A program made the translations under genes and the position numbers. A stretch of 64,000 nucleotides of DNA. Source: Candidatus Krumholzibacteriota bacterium. GTDB taxonomy: Bacteria; Krumholzibacteriota; Krumholzibacteriia; JAJRXK01. The first letter of the stretch is position 1; each line of letters opens with the position of its first letter. The stretch covers positions 1-64,000 of the forward strand of contig JAJDAC010000026.1 of the NCBI GenBank assembly GCA_029262065.1, read 5' to 3'. Below are positions 1 to 64,000 of the stretch, piece by piece. The notes beneath the pieces were generated by a model. The model was not told where the DNA came from, searched no databases, and saw only the letters and a program-made list of their open reading frames with translations.

Positions 1-141
1 ACGCGCAGATGTTTTCGACTACATCGAGATGTTCTACAATTCACGTCGCCGTCACAAGCATCTTGGCAACATCAGTCCAGAGGCTTACGAGGCAGCGATA
101 AAACTGCCCCCCGAAGTGTCCATGTAATCGGGGGAATTCCA
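1..141 (+). mobile_element. Right end of an IS3-family insertion sequence (truncated by the window edge)
   Basis: The first 141 bases hold the last codons of an IS3-type transposase followed directly by a terminal sequence. Read outward from the element on the other strand it begins TGGAATTCCCCCG, with the 5'-TG...CA-3' end typical of IS3 elements. The reading frame of the neighbouring beta-helix gene runs without a break up to about position 142 and then continues as nonsense into the element, which places the junction at about 141/142. The left end and target duplication are outside the window, so the exact boundary is uncertain by a few bases. Confidence 0.75.
2..127 (+). CDS. IS3-family transposase (OrfB), C-terminal fragment
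   Basis: This frame is open from the window edge to a TAA at 125-127 and encodes about 41 residues, including VFDYIEMFYNSRRRHKHLG and then NISPEAYE. This is the highly conserved extreme C terminus of IS3-family DDE transposases (rve domain), where a Y-N-x-R-R-R-H-x-x-L-G motif precedes a P-x-x-Y/F-E motif. The catalytic DDE residues lie upstream, outside the window. The stop codon lies inside the terminal repeat region, as is usual in these elements. The fragment reads cleanly, so the element may be intact to the left. The IS group cannot be decided from this piece. Confidence 0.85.
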   Translation, partial: RADVFDYIEMFYNSRRRHKHLGNISPEAYEAAIKLPPEVSM

Positions 142-1018
142 CCATGGTGCGAATTGCGCCGGCAGAGAGTACATTTTGCCCGCCAGACAGAGAGCCGTTC
201 TGGATGCAGAAGACGAAATCCGCGGGTCCAAACGTGTTCCCGTTGAGCGCAACGGAGCCGGACGTGCTCACGTCGATATTGACTCTCAGTGTTTCGCTAA
301 AAGTGCTGTTGTCGACCAGGCAGTTGGAACTCTGGTTGATGTTGATTCCAACGTCGTTGCTGACGAATATGGAGTTAGCGACGCGGTTCTCGTTCGATGA
401 ACTTGTCGCAAGAACGACTGCGGATGTGTTGTCGTGAAAGTCGCAGCCAAGAATCTCAATAGGGCCTTCGTATGAGAACGTCAGTATTCCTTCACGATTC
501 TCGCGAAACGAGCACGCCTGTAAGTTGATTGACTCCGTGCCTTGGTTTCCGAACGCTGCTAGACCGGTTCTGTTGTTTCGGATCTGGAGGTTCGCTGCTG
601 TCAGGTCCTCGGTGATCGTAATCCCTGCCTCGACGTTCTCTACTGTGAGGTTCTCTAGTCGGAGGGAGTCCAGCGAAGGATGAAGTACGATGCCTTTCGG
701 GCTATTCGACTCGATTCGGGGCGATTCGGGGCCGATCAAGACTGAGCTCGTCGATTCGCCGATGATGGTTAGGTCGTCGACGTTTATGCCGACGTACGTC
801 GTCTCCGTGTATGCAGGAACGGTAAAGGGTCGCCCCTCCGCGTAGCGTCCGGGACCCAACAATAGCGTGTCGCCGGGCGCAGCGGTTTCAAGCGCATCCC
901 AAATCGAAGCGAATTCGCCTGACCCATCAAGTCGAACCGTGAGCGTTTCCGCCTGGGGTTCCGGCACGGGACCGAAAACAAAAAGCAGCGTCCACGCGCA
1001 AACTAGCTTTGTGTTCAT
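142..1018 (-). pseudogene. Secreted right-handed beta-helix protein, 3' end removed by an IS3 insertion
   Basis: The gene begins with a signal peptide (MNTKLVCAWTLLFVFG..., cleavage near residues 20-23). Next comes a pectin-lyase-like or NosD-type opening (GSGEFASIWDALETAAPGDT, the usual start of DUF1565-like helices). It then has about 200 residues of short imperfect coils rich in N, G, V and I, such as LTVENVEAGITI and CSFRENREGILTF. About 292 codons belong to the host gene. The remaining open frame down to position 41 is antisense to the transposase and is not real protein. Other large exported proteins in this window end in a FlgD-like tail, and this one has presumably lost its own. It is probably non-functional or secreted without its tail. 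Confidence 0.75.
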
Positions 1019-1306
1019 ATCGAAATCCGCGCCGATGAGGAAGACGATCCAACGCTAGCAAGAACTTCACTAGCGTTTCGAACCTAGTGGAATTTGCAGA
1101 CACGAGGAAGGAACCAGTTGAGATTGACACCAATCTCATTCGAGCTGATACCCCAGCAGCCGGTCGAGGGCTCCCGACCATGGAACAGGACCCGGGTCCC
1201 ATGAGGAGATGGAGGCAGAGATGGCCGTCGCGAGCCCAACAAACCTCCCCACACCTGGACCAAGCAGCTGCCGTCCCGCCCGAATCATGCTAGCATCACC
1301 CCCATC

Positions 1307-2047
1307 ATGAATTCCCAACACCGCTCCACGATGAAAGACTTCTGGGACCGCAAGGCCCAGGAGAATGCAACCTGGTACATCTCCTCGTACCGCGACTACG
1401 ACGACCAGGACCCCGAAGCGTTCTGGCAATGGGGCCGCAAATTGGCCAAGCAGTTTCTGGACGAATCCGAACTGCCCTTCACCGGCGACGAATCGATGCT
1501 CGAGATCGGCTGCGGCATCGGCCGCATGACCGCCTACTTCGCCGAACGATTCGCGCACGTTCACGCGCTGGACGTGTCGGCCGAAATGATCCGCCAGGCC
1601 AAGGAAGTGATCACCGCGCCCAACGTGAACCTGTACACCGGCAACGGCGAAGACTTGAGCGACCTGGGCGACGCGGCGGTCGATCTGGTTTTCTCATACA
1701 TCGTGTTCCAGCACATCCCCGACGCCCACATCACCCAGAACTACATCCGCGAAGCGGGACGGGTGCTGAAGCCGGGCGGACACTTCTACTTCCAGGTAAA
1801 CAACCTGCCGCCGCGCGGCATGCGCGAGCGACTCGGACTCGGCCGCCGACTACGCGCGGCTCTAGGCAAGTCCGGTTCAACGAAAGAAAGCGGACCACGC
1901 GAACTCCACTCCCCCGCCTGGGTCGGATCGCGCATTTCATTGCCCGCCGTAGATGAAGCGCTCACCCAAGGCAGCATGCAGCGAATGAGAATCGCCAACC
2001 CCGGCCTGCAGTACTGCTGGGTGTTGGCGCAAAAGAACCCCGCATGA
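1307..2047 (+). CDS. Class I SAM-dependent methyltransferase
   Basis: This 246-residue protein has the Rossmann-fold motif I EIGCGIGR at residues 66-73, followed by an acidic strand end (HALDVSAEMI, residues 86-95). The post-motif is LVFSYIVFQHIPD and is followed by REAGRVLKPGGHFYFQV. This is the Methyltransf_11/25 pattern. The substrate cannot be told from sequence. There is no convincing Shine-Dalgarno sequence before the ATG at 1307, and an ATG at 1331 is a possible alternative. It lies 10 bases upstream of the peptide transporter gene on the same strand, so the two are probably co-transcribed. The 288 bases upstream show no gene. Confidence 0.88.
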   Translation: MNSQHRSTMKDFWDRKAQENATWYISSYRDYDDQDPEAFWQWGRKLAKQFLDESELPFTGDESMLEIGCGIGRMTAYFAERFAHVHALDVSAEMIRQAKEVITAPNVNLYTGNGEDLSDLGDAAVDLVFSYIVFQHIPDAHITQNYIREAGRVLKPGGHFYFQVNNLPPRGMRERLGLGRRLRAALGKSGSTKESGPRELHSPAWVGSRISLPAVDEALTQGSMQRMRIANPGLQYCWVLAQKNPA

Positions 2048-2057
2048 AAGATCCCGA

Positions 2058-3515
2058 ATGAAAGACCAAACCTTCTTCGGCCATCCGCGTGGTCTGGCCG
2101 TGTTGTTCTTTGCCGAGCTTTGGGAACGTTTCAGTTTCTACGGCATGCGGGCGCTGCTCATTCTGTACCTGACCGCTTCCATCGCCGACGGCGGGCTCGC
2201 GTTCGACGCTTCCAAGGCCGCCGCCATCTACGCGGTGTACACATCCATGGTGTACCTGTTGGGCCTACCCGGCGGCTGGCTGGCCGATCGCGTGTTTGGG
2301 CAACGACGCAGCGTACTGTACGGCGCGATTCTCATAACAATAGGCCATTTCAGTCTGGCCGTTCCCTCGCTGGGTTTCTTCTACGTGGGGCTGTTGCTCA
2401 TCGTGGTGGGAACGGGACTTCTGAAACCCAACATCAGCACCATCGTGGGGCAACTGTACGAACGCAGCGACGAACGACGCGACGCGGGTTTTTCTATTTT
2501 CTATATGGGCATCAATTTCGGCGCGTTCGGCGGACCGCTCATCTGCAACTGGCTGGGTGAGAACTACTCGTGGCATCTGGGCTTCGGCGCCGCCGGCGTG
2601 GGCATGACGCTGGGCCTCATCGTATATCTCATGTTCGGCAAGACCCTGGGAGAAGCCGGCAAGCTGCCCGCCAATCACGACGACCCTGAAGACCAGGCCC
2701 GCTCACGCCGCACCCTGCGTAACGGCCTGGTCGGCGCAGCGACAATCGCCGTAGCCGCCACGCTGGCCGTGAAGGTTGGCGGGGTGACCATTGGCGCCGA
2801 GGCTATCTCGAATGCCTTCGGTATCATCCTGATCGTGCTGAGCATCGGTTTCTTCTTCTGGCTCTTCCGCTCGCACCCGTGGACGCCGGAAGAACGCGGT
2901 CGCCTGGGGGCCATCGTCATCCTCTTCGTGGCCGCCGCCTTCTTTTGGGGCGCGTACGAACAGGCCGGCAGTTCGCTGAACCTGTTTGCGCGCGACTTCA
3001 CCCAGCGCACCGTGCTGGGTTTCAGTTTCCCTGCGGGATACTTCCAGTCGGTACCGGCCCTGTTCGTGATTCTACAGGCCCCGATCTTCGCCTGGCTTTG
3101 GGTGAAGCTGGGCCGCAAGCAACCGTCGAGTCCGTTCAAGTTCGCGCTGGGTTTGGTCTTCGTGGGCTTCGGCTTCGTGATCATGAGCGTGGGCGCGACC
3201 AAGGGCGGCCAGGTGTCGCCCATGTGGCTCATCAGCACGTACTTCTTCCACGTGATCGGTGAGATGTGCCTGTCACCGGTGGGTCTGTCCACGGTGACCA
3301 AGCTGGCGCCCGAACGGGTCACGTCGCTCATGATGGGCGTGTGGTTTCTGGCCGCGGCGCTGGGCAACTACCTGGGCGGACGCACCGCCGGCTTCTACGA
3401 AAGCCTGTCGTTGTCGCAGCTGTTCGGCGCGGTGGCGGCCACGGTGATCGTGGCCGGAATCATCCTGGGACTCATGAGCGGACGCATCCAGCGCATGATG
3501 GGCGGCATCCGCTAG
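2058..3515 (+). CDS. POT/PTR-family proton-coupled oligopeptide transporter
   Basis: This 485-residue inner-membrane protein of the major facilitator superfamily has about 12-14 hydrophobic segments. The POT signature ExxERFxxYG is present at residues 20-29 (ELWERFSFYG), with both glutamates and the arginine used for proton coupling. The PTR2-type segment GLLKPNISTIVGQLY and a conserved HVIGEMCLSPVGLS segment late in the protein are also present. The family imports di- and tripeptides with protons (DtpA/DtpT-like). Length is normal for the family. Peptide uptake fits the abundance of secreted proteases in this window, but that link is inference. The stop codon is one base from the end of the convergent sugar dehydrogenase gene. 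Confidence 0.92.
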   Translation: MKDQTFFGHPRGLAVLFFAELWERFSFYGMRALLILYLTASIADGGLAFDASKAAAIYAVYTSMVYLLGLPGGWLADRVFGQRRSVLYGAILITIGHFSLAVPSLGFFYVGLLLIVVGTGLLKPNISTIVGQLYERSDERRDAGFSIFYMGINFGAFGGPLICNWLGENYSWHLGFGAAGVGMTLGLIVYLMFGKTLGEAGKLPANHDDPEDQARSRRTLRNGLVGAATIAVAATLAVKVGGVTIGAEAISNAFGIILIVLSIGFFFWLFRSHPWTPEERGRLGAIVILFVAAAFFWGAYEQAGSSLNLFARDFTQRTVLGFSFPAGYFQSVPALFVILQAPIFAWLWVKLGRKQPSSPFKFALGLVFVGFGFVIMSVGATKGGQVSPMWLISTYFFHVIGEMCLSPVGLSTVTKLAPERVTSLMMGVWFLAAALGNYLGGRTAGFYESLSLSQLFGAVAATVIVAGIILGLMSGRIQRMMGGIR

Positions 3516-3516
3516 G

Positions 3517-5763
3517 TCAGCGGGTGTCGGACTTCGTTTCGACTTCGGTGTCGGCCTCGCTGCCTGGCGCATCCAACGCACCCGTCGCACCCGCTTCTCC
3601 ATCGCTGGCCTCGCCAACCGCGGCGTCGCCCGACTCTTCTTCGGGCGGGTAGGCAAACTCGCGAATCACGCGCATCAACATCTGGATCTGTGCGTTGCTG
3701 AAACTGTCGCCCCACGCGGGCATGGTAGCGCTGAGGCCCGCCGCTTCGCCGCCGGCCGCAATAGCCAGGATGATGTCTTCCTCGGCGCGTTGTTCCTGCC
3801 ATTCCACGGTCGAGAAGTCGGGCAGAGGCACTTCGGGATCGTCGTATTCGGCGCCGTCGCCCTGCCCCGTCGCGCCGTGACAACGCGAACAGTTGTCCTT
3901 GAACATCTGGCGTGCCTCGGGCAACGAACCCTGCGGACTCAGACGCGAGACGACCATGGAATCGGGCGGCGCACCACCCGAGTCGACCGCACCGCGAACC
4001 AGTTTCATCAAGCGCCCCGAGGGCTCCAGCTTGCTGCCCAACGTGGTGATGTACACATCGCCGGTGGGCGCTTCCATGAGCGACGTGATACCCATCTGAC
4101 CCAGCTGGTCCGCCCGCGTCAACAGCACCCACTCCTGTTCGGCCCCGTCGTCGATGTCGATGCTGCGCAGCCGGCCCGAGAAGTTGTCGGCAAAGATGTA
4201 CTTACCGTACAGATCGGGATAGCGATCGTCGCGATACACCAACCCACCAATGACCGCGCGCTCGACCGCCGTATGTTCGTAGGCGAAGAACGGTGGCGTA
4301 TCCACGCCAATGGGCGGCGACGGTGGCTGAAAATCCCGGTTCTGTTCGAAGCCCTCGCGGTAGTTCCACTGATGGTTGGTGCCGCGATCGACGATGTTCA
4401 CTTCTTCGTAGAGATCGGCCCCCACCTCGCTGACCCACATCTTCCTGGTCAGCGAGTCGAAGGTCATGCGGTACGGATTGCGGAATCCCAGGGCCCAGAA
4501 CTCTTCCAGAACGCCTTCCTGACCCACGAACGGATTGTCGTTGGGGATGAAGTAGTTCTGCGAAATTCCGTTCTCGGGTTCGCGCGGCGGGGCGTGGCTC
4601 ACGTCTTCGCCCCGCATGTCCACGTCGATCCGGATGATGCCGCTGAAGAAATCGGTGCTGATATTCTGCGGCGTGTTGCGGTCGTTCAGATCACCCATGC
4701 CCAGGTACAGAAACCCATCGGGAACGAACTCCAAGCCGCCGCCGTTGTGAAATCCGGTGCGGTTGCCGGGTTCGATCTCGAACAGAATGGTCTCAGACTC
4801 CAACCGCTCCTGCGGCGTGGCCAACGACAGGTCGAAACGCGACAGGCGATTGTACTTCTCGAATTCCTGCACGTCGGTGTGGTAGACGTACACGTAGCCC
4901 TGGTTGGGCGAATCGGGCACGGCAAAGCGCGGATGGAACGCGAAGCCGGCCGCGCCATCTTCGACGTCGCAGGTGTTCACGCGCTCGGAGAAATCGACCA
5001 GCAGTTCCTTCTCTGGGCTTTCGTTCTTCACGCGATAGATACGCCCGCCGCGTTCCAGCACGTAGGCCGACGTGGCCCCGGGCGTGGGGTAGGCTACTTC
5101 CATGGTCTGCGAAAAACGCAGGCCAGGATACACGTCCACCAATCCCCAGGGCTCGTCGCCGGCACCCAGGAACTTCAGCTTGGCGTTGGTAACGAAGTTG
5201 GCGATGGCCGGATTCTTCTGGTACTGCGTGGCGAAGAACACAGGCGTGACGGCCAGAATGATGACGACCAACGCCGGCACCGAAAACAACGTGCGGCCCA
5301 GCGTGCCCCAGAAGCGCGAACGCATGAGCCAACCCACGTATGATTCGCCGTGGTCCTTGCCCAGAAATCCCAGCACGAAGAAACCCACCAGGTAGATGAC
5401 CACGCCGGCACCAAACGCGGCGGCAAAGAAGTGGGCGCTGAAGACGATTTCGGTGAAGAAGTAGATGAACGTGGCCGAAAGGCTCGACACGCACGTGTAC
5501 ATGAGCAAGCCGGCAATGGTGAACTTGGCGCGTGGCGGCACCGCGTCGCGATTCATGACCAGGTTCAGCAGGAACAGCGGCAGGCCGATGGCCAGATGGA
5601 TGCCCACGAGGTTCAGAAGTACGGGTATCGAAATGGGCGGGTTCTGAACGTGCAGGAACGACTTGGGTAGGATCGCCGTGTCGGCCGACAGCGTACGGCC
5701 AATGACCAACGCCACCGCCAGGTAGATCAGTTGAAGGAGCAGCGCAACGGGCTTGCGATTCAC
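3517..5763 (-). CDS. Membrane-anchored PQQ-type sugar dehydrogenase with C-terminal cytochrome c domain
   Basis: About 748 residues in three parts. Residues 1-185 carry about five hydrophobic helices. Next comes a soluble glucose/sorbosone dehydrogenase propeller with typical blades (GAAGFAFHPRF, FHNGGGLEFVPDGFLYLGMGD, EEFWALGFRNPYRMTFD, WNYREG, YIFADNFSGRLRSI). The last part is a class I cytochrome c with CSRCH and a methionine ligand candidate in TMPAWGD. An acidic low-complexity tail follows. The expected role is periplasmic sugar oxidation with electron transfer through the attached haem. The GTG at 5763 was chosen because AGGAGG lies 11 bases upstream. A further upstream GTG (5835) has no ribosome-binding site and would add 24 residues. 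PQQ dependence is inferred from the family. Confidence 0.85.
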   Translation of the reverse strand: MNRKPVALLLQLIYLAVALVIGRTLSADTAILPKSFLHVQNPPISIPVLLNLVGIHLAIGLPLFLLNLVMNRDAVPPRAKFTIAGLLMYTCVSSLSATFIYFFTEIVFSAHFFAAAFGAGVVIYLVGFFVLGFLGKDHGESYVGWLMRSRFWGTLGRTLFSVPALVVIILAVTPVFFATQYQKNPAIANFVTNAKLKFLGAGDEPWGLVDVYPGLRFSQTMEVAYPTPGATSAYVLERGGRIYRVKNESPEKELLVDFSERVNTCDVEDGAAGFAFHPRFAVPDSPNQGYVYVYHTDVQEFEKYNRLSRFDLSLATPQERLESETILFEIEPGNRTGFHNGGGLEFVPDGFLYLGMGDLNDRNTPQNISTDFFSGIIRIDVDMRGEDVSHAPPREPENGISQNYFIPNDNPFVGQEGVLEEFWALGFRNPYRMTFDSLTRKMWVSEVGADLYEEVNIVDRGTNHQWNYREGFEQNRDFQPPSPPIGVDTPPFFAYEHTAVERAVIGGLVYRDDRYPDLYGKYIFADNFSGRLRSIDIDDGAEQEWVLLTRADQLGQMGITSLMEAPTGDVYITTLGSKLEPSGRLMKLVRGAVDSGGAPPDSMVVSRLSPQGSLPEARQMFKDNCSRCHGATGQGDGAEYDDPEVPLPDFSTVEWQEQRAEEDIILAIAAGGEAAGLSATMPAWGDSFSNAQIQMLMRVIREFAYPPEEESGDAAVGEASDGEAGATGALDAPGSEADTEVETKSDTR

Positions 5764-5883
5764 GGTGGGTAGCGCCTCCTGCGACGTCTTGATCAGGGCG
5801 GTAAAATGACGACCGGGCAAGAAGTTAGCACGCACCGTGCCGGGTCGCCACGACGCCGTTCAGCAGCCTGGACGCTCGGAAAA

Positions 5884-7425
5884 TCAGCGTCCAGCGCCCG
5901 CCGGCTGGCCCAGCATGGGACCGATGTAACTGCGCGCCACCACGATGTTGTCCACGTAGACGTAGCCGTCGGCGGGAATGGCGGCGGTACCGCCGTGGTA
6001 CACATTCATCCACACCTGCTCGATCTTGAGGTCCGCTGTGTTGCGGAAGACCAGATCGGAGCGCTCGAACGCGGGGCGGCCATCCACCCAGCCGCGCAGC
6101 ACGCCGTCGGGCTGGCCCGGCGTGTTGAGCTTCACGAACATCTCAACGCTGTACCAGCGATCGCGCTCGAGGTAACCGCGGTAACCCTGCTGCCAGCCCA
6201 GCCAGTCCCCCCAGGAGCCTTCCATGCCCACGTGGTAGACATAGTTGCCGATGGGAACCACGCCCGACAGCGGATTTCCCTCGGGCGGCGATACCCAATA
6301 TTGTCCGCGGGTGGACCATCCGTCGGCGCCGGTAGCCCTGCGCCCGCCCCAGCCGGCCTTGCCGTAGGTTCCCGCCACGCCCGGAAGCTTGCCGCCAAAT
6401 GAGGGCTGCCACTGCTCGGGAAAGCGGATGTAGTAGCGGAAGTAGATCTCTTCGGGCTCACTACCCACCTCGCGCGCGAACTTGTAGACGAAGTCCATGC
6501 CGGTGTGACCGTTGGCGGGCACCATGCCGCGCAGCGCATGCCCCTGCAACGGCTCGAAGTTGCGCGACTCGTCTTCGCGCAAGCGAGTCAAGATTTTCTC
6601 GTCGGTGCCGTCGGTCCATTGGCGGCCCCAGTTGGACTGCTCGAAGTCGGTGAACAGCACCACGTCGGCGTGGGTCTCGATGCCGCGGTCGAGCGGGAAG
6701 TCGGCGGCGATACCGTAGGTAGGAGATTCTTCGGGGGCATCATGACCGTGCGAACACCGGAACACGCCAATGTCCATGGCGTCACGCAACGCGTATACGT
6801 GCAGCTCCAGCTCAGCGCGCTGGATGGTGGCATCGCCAGGCAGGTCGGACAGATCGAACCGAACCAGTGCCGGATGCCGATTGGAAACCCGCAGGCGATC
6901 TTCGTGGCCGAAGCCCCGGTAGGTGGATGCTTCCAACCAAGTGTCGGCGACGGGCTCAGCCACCTGGTCACCGGCGCTGGTGGAAAGCCGCAGCCGCGGT
7001 CGGACAGTAGCGTCGTCGCTTTCGCGACTGTGGAAGTCGTACGGACCACTGCCCGAAGTAGCCAACAAATAGAAACCACGGCTCGGCACTACACCGCCGT
7101 GCCATTCGTTCACGAGCGAAGTGACGTTCCAGACCACCGCGCGAGGAGTGTCGTCATCTTCCAGGTGAACGGTGGCGTAGGGCTGGTCGCCCCGATAGGT
7201 ACCCTGGGCGTCGTGGTAGTCGCCCATGAGCTCGTTCCATCTCAGGTCGCCGGCGCGGTTGTAGAAGTCACGCGTGGCCCCGGTATCGCCGCCCGTATCG
7301 TCGGCAAACTGGCCCGGGTCGCGCGGAGCGGCCAAACCATGCCCGGTCCAGAGTACGCCCAACGCCATTGTTCCCAGCACCGCCGCCGCCCACATCGAAC
7401 TTGTCGCCAAAGCCCACTCCTTCAT
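5884..7425 (-). CDS. Exported DNRLRE plus polysaccharide-lyase-14-like protein
   Basis: A 513-residue protein with an N-terminal signal peptide or anchor (hydrophobic stretch at residues 10-32). The first half resembles DNRLRE/CBM96-like modules: GVVPSRGFYLLATSGSGP, then DTWLEASTYRGFGHEDRLRVSNR and RFDLSDLPGDATIQRAELELHVY. The second half has the pattern of the PL14-type alginate-lyase-like fold: FRYYIRFPEQW, GGKLPGVAGTYG, YHVGMEGSWGDW, EMFVKLNTPGQPDGVLRGWVDG and ADGYVYVDNIVV. The protein probably binds or cleaves a uronate-rich polysaccharide outside the cytoplasm, but catalytic residues were not verified. No FlgD tail is present. The upstream ribosome-binding site is unclear, and a second ATG lies 10 codons in. 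Confidence 0.7.
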   Translation of the reverse strand: MKEWALATSSMWAAAVLGTMALGVLWTGHGLAAPRDPGQFADDTGGDTGATRDFYNRAGDLRWNELMGDYHDAQGTYRGDQPYATVHLEDDDTPRAVVWNVTSLVNEWHGGVVPSRGFYLLATSGSGPYDFHSRESDDATVRPRLRLSTSAGDQVAEPVADTWLEASTYRGFGHEDRLRVSNRHPALVRFDLSDLPGDATIQRAELELHVYALRDAMDIGVFRCSHGHDAPEESPTYGIAADFPLDRGIETHADVVLFTDFEQSNWGRQWTDGTDEKILTRLREDESRNFEPLQGHALRGMVPANGHTGMDFVYKFAREVGSEPEEIYFRYYIRFPEQWQPSFGGKLPGVAGTYGKAGWGGRRATGADGWSTRGQYWVSPPEGNPLSGVVPIGNYVYHVGMEGSWGDWLGWQQGYRGYLERDRWYSVEMFVKLNTPGQPDGVLRGWVDGRPAFERSDLVFRNTADLKIEQVWMNVYHGGTAAIPADGYVYVDNIVVARSYIGPMLGQPAGAGR

Positions 7426-7526
7426 CGCCGAAATTGCCGCGTTTCATGTGTACAATGCAACGCCAGGGTGGGTTCCGTCGAGACCGGATGTCTGCCACCG
7501 ACCACGCGTCTTTCATTGGAGATCGC

Positions 7527-8255
7527 ATGATTCGATTCCTGACCCTCTTTGCCGTCCTGCTGGCGGCAAACGCAACCGCGATGGCGCAGGAGGACCTGAA
7601 CGGTCCGGTTGTCCTGCAACGTGCCCTGGCCTACCACGACCCCCAGGGCAACTTCATGCAACAGCGCATGCAACTCACATTGCAAACGGGGTACGCCGAC
7701 GGGCGCACGCGGGTGCGCACCAGCCGTGTCGATTTCGCCACGACCGAGTACTCCGACTGGCTGGAGGTCGATGGCGCGCGCGTGGCCCAGATGGTCAACC
7801 AGGGCGAATGCCAGTTCCAAATAAACGGCCATTCCGCCACCGACGAGGAGAAGGAAGAGCACAACCTGACCTGCGACCGCGCGAAAACGACCCGCGACTA
7901 CGTGAGCTACCTGTGGGGACTGCCCATGAAACTCCAGGACCCCGGTACCATCGTGGACCCCGTCGTGAAGCACGCCCAATTCGAGGGCCACGACGTACTG
8001 GACCTGCGCGTAACCTACGATCCCGAAGTAGGCACCGACATCTGGCACTTCTACCTGGACCCCAACACGTACGCCATGCGCGGATACGCGTTCTACAAGG
8101 ATGCGGCAGAGGCGCACGGGGAAATCATCGTGTTGAACGATGAGATAGCCGTGGGTAGGGCACGGGTGCCGAAGGAACGCTCGTGGTACGAGATGCCCGG
8201 ACGCAAGTTCCTGGGTACGGACACATTGCTCGAGGCCAAGTTGATTCCAAGATGA
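7527..8255 (+). CDS. Secreted LolA-like/DUF6503-like protein of unknown function
   Basis: A 242-residue exported protein. The ATG at 7527 follows GGAG by five bases and opens a clean signal peptide (MIRFLTLFAVLLAANATAMA, cleavage before QED). The open frame extends further upstream but without a start signal. The mature part has alternating beta-strand character with pieces such as RALAYHDPQGNF, DYVSYLWGLPMKLQDPGT and the late segment GTDIWHFYLDPNTYAMRGYAFYK. This resembles the outer-membrane-lipoprotein-carrier-like fold of DUF6503 proteins, which are mostly uncharacterised. It is divergent from the DNRLRE/PL14 gene and convergent with the subtilase gene that ends at 8284. Family assignment is tentative. 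Confidence 0.6.
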   Translation: MIRFLTLFAVLLAANATAMAQEDLNGPVVLQRALAYHDPQGNFMQQRMQLTLQTGYADGRTRVRTSRVDFATTEYSDWLEVDGARVAQMVNQGECQFQINGHSATDEEKEEHNLTCDRAKTTRDYVSYLWGLPMKLQDPGTIVDPVVKHAQFEGHDVLDLRVTYDPEVGTDIWHFYLDPNTYAMRGYAFYKDAAEAHGEIIVLNDEIAVGRARVPKERSWYEMPGRKFLGTDTLLEAKLIPR

Positions 8256-8283
8256 GCGTGCTGGGCGTGGACGCGCTACCGGC

Positions 8284-9525
8284 CTAGTACTGGCCAAACC
8301 GTAACTTGCGTCGATCGAAACGGGGTTCGGGCAGAACCACGATCCTGTACAGCCAGGTCGGGTTGACGCGACCGTCTACTACCGCCTCCACGGGCTGTAC
8401 CGGCACCACGCTGGTCTGCAACAACGCGACGCCCGCCTGACCTGCAATGGGCGCTTCGCCGCTGAGAATCAGGGCAAGCGCGGCCGAGGCCACGGGCGTG
8501 GCCATGGATGTACCCGAGGCGATGGCGCTCTTGTTGTCGGGATATGAACTCTCCACTTCCACCCCCGGCGCGGCGAAGGATACCAACCCCGACCCGCTGA
8601 ACGGGGCCAACGCATCCGCCACGTCGGTCGCCGCCACGCCCACGGTATACGCGTCACTGGCCGGATAGCCCACGGTGCCCGGAGTGTTCCCGGCCGCGGC
8701 CATCACCACGATGCCAGCCGCGTCGAGTTCGACCAGAAAATCGTGGATGACGGGAGAGTCATCGCTGAGCACCAGGCTCAGATTCACGATGTCGGCCTGC
8801 AGTTGCTGCGAGTAGTGCAACCCGCGCGCGAGGTCGTACGACCAACCGTTGCCGTCGTCGTCGAGCACGCGAATGGGAAGTATTGTGGCCTCGGGCGCTA
8901 CACTGGCCACGATGCCCGCCACGTGCGTACCGTGACCGTAGGCCTCGTCGGTGTCGCCGTCGAAGTCGTCGTCCAGCCCGTTCTGGGTTTCTTCCTGACC
9001 CAGGTCGGGCGGAATCTCGCTGGTCATGAGCAGCCGTCCGGCCAGGTGGTCGTGACCGGAATCGACGCCGGTATCCAACACCGAAACCAGGATGCCCATC
9101 CCCTTCGTGGCGGTGTGAGCCAGACCCAGATTCAGATGAGCGAGCGCGGGCTGGGCAGCGATCTCCGAGTCGACCCAATCGCCCTCATGAAAACTCTGCA
9201 GGTAGGTTTCGGGTTCGCTGTAGGCAGTAAGGTGGTTCAGCTGAAGCGCCTTCACGCGAAAGTCCCCCAGCAACAGCACGGGGTCTATCGTCCCCAGCAA
9301 CACGCCCAGCTCGGCGACGGGATCGTACTGCGTAAGCAGCAGCAGATAGTCGAGCGCTACCTGTTGCGCGTCGGCCCCGGCCTCGAAACGCACCAGATAC
9401 TCGGCCACCCCCTTGCCGGAGGCCAGGCGGGTGTCAGGCGGACCCACAGGCGCGTCGCAGGCCGCAAGAACAGCCACGAACAGCGCGAGCACGGCAAGTA
9501 GGTGAAAACACGGTCGTCGATTCAT
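8284..9525 (-). CDS. Lipoprotein subtilisin-like serine protease (S8)
   Basis: About 413 residues from an ATG with GAGG 11 bases upstream. The lipobox LAAC puts the lipidated cysteine at residue 23, so the protease is envelope-anchored. The S8 triad is complete: Asp151 in SVLDTGVDSGH, His198 in GHGTHVAGIV and Ser340 in GTSMATPVASA, with the oxyanion-hole Asn280 (AAAGN). A glycine/aspartate-rich loop just before the catalytic histidine (NGLDDDFDGDTDEAYG) is a likely calcium site. Residues 24-140 look like an inhibitor-type propeptide. It starts 47 bases after the CHAT gene on the same strand, making it the fourth gene of the sigma operon. Its link to CHAT signalling is inferred from position. 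Confidence 0.88.
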   Translation of the reverse strand: MNRRPCFHLLAVLALFVAVLAACDAPVGPPDTRLASGKGVAEYLVRFEAGADAQQVALDYLLLLTQYDPVAELGVLLGTIDPVLLLGDFRVKALQLNHLTAYSEPETYLQSFHEGDWVDSEIAAQPALAHLNLGLAHTATKGMGILVSVLDTGVDSGHDHLAGRLLMTSEIPPDLGQEETQNGLDDDFDGDTDEAYGHGTHVAGIVASVAPEATILPIRVLDDDGNGWSYDLARGLHYSQQLQADIVNLSLVLSDDSPVIHDFLVELDAAGIVVMAAAGNTPGTVGYPASDAYTVGVAATDVADALAPFSGSGLVSFAAPGVEVESSYPDNKSAIASGTSMATPVASAALALILSGEAPIAGQAGVALLQTSVVPVQPVEAVVDGRVNPTWLYRIVVLPEPRFDRRKLRFGQY

Positions 9526-9572
9526 GGAGCTGCGTACCTCGGATTCAAGACTAACACACATGGATGGAGCGC

Positions 9573-12305
9573 TCACTCCACGGCCACGAACGGCGCCCAA
9601 CTGAACGGATGCGGATTGAGCGCCCGCGCCTGCGCACGCGCCCGTCGAGCCGCCACCGTGGCCGGTTCGCCCAGGCCCCACTCGCGGTAGAAATGCCGGG
9701 AATAGGCCTGCGTGGAGGCATCGTCGACCTTCCATAGCGACAGGATCATCTCGCTTGCTCCGGCGTTGAGGCCGGTGGCCACCCAGCCCCCCAATTCCGC
9801 GCCGGGACCTTCGCGGCCCAACCCCGACTCACAGCTGCCCAGGAACACCAGGGCGCCACGCAGGAGTCGTGGTCGCAGGTGCTCGAACCCCAGCCATCCG
9901 TCTTCGAGCTGAAATCCCGACAGAAGCCACTGCTGTCGATGGAAGACGGCGTGGGCCGAGACGTGCAGCACTCCGGTTCGGGCCCGCGCGGACATCAGTT
10001 CGTCGGCGCTGCGCGCCGTGGTCACCGCGACTCCCGCGCGTTCGAGCTCGGCCCGCACGATGCGTTCCTCGGCTTTCGCCCCGGGCGTGGGTCCGTGCAG
10101 CAACATGCCCGTACGCCGCCGCAGAGATCGGCGCGACGACGCCAGCAGCGCCGGATGGGTAATGCGTCGCAGCCGCACGCTCGCGTCCACATCGAGCTCG
10201 GCGATTGCCTCCAGGGGAACGCCGTGCAACCGACCCGACGGAATGAAATAGGCGTGGTCGGACTCAAACCCGATCGGGTCGATCAGACTGGCTCTCAGCG
10301 CATGCAGGATATCGTTCGAACGTTGCGCCGTGCGCTCGAGGAATTCCGGCCGCGCCCCCACCGGCGTGGAAGCCGCGGCCTCGAAAATCATGCGCAATGA
10401 CACCCAGTCGTTGGCCAGCGCGCTCGGAGCCAACGCCAGATCCACAACGTCGACACGGCCATCGGGCCGGAGAACGTGCGCGCGACACTCGCTCGCCGTG
10501 CTATCGAAAATCACCAGCTCCTTGCCGCCAAAGCGCTGCTTCCAGTACTTCATGGGGTGTTCGTCCGACAGCCGGCGAGCCAATCCCACCGTGCGGCGAC
10601 GATCGACCTTCTGCTCAAGATGTGAAAGTTGCTGCCGGAGTTCGCGTGATCTCACGTCGCCGGGTCCCGATTGGTCCAGAATGGTTTCCCGTAGCTGCGA
10701 AATGCGAGTGCGCAGTTCACGGTCGAGGCCGGCGCTGTTGCGGTGCAACAGGTCGTCGAGCAACGCGGCCGAACGGCCCTTCAACACGATGCCGAAAGCG
10801 ATTTCCTTGGCGCGTGGCGACCCGGAATCCAGGACCAGGTCGACCGCGCGGCGATAGAGATCGGCGCGCCCGGCCCGCATGCCCGAGACCAACTCGGGGC
10901 CGGCCACCTCGGGGGCGCGGGCATCGTGCTCGCGCAGGGCGGCCCGCACCCAACGCAGCGCGGCGCGGGTATCACCCGCCTGCGACGCCGCCTCGGACAG
11001 GGTGAGAGCCATCCACGGACGGTCGACCCGGGCCGGATACCGACGCGCGTCGGCATGGGCGCGCTTCGCCAGCCGCGAAGCCAGCGCCGCCCGACCCAGC
11101 TGAAGGTGCGCCAGCGCGGCCACCCAGCGCGCGCGGGGGGCGGCGCCGCGCGGATCGTTCGCGTCGAGGAAGCGTAGCGCGGGCCGGGTCAGCTCGAGCG
11201 CGTTGGCCGCCGCGCCGCGACGAACCAGGGCCATCGCGGTTTCGATCTGCGCCCGGTAGGCAGCGTGCCGGTTGCCCGTTTTCTTCCAGTGCGTGGCCGC
11301 GCGTGACAGCTGAATCCTGGAATCGTGAACGTGGCCCAGATCGGCCAGGATGCGCCCGTGCAAATAGGCAATGTTGGCCAGATCGTTGGTCGATTGCAGC
11401 GATCGGAAGTTGGCGACCGCGTCGCGCGCGAACGACTCGGCCAACTGCGGCGCGCCGAGCGTCATCATGAGGCGGGCCAGGTCGCTTTGCACCGAGCCGG
11501 CGCACGCGTGGGTGCCCAGATCGCTGAGAATGCGATGCAGTTCCTGCAGTCGTTCCATTCCCTGCGCCCAGTTGCCCAAGAGCAACTCGGCCGCGGTCAC
11601 ACCGTACTGCGCTTCGGCCTCCATGGTCAGAAACCCACGTTCCTTATATGCAAGCGACGCCACCTCGAAGTAGCGCCGCGCGGTCTTGTTGCGCCCCTGG
11701 TCCAGAGCCAGCTGTCCCAGGTTGAAGCGGCAGAGGGCAGATTCCCAGTCGCGCCCCTGGGCTTCGAATACACGCAGCGCGTCGGCGTAGCATCTGGCGG
11801 CGGCCGTCGGTTGCCCGGCGCGCTGCCAGACGTTGCCCAGATTGGCCGACAACCGGGCCCGCGTGAGACCGTCGGCCCGCGGCAGCAATCTGCGCGCGCG
11901 GCGGGCGACACTGGCCGCCTCTTCTGCCTCGGACAAAGCGCCCAGGGCATCGACCCATCCCACCGCGGTGGCACCCAACGACGCGGTGTCGCCAAGGCTC
12001 TCGAAGCCGTTCCAAGCCTGTCGGTACAACGAGCTGGCCACGGCCGAATTGCCCACCGTTCGCGCGGCGTGTCCCCGCAGGCGGTACAGGTGGGAGGTCT
12101 GCGCGGCCGTGATCGGAGTGCTTTCTTCGGCCAGACGTTCCAGCACGCGCCAGGCGGCGCCGGCATCGACCCTGGTATGTGCCATCACCAGTTTGCGTAA
12201 CCGTTCGAGGGCGAGATCATCGGGCGTGACCAACGCGCTCCATTGCGCGAACAGATCGTCGTCGCCCGGTCGTCCTCGCAGGTCGCGCGCAAGGGAACGA
12301 GTCAT
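9573..12305 (-). CDS. TPR-repeat protein with C-terminal CHAT (caspase-like) protease domain
   Basis: A 910-residue cytoplasmic protein. Residues about 60-480 are tandem helical hairpins of TPR type, for example GDTASLGATAVGWVDALGAL, and a piece around CYADALRVFEAQGRDWESAL. A linker with coiled-coil character follows. Residues about 600-910 are a CHAT domain (caspase HetF associated with TPRs). The dyad is visible: His785 in LHVSAHAVF and Cys825 in FLGSCESGLG. These are followed by the usual GGWVATGLNAGASEMILSLWKVDD. CHAT proteins are clan CD cysteine proteases or signalling platforms, and the TPRs presumably sense a partner. The ATG overlaps the anti-sigma stop codon by one base (TAATG), so translation is probably coupled. 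The substrate is unknown. The two nearby subtilases are obvious candidates by position only. Confidence 0.9.
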   Translation of the reverse strand: MTRSLARDLRGRPGDDDLFAQWSALVTPDDLALERLRKLVMAHTRVDAGAAWRVLERLAEESTPITAAQTSHLYRLRGHAARTVGNSAVASSLYRQAWNGFESLGDTASLGATAVGWVDALGALSEAEEAASVARRARRLLPRADGLTRARLSANLGNVWQRAGQPTAAARCYADALRVFEAQGRDWESALCRFNLGQLALDQGRNKTARRYFEVASLAYKERGFLTMEAEAQYGVTAAELLLGNWAQGMERLQELHRILSDLGTHACAGSVQSDLARLMMTLGAPQLAESFARDAVANFRSLQSTNDLANIAYLHGRILADLGHVHDSRIQLSRAATHWKKTGNRHAAYRAQIETAMALVRRGAAANALELTRPALRFLDANDPRGAAPRARWVAALAHLQLGRAALASRLAKRAHADARRYPARVDRPWMALTLSEAASQAGDTRAALRWVRAALREHDARAPEVAGPELVSGMRAGRADLYRRAVDLVLDSGSPRAKEIAFGIVLKGRSAALLDDLLHRNSAGLDRELRTRISQLRETILDQSGPGDVRSRELRQQLSHLEQKVDRRRTVGLARRLSDEHPMKYWKQRFGGKELVIFDSTASECRAHVLRPDGRVDVVDLALAPSALANDWVSLRMIFEAAASTPVGARPEFLERTAQRSNDILHALRASLIDPIGFESDHAYFIPSGRLHGVPLEAIAELDVDASVRLRRITHPALLASSRRSLRRRTGMLLHGPTPGAKAEERIVRAELERAGVAVTTARSADELMSARARTGVLHVSAHAVFHRQQWLLSGFQLEDGWLGFEHLRPRLLRGALVFLGSCESGLGREGPGAELGGWVATGLNAGASEMILSLWKVDDASTQAYSRHFYREWGLGEPATVAARRARAQARALNPHPFSWAPFVAVE

Positions 12306-12877
12306 TACGCGAAGGGATCTTCAATGACCAGGGTGCGGTCATCGGCCAGATGGATCTCGAGCTTCCAACCGTGGTCGGACACTTCGTCGATGGTGAATTG
12401 ATCGCCGTCGCGTGTCTGAAGCTCGCAAAGCACGTGATCGGCGTGGGCCAGGACAACGCGGATCGGCCGATCGCCGCCGCGATCCACCCACACCTGCCCC
12501 TGCAGGCGCCATCGGCGTTCGGCCTGGGGCGCGGTGACCAACACACTGAGCTGCACGCCCGGCAGGCTGCGGGCCAGGAAGACGGGCTCGCCGGGACTGG
12601 CCGTCTGTGCGCCCCGGACGTCGGCCAGTTCCCACTCCACCTGTTCCTCGGTCTGGGCGTTGGCTACCGGGCGCATCGACGCGGTCTGCGATTCGATTTC
12701 GTCGAGCAAAGCATCGGGAGGAGACACGAGCGAGCCCACGGCGCCCGCCGACTGCAGGCGACGAATCAGTTCGACTTCACGGCTGCACTCCCCGCACGCC
12801 TCCAGGTGGACGGCAAGCTCCGACGTCTCGTCGCCCGAAACGAACGTCAGCCACTGTTCCCAACTGGGATGTTTCAT
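12305..12877 (-). CDS. Zinc-binding anti-sigma factor (zf-HC2 type), soluble
   Basis: A 190-residue protein. The N terminus has the ZAS motif His24-x3-Cys28-x2-Cys31 (HLEACGEC), used by ECF anti-sigma factors to hold the sigma factor. Residues about 85-190 are strand-rich (PVFLARSLPGVQLSVLVTA, WRLQGQVWVDRGGDRPIRVV). No transmembrane helix is visible, so unlike many anti-sigma factors this one is probably cytosolic. The ATG at 12877 was chosen because GGAGG sits seven bases upstream and because it overlaps the sigma stop codon as ATGA. The longer frame starting at 12925 lacks a ribosome-binding site. Co-translation with the sigma factor suggests a 1:1 inhibitory pair. Confidence 0.85.
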   Translation of the reverse strand: MKHPSWEQWLTFVSGDETSELAVHLEACGECSREVELIRRLQSAGAVGSLVSPPDALLDEIESQTASMRPVANAQTEEQVEWELADVRGAQTASPGEPVFLARSLPGVQLSVLVTAPQAERRWRLQGQVWVDRGGDRPIRVVLAHADHVLCELQTRDGDQFTIDEVSDHGWKLEIHLADDRTLVIEDPFA

Positions 12878-13434
12878 GAGCCGACCTCCGTTGCCTTCAT
12901 GGCCTTCATGAGCTTGGTCAAACATCGCGAGCGCAGGGGTCCAATGGTTCCCCGCGGCATCTCTGTCTTTCGCGCTACTTCGTCGTAGCTCAAGGGCGGC
13001 GAGTGGAAGAACAGGATCCGAATGAGACTGGCGCAGGGTTCACCAACCTCATCGAGGGTCTCCTCCAGTTTGCGCCGCAGGTCCAGATTCTCCACGAACG
13101 CATCGGGCGCCTCGCCCGGATCGACCATTTCCTCGAACGTGCCTTCCACCCACCGCGACCGATCCATCGCGTGCCGGTAGCACAACCGCCGCGTGGCTAT
13201 CGAGAGCCACCCCGGCAATGCGTCGGGCTCGCGAATCCTGGCCAGCGACCGGTACAACTCGATCCAGACCAGCTGGAAGACCTCCTGGGCCGCCTCCTGG
13301 TCGAGGCCGGTACGCAGCGCCATGGTGTAGACCAGCGACTTGTAGCGCTGCATGAGCGCGCGCCACGCATCGTCATCACCATCGAGACACCGCCGCACCA
13401 GCTCAGAGTTGTTCAGATCTTGCGCAGACGACAT
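12874..13434 (-). CDS. ECF-type RNA polymerase sigma factor
   Basis: About 186 residues. Region 2 is seen in LVRRCLDGDDDAWRALMQRY and QEVFQLVWIELYRSLARIREPDALPGWL (core binding and -10 recognition). Region 4 is the helix-turn-helix around LSYDEVARKTEMPRGTIGPLRSRCL. There is no region 1 or 3, as expected for group 4 sigma factors. The ATG at 13434 gives the usual ECF N terminus; a GTG at 13467 would add 11 residues. It is the first gene of the four-gene operon with anti-sigma, CHAT and subtilase. I could not identify an unambiguous ECF-type promoter upstream, so autoregulation is possible but not shown. Confidence 0.9.
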   Translation of the reverse strand: MSSAQDLNNSELVRRCLDGDDDAWRALMQRYKSLVYTMALRTGLDQEAAQEVFQLVWIELYRSLARIREPDALPGWLSIATRRLCYRHAMDRSRWVEGTFEEMVDPGEAPDAFVENLDLRRKLEETLDEVGEPCASLIRILFFHSPPLSYDEVARKTEMPRGTIGPLRSRCLTKLMKAMKATEVGS

Positions 13435-13600
13435 GGCAACTCGGCCGATTGAGTGGAGAGGGGGCACCTACAGCCATGCCATTGTACGCGACCTGGCCGC
13501 GCAATGCAGGTAACGAGGCCCTGCAGCTGGCACCAAGCACCCTCCTCTCCGGCAAATCGACTCGCCGCTCTCATACCCCAGGGGCCTCCCAGGGGCGGCT

Positions 13601-13699
13601 GGATACAGGCCCGGAAATTTTTTTCGTAAACCGCGCTTCTTGTGTATCCGGACGGAGGGTTGTTTCCCCCAGTGGGTACCTGTGGTCGATACGTCGACC
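13601..13699. promoter_or_regulatory. Dyad-symmetry elements in the divergent sigma/subtilase intergenic region
   Basis: Two inverted repeats lie in the 296-base space between the sigma factor and the secreted subtilase. GGATACA at 13601-13607 is matched exactly by TGTATCC at 13643-13649. GGTCGA at 13684-13689 is matched by TCGACC at 13694-13699. Between the first pair is an unusually AT-rich run (AAATTTTTTTCGTAAA). The region must hold promoters for both directions, but no clear -35/-10 pair was identified, so the regulatory role is a guess from position and symmetry. Confidence 0.3.
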
Positions 13700-13730
13700 G
13701 CCTCTTCCCAACCCATATGAAGGGTCAACC

Positions 13731-16676
13731 ATGAAATCTCTCGCACGGAACCTCCTGTGCCTGGCCATACTGGGAGCGTTGCTCGCGCACGCTCCCGCCG
13801 CGTTCGCGTGGTCGGACGGCAACGGCAACAAGATCGACGACCAGATCGAGGCCGTCGACCAGAACGGCATTGCCACCGCGTTCGAGAACAACGACATCAA
13901 CCAACGCATGCTCATCGCCGTGTTCGACCTGCCCGCGCTGGAGTACGGCGTGTACGTGGGTTACGACCACCACCCCACGCTGGCCGACGAAACCGCGCTG
14001 CAGTTGGCGGCCGGAGCCGGGGCTCCCGTGAAGACGTATGCGTCCATCGACTACACGCGAACGCAGGCAACGTACGCCGAGATCCAGACAATCGCGGCGT
14101 TGCCCGGTGTAACCCGCGTGGAGTCGATCCCCATGATGTATCCCACCAACCATGTGGGCAGCCGCGTGGTGCGTGCGCGCGACTCGCGCGGTCTGCGCAG
14201 TTCTGAAGACTTCGTTCTGTTCCCCAGCACCCGGGCCGACATGGGCCTGGACGGCACCGGCGTCGTGGTGGGCATTCTCGACACCGGTGTCAACGACGAA
14301 GCCGACGGCATCACCCCTTACGCGGGGCACGAGAGCCTGTCCGGCAAGTTCCTCGGTGGCGGCGAATTCTACGCCGGCGACCCCCTGCTCAACACCCCCA
14401 CCAACCAGAGCGTCAACCCCAAGGATCGCGGCCCCGACACCTGGCACGGTACGCACGTGGCCGGCTCGGCCATTGGCAACGGTGGCCAGACGGGCTTCTT
14501 CTCGGGCGTCGCGCCTGCGGCACGGCTGGTGGACTGCAAGGTGCTGTCCGATGCCGGCGTGGGCTTTGGCTCGGCCGACGGAGTCGACTGGTGCATCGTG
14601 AACATGAACAACGATTGGGGCCTGACCGGACCCGATCTGATCTACTCCGGAATAGACGTGCTGAACCTGTCACTGGGTTGTCTGGACTGCAGTGGTGACG
14701 GCACCACGGCCAGTGAACTCATCATCGACGCCGCGGTCGACGCGGGCCTCATAGTATGTATCGCCACGGGCAACGACGACGCGATCAACCAGATCGGCAG
14801 CCCGGCTTCGGCCGACAAGAGCATTGCGGTGGGCGCGGCGGCCACCCAGGGTTCGCTGACGCGCACCGACGACGCCGTGACCAGCTTCTCGAACGAGGGA
14901 CCGCGCGCCAGCGACGGCGACGCCGACCTGTTCGACGAGTACAAGCCGGCCGTGGTGGGTCCGGGCGCGGGCATCATCTCGGCCAACGGTGATCCGTACA
15001 CCACATCGGGTGAGGCTTACCACACGTTGTCGGGCACCAGCATGTCCACGCCGCACGTGGCCGGTGTCTGCGCGCTGCTACGTCAGGCCGATCCGGCGAT
15101 CGACGGCATGACGGTGCGGTCGATTTTGCAGAACACGGCCATCCATCATCTGCCCAGCGAGAAGGGATTCCGGGCGCCGGATCCGTCGGGCATCGATTCC
15201 AACTACAGCCCCATGAGCGGCTGGGGCATGGTCGACGCATACGCGGCGGCCAAGGAGGTCATGAACAGCACCAGCGGCGCGCAGGTGGTTCGCATCCGGG
15301 CCATCCCCCGTCCACTCGACGGTGAAATCGACGTGCTGTGGTGGAGCCAACGCGAGTACACCTTCGACGGTTACAACGTGCACCGCGCGCCCGACGTGGG
15401 CGGTAGTCCCGGCGTCTATAGCCAGGTGAACGTGGGCCTGATTGCTCCCGTCGGCGATCCCGTGATCGAAGACGATGGCAACCGCACGCCCTATGCGTTC
15501 GTGGACAACGATCCCGCGCTGACACTGGGCCAGGCGTACTGGTACCAGATCGAGTGGGTCGAAAGCGGTGTAGGTACGCTGGAACCGGCCATTCCGGTCG
15601 AGTTCGGCGAACAGCCGCCCGTCGCCACGGTGTTCTACAGCATCAAGCACAACGCACCGGACAACGATCTGTTCGTGCGCATCGGCACGAGCAGTTCGTA
15701 CGATCCCGACGGTGCCCAGTACTTCACGCTGGGCGAGGGCGAAGGCGCCACCGACGAGATCATCCTGCACGAACCGGCCAACGCCGGAACCGCCACCACC
15801 GGGTACCTGGAGCACCTATGGTCTCGCACGTTCTTCGTGGCTGATGGTGTGCAGGGTTTCCTGCCGCCGTCGCAGGGCAGCCCCTGGTTCCTGGACGTAG
15901 CCGACGCCGGCTTCATCAACCGCACTGGTACTGTGGAGTCATTCAGCATGTTCGTGAACGATTCGCCCGGTTCTTCCAGCGGTACGACCTACGTGACCGA
16001 CAGCATCGTGCCGTCGCCCACGCTGGACCAGTTCGTGGTACCCGGGTTCACGGCCACGCTATGGATCCCTGAGCAGACGCCGGTGGCCACGACCGTTCTT
16101 CGCATGAACGCCGAGGGCATGGACGGTGCGGTTCGGATTGGCCTGGATCTTTCGGAGCCCTCGCCTGGGTCGCGCGCGCACGTGGCACGCGGTCTGACCC
16201 ATGACTTCGCGGCGCGAACGGTCCTGACCGGAGAACCGATCGAGTTTGACGGCACCCGGTTCGAGTACGTGGACCGCGAGGTCGTTCCCGGCACCGCGTA
16301 CTGGTACTGGGTGCGCCTGGAGCAGGCCGATGGTCGCGTGATCATGAACGGACCGGTCAACGCCAAGGCCAAGGGAACAACTCTGACCTTTCTGGCGGCG
16401 CCCCAACCCAACCCCGTGAGCAGCAGCAGCAGCGTGGCCTACGCCATTGGCGCCGACCAGGCGAGCAACGGCGCAGTGCCGGTGTCGATCACGCTGCACG
16501 ACGCGCGTGGCCGCAAGGTGCGCACGTTGAAGCAGGGTTCAGCCAGCGCAGGACGCTACAACGTGCACTGGGACGGCGCCGACGAGACGGGCCTTCCCGT
16601 ATCGCGAGGCGTGTACTACGTGCAGTTCCGCGCCGGCAACCATACTTCCAGTTCGAAGCTGGTCGTGGTCAGGTAG
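13731..16676 (+). CDS. Large secreted subtilisin-like protease (S8) with FlgD-like C-terminal tail
   Basis: A 981-residue exported protein from ATG 13731 (AGGG upstream; signal peptide MKSLARNLLCLAILGALLAH..., cleavage near AFA/WSDG). The S8 domain has Asp184 (VGILDTGVND), His239 (WHGTHVAGSAI) and Ser437 (LSGTSMSTPHVAG). Fibronectin-III-like strands follow at about 525-625 (YTFDGYNVHRAPDVGG). A convertase P-domain-like block lies at about 640-760. The last 85 residues form a FlgD-Ig-like tail (VSITLHDARGRKVRTL, YNVHWDGADETG, RGVYYVQF) ending in KLVVVR. It is divergent from the sigma/anti-sigma/CHAT/lipoprotein-subtilase operon and may be part of the same regulon; the shared function is inferred. 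Confidence 0.92.
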   Translation: MKSLARNLLCLAILGALLAHAPAAFAWSDGNGNKIDDQIEAVDQNGIATAFENNDINQRMLIAVFDLPALEYGVYVGYDHHPTLADETALQLAAGAGAPVKTYASIDYTRTQATYAEIQTIAALPGVTRVESIPMMYPTNHVGSRVVRARDSRGLRSSEDFVLFPSTRADMGLDGTGVVVGILDTGVNDEADGITPYAGHESLSGKFLGGGEFYAGDPLLNTPTNQSVNPKDRGPDTWHGTHVAGSAIGNGGQTGFFSGVAPAARLVDCKVLSDAGVGFGSADGVDWCIVNMNNDWGLTGPDLIYSGIDVLNLSLGCLDCSGDGTTASELIIDAAVDAGLIVCIATGNDDAINQIGSPASADKSIAVGAAATQGSLTRTDDAVTSFSNEGPRASDGDADLFDEYKPAVVGPGAGIISANGDPYTTSGEAYHTLSGTSMSTPHVAGVCALLRQADPAIDGMTVRSILQNTAIHHLPSEKGFRAPDPSGIDSNYSPMSGWGMVDAYAAAKEVMNSTSGAQVVRIRAIPRPLDGEIDVLWWSQREYTFDGYNVHRAPDVGGSPGVYSQVNVGLIAPVGDPVIEDDGNRTPYAFVDNDPALTLGQAYWYQIEWVESGVGTLEPAIPVEFGEQPPVATVFYSIKHNAPDNDLFVRIGTSSSYDPDGAQYFTLGEGEGATDEIILHEPANAGTATTGYLEHLWSRTFFVADGVQGFLPPSQGSPWFLDVADAGFINRTGTVESFSMFVNDSPGSSSGTTYVTDSIVPSPTLDQFVVPGFTATLWIPEQTPVATTVLRMNAEGMDGAVRIGLDLSEPSPGSRAHVARGLTHDFAARTVLTGEPIEFDGTRFEYVDREVVPGTAYWYWVRLEQADGRVIMNGPVNAKAKGTTLTFLAAPQPNPVSSSSSVAYAIGADQASNGAVPVSITLHDARGRKVRTLKQGSASAGRYNVHWDGADETGLPVSRGVYYVQFRAGNHTSSSKLVVVR

Positions 16677-16718
16677 CGTCAACCCCCCGACGGTTGGCTG
16701 CATGTGGGAGTCGGGAGA

Positions 16719-16746
16719 GGGCCCTGGCGCTTCGGCGCCGGGGCCC
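16719..16746 (+). terminator. 12-bp stem with TTCG tetraloop after the secreted subtilase
   Basis: GGGCCCTGGCGC and GCGCCGGGGCCC pair along all 12 positions (one T-G wobble) around a C(TTCG)G tetraloop, a very stable hairpin. It begins 42 bases after the stop codon of the subtilase and lies before the convergent MarR gene. No T-tract follows on either strand, so it could also act as an RNA-stability stem. Confidence 0.6.
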
Positions 16747-16841
16747 TGGCCAGGCGGATGAAACCCCATGACCAAATTGTTTTCGCTGCCGACGAAGATC
16801 GCACTCGCAACCGTTGCTGCGGAAGTCATGGGATGCACCTC

Positions 16842-17270
16842 CTAGTCCGCACTGATCCTCTCCATGAGCACCGCCGCCCGCGCAAGCGTATTAAGCTCAG
16901 TCGATGTCAGCTCCTTCAGGCGCTCCCCCAAACGCTCCACACGCTGCGTCTGGGCTTTCTGGAGCGCGATCCAGCCCCGAGCCGCAATGGCAATGTGACT
17001 CACCCGCCCATCGTCCGGCGATGGCTTGCGCACCACGAGTTTGTCTCGCTCCAGCTGCTGGATCATGCGCGTGACGGTAGGCGGACGCACCTTTTCGGCC
17101 GCCGCCAGTTCCCCTAGCGTGAGTGGTCCCTTGAGCAATGTGGTTAGCGCCGACAGCTGCGCGGGACTGAGCGGTGCATCGACATCGTATCGAAGTCGAC
17201 GGACCAGATGAATCGCAGCGTAGTGCAGCCGATCGGCAAGCGCAGTGACGTCAGGTTTCCGCGGACTCAC
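16842..17270 (-). CDS. MarR-family transcriptional regulator
   Basis: A 142-residue dimeric winged-helix protein. The recognition region is GPLTLGELAAAEKVRPPTVTRMIQQLERDKLVVRKP, followed by the wing DGRVSHIAI and a C-terminal dimerisation helix (LNTLARAAVLMERI). The GTG start overlaps the VOC stop codon as GTGA, so the regulator is translated with the VOC protein. A palindrome just downstream of the -10 box of the promoter in front of the VOC gene is the natural binding site, implying autorepression released by a small ligand. The ligand is unknown; the VOC partner may act on it. Confidence 0.92.
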   Translation of the reverse strand: MSPRKPDVTALADRLHYAAIHLVRRLRYDVDAPLSPAQLSALTTLLKGPLTLGELAAAEKVRPPTVTRMIQQLERDKLVVRKPSPDDGRVSHIAIAARGWIALQKAQTQRVERLGERLKELTSTELNTLARAAVLMERISAD

Positions 17271-17734
17271 TTTTCGAAGTCACCTTCAGCCAGGGCGGCC
17301 ACGCGCCGGGCCTGCTCTTCCCAGCTCACATCTTCAATGTGGGTAGCGATCCACCAGATGTTGCCCGACGGATCGGTTACTCCCCCGTAGCGCTCGCCCT
17401 CCAACGTCATGTCGGTGGGATCCATGACCGAGGTACCGCCCGCCTTCATGGCGCGCGCGTAGACCGCGTCGCAGTCTTCCACGTACAAATAGATGGAAGT
17501 GGGCATGGCGCCGAACTCACCCATGGGTGACCCCATCATGAGCTTGGAACCGCGCACCTCGAGTTGGGTGTGCATGATGGTTCCGTCGGGCCGGGAAAGT
17601 TGTCCGTTGACCGTGGCGTCGAACGCTGCTTTCAGAAACGCGACGGTTTCGGCGACGTGGTCGACCATGAGGTATGGGGTGATGGCGGTGTAGCCGTCGG
17701 GGATGGGTTTGACGGAAGGGTTGGGGGTGACCAT
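17267..17734 (-). CDS. VOC-superfamily protein (PhnB/glyoxalase-like)
   Basis: A 155-residue protein with the paired beta-alpha-beta3 motif of the vicinal oxygen chelate fold: ITPYLMVDHVAETVAFLKAAFDA, MHTQLEVRGSKLMMGSPMG, SIYLYVEDCDAVYARAMKAGGT and YGGVTDPSGNIWWIATH. The pattern is that of PhnB-like proteins. Members include resistance and isomerase proteins, and the reaction here is unknown. AAGGAG lies four bases before the ATG. It is the first gene of a two-gene operon with the MarR regulator. Confidence 0.88.
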   Translation of the reverse strand: MVTPNPSVKPIPDGYTAITPYLMVDHVAETVAFLKAAFDATVNGQLSRPDGTIMHTQLEVRGSKLMMGSPMGEFGAMPTSIYLYVEDCDAVYARAMKAGGTSVMDPTDMTLEGERYGGVTDPSGNIWWIATHIEDVSWEEQARRVAALAEGDFEK

Positions 17735-17758
17735 GGGGCTCCTTACGGGTAGTAGTAA

Positions 17759-17776
17759 TTTGCTTAGCTAAGGTAA
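17759..17776. promoter_or_regulatory. Probable MarR operator upstream of the VOC-MarR operon
   Basis: The 18-base sequence TTTGCTTAGCTAAGGTAA is a near-palindrome: seven of nine positions in each half are symmetrical around TTAGCTAA. It abuts the -10 box of the promoter reading toward the VOC gene, so a bound repressor would block RNA polymerase. MarR proteins bind sites of this length and symmetry. Assignment to this MarR is inferred from position. Confidence 0.65.
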
Positions 17777-17804
17777 TTATATTGGTATCCGGAATCGATG
17801 ACAA
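17776..17804 (-). promoter_or_regulatory. Sigma-70-type promoter for the VOC-MarR operon
   Basis: On the minus strand TTGTCA (-35, 17799-17804) and TATAAT (-10, 17776-17781) are separated by exactly 17 bases. The -10 matches consensus perfectly and the -35 at five of six positions. It is the best housekeeping-type promoter noticed in the window and lies 42 bases upstream of the VOC start codon. Confidence 0.7.
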
Positions 17805-17858
17805 GCCTTGAGGGCTGAGGCCGGCGCTGGATCATAGCTAATTGTCTATTTTGCTGCA

Positions 17859-17874
17859 TGTTACCCGGGTAACA
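17859..17874. promoter_or_regulatory. Perfect 16-bp palindrome, operator-like
   Basis: TGTTACCCGGGTAACA is a perfect palindrome in the space between the end of the transporter gene and the VOC promoter. Its length and symmetry fit a dimeric repressor site, for example of the TetR type, but no TetR-like gene is in the window. It lies about 55 bases upstream of the VOC -35 box and could be a second control site. The rest of the stretch 17875-18167 shows no gene, only a weak hairpin (CGCGAT/ATCGCG at 18122-18142). Confidence 0.45.
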
Positions 17875-18167
17875 AAATGGCCAGTGGATCGACCGCACGG
17901 ACCGATGGTCCCAGAATCAGCCACCCACTCTAATCTGCGCTCGTCCCGTCAGCCAAAACCGACCCGATCGAATAGGCGTACACTGTGCCAGATAGAGAAC
18001 ACTGCGCACAACAAGACCTCTTTCGCAAAAACGAGAGGCCATGGAGCATCGGCTGGGATCGTTGGCAGGACTACAAGTGGGTGCAACCGAACCCCGCACT
18101 GGTGCAAGAAACGCGGGAATCCGCGATCACTTTCCAATCGCGATTATCAATACACAACAGTTTCCAA

Positions 18168-20468
18168 CTATTTGCGCCCCAAGAGGAAACTCGCCAACGC
18201 CGGCAGCACCAACAGCGCCCCCAGCATGTTCGCCACGAACATGAACGTCAGCAGAATACCCATGTCGGCCTGGAACTGCAGGTCAGACCAAATCCACGTA
18301 CTCACACCGGCCGCCAGAGTCAGCGCGGTAACCAACACCGCGTTCCCCGCTACCTCGAGCGTCTTGCGATAGGCAACCCGCAACGAATCGCCGTCTTTCA
18401 GGTACCCCTGCATGCGACCAAATATATAGATGCCGTAATCCACGCCAATGCCCACCCCCAACGCCGCCACCGGCAACGTGGTGGTCTTCAACCCAATCTG
18501 CAGCAGACTCATGAGCGCGTAGGCAAGTATCGAAACCACCGTCAGCGGCAACACAATGCAAACCGTAGCCCGCCACGACCGAAACGTAATAAGGCACAAC
18601 AGCGAAACCGCGGCGTAGATGTACACCAGCATGGGAATCTGCGTAGCCTCCACCACCTCGTTGGTCGCGGCCATCACACCCACGTTACCCGTAGCCAAAC
18701 GGAACGTGTGCTGCTCAGAGTCATTGGCCGCCGCAAACACCTTCACCGCCGCCGTCACCCGCGCAATGGTTTCGGCTTTGTGATCGTCCAGGAAGATCAT
18801 GACCGGCATCACGCTACAATCCGAACTCAACAAGCCCGTGGACGTTTCCACCGGCGTAACCGCCTGCGAGAGCGAGGCCGCATTGCGCGGCAACACGCGC
18901 ATTTTCAGGTGACCCTCGTTCCAGCCTGAGTTGATGATCTTGGCCACCTGCGGTAGCGAGATGGTCGACTGCACGCCCGGTACGTTGGCAATCTCCCACT
19001 GGAAGCGGTCGATGGTGTCCATGATCTCGAAGTCGACGCAGCCGTCGGGCACCGTTTCCACGATGGTGGTAATGATGTCCAGGCCAATGCTGAACTTGTC
19101 GGTAATGACGGCCGAATCGTGGTTGTAACGCGACTCCGGACGCAGTTCGGGCACGCCGCGATGCACGTCGCCAATGGCCTGGTTGCGACTCTCGAAGAAT
19201 CCCCAGATCGAAATGAGCACGGCCACCACCAGGGTTGTGGCCGCTCGACGTGGAGATACGAAGCCTTCCAACGAGTCCCAGACCCGCCCCTTCCAGCGCG
19301 AGCGACTCACCACACGGTCGCGGTAACCGGGGCTGAGCCGCACGTAGCTGAGCAGAATGGGCAGCAACACCAGGTTGGTGACAATGGTCACCATGACACC
19401 CAGGCTGGCGGTAATGGCCAGCTCCTGGATGATGCGAATGGAAATGAGCAGCAGCGTAAGAAAACCAATGGAATCGCTGAGCAGCGCGGCCACGCCGGGC
19501 GTGACCAACGCGCGAAACGCCAGGCGCGCGGCGTCTTTGGGCGCGGTGCCCTGGATGATCTCGGTCGCCACCGAGTTCACCATCTGCACACCGTGCGACA
19601 CGCCGATGGCAAACACCAAGAAGGGAACCAACAGCGACATGGGGTCCAGGCCGTAGCCCAAAGTGGTCAGCAGACCCAGGTTCCACACCACGGCAATGAT
19701 CGAACAGAACAATGGTAGCACCGTGAGCCGCACCGAGTGCGTGAACAGGTAAACCAATACCAGCGTAATGAGAAACGCGATGCCGAAGAACACCACCACG
19801 CCGGTGGCGCCGTTGGCGATGTCGCCCATCATGCGCGCGAAGCCAATGATGTGGATGTCGATGCCGTCGCGCTGGTACTTCTCGCGGATCTCGCTCTCGA
19901 GCAGATCGGCCACTTTCAGATAGTCGAGCCGTTCACCGGTGGCCGGGTCGATCTCCACCAACTGCGCGGTAACCATGGCGGCCGTGAAATCTTTGGCCAC
20001 CAGGCGCCCCAGTGTGCCCGACTTCAGGATGTTCTCGCGCACCTGGGCCAGGGCCGTTTCGTTGGGCTGGAAGTCGGCCGGAATGACGTTGCCGCCGGTA
20101 AACCCGCCCTCGACGATTTCCACGAACCGCACGTTGGGCGTAAATATGGACTGCACCGTGCTGCGGTTCACGCCGGGCAGAAAGAACACCGCGTCGGTAA
20201 CCTTGTCGAGCGTTTCGAAGAACTCGGGGGTGAAGATGTCGCCGTCTTCGGCCCGCACGGCAATGAGCAACCGGTTGGCGCCGCCGAACTCGGCCATGTG
20301 CTCCAGGAACGTCTCGATGTACCCGTGTTCCACGGGCAGGAGCTTCTCGAACCCCGCGTCGATACGAATCTTGGTGAGCTGGAACCCGAAGAACGCGGTA
20401 AGCGCGATCAGCACCACCAGTACCAATCGGCGTGAACCGAAGACCAGCTTCTCCAGGAACGCGGTCAA
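18168..20468 (-). CDS. MMPL/RND-family membrane transporter
   Basis: A 766-residue inner-membrane protein with two repeated halves. Each has one N-terminal helix, a large periplasmic loop and a five-helix MMPL bundle. The first bundle includes GVVVFFGIAFLITLVLVYLF and the second GVGIGVDYGIYIFGR, the characteristic RND helix-4 region with charged residues for proton coupling. It resembles hopanoid/lipid-type MMPL exporters rather than AcrB. The TTG start overlaps the stop of the YCF48 gene (TTGA). It is the last gene of the DUF1302-DUF1329-YCF48-MMPL set and probably exports a hydrophobic compound; the cargo is unknown. Confidence 0.88.
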   Translation of the reverse strand: MTAFLEKLVFGSRRLVLVVLIALTAFFGFQLTKIRIDAGFEKLLPVEHGYIETFLEHMAEFGGANRLLIAVRAEDGDIFTPEFFETLDKVTDAVFFLPGVNRSTVQSIFTPNVRFVEIVEGGFTGGNVIPADFQPNETALAQVRENILKSGTLGRLVAKDFTAAMVTAQLVEIDPATGERLDYLKVADLLESEIREKYQRDGIDIHIIGFARMMGDIANGATGVVVFFGIAFLITLVLVYLFTHSVRLTVLPLFCSIIAVVWNLGLLTTLGYGLDPMSLLVPFLVFAIGVSHGVQMVNSVATEIIQGTAPKDAARLAFRALVTPGVAALLSDSIGFLTLLLISIRIIQELAITASLGVMVTIVTNLVLLPILLSYVRLSPGYRDRVVSRSRWKGRVWDSLEGFVSPRRAATTLVVAVLISIWGFFESRNQAIGDVHRGVPELRPESRYNHDSAVITDKFSIGLDIITTIVETVPDGCVDFEIMDTIDRFQWEIANVPGVQSTISLPQVAKIINSGWNEGHLKMRVLPRNAASLSQAVTPVETSTGLLSSDCSVMPVMIFLDDHKAETIARVTAAVKVFAAANDSEQHTFRLATGNVGVMAATNEVVEATQIPMLVYIYAAVSLLCLITFRSWRATVCIVLPLTVVSILAYALMSLLQIGLKTTTLPVAALGVGIGVDYGIYIFGRMQGYLKDGDSLRVAYRKTLEVAGNAVLVTALTLAAGVSTWIWSDLQFQADMGILLTFMFVANMLGALLVLPALASFLLGRK

Positions 20469-21448
20469 CGGTTGGCCTCCCCGTCCAATTGCAACGTAAT
20501 GACGCCGTGCTCACCCGCGGCCAACAGCCCGCGATGGGTGTCGATTACCGAAGACAACCCCACCCTGTCTTCGCGCGATCGGTTGACGAACGTGCGGCCG
20601 GTGTCGGTACTTTCCAGCACCGCGCCCGAGAGTCCTACCAGCACCACCGTACCGTCGCTGCGCAGACATCCGCCCAGAAGACCGAACGTGACGTTGGTGG
20701 GTACCTTGACCCAGTCGTTCCCCGCATCTTCCGATCGGTACACGTTTCCCCGCAGGCCAAACGCAAGCAGCGTGGAGTCGGCCACCGGCAGCATTCCGAA
20801 GAACGTTCCCCGGTACGGCGAGGGCAACTTCGTCCAGTTTTCTCCCTGGTCGTCCGAACGCATCAGGGTGCCGAACTCCCCGGCCATGTACAGCGAGCCC
20901 GATGGCGCGCGCGCCAGGTCGAAGAAGTGCGGCCCCTCTTCGTCGATGTCGCGTTGGTTCCAGGTGGCGCCGCCATCGCTGGTGGCCAGATAGGTTCCGT
21001 AGGCGCCCACGGCGATCCCGCGCAGTTGGTCGGCGAACCACACGTCGAACAACGGAGCTTCGTCTTCAACGGCTTCGTATTGAACGGCCCAGTTGGCTCC
21101 GCCGTCGCCGCTGAACAGAACGACGGAGTCGTGACCCACCGCCCAAGCGCGATCGCCGACCGTCGCCACCGCGCACAATAGACTACGCACGGGAACGACA
21201 ACCTGGGTCCACCGCTGACCATCGGGCGAAAGCAACACGTGTCCGCGCTCGCCCACCGCCAGGTAGCCATCGCCCATCTCGGCAACATCGAGCATCAGGG
21301 ATCGGGCCGCGAGCGGCGCCAGGGTCGAGGGTTCGCCGGCCCACAACGCAGAAGGCCCTGCCCCCAACAGGGACAGGACCAACCAGATCACGAAACACCG
21401 GGATACGATCACACCAGGGCGCGGAACAGGCAACTGGACCCGGTCCAC
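20465..21448 (-). CDS. Exported YCF48/BNR-repeat beta-propeller protein
   Basis: About 327 residues with a signal peptide (FVIWLVLSLLGAGPSALWAG, near residues 20-38) and a propeller of repeats in which a G/D-W motif recurs: SPDGQRWTQVV, SGDGGANWAVQ, TSDGGATWNQR, SDDQGENWTKL, SEDAGNDWVKV, STDTGRTFVNR. This is the pattern of the photosystem II assembly factor YCF48 and sialidase BNR repeats. It sits 13 bases after the DUF1329 gene and overlaps the MMPL gene, so it is probably a periplasmic partner of the transporter. The start is a GTG at 21448; a GTG at 21412 is possible. Confidence 0.82.
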   Translation of the reverse strand: MDRVQLPVPRPGVIVSRCFVIWLVLSLLGAGPSALWAGEPSTLAPLAARSLMLDVAEMGDGYLAVGERGHVLLSPDGQRWTQVVVPVRSLLCAVATVGDRAWAVGHDSVVLFSGDGGANWAVQYEAVEDEAPLFDVWFADQLRGIAVGAYGTYLATSDGGATWNQRDIDEEGPHFFDLARAPSGSLYMAGEFGTLMRSDDQGENWTKLPSPYRGTFFGMLPVADSTLLAFGLRGNVYRSEDAGNDWVKVPTNVTFGLLGGCLRSDGTVVLVGLSGAVLESTDTGRTFVNRSREDRVGLSSVIDTHRGLLAAGEHGVITLQLDGEANR

Positions 21449-21461
21449 GCCGCGGCCCCGA

Positions 21462-22826
21462 CTACCGCCGACCCAAACGCCGCAGCGCGCTGGGGCTGAA
21501 ATCGTCGACCGCGTAGTCCAGACCGAACTCGTCGATCTGGTCTTCGTTGTTCAATCCGTACACCAGGTACCTGCCGTTCTGCAGATCGAAGTGACACTGC
21601 AGCGTGTCCCAGAAAATAGGTACGTCGTAGTAGCTGATGCAGTGGGCCTCGGAAAGGCGCCAGATCTGACCGCGTTCGTCGTACTGATCCACCAGTACCG
21701 CCTGCCAACTGTCTTCGTCGAAGAAGAACACGCGGCGATCGTAGATGTGACTGGTGCCCTCGCGCACGTTCGCGTCCACTTCCCACACCCTATGCAACTC
21801 GTACCGCAGGTGATCGGGGTTGATGTGGCCCGACTGCAGAATGTCGTCGTACTTCAGGTCGTTGCCGTGCAGCTTGTAGGCATTGTAGGCCACGTACATT
21901 TCCTTGCGGCCCTTCAGATCCCATTGGTAGCGATCGGGCGCGCCGTTGAACAGATCGAGCTGATCGTTCGTGCGCTGTCCGTCCGACGCCGTACCCGGAT
22001 TGTCGTAAGCCACGTTGGGCGCGCGACGAACGCGACGCTGACCCGGGTTGTAGACCCACGCCTTGCGCGGCTCGGAAACCTGGTCGAGCGTTTCGTGCAC
22101 CAGCAGCAGGTTGCCCGCCAACCGCGCCGGGGCGCTTACCGTCTGAAGGAAGTAGGCCAGGCGGTTACCAATGGATTCGCTGTTCTCGTTCACGTCGGCG
22201 TAGGGAAACAGCACCTGCTCGTCGATGGTGATGAGCGTGTAGCTACCACCGGAAGTAGGCGCCGCCTGCCGCGTGGTGCGGTGGATGCTCTTGCCGCGGT
22301 AGCGCATCAGGTGGTTCCAGATGGCCTCCACGCCCTGTTGGGGAATGGGGAACGGCGAGGTCACACGCGCGCCCTTGACACCGTTGCCGCCCTCGGTCAG
22401 CGAAGCCGACGCCGCGTTCTGCTTGGCCGCTTCGTACACGAAGTCGGCGTACCCCGCGCTGCGCCGCGTGGGATAGATGTTCATTTTCCAGGTATCGGGA
22501 TAGCGCTCGAACATGGCCACCTGACCCGGCGAGAGCTTGTCGGAGTACTGCGCCAGATTGGCCGAGGTGATGGTGAACAGCACCTTATCGGACGCAAACG
22601 GATCGACATGGTGCATACCCGGCTTGTATCCCGCGGGCGGTTTGGTAACACCACCGTCCCACGCGGGGATGGTACCGTCGGCGTTGGCGCCGCGGATGGC
22701 TCCCAACGGTGTGAGTTCACCGTCGAGCTTGGCCACCTCGCTGGCGGGTACGCCGGCGTATGCTGGCACGGCCAACAGCAGCAGGCTGAAGACGGCAATG
22801 GTTTCCGTCCAACGAATCTTGTACAT
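21462..22826 (-). CDS. DUF1329-family exported protein
   Basis: A 454-residue protein from an ATG with GGGAG upstream. It has a signal peptide (MYKIRWTETIAVFSLLLLAVPAYA) and the typical DUF1329 opening (KLDGELTPLGAIRGANADGTIPAW, given here in part, then GGVTKPPAGYKPG). Also present are DPFASDKVLFTI and the late WEVDANVREGTSHIYDRRVF motif. The family is distantly LolB/LolA-like and nearly always co-occurs with DUF1302 proteins. It may carry a lipophilic molecule across the periplasm, but this is unproven. It lies between the DUF1302 and YCF48 genes on one strand. Confidence 0.88.
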   Translation of the reverse strand: MYKIRWTETIAVFSLLLLAVPAYAGVPASEVAKLDGELTPLGAIRGANADGTIPAWDGGVTKPPAGYKPGMHHVDPFASDKVLFTITSANLAQYSDKLSPGQVAMFERYPDTWKMNIYPTRRSAGYADFVYEAAKQNAASASLTEGGNGVKGARVTSPFPIPQQGVEAIWNHLMRYRGKSIHRTTRQAAPTSGGSYTLITIDEQVLFPYADVNENSESIGNRLAYFLQTVSAPARLAGNLLLVHETLDQVSEPRKAWVYNPGQRRVRRAPNVAYDNPGTASDGQRTNDQLDLFNGAPDRYQWDLKGRKEMYVAYNAYKLHGNDLKYDDILQSGHINPDHLRYELHRVWEVDANVREGTSHIYDRRVFFFDEDSWQAVLVDQYDERGQIWRLSEAHCISYYDVPIFWDTLQCHFDLQNGRYLVYGLNNEDQIDEFGLDYAVDDFSPSALRRLGRR

Positions 22827-22883
22827 GAGCTTCTCCCTTAAGCAGCCTCGTACTCAGTCACTGAGCTAGCGGCCGGGCAAGCG

Positions 22884-24752
22884 CTAGAACGAATAGCCCA
22901 AGCTGAACGAGACAAAGTCGCGATCGCGAATGAGGTTGTACCGGTCGCCGCCGAATGACGCGGTGTAGGCCACGCGGGCCGTCCACGACACCAGGTAGTC
23001 AAACGCCAGGAGGCCGGTGAATCGCTTGCGCCCCTCGATGTAGTTGAGGATGGGCGTGGGCGATGTTCCGCTCACATCGTGGAACCAGACCACGGTGGGC
23101 GTGACGTTGATGGGCCCGAGGAAATTGTTGATCTGGGCCCGCAATACCGCGCGGTAGCCCCAGCTGAAATCGTCGGCGAAGCCATCCGGTTCGGTGGCCG
23201 GCTGCAACGGGTTGCCCGACGAAGGGTTGAACGCGTTGGTGAACCAGGGGTTCCCACTGGTATACGTGCCCGGGCCCTCGTATCGCAGCACGTCCTTGCT
23301 TTCCATGTCCTTTACATAGGTAAGGCCCCATTCGCTCAACAGGACCCATTGGTCGGCCCCAAACCGCGGACCGAACACCTGCGTGGTGCTCAGCTGCGCC
23401 TGGATGACGTCTTTGTGGCGCCAACCCCGCACGTATTCGTCGAAGCCCAGCGCCTCGCCGCCGGCCAGCTGGCTCAGCTTGAAGCCCTCGTCGGCGTCGG
23501 GAAAGCCAATGAACGGATCCAGCGGTGAGATGGCCGCGAACAGTAATTCCACGTCGTCCACCTGCAGCGGCTGGTCCTGGCGGTAGCTACCCTCGGCCTG
23601 CACCGCAATACCCGTAGGCGCCAGGAACGGAATACGCGGCGCCTCGGTGTTGAAACTCAGGCCGTACGTCTTGATGTCTTCGGGAAATTCGCGGAAGTAG
23701 TTGGCCGTGCCCGCGTAGTTGCCGGCCGTGAAGCCCGACAGCGCCCCCGTCCAACCGCTGATGAGCGGCAAGCGACTGTGCAGGTTGGTGAAGTAGAAAC
23801 CGATTTCGGTGTCGTTGAGCTTGGGTTCGAACCAGCGCAAGGCGATACCGAACTCGCCGCCGTCACGCGCGTCGGTATCGGCCGCGCGCGGCACGGCCAC
23901 CCCCACCGGACTCAGACCCACGTTGACGGACGGATCGGTGTCGGAAATGGGCGGCACTGCGAACCCCAGGTACACCGTATCGCCACCGGGGCTGGCGAAG
24001 TCGTTGGTCGAGAAAAGGGTCCCCGCGGGCTCGATTTCCGTGTGCTCCCAGACAAAGGGAACGAAGGCATCGAGCGTGAATCTTTCGTTCAGCTCCAGGC
24101 TGGTTTGCACCATGGGAATGGCTTCCAACGCGTCGCGCAACTCCGAGCCCGCCACGCGTAGCTTGGACACGTCGATGGTACTCATGCTGTTGATGCCGTT
24201 CTGGATGAACGTACTCTCGCCCCAGTTGAGCGCCTGGTTTCCCACCTTCATATTCAGGAACATGCTGCCCAGGTCGAAGTCGCCGGAAACGTACGCGTCG
24301 AGCAGTTTGAAATCCTGCCCCACTTCGTTCTGCGCCTCGTTCGAAATGGGCGTGCGGGTGGTCTTGCCCCAGTCCATGATCTGGAAGTCGCGGAAGTAGA
24401 AGGCGCGGCCAAAGACGGACCAGCGGTTCCAGCTGAGTTGCAGCTCATGCGTGGACTTGAGTACATTGGAATAGAACTCACCGGCATTGAAATTGAGGTT
24501 ACCGTTGTCTCCGTTGATGGAGTTGCCGGTGCCGCCGTTCTGGACGCCGATGATCGACACGTCACGCTTTTCGACCCGGTAGCCCGAGCCGAAGGTGATG
24601 CTGGTGTCAAAGCTGCCAAACAGCTCGCCGCTGCGGAATTCGATAGCCAAAGATGAACCGGGCCACATCAACCCGGTCGCGAGCGCGAGAGTAGCAACGG
24701 GGGTCATCGCAGATCGCCCCGTCGCCGCCAACAGTTTCCCCCACCCGTTCAT
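22884..24752 (-). CDS. DUF1302-family outer-membrane beta-barrel protein
   Basis: About 622 residues. The ATG at 24752 has GGAAGGAG six bases upstream and starts a signal peptide (MNGWGKLLAATGRSAMTPVATL... ending near SLA/IEFR). The mature protein is amphipathic beta-strand throughout and ends in an aromatic residue (SFSLGYSF), as outer-membrane barrels do. The DUF1302 hallmarks are the opening FRSGELFGSFDTSITFGSGYR, seen in part, and NQALNWGESTFIQNGINSM. It is the first gene of the DUF1302-DUF1329-YCF48-MMPL unit and is probably its outer-membrane channel. Confidence 0.87.
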   Translation of the reverse strand: MNGWGKLLAATGRSAMTPVATLALATGLMWPGSSLAIEFRSGELFGSFDTSITFGSGYRVEKRDVSIIGVQNGGTGNSINGDNGNLNFNAGEFYSNVLKSTHELQLSWNRWSVFGRAFYFRDFQIMDWGKTTRTPISNEAQNEVGQDFKLLDAYVSGDFDLGSMFLNMKVGNQALNWGESTFIQNGINSMSTIDVSKLRVAGSELRDALEAIPMVQTSLELNERFTLDAFVPFVWEHTEIEPAGTLFSTNDFASPGGDTVYLGFAVPPISDTDPSVNVGLSPVGVAVPRAADTDARDGGEFGIALRWFEPKLNDTEIGFYFTNLHSRLPLISGWTGALSGFTAGNYAGTANYFREFPEDIKTYGLSFNTEAPRIPFLAPTGIAVQAEGSYRQDQPLQVDDVELLFAAISPLDPFIGFPDADEGFKLSQLAGGEALGFDEYVRGWRHKDVIQAQLSTTQVFGPRFGADQWVLLSEWGLTYVKDMESKDVLRYEGPGTYTSGNPWFTNAFNPSSGNPLQPATEPDGFADDFSWGYRAVLRAQINNFLGPINVTPTVVWFHDVSGTSPTPILNYIEGRKRFTGLLAFDYLVSWTARVAYTASFGGDRYNLIRDRDFVSFSLGYSF

Positions 24753-24901
24753 CGCGGGCTCCTTCCCCTGCGGGTTCGCAACCGTCCCGAGCACAGCGGC
24801 GGTCGATACGATACCTCTCGAAGTCGATCCGCGATTAGGGTAGGCTTCGTATATGTAGCGGTCAATGAAAGTTGATCGCAGCCTCTCCCCGAGGATACGG
24901 C

Positions 24902-26302
24902 ATGCGCCAACGCAGCGTTCACGCCGCGACACTCCGGCTTAGCACAGCCCTGGTGACCGTACTGGTCTGGGGCGCGGTGGGGTGCGCCAGCGACCCAACG
25001 CAGCCAGTGGAAGCGCCCAGCCAGCCCACGACCGAGGCCAGCTTCGCCATCATCCAGGACCAGGTCCTCACGCCCCGATGTGCGGGTTGCCACGCGGCCG
25101 GCACCACCTTTGCCAATCAGTCAGGGTTGGTCCTGACCGAAGACGTGGCCTACGAGAACCTCCTGAACCAGCCACCCAAGAACGACGGGGCGCGCGGCGA
25201 CAACCTGGTGCGGGTGAGCGACGTGGGGCTGCCGGGCATTTTCAAGAGCTTCCTGTGGGAGAAGATCAACTGGCCGCAGGAAGAACACTTCCTGGGCGAC
25301 CACCCCGACTACGGCAGCCTCATGCCGCTGGGCGGTCCGCCATTGACCTACGGGCAGATGGAATTCATCCGGCAGTGGATCTCGGCCGGAGCGCCGCGCG
25401 GCGGAGCGGTGGTCGACGAAGCCGTGCTACGCGACACTCGCGTCTACCAGCCGGGGCCCTTCGCGGGACTCGAGCCACCGGCTGAAGGCCTGCATATCCA
25501 GCTGGGCCCCTTCAACGTCATGCCCGGCCACGACCGCGAAGTGTTCGAGTACCGCGAACTGAGCCACGTGCAGGACCTGTTCGTGAATCGTTTCGAAATA
25601 GCCATGCGACAGGGCAGTCATCACTTCATACTGCATACCTTCAACGACGACATGCCCGACGAGCTTCTGCCCGCGGTCGGTGACCTACGCGACGTATACG
25701 ACGAGAACGGCGACCGCATCTGGACCACCATCTACCCCATGCTCTACCACGAGTTCTTCGTGGGCACGCAGACTCCTATAGCCAACTATACGTTCCCGCC
25801 GGGTGTGGCCCTGCGTCTGCCCGCGCGAATCGGCGTGGACCTGAACTCGCACTATCTGAACCGCGGCGCCGACATCGTGCAGGGCGAAGTGCACCTGAAC
25901 CTGCACACCGTGCCTGCCTCGCAGGTGGAACGCGAGGCCCGCGTGCTCAGCCTGAACAACCAGGACTTCTCACTGCCGCCCGGGCAAGTAAGCACGGTCG
26001 AGAAGACCTACACGTTCAACCAGCGTTACAACGTATTCCAATTGGTTTCGCACGCGCACCAGTACATGTTGACGTTCGAGGTCGAGCTGGTGGGCGGCGC
26101 GCGCGACGGCGAACTGGTGTATTTCGCCGACGACTGGGAACACCCTCCGATTGTGCCTTTCGATCCGCCCCTGGTACTCGAATCGGGGCAAGGCCTGAAA
26201 CTGCGGGCCAAGTACGACAACTGGACCGATGGGCCGCTTGGGTTCGGACTGTCCAGCGAAGAAGAGATGATGATTCTGTTCGGCTACTACTACACGGATT
26301 GA
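24902..26302 (+). CDS. Lipoprotein with c-type haem motif and copper monooxygenase-like (PHM-type) domain
   Basis: A 466-residue protein. The lipobox VGC gives Cys28. A CAGCH haem motif lies at residues 60-64 in a planctomycete-type cytochrome-like domain (VLTPRCAGCHAAG..., IRQWISAGAPRGG). The C-terminal half resembles copper type II ascorbate-dependent monooxygenases. Candidate copper ligands are His240, His241 and His245 (GSHHFILHT), His317 (NSHYLNRG), His384 and His386 (SHAHQYM), with Met389 nearby. Peptidylglycine monooxygenase uses this pattern. The reaction here is unknown; haem could supply electrons to the copper sites. The start at 24902 follows GAGG. It is followed after 24 bases by a lipoprotein SGNH hydrolase. 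Confidence 0.75.
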   Translation: MRQRSVHAATLRLSTALVTVLVWGAVGCASDPTQPVEAPSQPTTEASFAIIQDQVLTPRCAGCHAAGTTFANQSGLVLTEDVAYENLLNQPPKNDGARGDNLVRVSDVGLPGIFKSFLWEKINWPQEEHFLGDHPDYGSLMPLGGPPLTYGQMEFIRQWISAGAPRGGAVVDEAVLRDTRVYQPGPFAGLEPPAEGLHIQLGPFNVMPGHDREVFEYRELSHVQDLFVNRFEIAMRQGSHHFILHTFNDDMPDELLPAVGDLRDVYDENGDRIWTTIYPMLYHEFFVGTQTPIANYTFPPGVALRLPARIGVDLNSHYLNRGADIVQGEVHLNLHTVPASQVEREARVLSLNNQDFSLPPGQVSTVEKTYTFNQRYNVFQLVSHAHQYMLTFEVELVGGARDGELVYFADDWEHPPIVPFDPPLVLESGQGLKLRAKYDNWTDGPLGFGLSSEEEMMILFGYYYTD

Positions 26303-26326
26303 ACCGTGTGAAGGAGACTGCGATCC

Positions 26327-27808
26327 ATGAACGCGTTCCTGCGTCGAATCTCTAGCGTTACCGTTGTCCTCGCGCTCGGCTGCATGTGCCTGAGCGGCTG
26401 CGAACTCGACGAAGTGGAATTCGACGAGCGCAACGATGCCACCCTTCCCGCGCCCGGCGACGCCATTGGCTCGCTGGGCAACAGCCTGACCGCGGGCTTC
26501 CAGAACGGCGGCCTGCAACAGAAGGGACAGGACGCCAGCTTTCCGAACCTGCTGGCCCAGACGATTCTGGGCCGGACCATGAGCATGCCGCTGGTGGATT
26601 CGCCGGGCATCGGCTCGGAGATCGGCCTTTCGCCGCTGTTCGCAAGGCCCAACGGCGGCGGCGGCGCCGACCTCACGCGCGAGCCGCTCACGGTGGAGCC
26701 GGCCGAGCTGGGTCTGAACACCCGATTTCCCATTCCCTACGACAACCTGGGTGTACCTGGCGCCACGACTGCGCAGATCCTGCGCGAGCGCAACGGTGGA
26801 TTGTTCGACCTCATTCTGCGCAACCTCGACGACCCGGCTACGCCGAACGTCAACGAGGGTTTGCCCTCGGGTGGCACGTGCATCGAACAACTCGAACTCA
26901 TCAAGCCCAACATCATTACGGTGTGGTCGGGTAACAACGAAATACTCGGCGGTTCGCTGAGTGGTAGCCCACAGGGCACCAACGCCTCCGACCCCGACAC
27001 CTATATCGTACCGCTGTCAGAGTTCGAGCCCGATTTTCTGGAGCTGTTGGACCGGGTCCAGGCGCTGAATCCCAAAATGGTAGCCGTTGCGAATGTACCG
27101 CCCATCGCAGCCATTCCTTACACCAAGTTCTGGAACATCAGCCCACCGACGGCCCCGTTCCCGGGCAACCCGCGGTGGCTGATGGAAGAAGACAAGGACG
27201 GCCCTGACACCGACGGCAACCCCAACAACGGCGACGACGATCCGGTCATGCTGGTGTTGTTGCCCGCTCCCGTGGGCGATTGCATCGAGTGTTACGATCC
27301 CCGCGTTTGCGGCGGAGTGGGACAACCTTGCACGGACATCCCGGCCGAGTTCACACTCAGCTTGTCCGAGGTAACGCTCATCAACGACACCATCGCCGCC
27401 TACAATGCGGTGATCGAGCGCGAGGCCACCGCTCGCGGCTTCGCGTTCGTGGACGTGAACGCCGCCTTCCTGGAATTGCCCACCAGCTCATCGGCGGTGG
27501 CCCCCCTCAACGCGGCGTTTCCCATCAACCCCAGCACGGCGGCCGTGAATCTGGGTAGCGCCTTCACGCTGGACGGCGTTCACCCGAGCGAGCGTGGGCA
27601 CGCCGAGGTGGCCAACTTGTTCCTCGAAGCCTTCAACTTGCAGTACGGCACCAGCTATCCGATGTACGAGCTGACGAGCATCCGGAACGAGGCCGGGTTG
27701 GAGCTGGTGTTGCCCGCTGGCAAAAGTGGCGGTGGCCCGCTGCGTATCACGCCCGAAGCCCGGGAGACCTTGGCGGGGACGGTGCGCATGCTGCGGGGAC
27801 GGCACTAG
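26327..27808 (+). CDS. Lipoprotein SGNH/GDSL-type hydrolase
   Basis: A 493-residue protein with lipobox LSGC (Cys25). Block I is GSLGNSLTAGF with Ser53 as nucleophile, where the usual D of GDSL is replaced by N. Block III is WSGNNEILGG, and block V is DGVHPSERGH with Asp416 and His419. The family hydrolyses esters of lipids or acetylated sugars. GGAG lies eight bases before the ATG. It is 24 bases downstream of the PHM-like lipoprotein, in what looks like a two-gene operon closed by a strong terminator. Confidence 0.85.
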   Translation: MNAFLRRISSVTVVLALGCMCLSGCELDEVEFDERNDATLPAPGDAIGSLGNSLTAGFQNGGLQQKGQDASFPNLLAQTILGRTMSMPLVDSPGIGSEIGLSPLFARPNGGGGADLTREPLTVEPAELGLNTRFPIPYDNLGVPGATTAQILRERNGGLFDLILRNLDDPATPNVNEGLPSGGTCIEQLELIKPNIITVWSGNNEILGGSLSGSPQGTNASDPDTYIVPLSEFEPDFLELLDRVQALNPKMVAVANVPPIAAIPYTKFWNISPPTAPFPGNPRWLMEEDKDGPDTDGNPNNGDDDPVMLVLLPAPVGDCIECYDPRVCGGVGQPCTDIPAEFTLSLSEVTLINDTIAAYNAVIEREATARGFAFVDVNAAFLELPTSSSAVAPLNAAFPINPSTAAVNLGSAFTLDGVHPSERGHAEVANLFLEAFNLQYGTSYPMYELTSIRNEAGLELVLPAGKSGGGPLRITPEARETLAGTVRMLRGRH

Positions 27809-27843
27809 TCGCGACCAGGGAACAGAACCCGCGAACAAGAAAG

Positions 27844-27872
27844 AAAGGGGCTCCCGGTTGGGAGCCCCTTTT
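27844..27872 (+). terminator. Intrinsic terminator between convergent genes
   Basis: GGGGCTCCC (27847-27855) and GGGAGCCCC (27860-27868) form a 9-bp stem with a GGTT loop, followed by TTTT. The A-rich bases before the stem give a T-rich run on the other strand too, so it can stop both the SGNH operon and the convergent DUF4397 gene. Confidence 0.85.
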
Positions 27873-27893
27873 GTCTGCCCGGCTGCTCCAAGA

Positions 27894-27942
27894 CAGCCGC
27901 GACGGTCGATCGCGGTTTCCTGCGCGTGAGCTGTCGCGGCTG
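27894..27942 (-). terminator. 10-bp inverted repeat downstream of the DUF4397 gene
   Basis: CAGCCGCGAC (27894-27903) is repeated exactly inverted as GTCGCGGCTG (27933-27942), with a 29-base loop. It lies just past the DUF4397 stop codon and before the bidirectional terminator. It may assist termination or protect the transcript 3' end. Confidence 0.35.
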
Positions 27943-27955
27943 AGTGGTCGCGTCT

Positions 27956-29032
27956 TTACTTGACCAGCGTCATGGTCCGGCTCGAGTTACCATCGGCCGT
28001 ACGCAATTCATACATGTAGGTACCCGATGCCAGCCCCGTCGCCTGGAACGGTACCGTGTAGGCACCAGCCTCACGACGACCGTCGATCAGCGTTTCCACC
28101 GCACGACCGCGCATGTCGAACACGGTCAGCTTCACGTGCTGGGCCGAATCGAGCGTGAACGGAATGACGGTGTTGGGGTTGAACGGGTTGGGATAGTTCT
28201 CGCCCAGGCTGTAGTTCCGACCGGGTAGGTTGGTGTCGGTACGGCTGGCTTTGCCAAGCTCGAACACGAACCCCGAAGCCACGGCACCGAACAGGCTCAG
28301 GTCGTCGTTGTCGGGCGCCACCGGCAAACCAGCCGCATGACCCACGGCGGCTGCGCCCTGGATGAGCGACAATGTAGCCACGTACGTCTGGATGACGTTC
28401 GAGGTGCCGGTCTCGACGATGTCCAGCGTGGCCACGATGGGCGACAGCGGAATGTAGGTCTGGAAGTCGCCGTAGGCCAGATTCGTGAAGATGGGCAGGC
28501 CAACGCCCGGCATGTCGTGGACCGCACGAGCGATCAGATCGATCGTGCCCACCTCGGGTGCGGCGTGCACGGCCATGAGTTCCGACGTCTGGGGGTCGTC
28601 GGCGGCCGCCTTGTAGCCATCGAAGAAGGCGATCTGCATGGCGGTGCTGCGACCGTCGGGGTTGGGGTTGAAGTTACCGGGAACGCGAAATCCCAGTACC
28701 TCCAACAACGTGGGCGTAAGAACGCCCGGCAACGTAACCGAGGCCAGCGGCGAGCTGTCGTCCACACTGGTCTGATCGGCCACGACTATGGTGGATGTAG
28801 GAGTTACGAAGATCTGCGGTACGCCGCCGCCATCGACGAACGGTGTGGCGGCCTTGAAGGCCAGATCTTCGGCAACCTTGGTACCGTCGATGTAGATGTC
28901 GACGAAGGTGTTCGCGGGGTCCGGCGAAGAATTGATGATCTGAACGGGAACCTGCGCGCTTGCCGCGGTGGCCAGGGCCATGAGCATGGCGGCCGCAAAG
29001 GCAACGCGGAGAATACGGTATCGGTGGTCCAT
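27956..29032 (-). CDS. Secreted DUF4397 protein with FlgD-like C-terminal tail
   Basis: A 358-residue exported protein. GGAG lies five bases before the ATG, and a signal peptide ends at ATAASA/QVPV. The body has the DUF4397 pattern: VQIINSSPDPANTFVDIYIDG, and repeated as SELMAVHAAPEVGTIDLIA, with FTNLAYGDFQTYIPLSP. The last 80 residues are the shared tail, opening with YPNPFNPNTVIPFTL, then VFDMRGRAVETL, and ending in RTMTLVK. DUF4397 proteins are surface proteins of unknown function. The tail suggests export by the same route as the other giant proteins of this window. Confidence 0.85.
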   Translation of the reverse strand: MDHRYRILRVAFAAAMLMALATAASAQVPVQIINSSPDPANTFVDIYIDGTKVAEDLAFKAATPFVDGGGVPQIFVTPTSTIVVADQTSVDDSSPLASVTLPGVLTPTLLEVLGFRVPGNFNPNPDGRSTAMQIAFFDGYKAAADDPQTSELMAVHAAPEVGTIDLIARAVHDMPGVGLPIFTNLAYGDFQTYIPLSPIVATLDIVETGTSNVIQTYVATLSLIQGAAAVGHAAGLPVAPDNDDLSLFGAVASGFVFELGKASRTDTNLPGRNYSLGENYPNPFNPNTVIPFTLDSAQHVKLTVFDMRGRAVETLIDGRREAGAYTVPFQATGLASGTYMYELRTADGNSSRTMTLVK

Positions 29033-29169
29033 GGTCGCTCCAGTTGCGGGCCGACCGTACGGGCAGAGGCGAGAACTCCACCAGCGCGGACGACGGTTTG
29101 GAAGGGCTTGGCTTCTTCAAACCATCGTAGACGCTATTCCCAGGCTGGCGCAAGCTTCACGAAAATGCC

Positions 29170-30981
29170 CTAGAGGTGCTCCTTCGCCCGCTTCTCCGCC
29201 TGGCGGCGGTCGTTCTCGTCGAGAAGCACCTTTCGCAGGCGAATACTCTTGGGAGTCACCTCGACGCATTCGTCGGCATTCAGGTGCTCCAAGGCCTCTT
29301 CGAGGCTCATCTTCACGGCCGGCGCGACTTTGAGGGCACGATCGGTTCCCGATGCCCGCATGTTGCTCAGCTTCTTCGTGCGCTGGATGTTGACGATCAG
29401 ATCGCTGTCCTTGTTATGCTCGCCGATGATCTGCCCGCCGTAGGCCTGATCGCCGGGTTCCACGAAGGCTCGACCGCGGTCCTGGATGGCGTCGAGCGCG
29501 TAGGCGGTTACCGGCCCCACGGCCATGGAAATCAGACTGCCCGTGATGCGCTGGGGAATGGAACCCTTGAAGAATTCGTATTGCAGGAACCGGTGGTTCA
29601 GCACCACTTCGCCCGACGTGGCCCGCATCATCGCGCTTCGGAATCCAATGAGACCACGACTGGGAATGTGGAAGTCCAGACGCGTGCGACCGTCGCGCGG
29701 CTCCATCTGTTTCATTTCACCACGTCGCGCCGCGGCGTACTCGATGACCGTGCCCACCAATCCGTCGGGAACATCGGCCGTTAGTACCTCGACCGGCTCG
29801 GCCTTCTTGCCGTCGATTTCGCGGTAGATGACGCGTGGCTGCCCCACCATGAACTCGAAGCCCTCGCGGCGCATGTTCTCCATGAGAATGGAAAGGTGGA
29901 GAATACCCCGGCCGGACACCCGGAACGCATCGGCACTGCCGGAGTCTTCGACCCGGAGCGCCATGTCTTTTTCCGTGGCCTTATGTAGCCGCTCGCGCAC
30001 CTGACGGCTGGTGACGTACTTTCCCTCGGAGCCGAAATTGGGGCTGTTGTTGATCATGAACTGCATGGTCAGCGTGGGCGCGTCGACCGCCACGATGGGC
30101 AACGGCTCGGGGTTTTCGAAGTCGGCCAGGGTATCACCGATATCCACCGATTCCAGGCCGACGACCGCGCAGATGTCGCCGCACTGCACCGAGTCGACTT
30201 CGGTCCGGCCCAGCCCGTCGAATACATAGAGCTTCTTCGCACGCACCGTGTTCTGAGTACCATCGCGATGGAGCTGCATGAGAGGCACGCGTGCATCGAT
30301 GCTGCCGCGGAATACCCTCCCGATGCCGATACGCCCGACGTATTCACTGTGGTCGAGGGCCGTGATGAGCATCTGCAGGGGACCGTCGTCGACGTTGGGC
30401 GCCGGAATGCGATCGATGATGGTCTGGAGCAGCGGTGATAGATTCGGCCGCGGGTCAGCCAGTTCGTTGCTGGCCCAACCGTCGCGCCCGGAGGCGTACA
30501 CGGCCGGGAAATCCAGCTGGTCGTCGTCGGCCTCGAGCTCCACGAACAGATCGAACACCTCGTTCAGCACTTCTTCGGGGCGCGCATTGGGTCGATCGAC
30601 CTTGTTGATGACCACGATGGGCTTGAGGTGGAGTTTCAGTGCCTTCTGCAGCACGAAGCGCGTCTGGGGCATGGGGCCCTCGAACGCGTCGACCAGCAGC
30701 AGTACGCCGTCGGCCATCTTCAGGACCCGCTCGACCTCGCCGCCGAAGTCGGCATGACCCGGCGTATCGATCACGTTGATGCGCACGCCCTTGAACATGA
30801 CGGAGCAGTTCTTGGACATGATCGTGATGCCCCGTTCGCGCTCGAGGTCATTCGAGTCGAGAATCCGGTCGGCGACGTCCTGATTTTCTCGGAACACCAT
30901 GCACTGCTTCAGGATCTGGTCGACCAGGGTGGTCTTGCCATGATCCACATGGGCAATGATGGCGACGTTGCGAATTTCCAT
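29170..30981 (-). CDS. typA: Translational GTPase TypA/BipA
   Basis: About 603 residues, normal for the family. G1 is AHVDHGKTT near the N terminus, G2 region [10 protein letters not shown]3 [12 protein letters not shown]4 NKVDRP. EF-G-like domains follow, with the TypA C-terminal signature ([23 protein letters not shown] in part, [38 protein letters not shown]). It binds the ribosome and supports growth under stress and cold. The ATG at 30981 is preceded by AAGGG and matches the family start ([18 protein letters not shown]). The 17 extra upstream codons of the frame are unlikely. It is a single gene, divergent from the carboxypeptidase gene. Confidence 0.96.
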
Positions 30982-31116
30982 GGCGAGAAAGGCCCTTGGG
31001 CTAAGGAGCGGAAGTTTCGTGGCGACACCCATTTGACGGGCGCACGGCAGGGTGGATATGCTAGTTATGAAGCCCTTCCCACGCTATCGCTGTCTCCGAT
31101 CCCGAGGAAAAACTCC

Positions 31117-33465
31117 ATGCTGGCTCGCCATCGCTTCGTCGTTGTCCTGTTCCTGTTTCTGATGGCCAATTCGGCCTCCCTGGCCCTTGCGGCCGATTCC
31201 AGCCCGGCGGCGGCCAAACGCGCCTCCAGCCACCTGTATTCCCTCGCCCACCGGGGACCAGGCCAGGTTCAGGAGCTCCTGGACCGGGGCTACGACGTGG
31301 TTGGCCAGGGTGAGAAAGGCGAGCTGCTGGTCGCCGGCCACGCCGAGGATGAGGCCTACTTTTCGACCTGGGGCCGGCCGGCGGTAATCAAGGAGATGAA
31401 CCGGGGCCTGCCCATGCGCAAGGACCTGACCGGGAACCTGGCCGACTACCATACCTACGCCGAGACGCAGGCACTGGTGCAGTCGCTGGCGGCCACCTAC
31501 CCCACCGTATGCGAGCTCCAGACCATGGGTACGAGCCTGGAAGGCCGTGACATCCCCGTTCTGCGCATCACGAATCTTACGCCGGCCAAAGCCGGGGTGC
31601 CTCTGCCCGAGGTGCTCATCATGGGCAACCTCCACGCACGTGAACTCATGGCCGTGGAAATGCCGTTGCGATTCGCCGAGTACCTGGTGACCAACTACGG
31701 CACTGACCCGCAAGTCACCACCTTGGTGGACTCACGCGACATCTACGTGGCGCCCATGCTGAACCCGGACGGTCACGTGTACGTGGAAAACAACAACTCG
31801 GGCGACTGGTGGACCTGGTGGCGGAAGAATCGTCGCGACAACGGCGACGGAACCATGGGCGTGGACCTGAACCGCAACTTCGGATTCCAATGGGGCTTCG
31901 ACAACGTGGGATCGTCTCCCAACACCAATTCGGCCGTCTACCGCGGACCATCGGCGTTCTCCGAGCCAGAAACCCAAGCCATCGAAACGTTCTGCGCCTT
32001 GCGTAACTTCACCCTTGCCTTCAGCTACCATTCTTTCGGTGACCTGCTGCTCTACCCGTGGGGCTACCAGTACGACTACACCGTGGACCACGAGTTGTTC
32101 TACACGTTGGGGCAGCGACTGACGGCCGAAAACGGATACTTCCCGGGCAACCCGGCCGAAGGCGCGATCTACACGACCAACGGTGGCTCCGACGACTGGG
32201 CCTACGGCGATACGCTGTCCAAGAACTCGTTCATCTGCTTCACCCCCGAAGTGAACAGCTCGGCCGACGGCGGCTTCGGCCCGCCGGACACGCAGATCAT
32301 TCCCACGTTCAACGAGAACCTGGCCATGAACCTGCGGTTGGTGGAGCTGGCCGATGAGCCGCGCAAGGTGCTGGGACCCATCGTACCCGTGCTGAGCAAC
32401 AATCCACCGTTCGCCTCGCCGCTCCTGTCCTTGGATTGGACCGCGAACGATCCGCTGGATCCCAATCCGGTGGTTTCGTATGAACTCGAGGAGTTCAAGA
32501 ACCTCGGCGCAATCCTCGACTTCGATGCCGACGCCCTGTCGCCGCTGTTCGACTTTGGCGGCTTCAGCCTTTCGACCACGCAGATGTTCGAAGGCAGCGG
32601 AAGCTACTTCAGCGGAGCGGGCGACAACCTGGCCAACACGCTCACCACCACCGCCCCGTTTGCCGTAACCCCGGCCACCAGCACGTTCAGCGCGCGCCTG
32701 CGGTACGACATCGAGTTGGACTGGGACTACGCCTACCTGCAGGCCAGCAGCGACGGCGGACTCATCTGGCAGAATCTGGCGGGCAACCTCACCACCAACA
32801 CCGACCCCAACGGCAGCAACCTGGGCGAGGGAATCACCGGTAACACCGGCGGACTATGGGCTTCGGCCACATTCGACCTGTCGGCGTACGTCGGGCAGAC
32901 CATCGCCCTGCGACTGGCCTACATCACCGACGGGGCCGTGACCAACCCCGGGCTCTGGATCGACGTGCCGTCGCCGGTGCCCTCGTTCGAGTCGTCGCGC
33001 ATCGTGGTGGCGGGTCACCCCACCAACACGCTCGACGTCAACGTGACCGAGGCCGCCAGCTTTTCGTACCGGGTGCGGGCCATGGATGCCGATGGCGACA
33101 TCAGCCGTTGGAGCAACATCGTTTCCACCACCGTGGACCCGGTAACCGCGACCTCGGACGCCCTGCCCAGCTACTCGCACCTGAGCGGCAACTACCCGAA
33201 CCCGTTCAACCCACGCACGCTGGTTTCCTACACCGTGGGCACGCCCGCCACCGGCTCGGACGCCCAGGTCCGCCTGGACGTGTACGATCTGGCCGGGCGC
33301 CACGTTTCCACGCTGGTGGATACCACACGCGCGCCGGGCGCCTACCGCGAGACATGGAACGGAAACGCCAGCGACGGCGGTGCCATGCCCAGCGGTGTGT
33401 ACGTAGCGCGACTGGTGATCGATGGCGAAACCGTGTCCGCGCACAAGATGACATTGCTGCGGTAG
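31117..33465 (+). CDS. Secreted M14 zinc carboxypeptidase with FlgD-like C-terminal tail
   Basis: A 782-residue exported protein. It has a signal peptide (MLARHRFVVVLFLFLMANSASLALA, cut in two here: leader to residue 25). The M14 domain spans about 110-420. Zinc ligands are His173 and Glu176 (NLHARELMAVE) and His305 (FSYHSFGD). The substrate arginine motif is DLNRNFGFQWG (250-260), and the catalytic Glu378 is in FTPEVNS. A jelly-roll or MAM-like region follows (about 470-650). The C-terminal tail begins NYPNPFNPRTLVSY and ends KMTLLR. The enzyme should trim C-terminal residues from extracellular peptides, complementing the subtilases. The ATG at 31117 has GAGG 12 bases upstream. Confidence 0.92.
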   Translation: MLARHRFVVVLFLFLMANSASLALAADSSPAAAKRASSHLYSLAHRGPGQVQELLDRGYDVVGQGEKGELLVAGHAEDEAYFSTWGRPAVIKEMNRGLPMRKDLTGNLADYHTYAETQALVQSLAATYPTVCELQTMGTSLEGRDIPVLRITNLTPAKAGVPLPEVLIMGNLHARELMAVEMPLRFAEYLVTNYGTDPQVTTLVDSRDIYVAPMLNPDGHVYVENNNSGDWWTWWRKNRRDNGDGTMGVDLNRNFGFQWGFDNVGSSPNTNSAVYRGPSAFSEPETQAIETFCALRNFTLAFSYHSFGDLLLYPWGYQYDYTVDHELFYTLGQRLTAENGYFPGNPAEGAIYTTNGGSDDWAYGDTLSKNSFICFTPEVNSSADGGFGPPDTQIIPTFNENLAMNLRLVELADEPRKVLGPIVPVLSNNPPFASPLLSLDWTANDPLDPNPVVSYELEEFKNLGAILDFDADALSPLFDFGGFSLSTTQMFEGSGSYFSGAGDNLANTLTTTAPFAVTPATSTFSARLRYDIELDWDYAYLQASSDGGLIWQNLAGNLTTNTDPNGSNLGEGITGNTGGLWASATFDLSAYVGQTIALRLAYITDGAVTNPGLWIDVPSPVPSFESSRIVVAGHPTNTLDVNVTEAASFSYRVRAMDADGDISRWSNIVSTTVDPVTATSDALPSYSHLSGNYPNPFNPRTLVSYTVGTPATGSDAQVRLDVYDLAGRHVSTLVDTTRAPGAYRETWNGNASDGGAMPSGVYVARLVIDGETVSAHKMTLLR

Positions 33466-33477
33466 GATCGGACGAAC

Positions 33478-34398
33478 ATGCGCACTGCGTACATGCTTCT
33501 CGGCGTCGTGGCTTTGGCCACCGGTGCGTTGCTGGGTCCGCCTGCCAGCGCGGGCCAGAAGCCCGATACCACGGGGCGCGAGGATCGCGGCGCAGTGGAA
33601 CTGGACGCCATCGACGAGGCGTCGGGCATGGTGGTCAGCTACCGCAACCCCGGCTTGCTGTGGACGCACAACGATTCGGGCGACGCGGCCCGGCTGTACG
33701 CAATGGACACGTCGGGCAAACACCTGGGGACGATTCGACTGGCCGATTGCGTGGCCCGTGACTGGGAAGACATAGCCATCGGCCCGGGGCCGGCCGTGGA
33801 CGGGAAGCCGACCTGGTATCTGTATGCGGGCGACATTGGCGACAACCGGGCCAAGAGACCCGTCATCCAGGTTCAGCGCCTGCCCGAGCCAGACGTGTCG
33901 TCGCTACCCAGGCCATTCGACCTGACCCTGTCGGCCGATACCATCGTTCTACGCTACCCCGACGGTAGCCGCGACGCCGAGTCGCTCATGGTCGACCCGA
34001 ACACCCAGGACATCTACATCGTGTCCAAGCGCGAGGGCGAGGTCCGGCTGTACCGGGCCCCTTCGCCCCATGGCCTGGAAGAACCGAACGTGCTGGAGTT
34101 CCTGTACGAGCTTCCGTTCAGCTCAGCGGTGGCCGCCGACGTTTCCAATGACGGGCTCCATGTGGTGGTGAAGACGTACACCGCCATCCACCTGTGGCAC
34201 GCCAAGGCCAACGAGGACATTGCGGCCAGCTTGCGCCGACCCTTCACGCTGGTGCCCTACATCCCCGAAATCCAGGGCGAGGCGTTGGCCTGGTCGACAA
34301 CGGAATCGGGATACTACACACTGAGCGAAGAGACCATGCGGCTGCCCGCCCACCTGTTCTTCTACCCGTTCAACTGTTCGCCCGAGGACCACGAGTGA
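33478..34398 (+). CDS. Secreted beta-propeller-like protein of unknown function
   Basis: A 306-residue protein 12 bases after the carboxypeptidase. The signal peptide is MRTAYMLLGVVALATGALLG, cut near ASAG. The mature part has regular strand repeats such as SGMVVSYRNPGLLWTHNDSGD, seen from residue 47, then LYAGDIGDNRA, LMVDPNTQDIYIVSKREG and EALAWSTTESGYYTLSEE. This looks like a propeller of SdiA-regulated or esterase-like type. I do not recognise a named family. It overlaps the next gene by a GTGA, so the two are translated together. Confidence 0.6.
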   Translation: MRTAYMLLGVVALATGALLGPPASAGQKPDTTGREDRGAVELDAIDEASGMVVSYRNPGLLWTHNDSGDAARLYAMDTSGKHLGTIRLADCVARDWEDIAIGPGPAVDGKPTWYLYAGDIGDNRAKRPVIQVQRLPEPDVSSLPRPFDLTLSADTIVLRYPDGSRDAESLMVDPNTQDIYIVSKREGEVRLYRAPSPHGLEEPNVLEFLYELPFSSAVAADVSNDGLHVVVKTYTAIHLWHAKANEDIAASLRRPFTLVPYIPEIQGEALAWSTTESGYYTLSEETMRLPAHLFFYPFNCSPEDHE

Positions 34399-35657
34399 AA
34401 AGCCAAGCTACTTCGCGCGACCGCCTGATCCACATGATCGGGCGTGAACGCCCCCTGCGCGAGATCACGCAGGTCCTGCACTACGCCGCCAACGAGTTCA
34501 AAGCGTCCGAGGTAGGCGCCATCCACGTGACGTGCGCCGACGAATCCGAGGTGGAATGCTCCGAAGCGTTCCAGCGGGGATTCGTGCACTACATGTTGCC
34601 GCCGCTGAAGACCGGCCGATCGTCACCCATGCGCCTGGCGAATCTGGGCGGTCAGTACGAGTGGGGCGCGGTACGAATTGCCGAAGATCACTACGCCACC
34701 GACGGCTCGCGCGATGAATTCAAGCTCATGGTCGTGAAGATCAACGCTCACGTGGCGCGTGAGAGCGACACCCATCCGCCCGAGTGGGGTCGCTGGAGTC
34801 GCTACGGTCGCGAGTCGGAATGCTGCGGTGCCCTGGCCGGCCTGCTGGCCAACTCCCACCTGCCGTTCGCCGACTTGCTACGCGAGGACTTCGAGTCCGA
34901 AGGAATCGATCGGTTGGGCACACTGAAGGACCCGGCGCTGGTTGACCAACATACCCTGCCCCTTCTGGCCGCCATGGTTTCAACCCGGCTGCAGGCGCGG
35001 AAGGTCGTGCTCGACACCCAGGACTACGAGCCTCGCACCCCCACCGTGTTCATGATCCTGCCCTGCGTCACCATCAATCGCGAGGGCCACGATTCGGAAA
35101 TCCTGTGCGGCTTGTACGAAATCGATCGGCGTCACGGTGGCCAACAGACCTACACCGGGCTGGGCGACGACCCTAGTCAGTACCGCCTGCAGTCGGGGCA
35201 GCACGGACTCGTGGTAAGCGACGACGAGTTGGGCACGCGGCGGCCGGCGCGCGATCACCGAGCCCTGGTAGCGGACATGTCGAAGGAGTTGTCGACCCAC
35301 CTGACCGCCACGCCGGAGAACGCGGCCACGCCCGCCTTGCTGGACGATCGCATCCACCGCGTGCGTGAAGATGTGCGCCGGGGACGCCACCGCGACTCGC
35401 GTCACGCGCACCAGTTACTTCGTGTGGCGCTACCGGTACTGGCCGAGGTGGCGCCGATACCGGCGGCGATACTCATGTTCGCCGAAGGTGCCGCGGGTAT
35501 TCACCACACGTTCCGCGTGCATCGTCTGGCGCGTGAAATGGAAGGCGAATTGGAGGCGCGGGAGATCCTGGAGGAGATCGAGAGCAGGATCGATCACCTG
35601 GAGCCCGAGCGGGCGGAGGCGCTGCTGGAGTTGTTGGTGGCGGACTATCGACGCTAG
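34395..35657 (+). CDS. Unrecognised cytoplasmic protein coupled to the beta-propeller protein
   Basis: A 420-residue protein read from a GTG at 34395 that overlaps the preceding stop codon. Upstream codons in the same frame lie inside the previous gene and are not believed. There is no signal peptide. Visible features are a mixed alpha/beta N-terminal region (VGAIHVTCADESEVECSEAF), a Cys-Cys pair in SECCGALAGLL, the strand stretch TPTVFMILPCVTINREGH, a hydrophobic helix around AEVAPIPAAILMFAEGAAGIH and a charged helical C terminus (EMEGELEAREILEEIESRI). The RHAHQLLR-to-helix segment hints at a membrane-associated end, as in LETM1-like proteins, but this is weak. Function unknown. Confidence 0.6.
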   Translation: MKSQATSRDRLIHMIGRERPLREITQVLHYAANEFKASEVGAIHVTCADESEVECSEAFQRGFVHYMLPPLKTGRSSPMRLANLGGQYEWGAVRIAEDHYATDGSRDEFKLMVVKINAHVARESDTHPPEWGRWSRYGRESECCGALAGLLANSHLPFADLLREDFESEGIDRLGTLKDPALVDQHTLPLLAAMVSTRLQARKVVLDTQDYEPRTPTVFMILPCVTINREGHDSEILCGLYEIDRRHGGQQTYTGLGDDPSQYRLQSGQHGLVVSDDELGTRRPARDHRALVADMSKELSTHLTATPENAATPALLDDRIHRVREDVRRGRHRDSRHAHQLLRVALPVLAEVAPIPAAILMFAEGAAGIHHTFRVHRLAREMEGELEAREILEEIESRIDHLEPERAEALLELLVADYRR

Positions 35658-35665
35658 GGGATACG

Positions 35666-35697
35666 CCAGAGGCCAGGTGTTGTGACCTGGCCTCTGG
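35666..35697 (+). terminator. 13-bp perfect hairpin after the unknown protein gene
   Basis: CCAGAGGCCAGGT (35666-35678) and ACCTGGCCTCTGG (35685-35697) pair perfectly around a six-base loop, eight bases after the stop codon at 35657. A short T-rich stretch follows (GTTTGCGGCTTCTTG). It ends the carboxypeptidase/propeller/unknown operon. Confidence 0.75.
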
Positions 35698-35732
35698 GTT
35701 TGCGGCTTCTTGTTAAGAAAGCCTGCGTCGAA

Positions 35733-35772
35733 GGCCCGGCTCTGACGGGCCGGAGATCCCGGCGAAGCCGGG
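35733..35772 (-). terminator. Pair of small GC hairpins after the glycoside hydrolase gene
   Basis: Two adjacent hairpins lie just past the minus-strand gene end: GGCCCG/CGGGCC (35733-35751) and CCCGGC-GAA-GCCGGG (35758-35772). On the minus strand they are followed by a TTTCTT run, consistent with an intrinsic terminator. Confidence 0.5.
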
Positions 35773-35813
35773 GCCGGTGCATCGCGGCGCCTGTTCTTTG
35801 GAGCTGGCTCGGC

Positions 35814-38800
35814 TTACTGGACCAGCGTCATCTTCTGCGCTCTCGCACTGGCCCCCGCCTGCAGCCGGTACACGTACACGCCTGACGCCACGCGGCGTCC
35901 CATGGCATCGGTACCGTTCCAGTCGGCTTCGTGCGGACCAGCCGGCAGGTCGGCGTCGACCAGCAGTCGAATGAGTCGGCCCTTCAGGTCGTACACACCC
36001 AGCACGGCGCGCTCACTGCGCGACAATTCGAAACGAATGGTCGTCAGCGGATTGAACGGGTTGGGAACGTTCTGATCGAGTCGCATGGCCGCCGGCGGCG
36101 CGCCGTCGAATCGCAACTGGACGGGGAACGATTCCACTTCCACCCCACCGGTGGTCACGGCGATCACCGTGTACGAATAGGTCTGGGTGCCGTCAACGGC
36201 CTCGTCCACGAACGTGGTGTCGGTCGGCGGTAGCAGCGTCGAGCTGCCCGCGATGATATGGCCCGCGCCGTCATCCACGCGGCGAATCACGCGATAGCCG
36301 GCCAATGTTTCGTCGTCCAACGAGACGTTCCAATTGAGCTCGATGCCCGAGGGAATCGACTGCGCCCGCACGCTCTGGAAAGCGACGGCCACCAGCGACT
36401 GTGCCGTTACCAGGGCCACCCAATCGCTGCCGGTCGACGACGGCGGGTTGCCAACGGAAACCCAGTTGCCACCGGTAATCGAGGTCACGGTGCCGTCCTG
36501 CAGACCGCCACCGTTGCGGGGGTCGTACCATTCGACCACGAAGTCTTCGTTGATGCCGCGCAGGTCAAGGTCGGTCGAGCCGCCGTTCTGCAGATACACC
36601 ACGTACACCTGGCCCGACTTGGCGAAGCACCAGGCGTCGCTCTCGGCGGCCAGATTGTCATCGGGGTCGAACTCGACCACCGGCCGCGGCAGATGCTGCG
36701 TGAAGAAATCGATCGCGTGCTTGGTCTGCGCCCACATGTTGTGACGCGTCCGCCAGTCCTCGCAGTCGAGATCCATGTGCGGGAACGAACTGCCGAAGTA
36801 CCACTCGGCGCCGGCACCCCCGGCCATCAGGTTACCCCAGAGGGCTTCCTTGCGAATACGATCGTGGCTCGCGTCGTCCTCGTCGGGCTTCACGCCCACG
36901 TTGTACGGTCCGATCTCGTCCATGTTGCACACCCACTTGCGACCCGCCTCGCGCGAATCGTCGACCCAACCGCGCGTGGCGTTGTGGATGTTGCTCAAGA
37001 AGGAAATCTGCATCGAGGGACCGTCGATACCGTCGAAGCCCAGCAGCGGCCGCAAAACCTCGTCGGCCTCGTCGGGCCAGTGATGAATGACGGTGAAGTG
37101 ATCGTAGGGGTCGAGCGCGCCGATGTAGTCGGCGAAGGCACGACGCTGGGTTTCGGTGTTGGTGTTTTCCTCACCCAGGTTCCAGGTAATGGCCGGGTGG
37201 TGGCCAAACCGCGCGATCAACTCGCGGTAGTACAGCTTGCGCTGCGTGCCCAGATTGCCGCTGTCCAGAATGCGATCGTTCTCGCGCTCCTGCTGGAGCA
37301 CGTGCAGCATGATGCCCTTGGACGTCATCTGCGAGAACACCATTTCCCACTGCTCCAGCTTGCTCACATCGAAACGATAGCGCTCGCCGTAGCTGGTCCA
37401 CGGGTAGACTTCGCGACCATCGCCGGCCACGTTCATGGTCAGGAAGTAGATGGTGTTCATGCCCATGCTGGACAGGTAGTTCACCGCACCAATGATGCCC
37501 TTACCCTTGCCACCGTCCCAGGTGGGGTCACCGTTGTTCCAGTCGGACTCGTGGGCCTGGTACCGATGCAGGCCGTTCACCAGAGCGTTTTGCTGTCCGC
37601 CGTTGTCGGTGGTGTTGTCGAATTCGTAGTAGCCCAGGAAGTTTTCCGGGCTGTTGGCGCCACCTTTGATGTAGTAGTCGCCGGTTTCGGCAAAGCGCAG
37701 GTAATGCTCGCCCACGTAGTCCAGCCGCCCCTTGGCGCGCAGGTCGGGCGCGGTCTTGTTGGTGGCGCCGATATCGAATACGCCGGTGGCCCCGTCGAGG
37801 GCATCGGGCGTACCAGCCTGGGGATCGAGGCTTACCGCCACGTCGGATCCGGTGCGGAACGAGACCCCGTAGTTCCATCGTCCCACCAGAGGCGGCGAGA
37901 AGTGGACGCGCCACTTGTCGCCGCTGTTGGCGCCCGTGTTGGCCGCGTCGCCGTCGGCCGCGAAGAAGCCGGGCACCACGAAGGTCTTGCCCGAGCTCTC
38001 GTGGACGAATGTCACGTTCATGCGGTGATCTCGGAACGGATTCGAACCCGCCCCCTCATTGGTCGACGGCCCCTGGAACGTCACGGTTACCCGGTGCCAC
38101 TTGCGCAGCTCGCCGGAAATGGTCCCCTGCGACGCGCCCTCGGGCAGCACCGTCACCGCGGCCAGATCAACGTCGGACAGCCCACGACTGTCGGTGACCA
38201 CCAGGCGGAATTCATAGCTACCTTCGGCCAACCCGCTGACGTTGAGGCTGGCGGTGGACTGTCCCGACAGGCTCACCGAGGCGCCCGCCGTCTGATCCCA
38301 TGCATAGTCGGTGATCGTGCCCGACGGGGTGATTGCCGAGCCAATGAGCGTAATGCCGGTATCGGGCAGGAACACCACGCGGTCGCCCCCGGCGTCGGCC
38401 GTGGGAGGTACCGTCGAAGAGTCGTCGACCACGGTCAGGTTCACCGTGAGTGGCGTGCCCGCGGTACCGTTGCCGCCGCCCGATGTGTACGGCGTAGCGG
38501 TGATCGACAGCGGGCCGAAATTCGGTGTCCACGGCAGGTAGTCGCCCGATACGTCGCCCTCGAGCGCGTACGGCGGTGCCGTTTCGATGTGCGTGCTTCC
38601 GTTCGACTCAAACACCACGCTTCCCACCACCACCGGATCGGTCACGGCCTTCACATTGAAGTTGTTGGTGGGATACGAGGCCAGATTCAACGTGCCCCCG
38701 TCGACCAACGAACCCAACTCGGTGTTGGTGTCGGCGTTGATCAAGATGAGATCGGTGACCGAGTCGGCGTGCGCCGCGGTGGCCGAAGTCAGGAGCAAAG

Positions 38801-38828
38801 CAACCATAGCGAACCATAGGATGCGCAA
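35814..38828 (-). CDS. Secreted DUF5060 glycoside hydrolase with PKD and FlgD-like domains
   Basis: About 1,004 residues from a TTG with GGAGG seven bases upstream, which opens a signal peptide (LRILWFAMVALLLTSATAAHA). A frame start at 38888 lacks such a signal. Order of domains: strand-rich N terminus; a PKD-like domain (ADAGGDRVVFLPDTG... VVTDSRGLSDVDLAAVTV); DUF5060 (GELRKWHRVTVTFQGP); an (alpha/beta)8 hydrolase with a candidate acid Glu553/554 in WNLGEENT and WYFGSSFPHMDLDCEDW; a collagen-binding-like module (YVVYLQNGGSTDLDL); a fibronectin-III domain; and the tail NVPNPFNPLTTIRFEL to KMTLVQ. DUF5060 enzymes act on plant- or algal-type polysaccharides; the substrate is unknown here. Confidence 0.88.
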   Translation of the reverse strand: MRILWFAMVALLLTSATAAHADSVTDLILINADTNTELGSLVDGGTLNLASYPTNNFNVKAVTDPVVVGSVVFESNGSTHIETAPPYALEGDVSGDYLPWTPNFGPLSITATPYTSGGGNGTAGTPLTVNLTVVDDSSTVPPTADAGGDRVVFLPDTGITLIGSAITPSGTITDYAWDQTAGASVSLSGQSTASLNVSGLAEGSYEFRLVVTDSRGLSDVDLAAVTVLPEGASQGTISGELRKWHRVTVTFQGPSTNEGAGSNPFRDHRMNVTFVHESSGKTFVVPGFFAADGDAANTGANSGDKWRVHFSPPLVGRWNYGVSFRTGSDVAVSLDPQAGTPDALDGATGVFDIGATNKTAPDLRAKGRLDYVGEHYLRFAETGDYYIKGGANSPENFLGYYEFDNTTDNGGQQNALVNGLHRYQAHESDWNNGDPTWDGGKGKGIIGAVNYLSSMGMNTIYFLTMNVAGDGREVYPWTSYGERYRFDVSKLEQWEMVFSQMTSKGIMLHVLQQERENDRILDSGNLGTQRKLYYRELIARFGHHPAITWNLGEENTNTETQRRAFADYIGALDPYDHFTVIHHWPDEADEVLRPLLGFDGIDGPSMQISFLSNIHNATRGWVDDSREAGRKWVCNMDEIGPYNVGVKPDEDDASHDRIRKEALWGNLMAGGAGAEWYFGSSFPHMDLDCEDWRTRHNMWAQTKHAIDFFTQHLPRPVVEFDPDDNLAAESDAWCFAKSGQVYVVYLQNGGSTDLDLRGINEDFVVEWYDPRNGGGLQDGTVTSITGGNWVSVGNPPSSTGSDWVALVTAQSLVAVAFQSVRAQSIPSGIELNWNVSLDDETLAGYRVIRRVDDGAGHIIAGSSTLLPPTDTTFVDEAVDGTQTYSYTVIAVTTGGVEVESFPVQLRFDGAPPAAMRLDQNVPNPFNPLTTIRFELSRSERAVLGVYDLKGRLIRLLVDADLPAGPHEADWNGTDAMGRRVASGVYVYRLQAGASARAQKMTLVQ

Positions 38829-39163
38829 AGCGGGTCCTCCAAGGGACGTCCGTGAATGTTTTTGGCAGGAGCAGGCGGGCATCGCCAATGGGCCGACACG
38901 TGTGGGGAAGGAAGTCGGCTCGACTCCAGCGCAAGACGAGGAAGTTCAATGCCGTCGAGTGCAGAACGCATGCCACGCGGCGGGTTATTTATCAGGTGGG
39001 TACGCTAAGGTCTCTCTCAGGGCTTGGCCAGGGGGATTCGCCCTAGAACTGGCGCAAAATGCCCTATTTAGGCGTGCAGAGGGCGCAAGTAGCGTTTGAT
39101 TGCGACGTATGTTCGATTGTCACGGGCCGACCAACTACCGGCCAGCGGTCAGATGCCGACCGG
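38829..39163. other. 335-base intergenic region without a gene
   Basis: No coding frame with a plausible start is seen. It contains the ribosome-binding site of the glycoside hydrolase (GGAGG on the minus strand at 38836-38840), the region where its promoter must lie, and a weak hairpin (GCCAG...CTGGC near 39028-39054). It also contains the 3' end region of the GT2 gene, with no clear terminator. Confidence 0.5.
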
Positions 39164-40120
39164 TCAGGGTGCGACCCGCCGCCATGCGCGACGGAGAATC
39201 TTGATGGGACCCCAAGTGAGGGCCTGGCCGATGTCGCGCCGGAAATCGATGGCCATGGGGGAATCGACGCTCTCCCATTGGGGCGCGAGTCGTAGAATGC
39301 TCCGCGCCGTGGCGGCATCGCCCGAGATGGCGAATCTGCGTGCGTCCTGCAACGCAAGCAGACCCCGGATTCGTTCGAGCAACGGGCGGTGCTGGTTGGG
39401 ACAGACATCGCGAAGCGGCTCGGGGTCGGTCACCACCGGACGCGCGGGCGGAATCTGGACGCGCCCGACACCCAGCTCCGAATCGTACGTGTGGTACCAG
39501 GACCGAGGAGTGGTATCGAACGTCACCGGGTGATTCAACAATACCTGCAGCCACAACCACGAATCCTCGCCGTAGGTGCAACGCTTGCGATCGTAGAAGC
39601 CGCCGTACTTACGAGCGATGTCGCGGCGCATCACAACCGAAGAAGTGTGCGTGAAATCAAGCGTATGCTTGATGCGATCGGCGTTCAGATCGGGCGGCAA
39701 CACGAACGGTCCCGATTCTATTCCCAGGCTCAGCCAATACGGCTCGTCGATCTGCGACTCATCCCGGTAGTGCCCACAGGCCGACAACACACACTCAGGG
39801 TGTTCGGTCAGCCGTTGTACAGCCTCGGCCAAGTGGTCGGGTTCCCATTCGTCGTCGGCATCCAGGAAGGCCACGAACTCGCCTACGGCTCTGTCGATAC
39901 CACGATTACGCGCGCCGGCCGGTCCAGCGTTGGGCTGGGCGATCAGGGCAATACGTGGATCCTGGTACGCGGTAATGCGTTGCGGGCCGTCGTCGGTGGA
40001 ACCGTCGTCGACCACGACGACCTCGTAATCGGTATAGGTCTGCGCCAATACCGAGTCCACACAACGCGCCACGTGCGGCGCCTTGTTGTACAACGGAATG
40101 ATGACGCTGACTCGGGCCAT
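39164..40120 (-). CDS. Family 2 glycosyltransferase
   Basis: A 318-residue GT-A enzyme: MARVSVIIPLYNKAPHVARC at the N terminus, VVVDDGSTDDGPQ and FLDADDEWEPDHL with the metal-binding DxD. The ATG at 40120 has AAGGAG 10 bases upstream and matches the usual family start. Eight codons further upstream in frame begin with TTG and are unlikely. It follows the polysaccharide ABC transporter ATPase by 28 bases, so it probably adds a sugar to the exported glycan. Donor and acceptor are unknown. Confidence 0.92.
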   Translation of the reverse strand: MARVSVIIPLYNKAPHVARCVDSVLAQTYTDYEVVVVDDGSTDDGPQRITAYQDPRIALIAQPNAGPAGARNRGIDRAVGEFVAFLDADDEWEPDHLAEAVQRLTEHPECVLSACGHYRDESQIDEPYWLSLGIESGPFVLPPDLNADRIKHTLDFTHTSSVVMRRDIARKYGGFYDRKRCTYGEDSWLWLQVLLNHPVTFDTTPRSWYHTYDSELGVGRVQIPPARPVVTDPEPLRDVCPNQHRPLLERIRGLLALQDARRFAISGDAATARSILRLAPQWESVDSPMAIDFRRDIGQALTWGPIKILRRAWRRVAP

Positions 40121-40148
40121 GAACCGCGAGCTCCTTGTGGACAATAGG

Positions 40149-41387
40149 CTAGTTGGGTCGCGACCAGCGGTGACGCATGGTTACCGCGCCCCACTTGGAT
40201 TCGTGCTTGAAGAGCCTGCCCTCGGACTCGCCACCCACCACCTGAAACCGGGTGGCCGCATCGACAATATCTTCCGCCACGCCACGATTGAGCAACTGGA
40301 CGTCCAGGTTGTATTCGCCGGGCATGAGCGGCAAGGCCTCGATATCGCATACCAACTGTCGTCCCATGGAGGGATCGACCGTGTCAGTGGAATGTGAGTA
40401 CTCCGACGAGAGCAGCGACAGCCGCGCGCCGCGCTCGTCGTTGACAATGAACGAACAACCGGGCGCGGCCAACTCGCCTTCGTAACTGAACACCAACTGC
40501 ATGGGCTGACCGGTGTTGAGGGTAGAAACAGGGGTACCATCGGTACCTCGGATCTCGATGCTGGTGAACCGCGCGTTGCCCTCGCCACCGCGATCCTCGC
40601 GGTGAGTCAGCGACTGGGCACTGGCCTCTTCCATCTGCGCCAGATACTCGTCCACCGCGTCGTTGGCCGGGCCGTCGAAATGGAGCTGCCCGCCGCTGAA
40701 CACGATTCCACGCTCACACAAAGCGCGCACGGCGCCCATGTTGTGGCTCACGAAAAGCACGGTGCGCCCGTGCCCCGCCACGTCCTTCATCTTGCCCAGG
40801 CACTTGCGCTGGAAGGCGGCGTCACCCACGGCCAACACTTCGTCCACCAGCAGGATCTCGGGCTCGAGGTGCGCGGCCACGGCAAACGCCAGGCGCACGT
40901 ACATTCCACTGGAGTAGCGCTTCACCGGTGTATCCAGAAAACGCTCGATTTCGGAGAAGGCGACGATCTCGTCGAACTTCCGGTCGATCTCGCCTTTCGA
41001 CATGCCCAGAATGGCGCCGTTCAGGAAGATGTTCTCGCGGCCGGTGAGCTCGGGATGAAAGCCCGTCCCCACTTCGAGCAAAGAGCCCACGCGGCCGAAC
41101 AATTCCGCGCGGCCCTCGCTTGGATCGGTAATCCGGGACAGGACCTTCAACAGCGTGGACTTGCCCGCGCCGTTGCGACCAATGATACCTACCACTTCGC
41201 CGCGACCGATTTCAAACGACACGTCGCGCAACGCCCACAAAGTGGAGTCGACCGACTCCTTGCCGCCGCGCCCAAACACGCTCTTGATGGAATCGACCAC
41301 CACCTCGCGCAGGTTCTGATCGCCAACCCAGGAACCCAGCCGGTACTTCTTGGCCAAACCTTCGACGCGGATCATTGGAGCACTCAC
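40149..41387 (-). CDS. Polysaccharide ABC exporter ATPase (Wzt/TagH type)
   Basis: About 412 residues. Walker A is GRNGAGKST (residues 70-78), the signature region is YSSGMYVRLAFAVAAHLEP and Walker B is EILLVDEVLAVGD, all in the order of the O-antigen/teichoic-acid exporter ATPases. Residues about 255-412 are an extra beta-rich domain (MQLVFSYEGELAAPGCSFIV, MPGEYNLDVQLL) like the carbohydrate-binding C-terminal domain of Wzt, which recognises the finished glycan end. A GTG at 41387 with GGGGGAT upstream was chosen; the long extra N terminus of the open frame overlaps the permease and is discarded. Confidence 0.92.
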   Translation of the reverse strand: MSAPMIRVEGLAKKYRLGSWVGDQNLREVVVDSIKSVFGRGGKESVDSTLWALRDVSFEIGRGEVVGIIGRNGAGKSTLLKVLSRITDPSEGRAELFGRVGSLLEVGTGFHPELTGRENIFLNGAILGMSKGEIDRKFDEIVAFSEIERFLDTPVKRYSSGMYVRLAFAVAAHLEPEILLVDEVLAVGDAAFQRKCLGKMKDVAGHGRTVLFVSHNMGAVRALCERGIVFSGGQLHFDGPANDAVDEYLAQMEEASAQSLTHREDRGGEGNARFTSIEIRGTDGTPVSTLNTGQPMQLVFSYEGELAAPGCSFIVNDERGARLSLLSSEYSHSTDTVDPSMGRQLVCDIEALPLMPGEYNLDVQLLNRGVAEDIVDAATRFQVVGGESEGRLFKHESKWGAVTMRHRWSRPN

Positions 41388-41397
41388 GTTGATCCCC

Positions 41398-42294
41398 CTA
41401 CACCACGTCGGCGAACCGACGCTCCACACGGCCGAAGTAGAACAGACCCACGACCAGCAGGGACACCGCCATCCCCGCGGAAAGCAGCAGACCGTCGACA
41501 TTCAGGGATGTTCCCAGCATCACCGAACGGTGCGTTTCGATGATGCCCGCCATGGGGTTCAGATACAGCATCCACGCGTACTTTTCGGGCAGCACGTCGA
41601 CGGGATAGATCACGGGGGTCAGGAAGAACCAGGTCTGGACCATGAACGGCACCATGTACTTGAAGTCCCGGTAGGAAACCGAGAGCGCCGCCAGCAAGAT
41701 GCCCACACCCAGGGCGGCGACGATGGCGCCCAAGGCAACCACTGGCGCCAGAAGAATCGTCCAACCCATGGGCTGCTGGTAGTAGAGCATGAGGCCCAGC
41801 AAGACCACGAAGGCGACGGCGCCATCCACCAACGGAGCGCCGGCCGAGGAAAACGGCAGGATGATTCGCGGCACGTAGATCTTGCGGAGAATCTCGGCGT
41901 TGGCCAACAGGCTGTTGGCCGACGTGGTGACCGTGGCGTTGAAGAAATTCCAGAGCACCTGACCGGACAGCGAGAACACCGCGTAGGGGACCACACGACC
42001 CTCGATCTGCTCGATTCGGTCTTCCACGCCGAGCATCTTTCCAAAGAACAGGGTAAACACGATCATCTGCGCCACCGGCTGGATTACGGCCCACAGGGCC
42101 CCCAGCATGGTCTGTTTGTACCGGATCTTTATATCCCGCAGCGCGAAGATCCAAAGCAGGTCGCGAAACCGCCAGAGCTCGGCCATGTCGACCAGCTGCC
42201 AGCCCGAACGAGGGCGTAGCACGGCCAGAGGCTCGGTGGAGGGCGCCGGCACCGGGGAAGGACCCGTTGAAGCTGGGTCAGATACAGATGACAT
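41398..42294 (-). CDS. Polysaccharide ABC exporter permease (Wzm/TagG type)
   Basis: A 298-residue ABC-2 permease. A cytoplasmic N terminus carries the RDIKIRYKQTMLGALWAVIQP motif typical of Wzm/TagG/KpsM proteins. About six hydrophobic helices follow, with QTWFFLTPVIYPVDVLPEKYAWMLYLNPMAGIIE, read in part, near the end. It forms the channel with the ATPase gene that starts 10 bases later, exporting a lipid-linked glycan across the inner membrane. Confidence 0.93.
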   Translation of the reverse strand: MSSVSDPASTGPSPVPAPSTEPLAVLRPRSGWQLVDMAELWRFRDLLWIFALRDIKIRYKQTMLGALWAVIQPVAQMIVFTLFFGKMLGVEDRIEQIEGRVVPYAVFSLSGQVLWNFFNATVTTSANSLLANAEILRKIYVPRIILPFSSAGAPLVDGAVAFVVLLGLMLYYQQPMGWTILLAPVVALGAIVAALGVGILLAALSVSYRDFKYMVPFMVQTWFFLTPVIYPVDVLPEKYAWMLYLNPMAGIIETHRSVMLGTSLNVDGLLLSAGMAVSLLVVGLFYFGRVERRFADVV

Positions 42295-42406
42295 CAGGAT
42301 CCTGTGGTGAAAGTTCCGGCCACGATATCACCGGCCGGGGGGACCGGCCAGTCCGGTGCCGTCGATCGGCCTGCAATCGGGATACCAGCGCAGTGCGGAT
42401 GGCCGA

Positions 42407-43582
42407 TCAAAGCCGCCGGACGGCTTCCAGAAACCGTTCGCCCGCGGTCGTCCAGTTCAGACGGGTGCGGTACTCGCGGTAGGAACTCATGGCCAGGTCT
42501 TGATAGCCGGCCGGGTAGGACCACAGTTCCTGCACTCGCGCCGTGGCGCCCGGAACGAAATCCTGGAGGTCGTAGAGGTAGCCGTTGCGCCCGTCGGCCA
42601 CGACGGTGGATAGACCGGTCACGTTGGATGCCAAGATCGGAACGCCGTAGGCGTTGGCCTCGGCCAGGGCAATGCCAAAGGCCTCAAACGAGGCCGGGTG
42701 TACCAGGAAGTGGCTTTCGCGCAGCAGGGCCATCAGCTGTTCGAGTTCGGCGGGCACCGTCTTGTCGAGGAAGCCAATGATCTCGACCCGATCGGATGTG
42801 ATATCCGGCTGGCTGCCCACGACCCGCAGGCGAGCATCGATTCCAACTTCAGCCAGGCCTTCAGCCAGTTCGATCGCCTTATCCAGTCCCTTACGCACGT
42901 GCTCGGCGCCCAGGAACAACAGGTTGCAGCGCTCGCGCGAACGCGACGTCACGGCCGATTGGACGGCGCCCTCGTCGCTGAGGCCAGGCAGGTTGGCGCC
43001 CAACTCGATCACGGGGGTCTTCTCGGCCGGCGTACCGTAGTGGGTCTGGGCCAGCTCGGCCGCCCAGCGCGAGCTGAACACAGCCAGATCGGCCCGCTGC
43101 AGGGCCAACTCGTCCCAGTGGTGCTCATGCGGTTTGGTGCGCCGAAATTCTTCGAAGGTCAACGGATCGCCGTAGTGGCCGCTCCAAAGCCCCGACCAGG
43201 TGGCGTCGTGCCAGAATACAATCGGCCGGTTGGTGTTCATGTGGGGCACGGGCGCCGTGCCCTGGCAGATGACCAGGTCCACGTCGTGTTCACGCACGGC
43301 CCGGGTGGCCAGCTTGCCGATGGTCTTGAGCTTCTTGGGAACGGTCTGCAGAACCTTCCCCGGGTGGGGCATCTCCACGCAGTGCAGTTCGCTGAAGATG
43401 GACTCGTACGTCTCACGCATTCGCAACGACGTGCCCGACCAGGCCTTGGGGTCGTACGGGTCGCACTCGCAAAGGAACAAGGCCCGGATGTGGTCGAGCT
43501 GGGCCAGCGGCACCCGTGGCGTTTCCTGTACACGCCCAAACCAGTTGAACAGCCCCACGATGATCCTTCCCAACGGGTCCAA
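42407..43582 (-). CDS. Family 4-like glycosyltransferase (group 1)
   Basis: A 391-residue GT-B enzyme. The donor-binding C-terminal half has LLFLGAEHVRKGLDKAIELAE and HPASFEAFGIALAEANAYGVPI with the E-x7-E motif. The N-terminal half includes VICQGTAPVPHMNTNRPIVFWHDAT. The frame opens with a TTG at 43582 that has no strong ribosome-binding site, so the true start may be further in. It is 112 bases upstream of the permease on the same strand and is probably part of the glycan assembly set. Confidence 0.88.
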   Translation of the reverse strand: MDPLGRIIVGLFNWFGRVQETPRVPLAQLDHIRALFLCECDPYDPKAWSGTSLRMRETYESIFSELHCVEMPHPGKVLQTVPKKLKTIGKLATRAVREHDVDLVICQGTAPVPHMNTNRPIVFWHDATWSGLWSGHYGDPLTFEEFRRTKPHEHHWDELALQRADLAVFSSRWAAELAQTHYGTPAEKTPVIELGANLPGLSDEGAVQSAVTSRSRERCNLLFLGAEHVRKGLDKAIELAEGLAEVGIDARLRVVGSQPDITSDRVEIIGFLDKTVPAELEQLMALLRESHFLVHPASFEAFGIALAEANAYGVPILASNVTGLSTVVADGRNGYLYDLQDFVPGATARVQELWSYPAGYQDLAMSSYREYRTRLNWTTAGERFLEAVRRL

Positions 43583-44016
43583 CGGACCCCATCCAGGCCC
43601 CCTGGCAAAAATGAAACAGCTGCCCAGCGCATGGGGCCCGGGCCGGCCGCCGGCAGAGTAACCCGAAACGGTCCAGATCCCCGTTAAATTTTGGGAACCT
43701 CAGGATGGGGATAGTTGTTTCCGGTGAGGGCACCCGAAGGTCGGTGAGCGACCAGAAAGGTTCGCTCTTACCATGTCAATCGGGTCTACATAGAGCAATT
43801 TCGGATGTCGTGCATGGGAACATGGTTCATCTGTGATACGATTTCCGACGAGGAAACGTGCCCCCTGGGGTGCGGGCCCTTGTGACCGGCCGGAGGACTT
43901 CCAAGGGGGGAAGTCGGTCACGGTTGCGAAGCGTAGGCGTTGTCCTTTCTGCATCGCACCGGAACTCGTGAGCGAGCACGGGTTCGAGCTGATCACAATC
44001 AAGACGAGGAACACGG
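43583..44016. other. 434-base intergenic region with a leader hairpin
   Basis: No gene is seen between the divergent glycosyltransferase and the giant malectin-domain gene. The notable element is a compound hairpin at 43882-43921: GTGACC pairs with GGTCAC outside and GACTTCC with GGAAGTC inside, with an eight-base bulge on one side. It ends 95 bases before the start codon at 44017, so it would sit in that gene's 5' leader. No T-tract follows. Whether it is regulatory is unknown. Confidence 0.4.
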
Positions 44017-47000
44017 ATGTCCACGATCCCCCCTCGGCGAACCCTCCAGGGTTCCGCCGCCTCGGTCCGTCCCACCGACGGGCTCTCTTCTATCAATTGC
44101 GTCTTGCGCGGGCCCGTGGCCCTCGTATGCCTGATCGTCCTGATGTGCAGCGTCGGAGTCGACGCCGCGTTTGGTCAGGTTGTCTACCGGGTCAATCCCG
44201 GTGGGCCAGCGGTAACCTCGATCGACGCGGGCCCCGATTGGGAGGCCGACCTCGAGGGAAATCCATCTATCTATTGGAACGCCGCGGCGACCGGCGACCT
44301 GTCGTCGGTTACCGACGCTCCGAACAATTCTCCCCTCGCCTCAGTTCCGGCCGGCATGCCCGCGGTACTGTTCGATACCGATCGCTGGGACCCGGGCAGC
44401 GGTCCGGAAATGCTCTGGCAATTCCCCGTGACCAACGGCACCTACGAAGTTCGGCTGGGATTCGCCGAGATCTATTCGGGTACCCAGAGCAAAGGCGCCC
44501 GGATCTTCGACGTGTTCGTCGAGGGCAGCTTGAGCCTGCTCGACATCGACAAGTTTGAACGATACGGAGGCTATACGCCGGCGGTCGAGACGGTCCTGGT
44601 CGACGTCAGCGACGGTGTGCTCGACATCGAGTTTCTACACAAGGTCGAGAACACGTCTCTGACAGCCATTGAAATCGTGGGCGTAGCGCGCGACGGCTAC
44701 CTGAAGCCCACCCTGAACAACGTGGGTTTTGGACTGGTGGAAGAGAACTCCATCTCCAGTCCGCTCAGCGTGGACCTGGTGAACGCCGGGCTGGTGGGTG
44801 ACCAACCCATTACGATCACCGGCGTCACGGTGACCGGCGAATTCACGACCGACCTGGTGCCGCAAACGCTGAACCCGGGCGAAACGCTCTCGTTCAACGT
44901 GAACTTCGCCCCTACCACCTTGGGGTTGGCCGCCGAGTCGCTGACGATCAACCACAGCGGAAGCAACGCGCCGCTCGTGTTGGCATTGACTGGAGATGCC
45001 TTTCCCGAGGGCTCCGTACCCATTGGCTTTGGCGTGGACACCCTGCTGGGAACGCTGAACGCCATGCCCACGACCCTGCAGTGGGGCCCCGACGGGCGTC
45101 TGTACGTGGGTCAGCAGGACGGCATCATCACCGTGTACACGGTTGAGCGCGTGAGCGCGAACAACTACCAGGTGGTGAGCCTGGAGATCATCGATCTCAT
45201 TCAGCAGATTCCGAACCATGACGATGACGGTTCCCTGAACCCCACCATTACCACGCGCCAACTCACGGGCCTGCTGGTGACCGGTACGTTCACCAACCCC
45301 GCAATCTACGTGAGTTCCTCGGACTCGAGGATTTCGCTGAACTTCGACTCGGGTCTCGACACGAACTCGGGCATGGTTACGCGCCTTACGTGGAACGGCG
45401 CCACCTGGGATCAGCTGGATCTGGTGCGAGGACTGCCGCGCTCGGAAGAGAATCACGCCGTCAACGGCATGGCGCTCGACGCGGTGACCAACACGCTGTA
45501 CCTGTGCTCCGGTGGAAATACCAACGCGGGTGCCCCCAGCGACGCGTTCTCGCAACTGCCCGAGTACGCGCTGGCCGCGGCCGTGCTTTCCATCGATCTG
45601 GATGCGATTGGCAACACCACCTACGACCTCCCCACCCTGGACGATCCCACGCGGCCCAACACGGGACCGGGAGGATCGGACGAGAACGATCCGTTCGGCG
45701 GCAATGACGGTTCCAATCAGGCCATGCTTACGCTCGCCAGCCCGGTGCAGGTGTACTCGCCCGGATATCGCAACGCCTATGACGTGGTGATCAGCGAAGC
45801 CGGGCGCATGTACGTGACCGACAACGGACCCAACATCGGTTGGGGCGCTCCGGCCGTGAACGAGGGTCCGCTGGGCCTGTGCACGAACGATCCGAACGAA
45901 AGCGGCAGCTTCACCTGGCCCGATCAGCTGCACTACGTGGACGGTCCCGGCTACTACGGCGGCCATCCCAACCCATTCCGCGCCAACATGGCCAACACCA
46001 TCAACGGTGTATCGCCGGTAGAGGTCGCCAATCCGGTCGAGTGTGACTTTCGCTCGCCCGGCGTGGAAGACGGCGCGCTGGCCACATTTCCGTTCTCGAC
46101 CAACGGGATTACCGAGTACACCGCCAGCAACTTCGAAGGCACCATGCGCGGCGACCTGCTCATGGCCGGTTGGGGCGGCACTGTTGAACGCGCCCAGCTG
46201 ACGGCCGACGGCTCGATGGCCACCAACGTGTCGACGCTGTTTTCGAACACCGGCCCGCACGCGCTGGACATCACGGCGCAGGGCGACACCGGCCCCTTCC
46301 CCGGCACGATCTGGGTGGCCTCGCACGCGCTGAACCAGATCAAGGTGTACGAGCCCAACGACTTCGGTGGCGGCACCGGCGTGGCCTGCACCGGCGTGGA
46401 CGACAACTTCATCGATGAAGACGGCGACGGCTACACCAACGGCGATGAGATCGACAACGGCACCGACCCGTGTTCGGCCGCCGATGTACCGAGCGACTTC
46501 GACGCCGATCTGGTATCCGATCGCAACGACGATGACGACGACAATGACGGCATCCTCGACGTCGTCGATTCGTTCCAGCATGACCCGTTCAACGGGTTCA
46601 CCACACCGCTGCCCGTAAGCTACACCTGGGAAGAGGGCTCGCCCGGATTCGGTTTCCTGAGCCTGGGTTTCACGGGTTTCATGACCAACGGTACGGCCGA
46701 CTACCTCGACCTGCTGGATGAGACCAACGTGACCGCGGGCGGCGCGGCGGGCAAATTCACCATCGACAACACGCCTCCGGGCGATGCTCTGGGCGGCAAC
46801 AACGACCAGGAATACTCGATGCAACTGGGCGTGGACGTGAACGCGGCCACCGGGCCGTTCAGCGTGCACACGCGTGTCGATGGGTTGTTCTTCAACGGCA
46901 ATACGCCGGTGGACAACCAGTCGCTGGGCATGTACCTGGGAACGGGTGACCAGGACAACTACGTGAAGATTGCGCTCGCAGCCAACGGCGGCGCCGGCGG

Positions 47001-50000
47001 TATCGAAGTGGTTCTGGAAGATCAGGGTGTGCCGGCCGCTACCATGTATTCCGAGGCCGTGTTGGGCGCGTCCAACATCCACCTGTACCTGAGCGTGGAC
47101 CCCGTCGCGCTGACCGTACAAGCGCGATACGCGTTGGATGCCGGACCGGTCGTCGACCTGGGTACACCGCTGGCTATCGCGCCGGGTTCGCCCCTGGCCG
47201 CGACGCTGTCGCCGTCACAGGCCATGGCCGCGGGTATCATTGCCACCTCGCGTGGAGCTACCCCGTTCACGTCCACATGGGACCTGATCGAGGTAGTGCC
47301 CGACTCCATGTTGCCCACCGGCGCGGCGGCGGTAATTACCGCGACCGACACCGGTGACCTCGACACCGCGGCTACCGAAACCGCGGGCGCGCTGATCATC
47401 GATAACCAGTCGCTGAGCGGCGAACGCATAACCCGTGTGTCGATTGACCTGAGCTGGGCCGTGCTGAGCGACCTTGTGTTTGACCCCGCGGGCATCGCGG
47501 GAGACCTGAGTCTGAAGTGCGTCACCGCCGACAGCGATGTCGTGTCGGTGGGGTATACCTCGCCAGCTGATCCGTGTGTCGATCCCTTCAGCGGCCCGCA
47601 CGACGGTGGATACGACGCGGTTGAACTTACGTTCACCGACTTCGACCCCGGCGAAACGTTCGCATTCTCACTCGACGTGGACCCCACGTCGATCCAGGGC
47701 GCCGTCGCCCCCGGTCCCGACGGAGCTGGGCACATCGCCGGCGTGGAGCTGGTAGGCAGCGCCGTAACCATCGAATTCGACGATGGCTCGGTGTACCTGA
47801 GCGAGTTGTTCTTTGATAACGGTACGACCGCCGGCGGTCGCGTCGAAGTCGGACCGGTGTGCCCGCCACGTCCTGGCCTGCAGGCATTGGATACCGCCGG
47901 GTCCCAGGGCACGGTCATCGATCCCAACCAGACCATGCGAGTGTCCGCCGCCCCCGGCTCGTCGGTGCGACTGCTACGGTTGGAGTCGGCGCTGTCGCTC
48001 GAGGGTGCTGGATTCGATATTGATCCCTTCGAGGCAAACCGCGTGGTCGCGGTTGCCGAAACTTCGGCCGTGGTTGGTGTTGGCGGGTACGTGGACATAC
48101 CCGTCACGCTGACCATGGCCGACTCGACTGGCGGCATCAACGTGTTCGCCGCCGCCGCGGTGGACGGGACGGGCAAGACCGGCCTGGTCTCCACGCCCGT
48201 GACGCTGCAGTTGCTGGGCGGCGTGGTGACCGATGCCCTGGCCACGGTGGCCATCGACCCGGGTACGGGTATTGGTGCCACCACCATTTCGCCGGGTTCG
48301 TTTCAGATCACCAACGAAAGCCCGTCGGGACAGATGATCCAACGGGTGCGGTTCAACCTGTCCAGCTCGTTGCTGCCCGACCTGGTGTTCGACCCGGTGG
48401 GTTCAGCCGGGGATGTGGATGGGTTGTGTTTCACGCCCAATTCCACCGGCGGCACGCAGCCGGTTCTGCCCCCCAATCCCTGCTCGAGTCCATTCTCGTC
48501 GCCCCACGACGGCGGATACGACGCCATCGAAATCGCGTTCAACGATTTCGGTCCGGGCGAGACTTTTACGTTCTCGGTCGATGTCGATCCCACCAGCATC
48601 CAGGGTGCCACCGGCGTCGGTGGCCCAGGCGGTGTGTCGGGTCTGGAACTCGCGGGCACGACCGTGTCGGTGGAGTTCGACGATGGCTCGATTCTGGTGA
48701 GCGAAACGTACCGTATCGCCGGCAGTAACGGCGGTTCGAGCGTGGACCTGTTCTACGGGCAACCCGCCGCGCCGACGATTGCAATGCTCGGCGCCACCGC
48801 CGACCCCACAACCGTGGGCTTTCCCAATCAGACGATTCGCGTCACCGGTGAGCCGGGCTTGGATGTTTCACTGCTCGTGGTCGAAGCCGCGTTGATCGTG
48901 GGCGGCCAGTTCGGACCGGGCTTCGATCTGGATCCATTCGAAGCCAACGAAGCCTCGATCGTAACCGAGTACTCGGCCACGGTGCAGCCCGGCGGCAGCG
49001 TGGACATCCCCGTGCTGCTGACCGACACCGGCGGCAGCTTCAATCACCTGATGGCCGTGCAGCGCGATGGTACCGGCCGCGCGGGCCGCACTTCGAACGT
49101 GCTGGTGGTCGAGTTGGATGCGTCGTCCATTCCGTTGCCCACGTTGGCCGTGGAGCCGACGTCGTTGGACTTCGGCTCGGTAGCGGTGGGTGACTCGGCG
49201 GTGGTCCAGGTGCAGGTCATTCATGAGGGAGCGATCACCGATCCGTCGGCCACGCTCTTCAACGCCACGTTTGTTGGTTTCCAATCGGAACAGTTCAGTG
49301 TGGAAACCTCTCTGCCCGTGATCATCGCCGGCAGCGATACCATGGTGGTCGACGTGAAGTTCCTACCCACTGACAGCGGCACGAAGAACGTGACGCTTGC
49401 CCTCAACCATTCCGGCGCAAACACACCCGTCTACGTACCGGTGACCGGTGTGGCCACGGGCGGACCGGCGCCAACGGTGCTTTATCGGGTGAATGCCGGT
49501 GGACCGGCCATTGCGGGTTGGGATGGCGACGACGGAGCCACGTTTGCTTCGCCGTACAACAACTGGTTCCTGACCAACCTGGGCACATTCACGAACCCCG
49601 TGGACATGACCGATCCGTCGCTGCCCGCGAATACGCCCCCCGAACTGTTCCTGAGCGAACGTTGGGACCATGCGGCGGCGCCGGAAATGCAATGGGACTT
49701 CCCGGTACCGCCGGGTGACTACGAAGTGGTTCTGTATCTGGCCGATAGCTACATCGGTACCCAGTCGGTGGGCGCACGCGTGTTCGATGTACATATCGAC
49801 TTCACACCGGTGCTTATTGGCGTGGATCTGTTCGCGCAGACCGGCGGCTACAAGGGAATCTCGGTGGTACTACCGGTGACCGATATCGACGGCAACATCG
49901 ATCTGGATTTCATCCATGGGATCGAAAACCCGTTGGTGAACGCGGTCGAGGTACGTGCGGTACAAGCCGCGCCAAGCTTCGACCTCTACGTTCTGGCCGA

Positions 50001-50613
50001 CTCGCTCGTGATCGACTGCGAGCCCAACGCCATGGCTTGCCTGGACGGAGCGTACGCGGTGGCGGGCGACCCGGGCGCCACCACCAATGTGGAATTCTCG
50101 TTCTACCGCGACGATCCCGGTGTGGGCGCGAACTTGTTGGGCTCGTTTACCGACATGGACGTGGCGGTCGGCGACACCGTAAGCCATCAGCTATGCATCG
50201 CACTGGGCAACCCCGCCCCCACCTCGATCTTTGTGGTGGTGGATCCGAATTTGACGGTGGAAGAGACCAACGAGGGTAACAACTCTCACTCGGTGGCTCT
50301 GGATTGCTCGGCCACGGCGGCTCCGGTCATTCCGGCACGCTACGTGTTGGGCAACAACGCGCCCAATCCGTTCAATCCGGCCACGGTCATTCCGTTTGCC
50401 TTGGCCCGATCGGGCCGGGCCAGCCTGCGAATCTATGACGTGTCGGGTCGCCTGGTGAATACGTTGGTGGATGAGCACCTGGAATCCGGAGCGCACGAGT
50501 TCCTGTGGCGCGGTCTGGACACGACCGGCCGACAGGTAGCTTCGGGCGTCTACTACTACCAGTTGCGCAGCCTCGACTACATCGAAACCAAGCGTATGAC
50601 GCTGCTGAAGTAA
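44017..50613 (+). CDS. Giant secreted malectin/propeller multidomain protein with FlgD-like tail
   Basis: A 2,198-residue exported protein with hydrophobic leader at about 31-52. Approximate domain order: malectin-like 54-205 (YRVNPGGPAVTSIDAG, FAEIYSGTQSKGARIFDVFVEG); choice-of-anchor-D 222-330; sugar-dehydrogenase-like propeller 335-790 (TLQWGPDGRLYVGQQDG); aspartate-rich TSP3/EF-like calcium repeats 795-850 (DEDGDGYTNGDEIDNG); a lectin-like region 860-1090. Two tandem copies of a roughly 300-residue unit follow at 1098-1705. Then come a second anchor-D domain, a second malectin-like domain 1825-1985 (YRVNAGGPAIAGWDG), a CARDB domain (DPNLTVEETNEGNN) and the tail NAPNPFNPATVIPFAL to RMTLLK. 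Malectins bind glucans, so this is probably a surface glycan-binding or -oxidising protein. The start codon is uncertain. Confidence 0.88.
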   Translation: MSTIPPRRTLQGSAASVRPTDGLSSINCVLRGPVALVCLIVLMCSVGVDAAFGQVVYRVNPGGPAVTSIDAGPDWEADLEGNPSIYWNAAATGDLSSVTDAPNNSPLASVPAGMPAVLFDTDRWDPGSGPEMLWQFPVTNGTYEVRLGFAEIYSGTQSKGARIFDVFVEGSLSLLDIDKFERYGGYTPAVETVLVDVSDGVLDIEFLHKVENTSLTAIEIVGVARDGYLKPTLNNVGFGLVEENSISSPLSVDLVNAGLVGDQPITITGVTVTGEFTTDLVPQTLNPGETLSFNVNFAPTTLGLAAESLTINHSGSNAPLVLALTGDAFPEGSVPIGFGVDTLLGTLNAMPTTLQWGPDGRLYVGQQDGIITVYTVERVSANNYQVVSLEIIDLIQQIPNHDDDGSLNPTITTRQLTGLLVTGTFTNPAIYVSSSDSRISLNFDSGLDTNSGMVTRLTWNGATWDQLDLVRGLPRSEENHAVNGMALDAVTNTLYLCSGGNTNAGAPSDAFSQLPEYALAAAVLSIDLDAIGNTTYDLPTLDDPTRPNTGPGGSDENDPFGGNDGSNQAMLTLASPVQVYSPGYRNAYDVVISEAGRMYVTDNGPNIGWGAPAVNEGPLGLCTNDPNESGSFTWPDQLHYVDGPGYYGGHPNPFRANMANTINGVSPVEVANPVECDFRSPGVEDGALATFPFSTNGITEYTASNFEGTMRGDLLMAGWGGTVERAQLTADGSMATNVSTLFSNTGPHALDITAQGDTGPFPGTIWVASHALNQIKVYEPNDFGGGTGVACTGVDDNFIDEDGDGYTNGDEIDNGTDPCSAADVPSDFDADLVSDRNDDDDDNDGILDVVDSFQHDPFNGFTTPLPVSYTWEEGSPGFGFLSLGFTGFMTNGTADYLDLLDETNVTAGGAAGKFTIDNTPPGDALGGNNDQEYSMQLGVDVNAATGPFSVHTRVDGLFFNGNTPVDNQSLGMYLGTGDQDNYVKIALAANGGAGGIEVVLEDQGVPAATMYSEAVLGASNIHLYLSVDPVALTVQARYALDAGPVVDLGTPLAIAPGSPLAATLSPSQAMAAGIIATSRGATPFTSTWDLIEVVPDSMLPTGAAAVITATDTGDLDTAATETAGALIIDNQSLSGERITRVSIDLSWAVLSDLVFDPAGIAGDLSLKCVTADSDVVSVGYTSPADPCVDPFSGPHDGGYDAVELTFTDFDPGETFAFSLDVDPTSIQGAVAPGPDGAGHIAGVELVGSAVTIEFDDGSVYLSELFFDNGTTAGGRVEVGPVCPPRPGLQALDTAGSQGTVIDPNQTMRVSAAPGSSVRLLRLESALSLEGAGFDIDPFEANRVVAVAETSAVVGVGGYVDIPVTLTMADSTGGINVFAAAAVDGTGKTGLVSTPVTLQLLGGVVTDALATVAIDPGTGIGATTISPGSFQITNESPSGQMIQRVRFNLSSSLLPDLVFDPVGSAGDVDGLCFTPNSTGGTQPVLPPNPCSSPFSSPHDGGYDAIEIAFNDFGPGETFTFSVDVDPTSIQGATGVGGPGGVSGLELAGTTVSVEFDDGSILVSETYRIAGSNGGSSVDLFYGQPAAPTIAMLGATADPTTVGFPNQTIRVTGEPGLDVSLLVVEAALIVGGQFGPGFDLDPFEANEASIVTEYSATVQPGGSVDIPVLLTDTGGSFNHLMAVQRDGTGRAGRTSNVLVVELDASSIPLPTLAVEPTSLDFGSVAVGDSAVVQVQVIHEGAITDPSATLFNATFVGFQSEQFSVETSLPVIIAGSDTMVVDVKFLPTDSGTKNVTLALNHSGANTPVYVPVTGVATGGPAPTVLYRVNAGGPAIAGWDGDDGATFASPYNNWFLTNLGTFTNPVDMTDPSLPANTPPELFLSERWDHAAAPEMQWDFPVPPGDYEVVLYLADSYIGTQSVGARVFDVHIDFTPVLIGVDLFAQTGGYKGISVVLPVTDIDGNIDLDFIHGIENPLVNAVEVRAVQAAPSFDLYVLADSLVIDCEPNAMACLDGAYAVAGDPGATTNVEFSFYRDDPGVGANLLGSFTDMDVAVGDTVSHQLCIALGNPAPTSIFVVVDPNLTVEETNEGNNSHSVALDCSATAAPVIPARYVLGNNAPNPFNPATVIPFALARSGRASLRIYDVSGRLVNTLVDEHLESGAHEFLWRGLDTTGRQVASGVYYYQLRSLDYIETKRMTLLK
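47308..49130 (+). repeat. Tandem duplication of a ~300-codon unit inside the giant gene
   Basis: Two consecutive units of about 910 bases encode diverged copies. Shared landmarks are SDLVFDPAGIAGD versus PDLVFDPVGSAGD, PCVDPFSGPHDGGYDAVELTF versus PCSSPFSSPHDGGYDAIEIAF, VDPTSIQGA in both, FDDGSVYLSE versus FDDGSILVSE, and FDIDPFEANRV versus FDLDPFEANEA. The DNA is no longer identical, so the duplication is old. It is an in-frame protein repeat, not a mobile element. Confidence 0.85.
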
Positions 50614-50658
50614 CAGCCGGCATCAATTTCCAAAGCCGTCGTCACGGCGGAGCCGGAG

Positions 50659-50691
50659 CGGGCGGGGATTCTTTTCCCCGCCCGTTCTTGT
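50659..50691 (+). terminator. Intrinsic terminator after the giant malectin gene
   Basis: CGGGCGGGG (50659-50667) and CCCCGCCCG (50676-50684) form a 9-bp GC stem with an eight-base loop, followed by TTCTTGTTT. It lies 45 bases after the stop codon. Confidence 0.8.
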
Positions 50692-50713
50692 TTCACACGC
50701 AGCGGTCTGGCAT

Positions 50714-50859
50714 CGAACCAACCCGCCGGCCGGCCGCCAGGACATTCGTTGGGGCGGCCGCAGCGATTCCGGCCAGACCGTCGCTTCTGGCGTCTACTAC
50801 GCGCGTCTAACGAACCGTTAGAATCGCAGATGACGCCGAAAGTCATGGTACTGCGGTAG
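50714..50859 (+). pseudogene. Decayed FlgD-like C-terminal tail of a lost exported protein
   Basis: The frame at 50714-50821 reads HRTNPPAGRQDIRWGGRSD and then SGQTVASGVYYARLTNR, stop. This is the second half of the same tail that ends the giant protein, but without any upstream coding region. Past the stop, another frame (50827-50859) reads SQMTPKVMVLR, stop, matching the final KM-LLR motif of the tail. The pieces need one frameshift to join. No start codon or ribosome-binding site fits. It is a remnant of a deleted or duplicated gene. Confidence 0.7.
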
Positions 50860-51087
50860 TTTCGGGCGTTTGACGAACGCACGCCCGAATCTGCTTTCTT
50901 CTGCACGAGGGGGTCCAATTGGGCCCTCTCTTTTGTTGAGCAAGAAATCGGTTGCTGCGCTCAGGGTTCGTCCTACCATGGGACGGCTCTGGGGCGACCC
51001 GCCTCCCCGTTTGTGCCGCCCTTTGATATTCCCGCAAGACCCATCGCCGCGATCCTCTGTGGCCCGCGATGGAAAGGAACCCAACTC

Positions 51088-51708
51088 ATGAATCGATGGA
51101 AGATTTTGATGACGGGTCTGTTGACCCTGCTGATGGTAGCCCCGGTCGTCGCCGGCGACGGACACGCCGACGGACACGGACACGGCGACATGGACGAGGC
51201 CGCGCAGATGGAAGCCATGATGAAGCTGGCGCAGCCCGGACCGATGCACGAGCACATGAAGGCCATGGCCGGAAAGTGGACTACCACTACCACCATGAAC
51301 ATGCCTGGCGCCGAGCCGAGCAAGACCACGGGCGACGCCAACTTCGAGTTGGTACTCGACGGCCGCTTCCTGGTTGAGACCGGCAATGGCGAGATGATGG
51401 GCATGCCCTTCAAGGGCATGAGCATGTGGGGCTACAACAACGCCTCGGAGACGTTCGAGAGCGTGTGGACCTACACAATGTCCACCGGCATGCTGTTCTT
51501 CGAGGGGAAGGGAATGGGCGACGATGCCACCATCGAATGGAATGGCCGCTATGGCGACACCTCCGGTGAGCCCAAGACCATGCGCATGGTTTCGCGCGTC
51601 AAGAGCAACGACAACTGGGTGTGCGAGATGTACGAGAAGGCTCCGGACGGCACCGAGTTCGTCATGATGAAGATCGAGTACAGCCGCACGCCAGCCACCG
51701 GCAAGTAG
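51088..51708 (+). CDS. Secreted DUF1579-family protein
   Basis: A 206-residue exported protein from an ATG with AAGGAA upstream and signal peptide MNRWKILMTGLLTLLMVAPVVAG. A histidine-rich stretch follows (DGHADGHGHGDMDE), possibly metal-binding. The DUF1579 pattern is clear: HEHMKAMAGKWTTTTTMNM, LDGRFLVETGNGEMMGMPF, KGMSMWGYNNASETFESVW and the late TMRMVSRVKSNDNWVCEMYE. The family is lipocalin-like with unknown ligands. Upstream codons in the same frame are not believed. Confidence 0.87.
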   Translation: MNRWKILMTGLLTLLMVAPVVAGDGHADGHGHGDMDEAAQMEAMMKLAQPGPMHEHMKAMAGKWTTTTTMNMPGAEPSKTTGDANFELVLDGRFLVETGNGEMMGMPFKGMSMWGYNNASETFESVWTYTMSTGMLFFEGKGMGDDATIEWNGRYGDTSGEPKTMRMVSRVKSNDNWVCEMYEKAPDGTEFVMMKIEYSRTPATGK

Positions 51709-51714
51709 ACCGCC

Positions 51715-51809
51715 TGGATGGACGTTTGCAGTTTCCGTCTTTGGATGGACGCTCGCAGTTTCCATCGTTGGATGGACGTTTGCAGTTTCCAACTTTGGAT
51801 GGACGCTCG
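51715..51809 (+). repeat. 27-bp tandem repeat (minisatellite), 3.5 copies
   Basis: Three full 27-base units (51715-51741, 51742-51768, 51769-51795) and a 14-base partial copy follow head to tail from seven bases after the DUF1579 stop codon. Each begins TGGATGGACG and contains GCAGTTTCC. Copies alternate between TTTG and CTCG after the first ten bases (1 and 3 alike, 2 and 4 alike). There are no spacers, so it is not a CRISPR array. The unit length is a multiple of three and is open in several frames. Confidence 0.9.
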
Positions 51810-51940
51810 TGTCGCCGCCTCCCCACGGGGGGCGGCGCTCTGCTGAAACCCTATATTGTGGAGACCGGCGCTGGTTCGACCCGAGGTGATTCGAACCATT
51901 TGGAAGCGTTGGGATCGGTCCCCCGCCAAAGGCACTCACA

Positions 51941-52351
51941 ATGATGAGCATCCAAACCACCTCACAAGGTGACATACAAGTACTGCAATTATCCGGTCAC
52001 ATGACCGGTGACCCGGCACACGCAACCCAGCTGCGGGAGGCCGTCGACGAAGGCCTCGAGGCCGGCTCTGGGGCCTTCCTGATGGGGCTCGCCGACGTGG
52101 ATTGGATCAACAGCTCCGGGCTGGGCCAGATCCTGGGCATCTACCAGGTAATCCAACGTTCCGGAGCCAAACTGGCCATTGCGGGCGCTAGCTCGCGCGT
52201 AGGGCCCGTTTTGCGAACCACCCGGTTCGACAAGGTAATCCCCACCTTCGCCTCCGTGGATGAGGCCATAGCGTCACTCTCCAAGGTGAAACTGACGCCC
52301 CTCGCCTTCCACCCCCACCAAATGGAACTGGCGCCTCCGGCTTGCGTTTAA
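51941..52351 (+). CDS. STAS-domain protein (anti-sigma-factor antagonist type)
   Basis: A 136-residue protein with the STAS fold: DIQVLQLSGHMTGDPAHATQ, FLMGLADVDWINSSGLGQIL and LAIAGASSRVGPVLRTTRFDKVI. The serine in the INSSGLG loop is the usual phosphorylation site that switches SpoIIAA/RsbV-type proteins. The last 20 residues (LAFHPHQMELAPPACV) are an unusual extension. AAAGG lies eight bases upstream. No partner kinase or phosphatase of the RsbW/RsbU type is adjacent, so its pathway is unknown. Confidence 0.9.
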   Translation: MMSIQTTSQGDIQVLQLSGHMTGDPAHATQLREAVDEGLEAGSGAFLMGLADVDWINSSGLGQILGIYQVIQRSGAKLAIAGASSRVGPVLRTTRFDKVIPTFASVDEAIASLSKVKLTPLAFHPHQMELAPPACV

Positions 52352-52431
52352 TCGCCAGACGGTGCTAGGTTTCCGACCGTGCCCGACCGCTCGCCGCGCT
52401 CGCGCCAATCCCTACTCAGGAGAGGAACTCC

Positions 52432-52911
52432 ATGAAGCGGCTATCCGCTCTACTTTCAATCTGTCTGCTCCTAGCCGTGGCTACCTCCGCGCTGGCAAAA
52501 GACTTCGGCAAAAAAGATCTCTACGGAACGTGGGAGTTCGACCTCCTGCGCGCCATGAAAGAACAGATGGAGTCCATGGGCCAACCGGTGCCCGAGGGCG
52601 CCGAGGCCATGATGGCCGCTGCGTATATGCACATCACGTTCGTCAAGGACGGCACGTTCACCTTCCAGAACAAATCTCCCATGGGCGAACAAGAAGAGTC
52701 CGGCAAATGGGAAGTCGTTTCGACCGAAGAGAACGTGGTAACCGTGAAGGCCGTGAACGATAGTGACGAGACGGAAATGATCGTCGTCGTTACGTTCGAC
52801 GGGGACGACAACTTCTCTGCCCTCATGGGCGAGGGGGAAATGACAGGGACCCTGCACGCATCGCGCGTGAAGGATACCGACAAGAAGAAGATGAAGTCGG
52901 AGTCAGAGTAA
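52432..52911 (+). CDS. Small secreted lipocalin-like protein
   Basis: A 159-residue protein with AGGAGAGG before the ATG and signal peptide MKRLSALLSICLLLAVATSALA. The mature part has KKDLYGTWEFDLLRAMKEQ, then strands MHITFVKDGTFTFQNKSP, GKWEVVSTEENVVTVKAV and MIVVVTFDGDDNFSALM. This is the pattern of small exported lipocalin or DUF4488-like barrels. It ends in a charged tail (KDTDKKKMKSESE). Function unknown. Confidence 0.7.
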   Translation: MKRLSALLSICLLLAVATSALAKDFGKKDLYGTWEFDLLRAMKEQMESMGQPVPEGAEAMMAAAYMHITFVKDGTFTFQNKSPMGEQEESGKWEVVSTEENVVTVKAVNDSDETEMIVVVTFDGDDNFSALMGEGEMTGTLHASRVKDTDKKKMKSESE

Positions 52912-52922
52912 CTACGACTCTT

Positions 52923-52950
52923 CGTCGGGTCCCCCAGGGGACCCGACGTT
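52923..52950 (+). terminator. 12-bp perfect hairpin after the lipocalin-like gene
   Basis: CGTCGGGTCCCC (52923-52934) and GGGGACCCGACG (52937-52948) pair perfectly with a two-base loop, 11 bases after the stop codon, followed by TT. Probably an intrinsic terminator or stability hairpin. Confidence 0.65.
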
Positions 52951-53418
52951 CTCCGCTGCACCCTCTTCACACCCCGCCTCCCAGTAAAGGCACAAAGAGG
53001 GCATAGCCTACGAGAACGCCGAGTCCCACACCAAGGGATACAGACTGCTATTGCAGTTGCGGTGCCAGCCGCGTTCTCAACCCGCATCCAAAACAAGATC
53101 GTGTTTTCACAACGGGTTACCCGGGTGTTGCGGGCGTACTCCAAACGCCTGTTGCGTCGACAGGTGTTCGGCGCGGCGTGCACGGTCGAGCCCAGGTCCG
53201 ATGAAGGCTACAACTGAAGACGTAGGCTGCGACTACGGGTGTGTCCCGAACCGTGACTGTTTCTTGCCGTCAGTACAGGTCAAGGTCAGGACGGCCCGCC
53301 CCAAGAGCGGATACGGAGTCATCCCGTCCAAATCTGTGACAATGGCCCATCTGGGCGCCGCAGCCGTGGCCTCCCTCTCCGTTTCACATCATAGTGTGCA
53401 CAAGCAAACGGATTCGAT
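52951..53418. other. 468-base stretch with no supported gene
   Basis: Short open frames exist on both strands, but none has a ribosome-binding site, family resemblance or signal peptide. An 11-base piece GTTACCCGGGT at 53116-53126 matches the core of the palindrome at 17859-17874. The promoter of the kinase gene should lie in the AT-richer end (53385-53418). Confidence 0.5.
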
Positions 53419-55275
53419 ATGGAACCAGGCGACAATCATGCAGTTGCCGTAAGGCTGGAGTCCGGCTCATCCGGAACTCCCCTCGCTCCTGAAATCCACC
53501 GGAGTTCCTGCCGCCGCCTTGCCTGGGTGGGCCTTTGCTACTCCATCGGCTACGTGTTGGGATACGGCCACTACTGGTTCCAGGTACTGACGCACAATCT
53601 GGCTCGTCCGACCGTCGTGTCCATGGTGGTTGCCTCGTTCGCGATCACCTTCGGAGTTCTCGTCTTCTTGCGCACCCGCCGCTGCATGCCCACGACCGAT
53701 CATCGCTGTCGTGGGCCTCGCCACGTGCCGCGCGTCGCCTACGCAAACCTGGCGATAACATTCGAGGTCGTGGGCGCTCTGGGCATCATTGGCGGGTACT
53801 GGGGATGGGAACACAATCTGGCTGCGAATCTGCAGCGAGCTGGAACGGCACTCGGGATAGAGGCGTCAATGTTCCAGGTCGACTTCGTCGATCGTCTTGT
53901 CGCCGGTAACGCTCCGTGGTTCGAGTTCCTCGGGGCGAGTTGGGTCGGCGTCTGGATCATGTTCTTCCCGCTCATGGTTCCAAGCCCTCCGCGGCGTAAC
54001 GTGGTGGCGACGCTTCTGGCCGCGACCACGGTGCCATTGGTTCTGTTCACTTCATTGCTCGTAAACGGGCAGCCTGAGGTCGTGCGGCCGTGGATCGCCC
54101 AGTTCCTCGGTGGCATGATCGTTCCCACGTACATTTGTGCCGCTCTGGCCATCGTGGCTTCGCGCATCGTCTACCGCTTGACGCATGACCTTACCAAGGC
54201 CCGCCAGCTGGGAGGCTATCGACTCATCGAGAAGTTGGGTGAGGGGGGAATGGGAGAAGTGTGGCGAGCCCGGCATCGGATGCTCGTACGACCGGCCGCC
54301 ATAAAGTTGATTCGACCGGAGGCTCTGGGGGTCGGCGGAGACCTCGCCCACGATGTAGCCCTGCGTCGCTTCGAACGCGAAGCACAAGCGACGGCGGCTC
54401 TGAAGTCCGCCCACACCATCGACCTGTACGATTTCGGCGTTACCGACGACGGCGAGTTCTATTACGTCATGGAACTGCTGGAGGGCGTCGACATCCGAAC
54501 GCTGGTGGAAAAGCACGGCCCCGTCGCCCCGTCACGCGTGGTTTGCCTGCTGCGGCAAGTGTGCGATTCCCTGGCCGAGTCCCATGCGGTGGGGCTGATT
54601 CACCGGGACGTAAAGCCGGCAAACATCTTCGTGTGCCGGCATGGACTCGACTTCGATTTCATCAAGGTGCTCGACTTCGGTTTGGTCAAGAACGTCGACG
54701 ATGAAACCCGCGACACCCAGCTGACTTCAGCCGGGGTCGCGACGGGCACCCCCGCCTTCATGGCTCCGGAGATGGCTTGCGGCAGCGCGATTGACGCTCG
54801 TTCTGATATCTATTCGTTGGGGTGTGTCGCCTACTGGCTGACGACCGGAAGCCTCGTTTTCGAAGCGCCCACCCCGATGGCGATGGTGTTGCAACACACC
54901 AACGAGACACCTGTCCCACCGTCACTGCGAACGGAGATGGACGTGCCGCGACCCTTGGAGCAAGTCATCCTGGATTGTCTGGCCAAGCAACCCAACGAAA
55001 GGCCGCGAACGGTTTTGGAGCTTTCGCAACGACTGGGCGAGTGCGAAACAAGCACGGGCGTTTGGACACAACACCAGGCCGCGCGCTGGTGGGGGATCTA
55101 CCATCCATCGATGGCGCCTTCCACGATGATGTCCTACAGCGCACGCGCTCCAGAAAAAGCTATTGTCCATTCGATCGCCGGTCGCGAATGCCAAGAGTCC
55201 AATCACGAAGTGTCTCAAGGTAACCCTCTGCCAACGGCGGCTCCTCGTCCCCCACACGGTTCGCGGCAACCCTGA
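53419..55275 (+). CDS. Membrane Ser/Thr protein kinase (N-terminal membrane domain, C-terminal kinase)
   Basis: 618 residues. Residues about 35-250 hold about six hydrophobic helices. The kinase domain starts at about 266: glycine loop KLGEGGMGEVW (272-282), Lys296 (AAIKLIRPE), HRDVKPANI with Asp397, DFG at 419-421 and APE at 449-451. All catalytic residues are present. This arrangement, with the kinase after a multi-helix membrane domain, is the reverse of the common PknB layout. Residues after about 540 are low complexity, and the last 38 codons lie inside the opposite-strand hydrolase gene, so the stop may once have been earlier. No good ribosome-binding site is seen before the ATG at 53419. 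Confidence 0.88.
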   Translation: MEPGDNHAVAVRLESGSSGTPLAPEIHRSSCRRLAWVGLCYSIGYVLGYGHYWFQVLTHNLARPTVVSMVVASFAITFGVLVFLRTRRCMPTTDHRCRGPRHVPRVAYANLAITFEVVGALGIIGGYWGWEHNLAANLQRAGTALGIEASMFQVDFVDRLVAGNAPWFEFLGASWVGVWIMFFPLMVPSPPRRNVVATLLAATTVPLVLFTSLLVNGQPEVVRPWIAQFLGGMIVPTYICAALAIVASRIVYRLTHDLTKARQLGGYRLIEKLGEGGMGEVWRARHRMLVRPAAIKLIRPEALGVGGDLAHDVALRRFEREAQATAALKSAHTIDLYDFGVTDDGEFYYVMELLEGVDIRTLVEKHGPVAPSRVVCLLRQVCDSLAESHAVGLIHRDVKPANIFVCRHGLDFDFIKVLDFGLVKNVDDETRDTQLTSAGVATGTPAFMAPEMACGSAIDARSDIYSLGCVAYWLTTGSLVFEAPTPMAMVLQHTNETPVPPSLRTEMDVPRPLEQVILDCLAKQPNERPRTVLELSQRLGECETSTGVWTQHQAARWWGIYHPSMAPSTMMSYSARAPEKAIVHSIAGRECQESNHEVSQGNPLPTAAPRPPHGSRQP

Positions 55276-56179
55276 TACCGTGATCGGCTCCCCGGAAGTA
55301 CCGGACCAAATGGAAGCCGTCATCTCTCTGACCGAGTACCTGCTCGTGCAGGTGACCGGCAGTCTGAGACGGACACTCGCGGTCGGCGTCTCCAAGAATC
55401 ACCAGGACCGGCGTGGAAATCCTTCGCAGGATCGGCAAAACGTCGAAATCCATCACGGGCCGCATCCAACTCCAGAGCCAATGATCCGCGACCGGCGGCC
55501 CCGAGGCGATCGAGAACCAGGGCTGGTGCTCCGCGGCCTTGAGCGCGGCCGCGTGGAGATCCCAACCGTCACCCGTCCGGGCGTAGTTCAAAGCCGAACG
55601 TAGCAACGCCAGCCCGTCATCAATATCCCCGCCGACAAAGCCGGCATCCTCCAGGTCCGTTCTGACATCATAGACAACCTGTTCGTAGGGCGTGACCCCG
55701 GCCGGCGAGATCAGGATGATGTGCGCGACATCGCTCGAACGGTCAGCGGCAATGGGAAGAATCCAGCCCGATTGGCTCGAGCCCCGCAAGCCTATTTGCT
55801 GGGGGTCAATTTCGGCTCGCGTCTTGAGAAAGGAAATCGCCGCGAGAGCATCGTCCGCCAGCTGCTCGAAGTTGGCCTGCCGCCAGTCTCCCGCCGAGTC
55901 GCCAGACCCGCGCTTGTCGTAGAGAAAACTGGCGATCCCATGCTGGGAAAAATATTCAGCTTCCAGTTGGTACCGAGAGTTGTCGCGACCTGCGTCACCG
56001 GAACCATGGGTGAATACGATCGCAGGAAACGGTCCCGCTCCATCGGGAACGACCAGGCGACCGGCAAGTGCCAGCTGACCACTGTCAAAAGTGATGTCCT
56101 CAATCGTCGCGGCCAAGATTGGATGTGCCCCGAACCCCAGAACGGCGACCAGGGAGAGACTCCAGAAAAGCCATTTCAC
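55160..56179 (-). CDS. Secreted alpha/beta hydrolase
   Basis: A 339-residue exported enzyme from a GTG with AGGAGG seven bases upstream and signal peptide MKWLFWSLSLVAVLGFGAHPILA. The fold shows the oxyanion region FTHGSGDAGR, the nucleophile Ser135 in LRGSSQSGW (a GxSxS variant of the GxSxG elbow, where relatives have GHSQGG), an aspartate in ILGDADRECP and a histidine in RGADHGI. The family hydrolyses esters or acyl groups. It converges with the kinase and overlaps its 3' end by 116 bases. Confidence 0.88.
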   Translation of the reverse strand: MKWLFWSLSLVAVLGFGAHPILAATIEDITFDSGQLALAGRLVVPDGAGPFPAIVFTHGSGDAGRDNSRYQLEAEYFSQHGIASFLYDKRGSGDSAGDWRQANFEQLADDALAAISFLKTRAEIDPQQIGLRGSSQSGWILPIAADRSSDVAHIILISPAGVTPYEQVVYDVRTDLEDAGFVGGDIDDGLALLRSALNYARTGDGWDLHAAALKAAEHQPWFSIASGPPVADHWLWSWMRPVMDFDVLPILRRISTPVLVILGDADRECPSQTAGHLHEQVLGQRDDGFHLVRYFRGADHGIRVAANRVGDEEPPLAEGYLETLRDWTLGIRDRRSNGQ

Positions 56180-56207
56180 CGCATTGCCTCCTTTGACTAG
56201 ACAACAC

Positions 56208-56224
56208 TAGTACGGTTCGTACTA
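56208..56224. promoter_or_regulatory. Inverted-repeat operator upstream of the alpha/beta hydrolase
   Basis: TAGTACG-GTT-CGTACTA is a perfect 7-bp inverted repeat with a three-base centre, 28 bases before the GTG of the hydrolase and beside an AT-rich run (TATATTTTTGATG). Its form fits a TetR-type operator. No TetR gene is in the window, so the regulator is unknown. Confidence 0.5.
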
Positions 56225-56340
56225 TATTTTTGATGCGACTTTTTCGCCCGCGTGGACGGCCTAGACCCGGGGAAGGATGGCAACCCACGCGGCCCACTCA
56301 CTGGCTTCTTTGCTCAACGGCCTCCGCCCATCGCAATAGA

Positions 56341-56918
56341 CCGGGATACGTCTGGGAGATCCGACCTCCGGCGGGGCCACGCAACATCAGCGGAACCGCG
56401 AAAGAGCTGACGACGCCGCCCGAGGGCCTGGGTAACACAGCCGAGCGTGTCCCGTGCCGGTGGTCGTCTGGTCTACCGTACCTTCCGCGACAAAGTCGAC
56501 GTGTGGTCGCTACCGCTCGACGAAAACGGGATCACAGCTGGTGTGCCACTCCACCGCATGCCCTCCACACGGTCGGATCACCACGCTTCCTGGTCTCCCA
56601 CTGACGATGCCATCGCTTTCCTCTCGGACCGTTCGGGTACCACCGAACTCTGGTCGGGCCGCGCCGATGGCACCGAACTCACTCGACACACGCGTCTGTC
56701 CGGGCCGATCCCCCATCTACTTCGTGCACCGGGGCCCCACGAACATCCAGTTCATGAGCTTCGCCGACGGCAGTACCCAGACCGTGTTTGCTCCTTCGAA
56801 ACAAATGCCCTACCTGGGTCGCTGCCTGTCTCTATCCGCCGACGGTCGTTCGCTTCTCTTCGCCATGATCGACTACAGCGACGACGAGGTAATGCGCGTC
56901 GACATCGGTGGTCTGTAG
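56341..56918 (+). pseudogene. Frameshifted PD40/TolB-like beta-propeller protein remnant
   Basis: Three reading frames hold consecutive parts of one WD40-like (PD40) propeller. From 56341: YVWEIRPPAGPRNISGTAKE and LTTPPEG. From about 56447 in another frame: SRAGGRLVYRTFRDKVDVWS, LPLDENG, ASWSPTDDAIAFLSDRSG and TELWSGRADGTELT. From about 56705 in the third frame: PIYFVHRGPTNIQFMSFADG to LSLSADGRSLLFAMIDYSDD and EVMRVDIGGL, stop. Two frameshifts and the absence of a start make it non-functional. Such propellers are often fused to Ser/Thr kinases or sit next to them, and a kinase lies 1 kb upstream. Confidence 0.75.
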
Positions 56919-57017
56919 TTCCGTTCCGTTGATCAGAGCCCTAGTTCATGGTCTAATCTTGAGGTAGCCCCTGAGCAATGAACGCAACTCTTCGGCCTCG
57001 CCGGAAAGGACGCCCAG

Positions 57018-57515
57018 ATGTCTCGCGCTACCATCGCCATCTTCACTGTCTTCATTTGTGCCACCCCCGCCATCTCAATCGCCGACTGCACCGGCGCTCG
57101 CGCCTCGTCCGTCCTTCAATGCATGACCGCCGCGTTCGAAGAGCGAGACAGTGCGGCCTACGAGGACCTTCTGGCCCAGGATTTCCAGTTCGTGTACGAG
57201 AACGGAGAACAGTCGACGTCGTGGGATCGCGCGCGCGACATCGAGGGAACGAATACCATGTTTTCCGGCGCCGCGACAATTGAGTTTGACGTGACGGGCG
57301 AGCCGCGAATTCGACCCGGCGACAATGAAAGCCTGTGGGTTGTAGACGGAATGGAGATCCTGATCAAGGTGATCGGGCACGATGGGGAAGAAAAAACGGC
57401 CTACACGGAACCGGGCCGAAAAACGGAATTTCTGGTACGGCAGCGCGGCAAAGAGCAGTACCAGGTCGTCGAGTGGCGCGACCTTCCAATGAATGAATCC
57501 CAAAAGGTCGAGTAG
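57018..57515 (+). CDS. Secreted NTF2-like (DUF4440/SnoaL-type) protein
   Basis: A 165-residue exported protein with GGAAAGGA upstream and signal peptide MSRATIAIFTVFICATPAISIA. The body begins with a helix typical of the NTF2 cone fold (SVLQCMTAAFEERDSAAYED) and LLAQDFQFVYENGEQSTSWD, followed by a curved sheet. The family includes ketosteroid isomerase-like folds and many proteins of unknown function. It ends shortly before a VOC gene on the same strand. Confidence 0.65.
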   Translation: MSRATIAIFTVFICATPAISIADCTGARASSVLQCMTAAFEERDSAAYEDLLAQDFQFVYENGEQSTSWDRARDIEGTNTMFSGAATIEFDVTGEPRIRPGDNESLWVVDGMEILIKVIGHDGEEKTAYTEPGRKTEFLVRQRGKEQYQVVEWRDLPMNESQKVE

Positions 57516-57570
57516 CAGCCGCTCAAACCCGTCCCAGGATCCGCAACCGGAACAAGAGGGCCAGCACACC

Positions 57571-57957
57571 ATGCACTCCATCAAGACCATGGTCAGATCC
57601 CGCGACGTCGCATCGTCACGGCGCTTCTACGTGGACCTACTTGGTCTCGAGGTTGTCGAAGAGTGGGACAGCCCCGAAGACCAGGGCTTCATCGTGGGGT
57701 TTGGTTCGGGCGGCGGTCTTCTGGAAATCCTGGCCGTACACCCTCACCATCCCAAGCACGACTCGGCGTTCGAGGGAGGTGTGTTGAACGACAAAATTGA
57801 ACTCCAGATCCACGTTGAATCCGCGGACGACTGGGCCCGGAAATTTAAGGGGGCGATTGAAGTCGAAGGACCCGTAACGCGGCCCTGGGGCAATCGTTAC
57901 CTGTGGATCCGGGATCCCGATGATCTGCGCATCGCGTTGTATCAGACAGGGGCGTAA
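57571..57957 (+). CDS. VOC-superfamily (glyoxalase/bleomycin-resistance-like) protein
   Basis: A 128-residue protein from ATG 57571 with AGAGGG nine bases upstream: TMVRSRDVASSRRFYVDLLG with LEVVEEW, GSGGGLLEILAVHPHHP, LQIHVESADDWARKF and YLWIRDPDDLRIALYQ. It is of normal length for a single VOC unit. Substrate unknown. It follows the NTF2-like gene by 55 bases. Confidence 0.87.
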   Translation: MHSIKTMVRSRDVASSRRFYVDLLGLEVVEEWDSPEDQGFIVGFGSGGGLLEILAVHPHHPKHDSAFEGGVLNDKIELQIHVESADDWARKFKGAIEVEGPVTRPWGNRYLWIRDPDDLRIALYQTGA

Positions 57958-57972
57958 CCACGCCGTCGTTGG

Positions 57973-58932
57973 CTAGTCTCGCTTGGCTATCGTGCGGGTC
58001 TCCGCGTCCCAACACCAGAGGTTGTTGGGCGTCAGATGCACTCCCCCGATCCAGCGATCCAGTTCTGGCCGTTCAACGTGGCCACGACCCTTCGCCAACG
58101 CGCTCCCCCGGGGCGTGATCAGCAGCTCCTGGTGCGGCCAGGCCACCGTTTGCGCTTCGCCGCTGGAAGCCTGAAGCAGAGCAGGTTTGGCGGCCAGGAG
58201 TCCATCGAGAACTCTCCAGAACCCAGAATCGCCTAGAAACATGCGATCTTCGGTCTCCTGATACTGTTTGAACACGCGGCCGGCTACGCGCTCTCCCTGG
58301 GATATCACCTTCAGAGCCTGGAATTCGGTTCGCGACAGTCCTGTTTTCTTGTTCGGATACTCTTCCAACAGCCTGAGAACGGCGCCCTCCAGAAAAGGCA
58401 GGGACGTTGTGTCCCAAGCCAGGAGGCCAAACAAGTTTTCGGGAGTGGGCGAACGAAATGCTGACCACGCGCGACGAGCAAGGGTCAGCTGATCTTGTGA
58501 GACTGGCACCTCATGCCGTGACATCTTTCGCATTTGCCCAGGCGTCAGCATTCCCAGATAATTTTCGGCGCAGATCATGGACAACTTGGGTTTCCCGGGA
58601 ACGCGGCGTGAAAACCAATCGAGCACCTGAATCAGCTGGAGTTGATCGTACAAATCGTGCTCGAACCACAGCACGACCTTCTCGCTGTCTTCGCATGAAC
58701 GGAGGCTACTGTCTCTCTCGGCGAAGCTTCGCCTGACTTCCTCCCGTGGCGCCCATCCCTGACCGGCCATGAAGCTCACTCGAACCCCAGAAAGCTCTTC
58801 CAGCGACAGGTCGCTGGGCACGGGACCCTCGTGCAGAACATCGCGCCACGGCAGAATGTCGCCCGGTACACCGGCGTCTTTCATGACGCGAGCCGCTGAG
58901 TCGCCGTTGGTGATATTGAGTGTTCCAGCCAT
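57973..58932 (-). CDS. DUF1835 domain-containing protein
   Basis: A 319-residue cytoplasmic protein. The N terminus has the DUF1835 pattern: LNITNGDSAARVMKDAGVPG, LPWRDVLHEGPVP and VVLWFEHDLYDQLQLIQVLD. A C-terminal helical region (WSAFRSPTPENLFGLL, LSRTEFQALKVISQG) follows and resembles DUF3658-type extensions. The function is unknown. The ATG at 58932 fits the family start; the longer open frame runs back through the terminator of the upstream gene and is not believed. No strong ribosome-binding site is seen. Confidence 0.82.
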   Translation of the reverse strand: MAGTLNITNGDSAARVMKDAGVPGDILPWRDVLHEGPVPSDLSLEELSGVRVSFMAGQGWAPREEVRRSFAERDSSLRSCEDSEKVVLWFEHDLYDQLQLIQVLDWFSRRVPGKPKLSMICAENYLGMLTPGQMRKMSRHEVPVSQDQLTLARRAWSAFRSPTPENLFGLLAWDTTSLPFLEGAVLRLLEEYPNKKTGLSRTEFQALKVISQGERVAGRVFKQYQETEDRMFLGDSGFWRVLDGLLAAKPALLQASSGEAQTVAWPHQELLITPRGSALAKGRGHVERPELDRWIGGVHLTPNNLWCWDAETRTIAKRD

Positions 58933-58981
58933 GACACCACTACCGTAGCAGCAACCGGAGGTTCTGTTGAAATCAAAATTC

Positions 58982-59007
58982 AGACCCCGGACGTTTGCCC
59001 GGGGTCT
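58982..59007 (-). terminator. Intrinsic terminator after the giant metalloprotease gene
   Basis: AGACCCCGG (58982-58990) and CCGGGGTCT (58999-59007) form a 9-bp stem around an eight-base loop, 29 bases past the minus-strand stop. On that strand AATTTTGATTTC follows. The plus strand also has TTTTCTT after the stem. Confidence 0.75.
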
Positions 59008-59036
59008 TTTCTTGTCCCGACTTGGCAACGAGCAAG

Positions 59037-62000
59037 CTACTTCAAGAGCATCATCTTGCCCTGCACATCCACGCCCTCGCCACGCAGTCGCGCGAAATAG
59101 ATTCCGCTGGCCACGGTCTGCCCATGCTGGTCCTGTCCGTTCCAAACCACCTCGTGCTGGCCGGCGGGTTTCGCCTCGTCGATCAACACATCCACCAACT
59201 CGCCCCTGAGGTTGTAGACACCCACCATCACTTCTTGCGGGCGGGCAAGTTCGAAGGCAATGGTGGTACGGGGATTGAACGGATTGGGGTGAATCGAGGC
59301 GATGGTCGTCTGACGCGGCGCCCCTGGGCTATCGGGAACCGTCGTGGCCCCCGGCGTGAACTCCAGCCGGTACTGTCCCGTGCTTGCAAGATCGCTCGAC
59401 GCTGACTTCCACACCGCCACGCAGTAGTAACCGTCCACGGGAACGTGCACGAACACGTTCTCGGTGGCCGAGGTCGGGTTGAGCCAAGACAAGGCACCTT
59501 GCATATTGGCCGTCTTGTTGTGATAGGCCCGGCGACTCTCGTGCAGGGACATACCCCAATTCACACCGCCCGACTCTTCCACCAGGTCGATGTTCATGGG
59601 ACCCGCCAACAGAAACACCTCGTGGAGGTTCAGGATACGGCCGGAAGCGAGCGTGAAATTGTTGTATACGCCGCTGGGTAGCGTAGCCAGGTAGGTCGAA
59701 CTGACAACTTCAACTGTGTAGTCCTCGATGCCCTCGCCGTGAACGATGCCGGCGTCAAGACCACGAAAGGGGCTGGTTACCCGGAAGTTCGTCATCGCGA
59801 AGTCGGATTGACCCACGCCCCACCCGGACATCGCGCGCAGATCACGGAACCCGTTGATGGTGCCTGCCGATATTTCGTGCAAGCGAACATCGACGTCGCT
59901 GGCGGGCCCCGGCATGGTGGCTACCGCCTGCCAATACCCGTCAGCCCCGGCAATCGTGGGCACCGGGGTTCGGAAACCATCGGAATTGAAGTGCAGCAAC
60001 GTGTTGCCACCCTCGATGGCGTCATCCCAACCGGCGGTCGCGTCTTCGGGAATTTCGCGCGTGATCGGTTGGCCCTCGGTCAGGGCCAACGGAGACCAGA
60101 CCCATTGGATGCCGTAGGCATTGTTGCCCTCATTGCTCTCCTGCGCGGTCTCATCGTCGTCGTATCGCGTATGGAGAGTGTGCCTACCGCCCTTCACCGT
60201 AATGGGAAAACCAATGTTGGAGGTGACCGTCGCCCCCGGTGAAACATTCCCGGTCCCGCCGGTGATCTTCGAGCGCCCGTCTACGTAGACCCTTGCGACA
60301 CTCGACGGCGACGAGTTGAGTCCTGCATTCTTGAACGCGCGGTTGATCCATGTGGCGTCGGCGTTGCCCAGCAGAGTTCCCGGCGCGGGTACACTATTGA
60401 ACGTTCCGTCGTCGGCCGGACGCGGTACGAGCGGCGCGTGCCACCCCGCCGGATTGGCCCACGTGAGATCGGACAGGCTTGTAAACGCAGCCACCAACAC
60501 GTCGAGTGGCGCGCTACCCTTTCCGGCGGGAACATCCTTGGGATCCTGCCAGATCGCAACGCACATCCAACCTCCGGTAGCCGTGTTGTACGTGACCTCG
60601 GCGTGGCCGTTGTCGTCGACCACGGCGTACGCGTCGTAGTCGAACAGATCACCCGTTGAGAAATTGTTGTCGTACAACGCCATCTGCACTGGCCCGGCCG
60701 CCGGGTCCACGTCGATAGACACGGTGAAGTTCTGCGCGAAGCCCACGTCGAACTGCCGGAGAATGAGATGCCGATCCACGGGGATCGACGTGTCAATGCC
60801 CAGGCCCAGGTTCATGGGAATGGTAATGGCATCCTCCTTCATGACCCGGTAGGCGGACGTTCCGTTCGTGGCGTTGACCACGCCAACGTTCATGCGGTCC
60901 GACCCGGCCACGTCGTACCGGAACAGCGTCATGTCCAGGCAACCCGCGGGTCGGCCCGACAGGGCCCCGGTGTTCACAACACCCAGGATGTCCCACCCCG
61001 ACGTCGTGCCCGTGGTGAACGGATACATCCACACGTCGTAGTCGGTGGTCGTGTCGTCGCCCCACGCCACGGCGGCACAGAACGAATCGTTGCTCTGCTG
61101 CATCTGAAAGCCGTCGGTGTTGGGGCTGGCCAAAAATGCTGGACCCCAGAATCCAGCCAGGCTCGCGGGCGGCGCCGCTCGCACGTTGACCTCGTCGGTG
61201 AACAGGTGGTACCCCGCCCACGTCCATTGCTTGGCGTACTTGTTGCCGAACTCGTCCTGCTCGGGATTGTTCTCTTCGAAATCGATCCAGGCGCCCAGGT
61301 TGTGCCGGCCACCCCGAACGTTGAATGGCCCCATGTTGCGAAACGTCGCTACCTGACCAACCGGCAGCACTGGCTGTCCGATGCTTTGGTTGCCACCCTG
61401 AGCCACTCCGTCCACGTACACGCGACCCTTCCACGAAGCCGCCGTGGGCAATTCGCCATCGTTGCGATACGCCACGTTCAAGTAGGTTACCGCGCTGTTA
61501 CTCGCCAGAAACGAAGGCGTGCCGCAGGTCGTGGTGTTGCAGTCGGCGTTGGCGCGTGGGACCACCGGAGCGGCCCAACTTGACAACGTATGACCCGGAG
61601 TGAGATCGGCCGGGTAGGGATCGCGAATCGTAATGGGACCGAACGACTCATATCCGGAATCCCAGTTACCGGCGCGATCGGCACTACGAATACTGAAGTA
61701 GTAGGTACCCGCCGACACCTCACCCGTGGTCAGCGATGTAACTGGCCCGATATCCACGGTGGGGTCCGGAAGGATTGGCGTGGGACCGATCCACACGCTG
61801 TACCCCGCGATTCCGGACAGGTTGTCGGTTGCGGCGGCCCAACTGAAATCGATCGTGGCATCGGGAGAGTCGCCGATGAGCGAGTGACTGGTCGTGGTGA
61901 GTTGGGTCACCTTCGACGGGTCGGTGGTATCGGTCAGGTTGTAGCCATTGTTTTCACAAGTCGCCCAGATGTTCGACTTCAGACTCGGGTAGGACGACCT

Positions 62001-63554
62001 CAGCTCGTCGATGAACTGGGCCGGCGTGATGGGTTCTTTCGAGGCAACCAGACTCAGCATGTCGGCCACCGTCAGGTCCAACTCATCGATGCCCTGGGCG
62101 TAGGAATTCTCGTCGTCCTGCTGAGAGTCGACGACATCGCGCAGCAGCGCCGCGATATGACCCTCGGTGCGCCACGGGTCATCGAGGGCCGACACCTCGT
62201 CACATTGCAGAATGTTTTCCACGTTGCGAAAAAACAGAGGATCATAGCCGTAGTCACCCGCGTGGGAATCGGTCATGAAGTCAGCGATGAAGTCGGGAAA
62301 GCCCTCGCGCCACGCATCGACGTTCGTCTCCTGACACCACAAACAATGATTGCAGTCGTCCGGATCGTCGCATCGATCACCGCTATTGCAGTAGTCGGTG
62401 CCGTCCTGGTCCGCGAAGTTCTCCATCCAGTGGTGGCCGTACTCATGGGCGATTGTGTCGTCGCGCCACTGCTTTCCCGAGTTGATGTGCATTTCCTCCC
62501 AGAACGGGTTGTACCAGGAGTTGTCCGCACTCTCGGGCCACTGGATGTCCAACTGCGGCGTATCGAAACCCCGATTGGCGATAAAGCGCCAGGTGCGGGT
62601 GGCCGTGGTCAGAATGTGGACCGCGGGATAGTGGGACTCCCACTTCGGTCTACGGCCGCCGTAGTCGATGAACGTTCCGTTGAAGTCGTCTGTCACACCG
62701 GTCTTCCAGGTGTAGGTCTCTTCTATCCAGTCGGTCTCCTGAACGCAGATCTTGTTGTTGGCCGCGGCAAACTCCAGGTAGATATCGGGCAACTCGCTCT
62801 GGTTGTAGCTGAACGTGTGGTCGAAGTAGCCGTTCGCATCGGTGCCGATGGTGGCCAGGGTGTCGTCCCAGTCGGTGTCTTCGTCCATGACCCAGATCGT
62901 GGCCGAGTCCACGCCGGTCTTGCGACCGTCCGAGCGATAATAGAAGAACCGGCCCTTGACCCGGATGTTGTAGCGTTTGCTCGTAACGCCATCGCGCGGC
63001 GCATCGCCCTTCGCCTCTTCGGCCGAAATCGTCTTGCCTTCGGGCTCAGGGCGATGCCAGGGGCCAGGTGCAAGGTGCTGAGCTTCCTCCTTGGGCCCAT
63101 CATCTTCCGACTCGTTCTCCAACTCGTAGCGACCACTCTTGCCGGCCAGGCCGAATTGCGACGGGATCAACGAGAACTGCTTGCGATACCTCTGGCCGTT
63201 CCACAGGAACGAGAATTCGACCGGCGACGTGGGATCCACCGGAGTCGCTGTGAACTGAACGCTGAGCGGGGACATGGCGAACACCCGGGTTGCCGTGCCT
63301 GATGGAATGGAAAACGACCCAGGCGACCACGGTTCATCGGTCTCGTTGGTATCCAGCCCCGTCAGCTCGAAGTCTTCAACTTCACCGTCTTCGCTACTCG
63401 TTATCTGCAGAAACGCGGAGAAGGGCTGGCCTTCGATCGGGTAGATCCCCGACGGCGGCGGAACGACCTCCACCTTGATGGGCGGGCCTACCGTGGCCGA
63501 CGTCCAGGCGGGAGCCAGGAGCATGAGGAAACAGAGGACGGTTGCAGCCCTCAT
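59037..63554 (-). CDS. Giant secreted metalloprotease-like protein with FlgD-like tail
   Basis: A 1,505-residue exported protein with signal peptide MRAATVLCFLMLLAPAWTSA. The zincin motif IAHEYGHHWM gives His370, Glu371 and His374. A downstream glutamate (WREGFPDF, Glu417) is a candidate third ligand. Between them is a cysteine-rich insert with Cys389, 395, 401, 404 and 407. Residues about 530-630 look like a fibronectin-III domain (SGIAGYSVWIGPTP, AGTYYFSIRSADRAGNWDSG). CARDB-like modules follow (TYLNVAYRNDGELPTAASW). The tail reads IHPNPFNPRTTIAFEL, VYNLRGELVDVL, ASGIYFARLRG and ends KMMLLK. The ATG overlaps the preceding small gene as ATGA. The exact peptidase family is not identified. Confidence 0.82.
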   Translation of the reverse strand: MRAATVLCFLMLLAPAWTSATVGPPIKVEVVPPPSGIYPIEGQPFSAFLQITSSEDGEVEDFELTGLDTNETDEPWSPGSFSIPSGTATRVFAMSPLSVQFTATPVDPTSPVEFSFLWNGQRYRKQFSLIPSQFGLAGKSGRYELENESEDDGPKEEAQHLAPGPWHRPEPEGKTISAEEAKGDAPRDGVTSKRYNIRVKGRFFYYRSDGRKTGVDSATIWVMDEDTDWDDTLATIGTDANGYFDHTFSYNQSELPDIYLEFAAANNKICVQETDWIEETYTWKTGVTDDFNGTFIDYGGRRPKWESHYPAVHILTTATRTWRFIANRGFDTPQLDIQWPESADNSWYNPFWEEMHINSGKQWRDDTIAHEYGHHWMENFADQDGTDYCNSGDRCDDPDDCNHCLWCQETNVDAWREGFPDFIADFMTDSHAGDYGYDPLFFRNVENILQCDEVSALDDPWRTEGHIAALLRDVVDSQQDDENSYAQGIDELDLTVADMLSLVASKEPITPAQFIDELRSSYPSLKSNIWATCENNGYNLTDTTDPSKVTQLTTTSHSLIGDSPDATIDFSWAAATDNLSGIAGYSVWIGPTPILPDPTVDIGPVTSLTTGEVSAGTYYFSIRSADRAGNWDSGYESFGPITIRDPYPADLTPGHTLSSWAAPVVPRANADCNTTTCGTPSFLASNSAVTYLNVAYRNDGELPTAASWKGRVYVDGVAQGGNQSIGQPVLPVGQVATFRNMGPFNVRGGRHNLGAWIDFEENNPEQDEFGNKYAKQWTWAGYHLFTDEVNVRAAPPASLAGFWGPAFLASPNTDGFQMQQSNDSFCAAVAWGDDTTTDYDVWMYPFTTGTTSGWDILGVVNTGALSGRPAGCLDMTLFRYDVAGSDRMNVGVVNATNGTSAYRVMKEDAITIPMNLGLGIDTSIPVDRHLILRQFDVGFAQNFTVSIDVDPAAGPVQMALYDNNFSTGDLFDYDAYAVVDDNGHAEVTYNTATGGWMCVAIWQDPKDVPAGKGSAPLDVLVAAFTSLSDLTWANPAGWHAPLVPRPADDGTFNSVPAPGTLLGNADATWINRAFKNAGLNSSPSSVARVYVDGRSKITGGTGNVSPGATVTSNIGFPITVKGGRHTLHTRYDDDETAQESNEGNNAYGIQWVWSPLALTEGQPITREIPEDATAGWDDAIEGGNTLLHFNSDGFRTPVPTIAGADGYWQAVATMPGPASDVDVRLHEISAGTINGFRDLRAMSGWGVGQSDFAMTNFRVTSPFRGLDAGIVHGEGIEDYTVEVVSSTYLATLPSGVYNNFTLASGRILNLHEVFLLAGPMNIDLVEESGGVNWGMSLHESRRAYHNKTANMQGALSWLNPTSATENVFVHVPVDGYYCVAVWKSASSDLASTGQYRLEFTPGATTVPDSPGAPRQTTIASIHPNPFNPRTTIAFELARPQEVMVGVYNLRGELVDVLIDEAKPAGQHEVVWNGQDQHGQTVASGIYFARLRGEGVDVQGKMMLLK

Positions 63555-64000
63555 TGTTCGACCTTCGATTCCAGCACCTGGTTCGCCCGCGTGGAGGGTA
63601 CTGGCTTGGCCATGGCACGATGCAGCTTGTGCAACTCCAGAATCCGTTCGCCCTCGTCGGCCACTGCGTTGGCGCCGGTCAAACGAGCGTTGCGGGTCTG
63701 GATCTCGAGGTAACGGATCTCGGTATCCAGTTTGAGATCCTGGATCTGGCGCTGGAGTTCCAGGGCCAGGTTGGCATCCGATTCGGTGAGGAACTGCGAG
63801 GTGAGGCGCGCCAATTGAGCACGGAATTCTTCCTCGGCCTGGCCGATCTCGCTGGCCAGCGTCGAAGAAGATTGCGTCACCAGTCGAGGCTCGGATTGAG
63901 TCGTGCCGGTAACGTCACTGGGACGAACCTGCGGTGCCGCCGCGACCGCGGCGACAAATGCGACAGGAATGAGAACAAAGGGGAGCAAGAGCCGATTCTT
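63551..64000 (-). CDS. Small exported coiled-coil protein, 5' end cut by the window
   Basis: The frame is open to the window edge. The first visible codons read KNRLLLPFVLIPVAFVAAVAAA, a signal peptide whose ATG is most likely the codon just outside the window. The mature part is mostly helix with heptad character (EIGQAEEEFRAQLARLTSQF, NLALELQRQIQDLKLDTEIR) and ends with VLESKVEQ. It overlaps the giant metalloprotease start by ATGA, so the two are translated together. It could be a chaperone or anchoring partner; function unknown. Confidence 0.65.
   Translation of the reverse strand, partial: KNRLLLPFVLIPVAFVAAVAAAPQVRPSDVTGTTQSEPRLVTQSSSTLASEIGQAEEEFRAQLARLTSQFLTESDANLALELQRQIQDLKLDTEIRYLEIQTRNARLTGANAVADEGERILELHKLHRAMAKPVPSTRANQVLESKVEQ

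Follow-up and report, generated by a model that had tools for sequence, protein, structure and literature searches.

In the window, a stretch of 64,000 nucleotides from contig JAJDAC010000026.1 of a Candidatus Krumholzibacteriota bacterium, an ECF sigma factor, an anti-sigma-like protein, a TPR-CHAT cysteine protease, and an S8 subtilase are encoded side by side, and the four constitute a real recurrent module rather than a set of chance neighbors. CRISPR-linked systems already provide examples of sigma factors that are set free by a protease of the CHAT type. The present module is possibly, if not quite probably, a CRISPR-free sibling of Craspase and perhaps its ancestral form, in which a TPR-CHAT protease specific for Arg, as separase is, would cut a dedicated anti-sigma family at one invariant Arg, in at least four phyla, with eight or nine parallel channels in this one genome, each having an exported subtilase of its own as output. 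Such a CRISPR-free version, widespread and with its own substrate family, an invariant candidate site, and an apparent secreted output, would allow a simple two-protein assay of CHAT proteases, connect CHAT proteins with extracellular proteolysis, provide a lead on the origin of Craspase, and suggest what a gene set multiplied in poorly studied phyla may do. Literature searches on CHAT with sigma and subtilase found no paper on the set of sigma factor, anti-sigma factor, TPR-CHAT, and S8. The features of the locus are as follows.

8284..9525, minus strand: S8 lipoprotein (subtilase), predicted to be exported and proposed as the sigma output (PF00082, 1.8e-36; lipobox, intact triad)
9573..12305, minus strand: TPR-CHAT cysteine protease, 910 aa (PF12770, 6.5e-24)
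9720..9722, minus strand: CHAT Asp862, proposed S1 acidic residue (92/92; position of separase Asp1082)
9831..9833, minus strand: CHAT catalytic Cys825 (kept in 91/92 module CHATs)
9951..9953, minus strand: CHAT catalytic His785 (kept in 91/92 module CHATs)
10068..10070, minus strand: CHAT Glu746, proposed second S1 acidic residue (93/93)
12305..12877, minus strand: anti-sigma-like protein, 190 aa, with a zinc/helical N-terminal part, a linker, and a C-terminal beta domain
12614..12616, minus strand: codon of the invariant Arg88, candidate CHAT cut between Arg88 and Gly89 (from residue conservation)
12785..12808, minus strand: zinc anti-sigma motif H24-x3-C28-x2-C31, read from the sequence and optional within the family
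12874..13431, minus strand: ECF sigma factor, 185 aa, first operon gene (TIGR02937, 2.3e-16; Sigma70_r2, 1.9e-9)
13580..13606, minus strand: promoter-like site before the sigma gene, GTATCCA-N16-CCCT, one of the eight matrix training sites
13644..13670, plus strand: promoter-like site before the divergent S8 gene, GTATCCG-N16-CCCC (weight-matrix score, 13.7)
13731..16676, plus strand: secreted S8 protease, 981 aa, divergent from the operon and ending in an FlgD-like tail (PF00082, 4.9e-44; FlgD_ig, 7.8e-10)

The gene layout described in the first-pass annotation was reproduced. The sigma stop and anti-sigma start codons overlap (ATGA at 12877-12874, minus strand), as do those of the anti-sigma and CHAT genes (TAATG at 12307-12303, minus strand), the S8 lipoprotein gene follows 47 bases after the CHAT gene, and the large S8 gene with the FlgD-like tail, at 13731-16676 on the plus strand, is divergent from the operon. 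The catalytic residues of the proteases are likewise present, namely, Asp/His/Ser in the S8 proteins and His785/Cys825 in the CHAT protein. The sigma factor consists of regions 2 and 4 only, with region 2 scoring above the Pfam cutoff and region 4 below it, and in the TPR-CHAT protein the TPR solenoid precedes the CHAT domain, which spans about residues 595-909.

This genome contains eight full-length copies of the module, with CHATs that are 30-38% identical, and one distant copy. The set also turned up elsewhere in the family of this bacterium, in a second family of its class, in a phylum of five genomes, in the Acidobacteriota, and in the Planctomycetota; at least four phyla carry the gene set, in a sample drawn from outside the Myxococcota and Chloroflexota. 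In this genome, an S8 gene adjoins all nine CHATs of the module clade versus 1 of the 17 other CHATs (Fisher, 3e-6). The neighbors of CHAT are thus clearly not random, nor is the co-occurrence of CHAT and S8 at the level of chance, which were the outcomes that the first-pass annotation had set against its proposal. In most module loci a sigma gene of the same type precedes CHAT, and the S8 gene may be downstream of, convergent with, or divergent from CHAT, which indicates that the linkage outlives rearrangement. On a tree, 87 of the 88 linked CHATs fall on one side of a branch, where the single unlinked CHAT is catalytically dead, and the evolutionary distances of the four module proteins correlate.

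The shared promoter motif that was to be looked for before sigma and S8 genes was present in a matrix test and has the consensus GTATCAR-N16-CMCY. The weight matrix, trained on eight sites before sigma genes and tested on S8 regions kept out of the training, found 7 of 22 S8 genes, including two unlinked ones, versus 6 of 389 controls; the GTATCA block was aligned by eye, so the motif was chosen after seeing the data, and the enrichment falls to p=0.005 when divergent S8 genes are left out. The score of 13.7 before the window's divergent S8 gene is equalled or exceeded by 1.3% of control genes. An exact spaced-word enumeration of the upstream regions performed no better than shuffles, and no shared motif was found at L017, L020, and L025. 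A strict genome-wide pattern gave eight matches versus four with a reversed control, and the convincing strict-pattern sites are only three at two module loci plus a further one that lies 75 bp before a lipoprotein gene. Since the promoter-like motif trained on sigma genes also precedes S8 genes, among them unlinked ones and the divergent one of the window, the S8 subtilase looks like the output of the sigma factor, and the divergent S8 gene is likely to belong to the same sigma regulon.

The anti-sigma-like protein of the window has no Pfam match and a weak match to an NCBIfam "antisigma" model (8e-4); the profile of its family finds the solved structures of RsiW (5wuq, 1.3e-4) and ChrR (2q1z, 0.007). 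The earlier designation as a zf-HC2 anti-sigma factor holds for the window protein, which has the H-x3-C-x2-C motif in its N-terminal helical domain, and not for the conserved part of the family, a beta domain at the C terminus that carries an invariant Arg. The zinc part is missing from about half of the members in the A4 set, which makes it uncertain that every family member binds a sigma factor. In the Acidobacteriota, the family occurs only together with CHAT (27/27 genomes). These proteins appear to form a CHAT-specific family in which the zinc part is often lost and sigma inhibition is a candidate function. A fold search with the whole model returned generic beta-sandwich matches alone (E of at least 0.005). 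No homology with Csx30, which is present in the PDB, was found, as neither the family profile nor the model matches it.

The linker Arg is the most conserved residue of the anti-sigma family, being kept in 83 of 84 proteins over four phyla and in all 34 of the A4 set, and it is followed by Ser, Gly, or Ala in 67 proteins; in the AlphaFold model (overall pLDDT, 84.9), Arg88 sits in a flexible, low-confidence linker. The CHAT profile matches Craspase (8d9f/7x8a, 3e-14) and Csx29 (7y9x, 6e-10), and the CHAT model (pLDDT, 84.4) has the caspase-like fold and His-Cys dyad of clan CD CHAT peptidases, with separase as the best structural match and DdvA (8rot) also matched. In separase, two acidic S1 residues, including Asp1082, hold the P1-Arg (PMC4626109). 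Asp862 of the CHAT model opens helix 862-876, and Glu746 belongs to the helix that comes next after strand 732-737; these acidic residues are equally conserved in CHATs outside the module, which speaks against the relay proposed below. Because the Arg is invariant, because Ser, Gly, or Ala mostly follows it, and because CHAT keeps the residues that hold a P1-Arg, the combination of this Arg, the dyad, and the separase-type acidic residues suggests cleavage at Arg88. None of the PADLOC defense models match the CHAT protein, and no defense label is therefore given.

Nearly all copies of the S8 protein start with a signal peptide or carry a lipobox, and they are highly conserved at Asp (52/52), His (51/52), Ser (52/52), and the oxyanion Asn (52/52), with PADLOC matches to the subtilase and IetS models only. 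No export signal and no membrane segment were found in the CHAT and anti-sigma proteins of the window. On these predictions, CHAT and the anti-sigma factor look cytosolic and the S8 proteins look exported.

The relay that we propose builds on what was computed, namely, the conservation and co-inheritance of the gene set, the predicted compartments, the residues that do not vary, and the promoter motif in common, and it has about an even chance of being correct: CHAT would cut the anti-sigma factor after Arg88, and the freed sigma factor would drive its own operon and exported proteins. We infer the sigma binding, the Arg88 cleavage, the triggering of CHAT by a cue, and the targets of the subtilases. 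In the resting cell, the anti-sigma-like protein would hold the ECF sigma factor in the cytosol until a cue, probably received through the TPR solenoid, switches on the CHAT protease, and the cut after Arg88 would then separate the sigma-binding part from the beta domain. The released sigma factor would transcribe its own operon in an autoregulatory manner and, from GTATCAR-N16-CMCY promoters, exported-protein genes, chiefly those for subtilases and small lipoproteins, and the subtilases would be the output rather than the CHAT substrate. The first-pass annotation had named the anti-sigma factor as one possible partner of CHAT in a chain governing a protease regulon; that CHAT acts on this factor and that such a regulon is under sigma control remains the most plausible reading of a set linked in at least four phyla.

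It is fairly unlikely that CHAT binds the anti-sigma factor instead of cutting it, as a scaffold or partner switch, with Arg88 as a docking residue or a structural residue of the beta domain. Arg88 is also kept in beta-domain proteins without a sigma or zinc part and at L074, a sigma/anti-sigma pair without an adjoining CHAT, and at times the next residue is Asn, Asp, His, Tyr, Arg, or Pro, a pattern more in keeping with a structural role of the Arg than with a strict cleavage site. However, a pure scaffold would need no dyad, and the dyad is kept in 91 of the 92 module CHATs, while the sole CHAT without it has also lost the whole module. We consider it unlikely that CHAT is mainly an effector, induced together with S8 by the sigma factor and cutting other proteins in self-killing or defense, with the beta-domain protein as an inhibitor or adaptor. 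CHAT does lie inside the sigma operon, and in one subclade of the Planctomycetota, CHAT, S8, and beta-domain proteins occur without sigma, some loci having several S8 genes, which indicates that the CHAT/beta-domain pair can serve sigma-free. Nevertheless, sigma and anti-sigma are retained in most loci, in DdvA, Craspase, and Calp alike sigma control is tied to such a protease or to a CHAT part, and the lack of a PADLOC defense match also speaks against an effector.

A protease cascade, in which the subtilase is a direct target of CHAT and is cut or activated by it, had also been considered in the first-pass annotation and is very unlikely. CHAT adjoins S8 in nearly all loci, and the two have codiversified in the Acidobacteriota (r=0.67), but the distances among this genome's own CHAT-S8 paralogues are not significantly correlated (r=0.40, p=0.13), and the predicted compartments differ, with a signal peptide or lipobox on S8 and none on CHAT. 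Common descent alone, without a functional link, could yield many copies from one ancestral cluster, but it is exceedingly improbable as an explanation, given that S8 stays beside CHAT in three arrangements and four phyla and that the genome's other CHATs are solitary.

The closest known systems to the proposed relay are Craspase (Csx29-Csx30-CASP-sigma), CalpL-CalpT-CalpS, and DdvA-DdvS. In Craspase, an ECF sigma factor is kept inactive by the substrate until the latter is cleaved (PMC10028731), and the cuts fall at nonconserved sites, between A and S, L and D, or M and K (PMC11106740). A TPR-CHAT protein with a His-Cys dyad is common to the module and the type III-E CRISPR system (Cas7-11, Csx29, Csx30, and CASP-sigma), whereas Craspase has no equivalent of Asp862, which the module CHATs keep; its substrate is Csx30 rather than a small anti-sigma/beta-domain family with one invariant Arg; and the apparent output of the module is exported subtilases. 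No CRISPR-type direct repeats were found in positions 1-26000 of the window, and no Cas models matched the five operon-region proteins or the scanned flanking genes. In the type III CRISPR system CalpL-CalpT-CalpS, the protease is a Lon-SAVED protein activated by cyclic oligoadenylate, in contrast to the TPR-CHAT protease of the module, and there is no exported protease.

In Myxococcus xanthus, DdvS is active once DdvA is inactivated (PMC4374960). DdvS is an ECF sigma factor whose anti-sigma factor includes a TPR-CHAT-like region, and the module anti-sigma profile weakly matches DdvA (8rlz). DdvA joins both parts in a single transmembrane chain (8rot), a fusion that counts in favor of the relay, whereas the module has separate overlapping genes without a membrane segment and adds S8. 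DdvS/DdvA is reported to control a CRISPR-Cas system (Bernal-Bernal 2018). Separase, also of clan CD, has Arg at P1 and two acidic S1 residues at places matching those of the module CHAT; it acts on cohesin in eukaryotes, and its pathway is unrelated to that of the module. The zinc anti-sigma factors RsiW and ChrR share the N-terminal helical zinc part with the module anti-sigma factor, but RsiW is membrane bound and ChrR has a cupin, whereas the module protein has a C-terminal beta domain and the invariant Arg.

The first-pass annotation placed five genes, some with overlapping ends, at 8284-16676 of the window, and these positions and overlaps are borne out. Their products are an ECF sigma factor, a small protein of anti-sigma type, a TPR-CHAT protein of 910 residues, an S8 lipoprotein, and, from the divergent gene, an S8 protein of 981 residues that ends in a FlgD-like tail. 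The source genome (5.77 Mb) contains 26 CHAT matches, eight of which, including that of the window, are full length, the other seven being 30 to 38% identical to the window CHAT. As read from their neighborhoods (L numbers denote loci in this or other genomes), sigma and anti-sigma genes lie immediately upstream of CHAT in seven of these eight copies, and an S8 gene adjoins CHAT in all eight, either downstream on the same strand (window, L015, L016, and L021), convergent (L017, L018, and L020), or divergent from the sigma gene (L019). A more distant copy, L028 (28% identity), has an S8 gene plus two sigma genes. Nearly all of the remaining 17 matches have no module neighbors, with S8 nearby in one (Fisher test, P = 3e-6), and many of them carry a signal peptide. 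With so many diverged copies of the module in a single genome, they may form parallel channels that differ in cue or target. In L028:4959-11650 and L092:3934-10356, two sigma genes flank one CHAT-S8 pair lying on the opposite strand, and an anti-sigma gene follows at least one of the two; possibly, a single protease serves two sigma factors.

The module is also found in other members of the family (L022 to L027 and L092). One genome from a different family within the class has it as well (L093), and it recurs among sampled Acidobacteriota and Planctomycetota. In the small phylum of HKST-UBA01, CHAT is present in five of five genomes examined, with the other genes mostly there where the contig permits. 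The loci were picked by CHAT alone, so that their neighbors are unselected.

Module genes beside CHAT, counted at loci flanked on each side by 2.5 kb or more
Family: 14 loci; sigma 13, anti-sigma 13, S8 13, all three 12
Acidobacteriota (some CHATs outside the clade): 32 loci; sigma 25, anti-sigma 25, S8 24, all three 22
Planctomycetota: 22 loci; sigma 13, anti-sigma 19, S8 20, all three 12
Other CHATs of the source genome: 13 loci; sigma 0, anti-sigma 0, S8 1, all three 0

A FastTree phylogeny of 116 CHATs places 87 of the 88 linked CHATs on a single branch (support, 97), which they share with just one unlinked member, L290, where the catalytic His and Cys are both gone. This planctomycetotal CHAT (L290:4510-7851) has Arg and Thr in their places, respectively, and zero module neighbors. 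Planctomycetota loci L262 and L266 to L273 carry CHAT with one to four tandem S8 genes and no sigma gene, and beta-domain proteins adjoin CHAT or S8 in most of them. Correlations of protein distance matrices point to co-inheritance. Among the paralogues of the source genome, the values are 0.86 for CHAT-sigma and 0.61 for CHAT-anti-sigma, and that for CHAT-S8 (0.40) is not significant; within the family every protein pair is correlated (P of 0.05 or below), and in Acidobacteriota the correlations range from 0.35 to 0.73.

In an alignment of 34 anti-sigma family members, the zinc motif is optional, and the constant features are a C-terminal beta domain, which weakly matches carboxypeptidase-regulatory/NOMO domains, and one Arg. 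This Arg is present in 34 of 34 aligned members and in 83 of 84 across four phyla, where Ser, Gly, or Ala follows it in 67, and it lies in the least confident stretch of the AlphaFold model, which separates the helices from the main beta strands. Of 297 Acidobacteriota genomes, 27 encode the family, and 26 of these are also among the 36 with CHAT (P = 4e-28 as counted, with some bias because the profile was made almost entirely from CHAT-linked members); the 27th also holds the module, interrupted by a contig end. A lone sigma/anti-sigma pair of this family in the source genome (L074:4212-5227, start of contig C5) keeps the Arg with no adjoining CHAT or S8 and might respond to a CHAT encoded at another locus of that genome.

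Glu746, His781, His785, Cys825, and Asp862 of CHAT are essentially invariant, and the closest solved structures are Craspase TPR-CHAT, Csx29, separase, and DdvA. Modeling of separase attributes P1-Arg recognition to two acidic residues, one following the first strand and the other opening a later helix (PMC4626109), and Glu746 and Asp862 appear to occupy matching places in the CHAT model, as mapped by us from secondary structure. In the Craspase-CHAT alignment the Asp862 equivalent is replaced, and Craspase cleaves after Ala, Leu, or Met at nonconserved sites (PMC11106740). These observations, together with the invariant Arg, suggest that CHAT may cleave the anti-sigma protein Arg specifically. 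Glu746 and Asp862 are conserved just as well in CHATs that do not belong to the module and therefore back the chemistry, not the pairing. A subtilase had also been proposed as a possible CHAT target. Nearly all of 52 S8 proteins have a signal peptide or lipobox, with the triad intact, whereas a hydropathy scan found no export signal or membrane segment in sigma, anti-sigma, or CHAT; it is thus more probable that S8 is an output than that it serves CHAT as a substrate.

A promoter-like motif shared by the regions upstream of sigma and S8 genes, for which the first-pass annotation suggested looking, is present: GTATC[A/C][A/G]-N16-C[A/C]C[C/T]. Its variants agree within a locus, occurring twice each as GTATCAA with CACC (L024), GCATCAA with CCCT (L026), and TGTATCC with CCC (window); the motif is missing at three loci. 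When scanned with a weight matrix derived from eight sigma sites, 7 of 22 S8 genes have an upstream score of 13 or higher, versus 6 of 389 control genes (P = 6e-7, or 0.005 without the divergent S8 genes). The S8 genes reaching this threshold include two that lie away from any module (L064 and L073) and one, in L027, that follows CHAT and has a site to itself, and several top-scoring controls encode exported proteins, mostly beside modules. Exported proteins or lipoproteins with a high upstream motif score or match (L015:4668-6548, L019:4501-5127, L021:11647-12243, and L218:1576-2754) are candidate further regulon members.

In outline, the module resembles Craspase, Calp, and DdvA/DdvS, but each of these has one or more defining features that proved absent here when tested, and the module is thus filed as a putative variant within the protease-released ECF sigma factors. 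Its subtilases may serve in envelope stress, competition, phage defense, or predation. Adjoining the module in the window, at 5884-7368, is a gene whose exported product combines a polysaccharide-lyase-14 domain with DNRLRE/CBM96-type repeats; this gene is convergent with a DUF6503 gene (7488-8255), and 3517-5835 encodes a cytochrome c domain fused to a glucose/sorbosone dehydrogenase domain. At 18168-24707, YCF48-like, DUF1329, and DUF1302 genes accompany a large transporter gene (766 amino acids, judged RND-like by eye), and transporter clusters of similar look occur near other module copies (L018:13768-18224 and L025:8982-12208).
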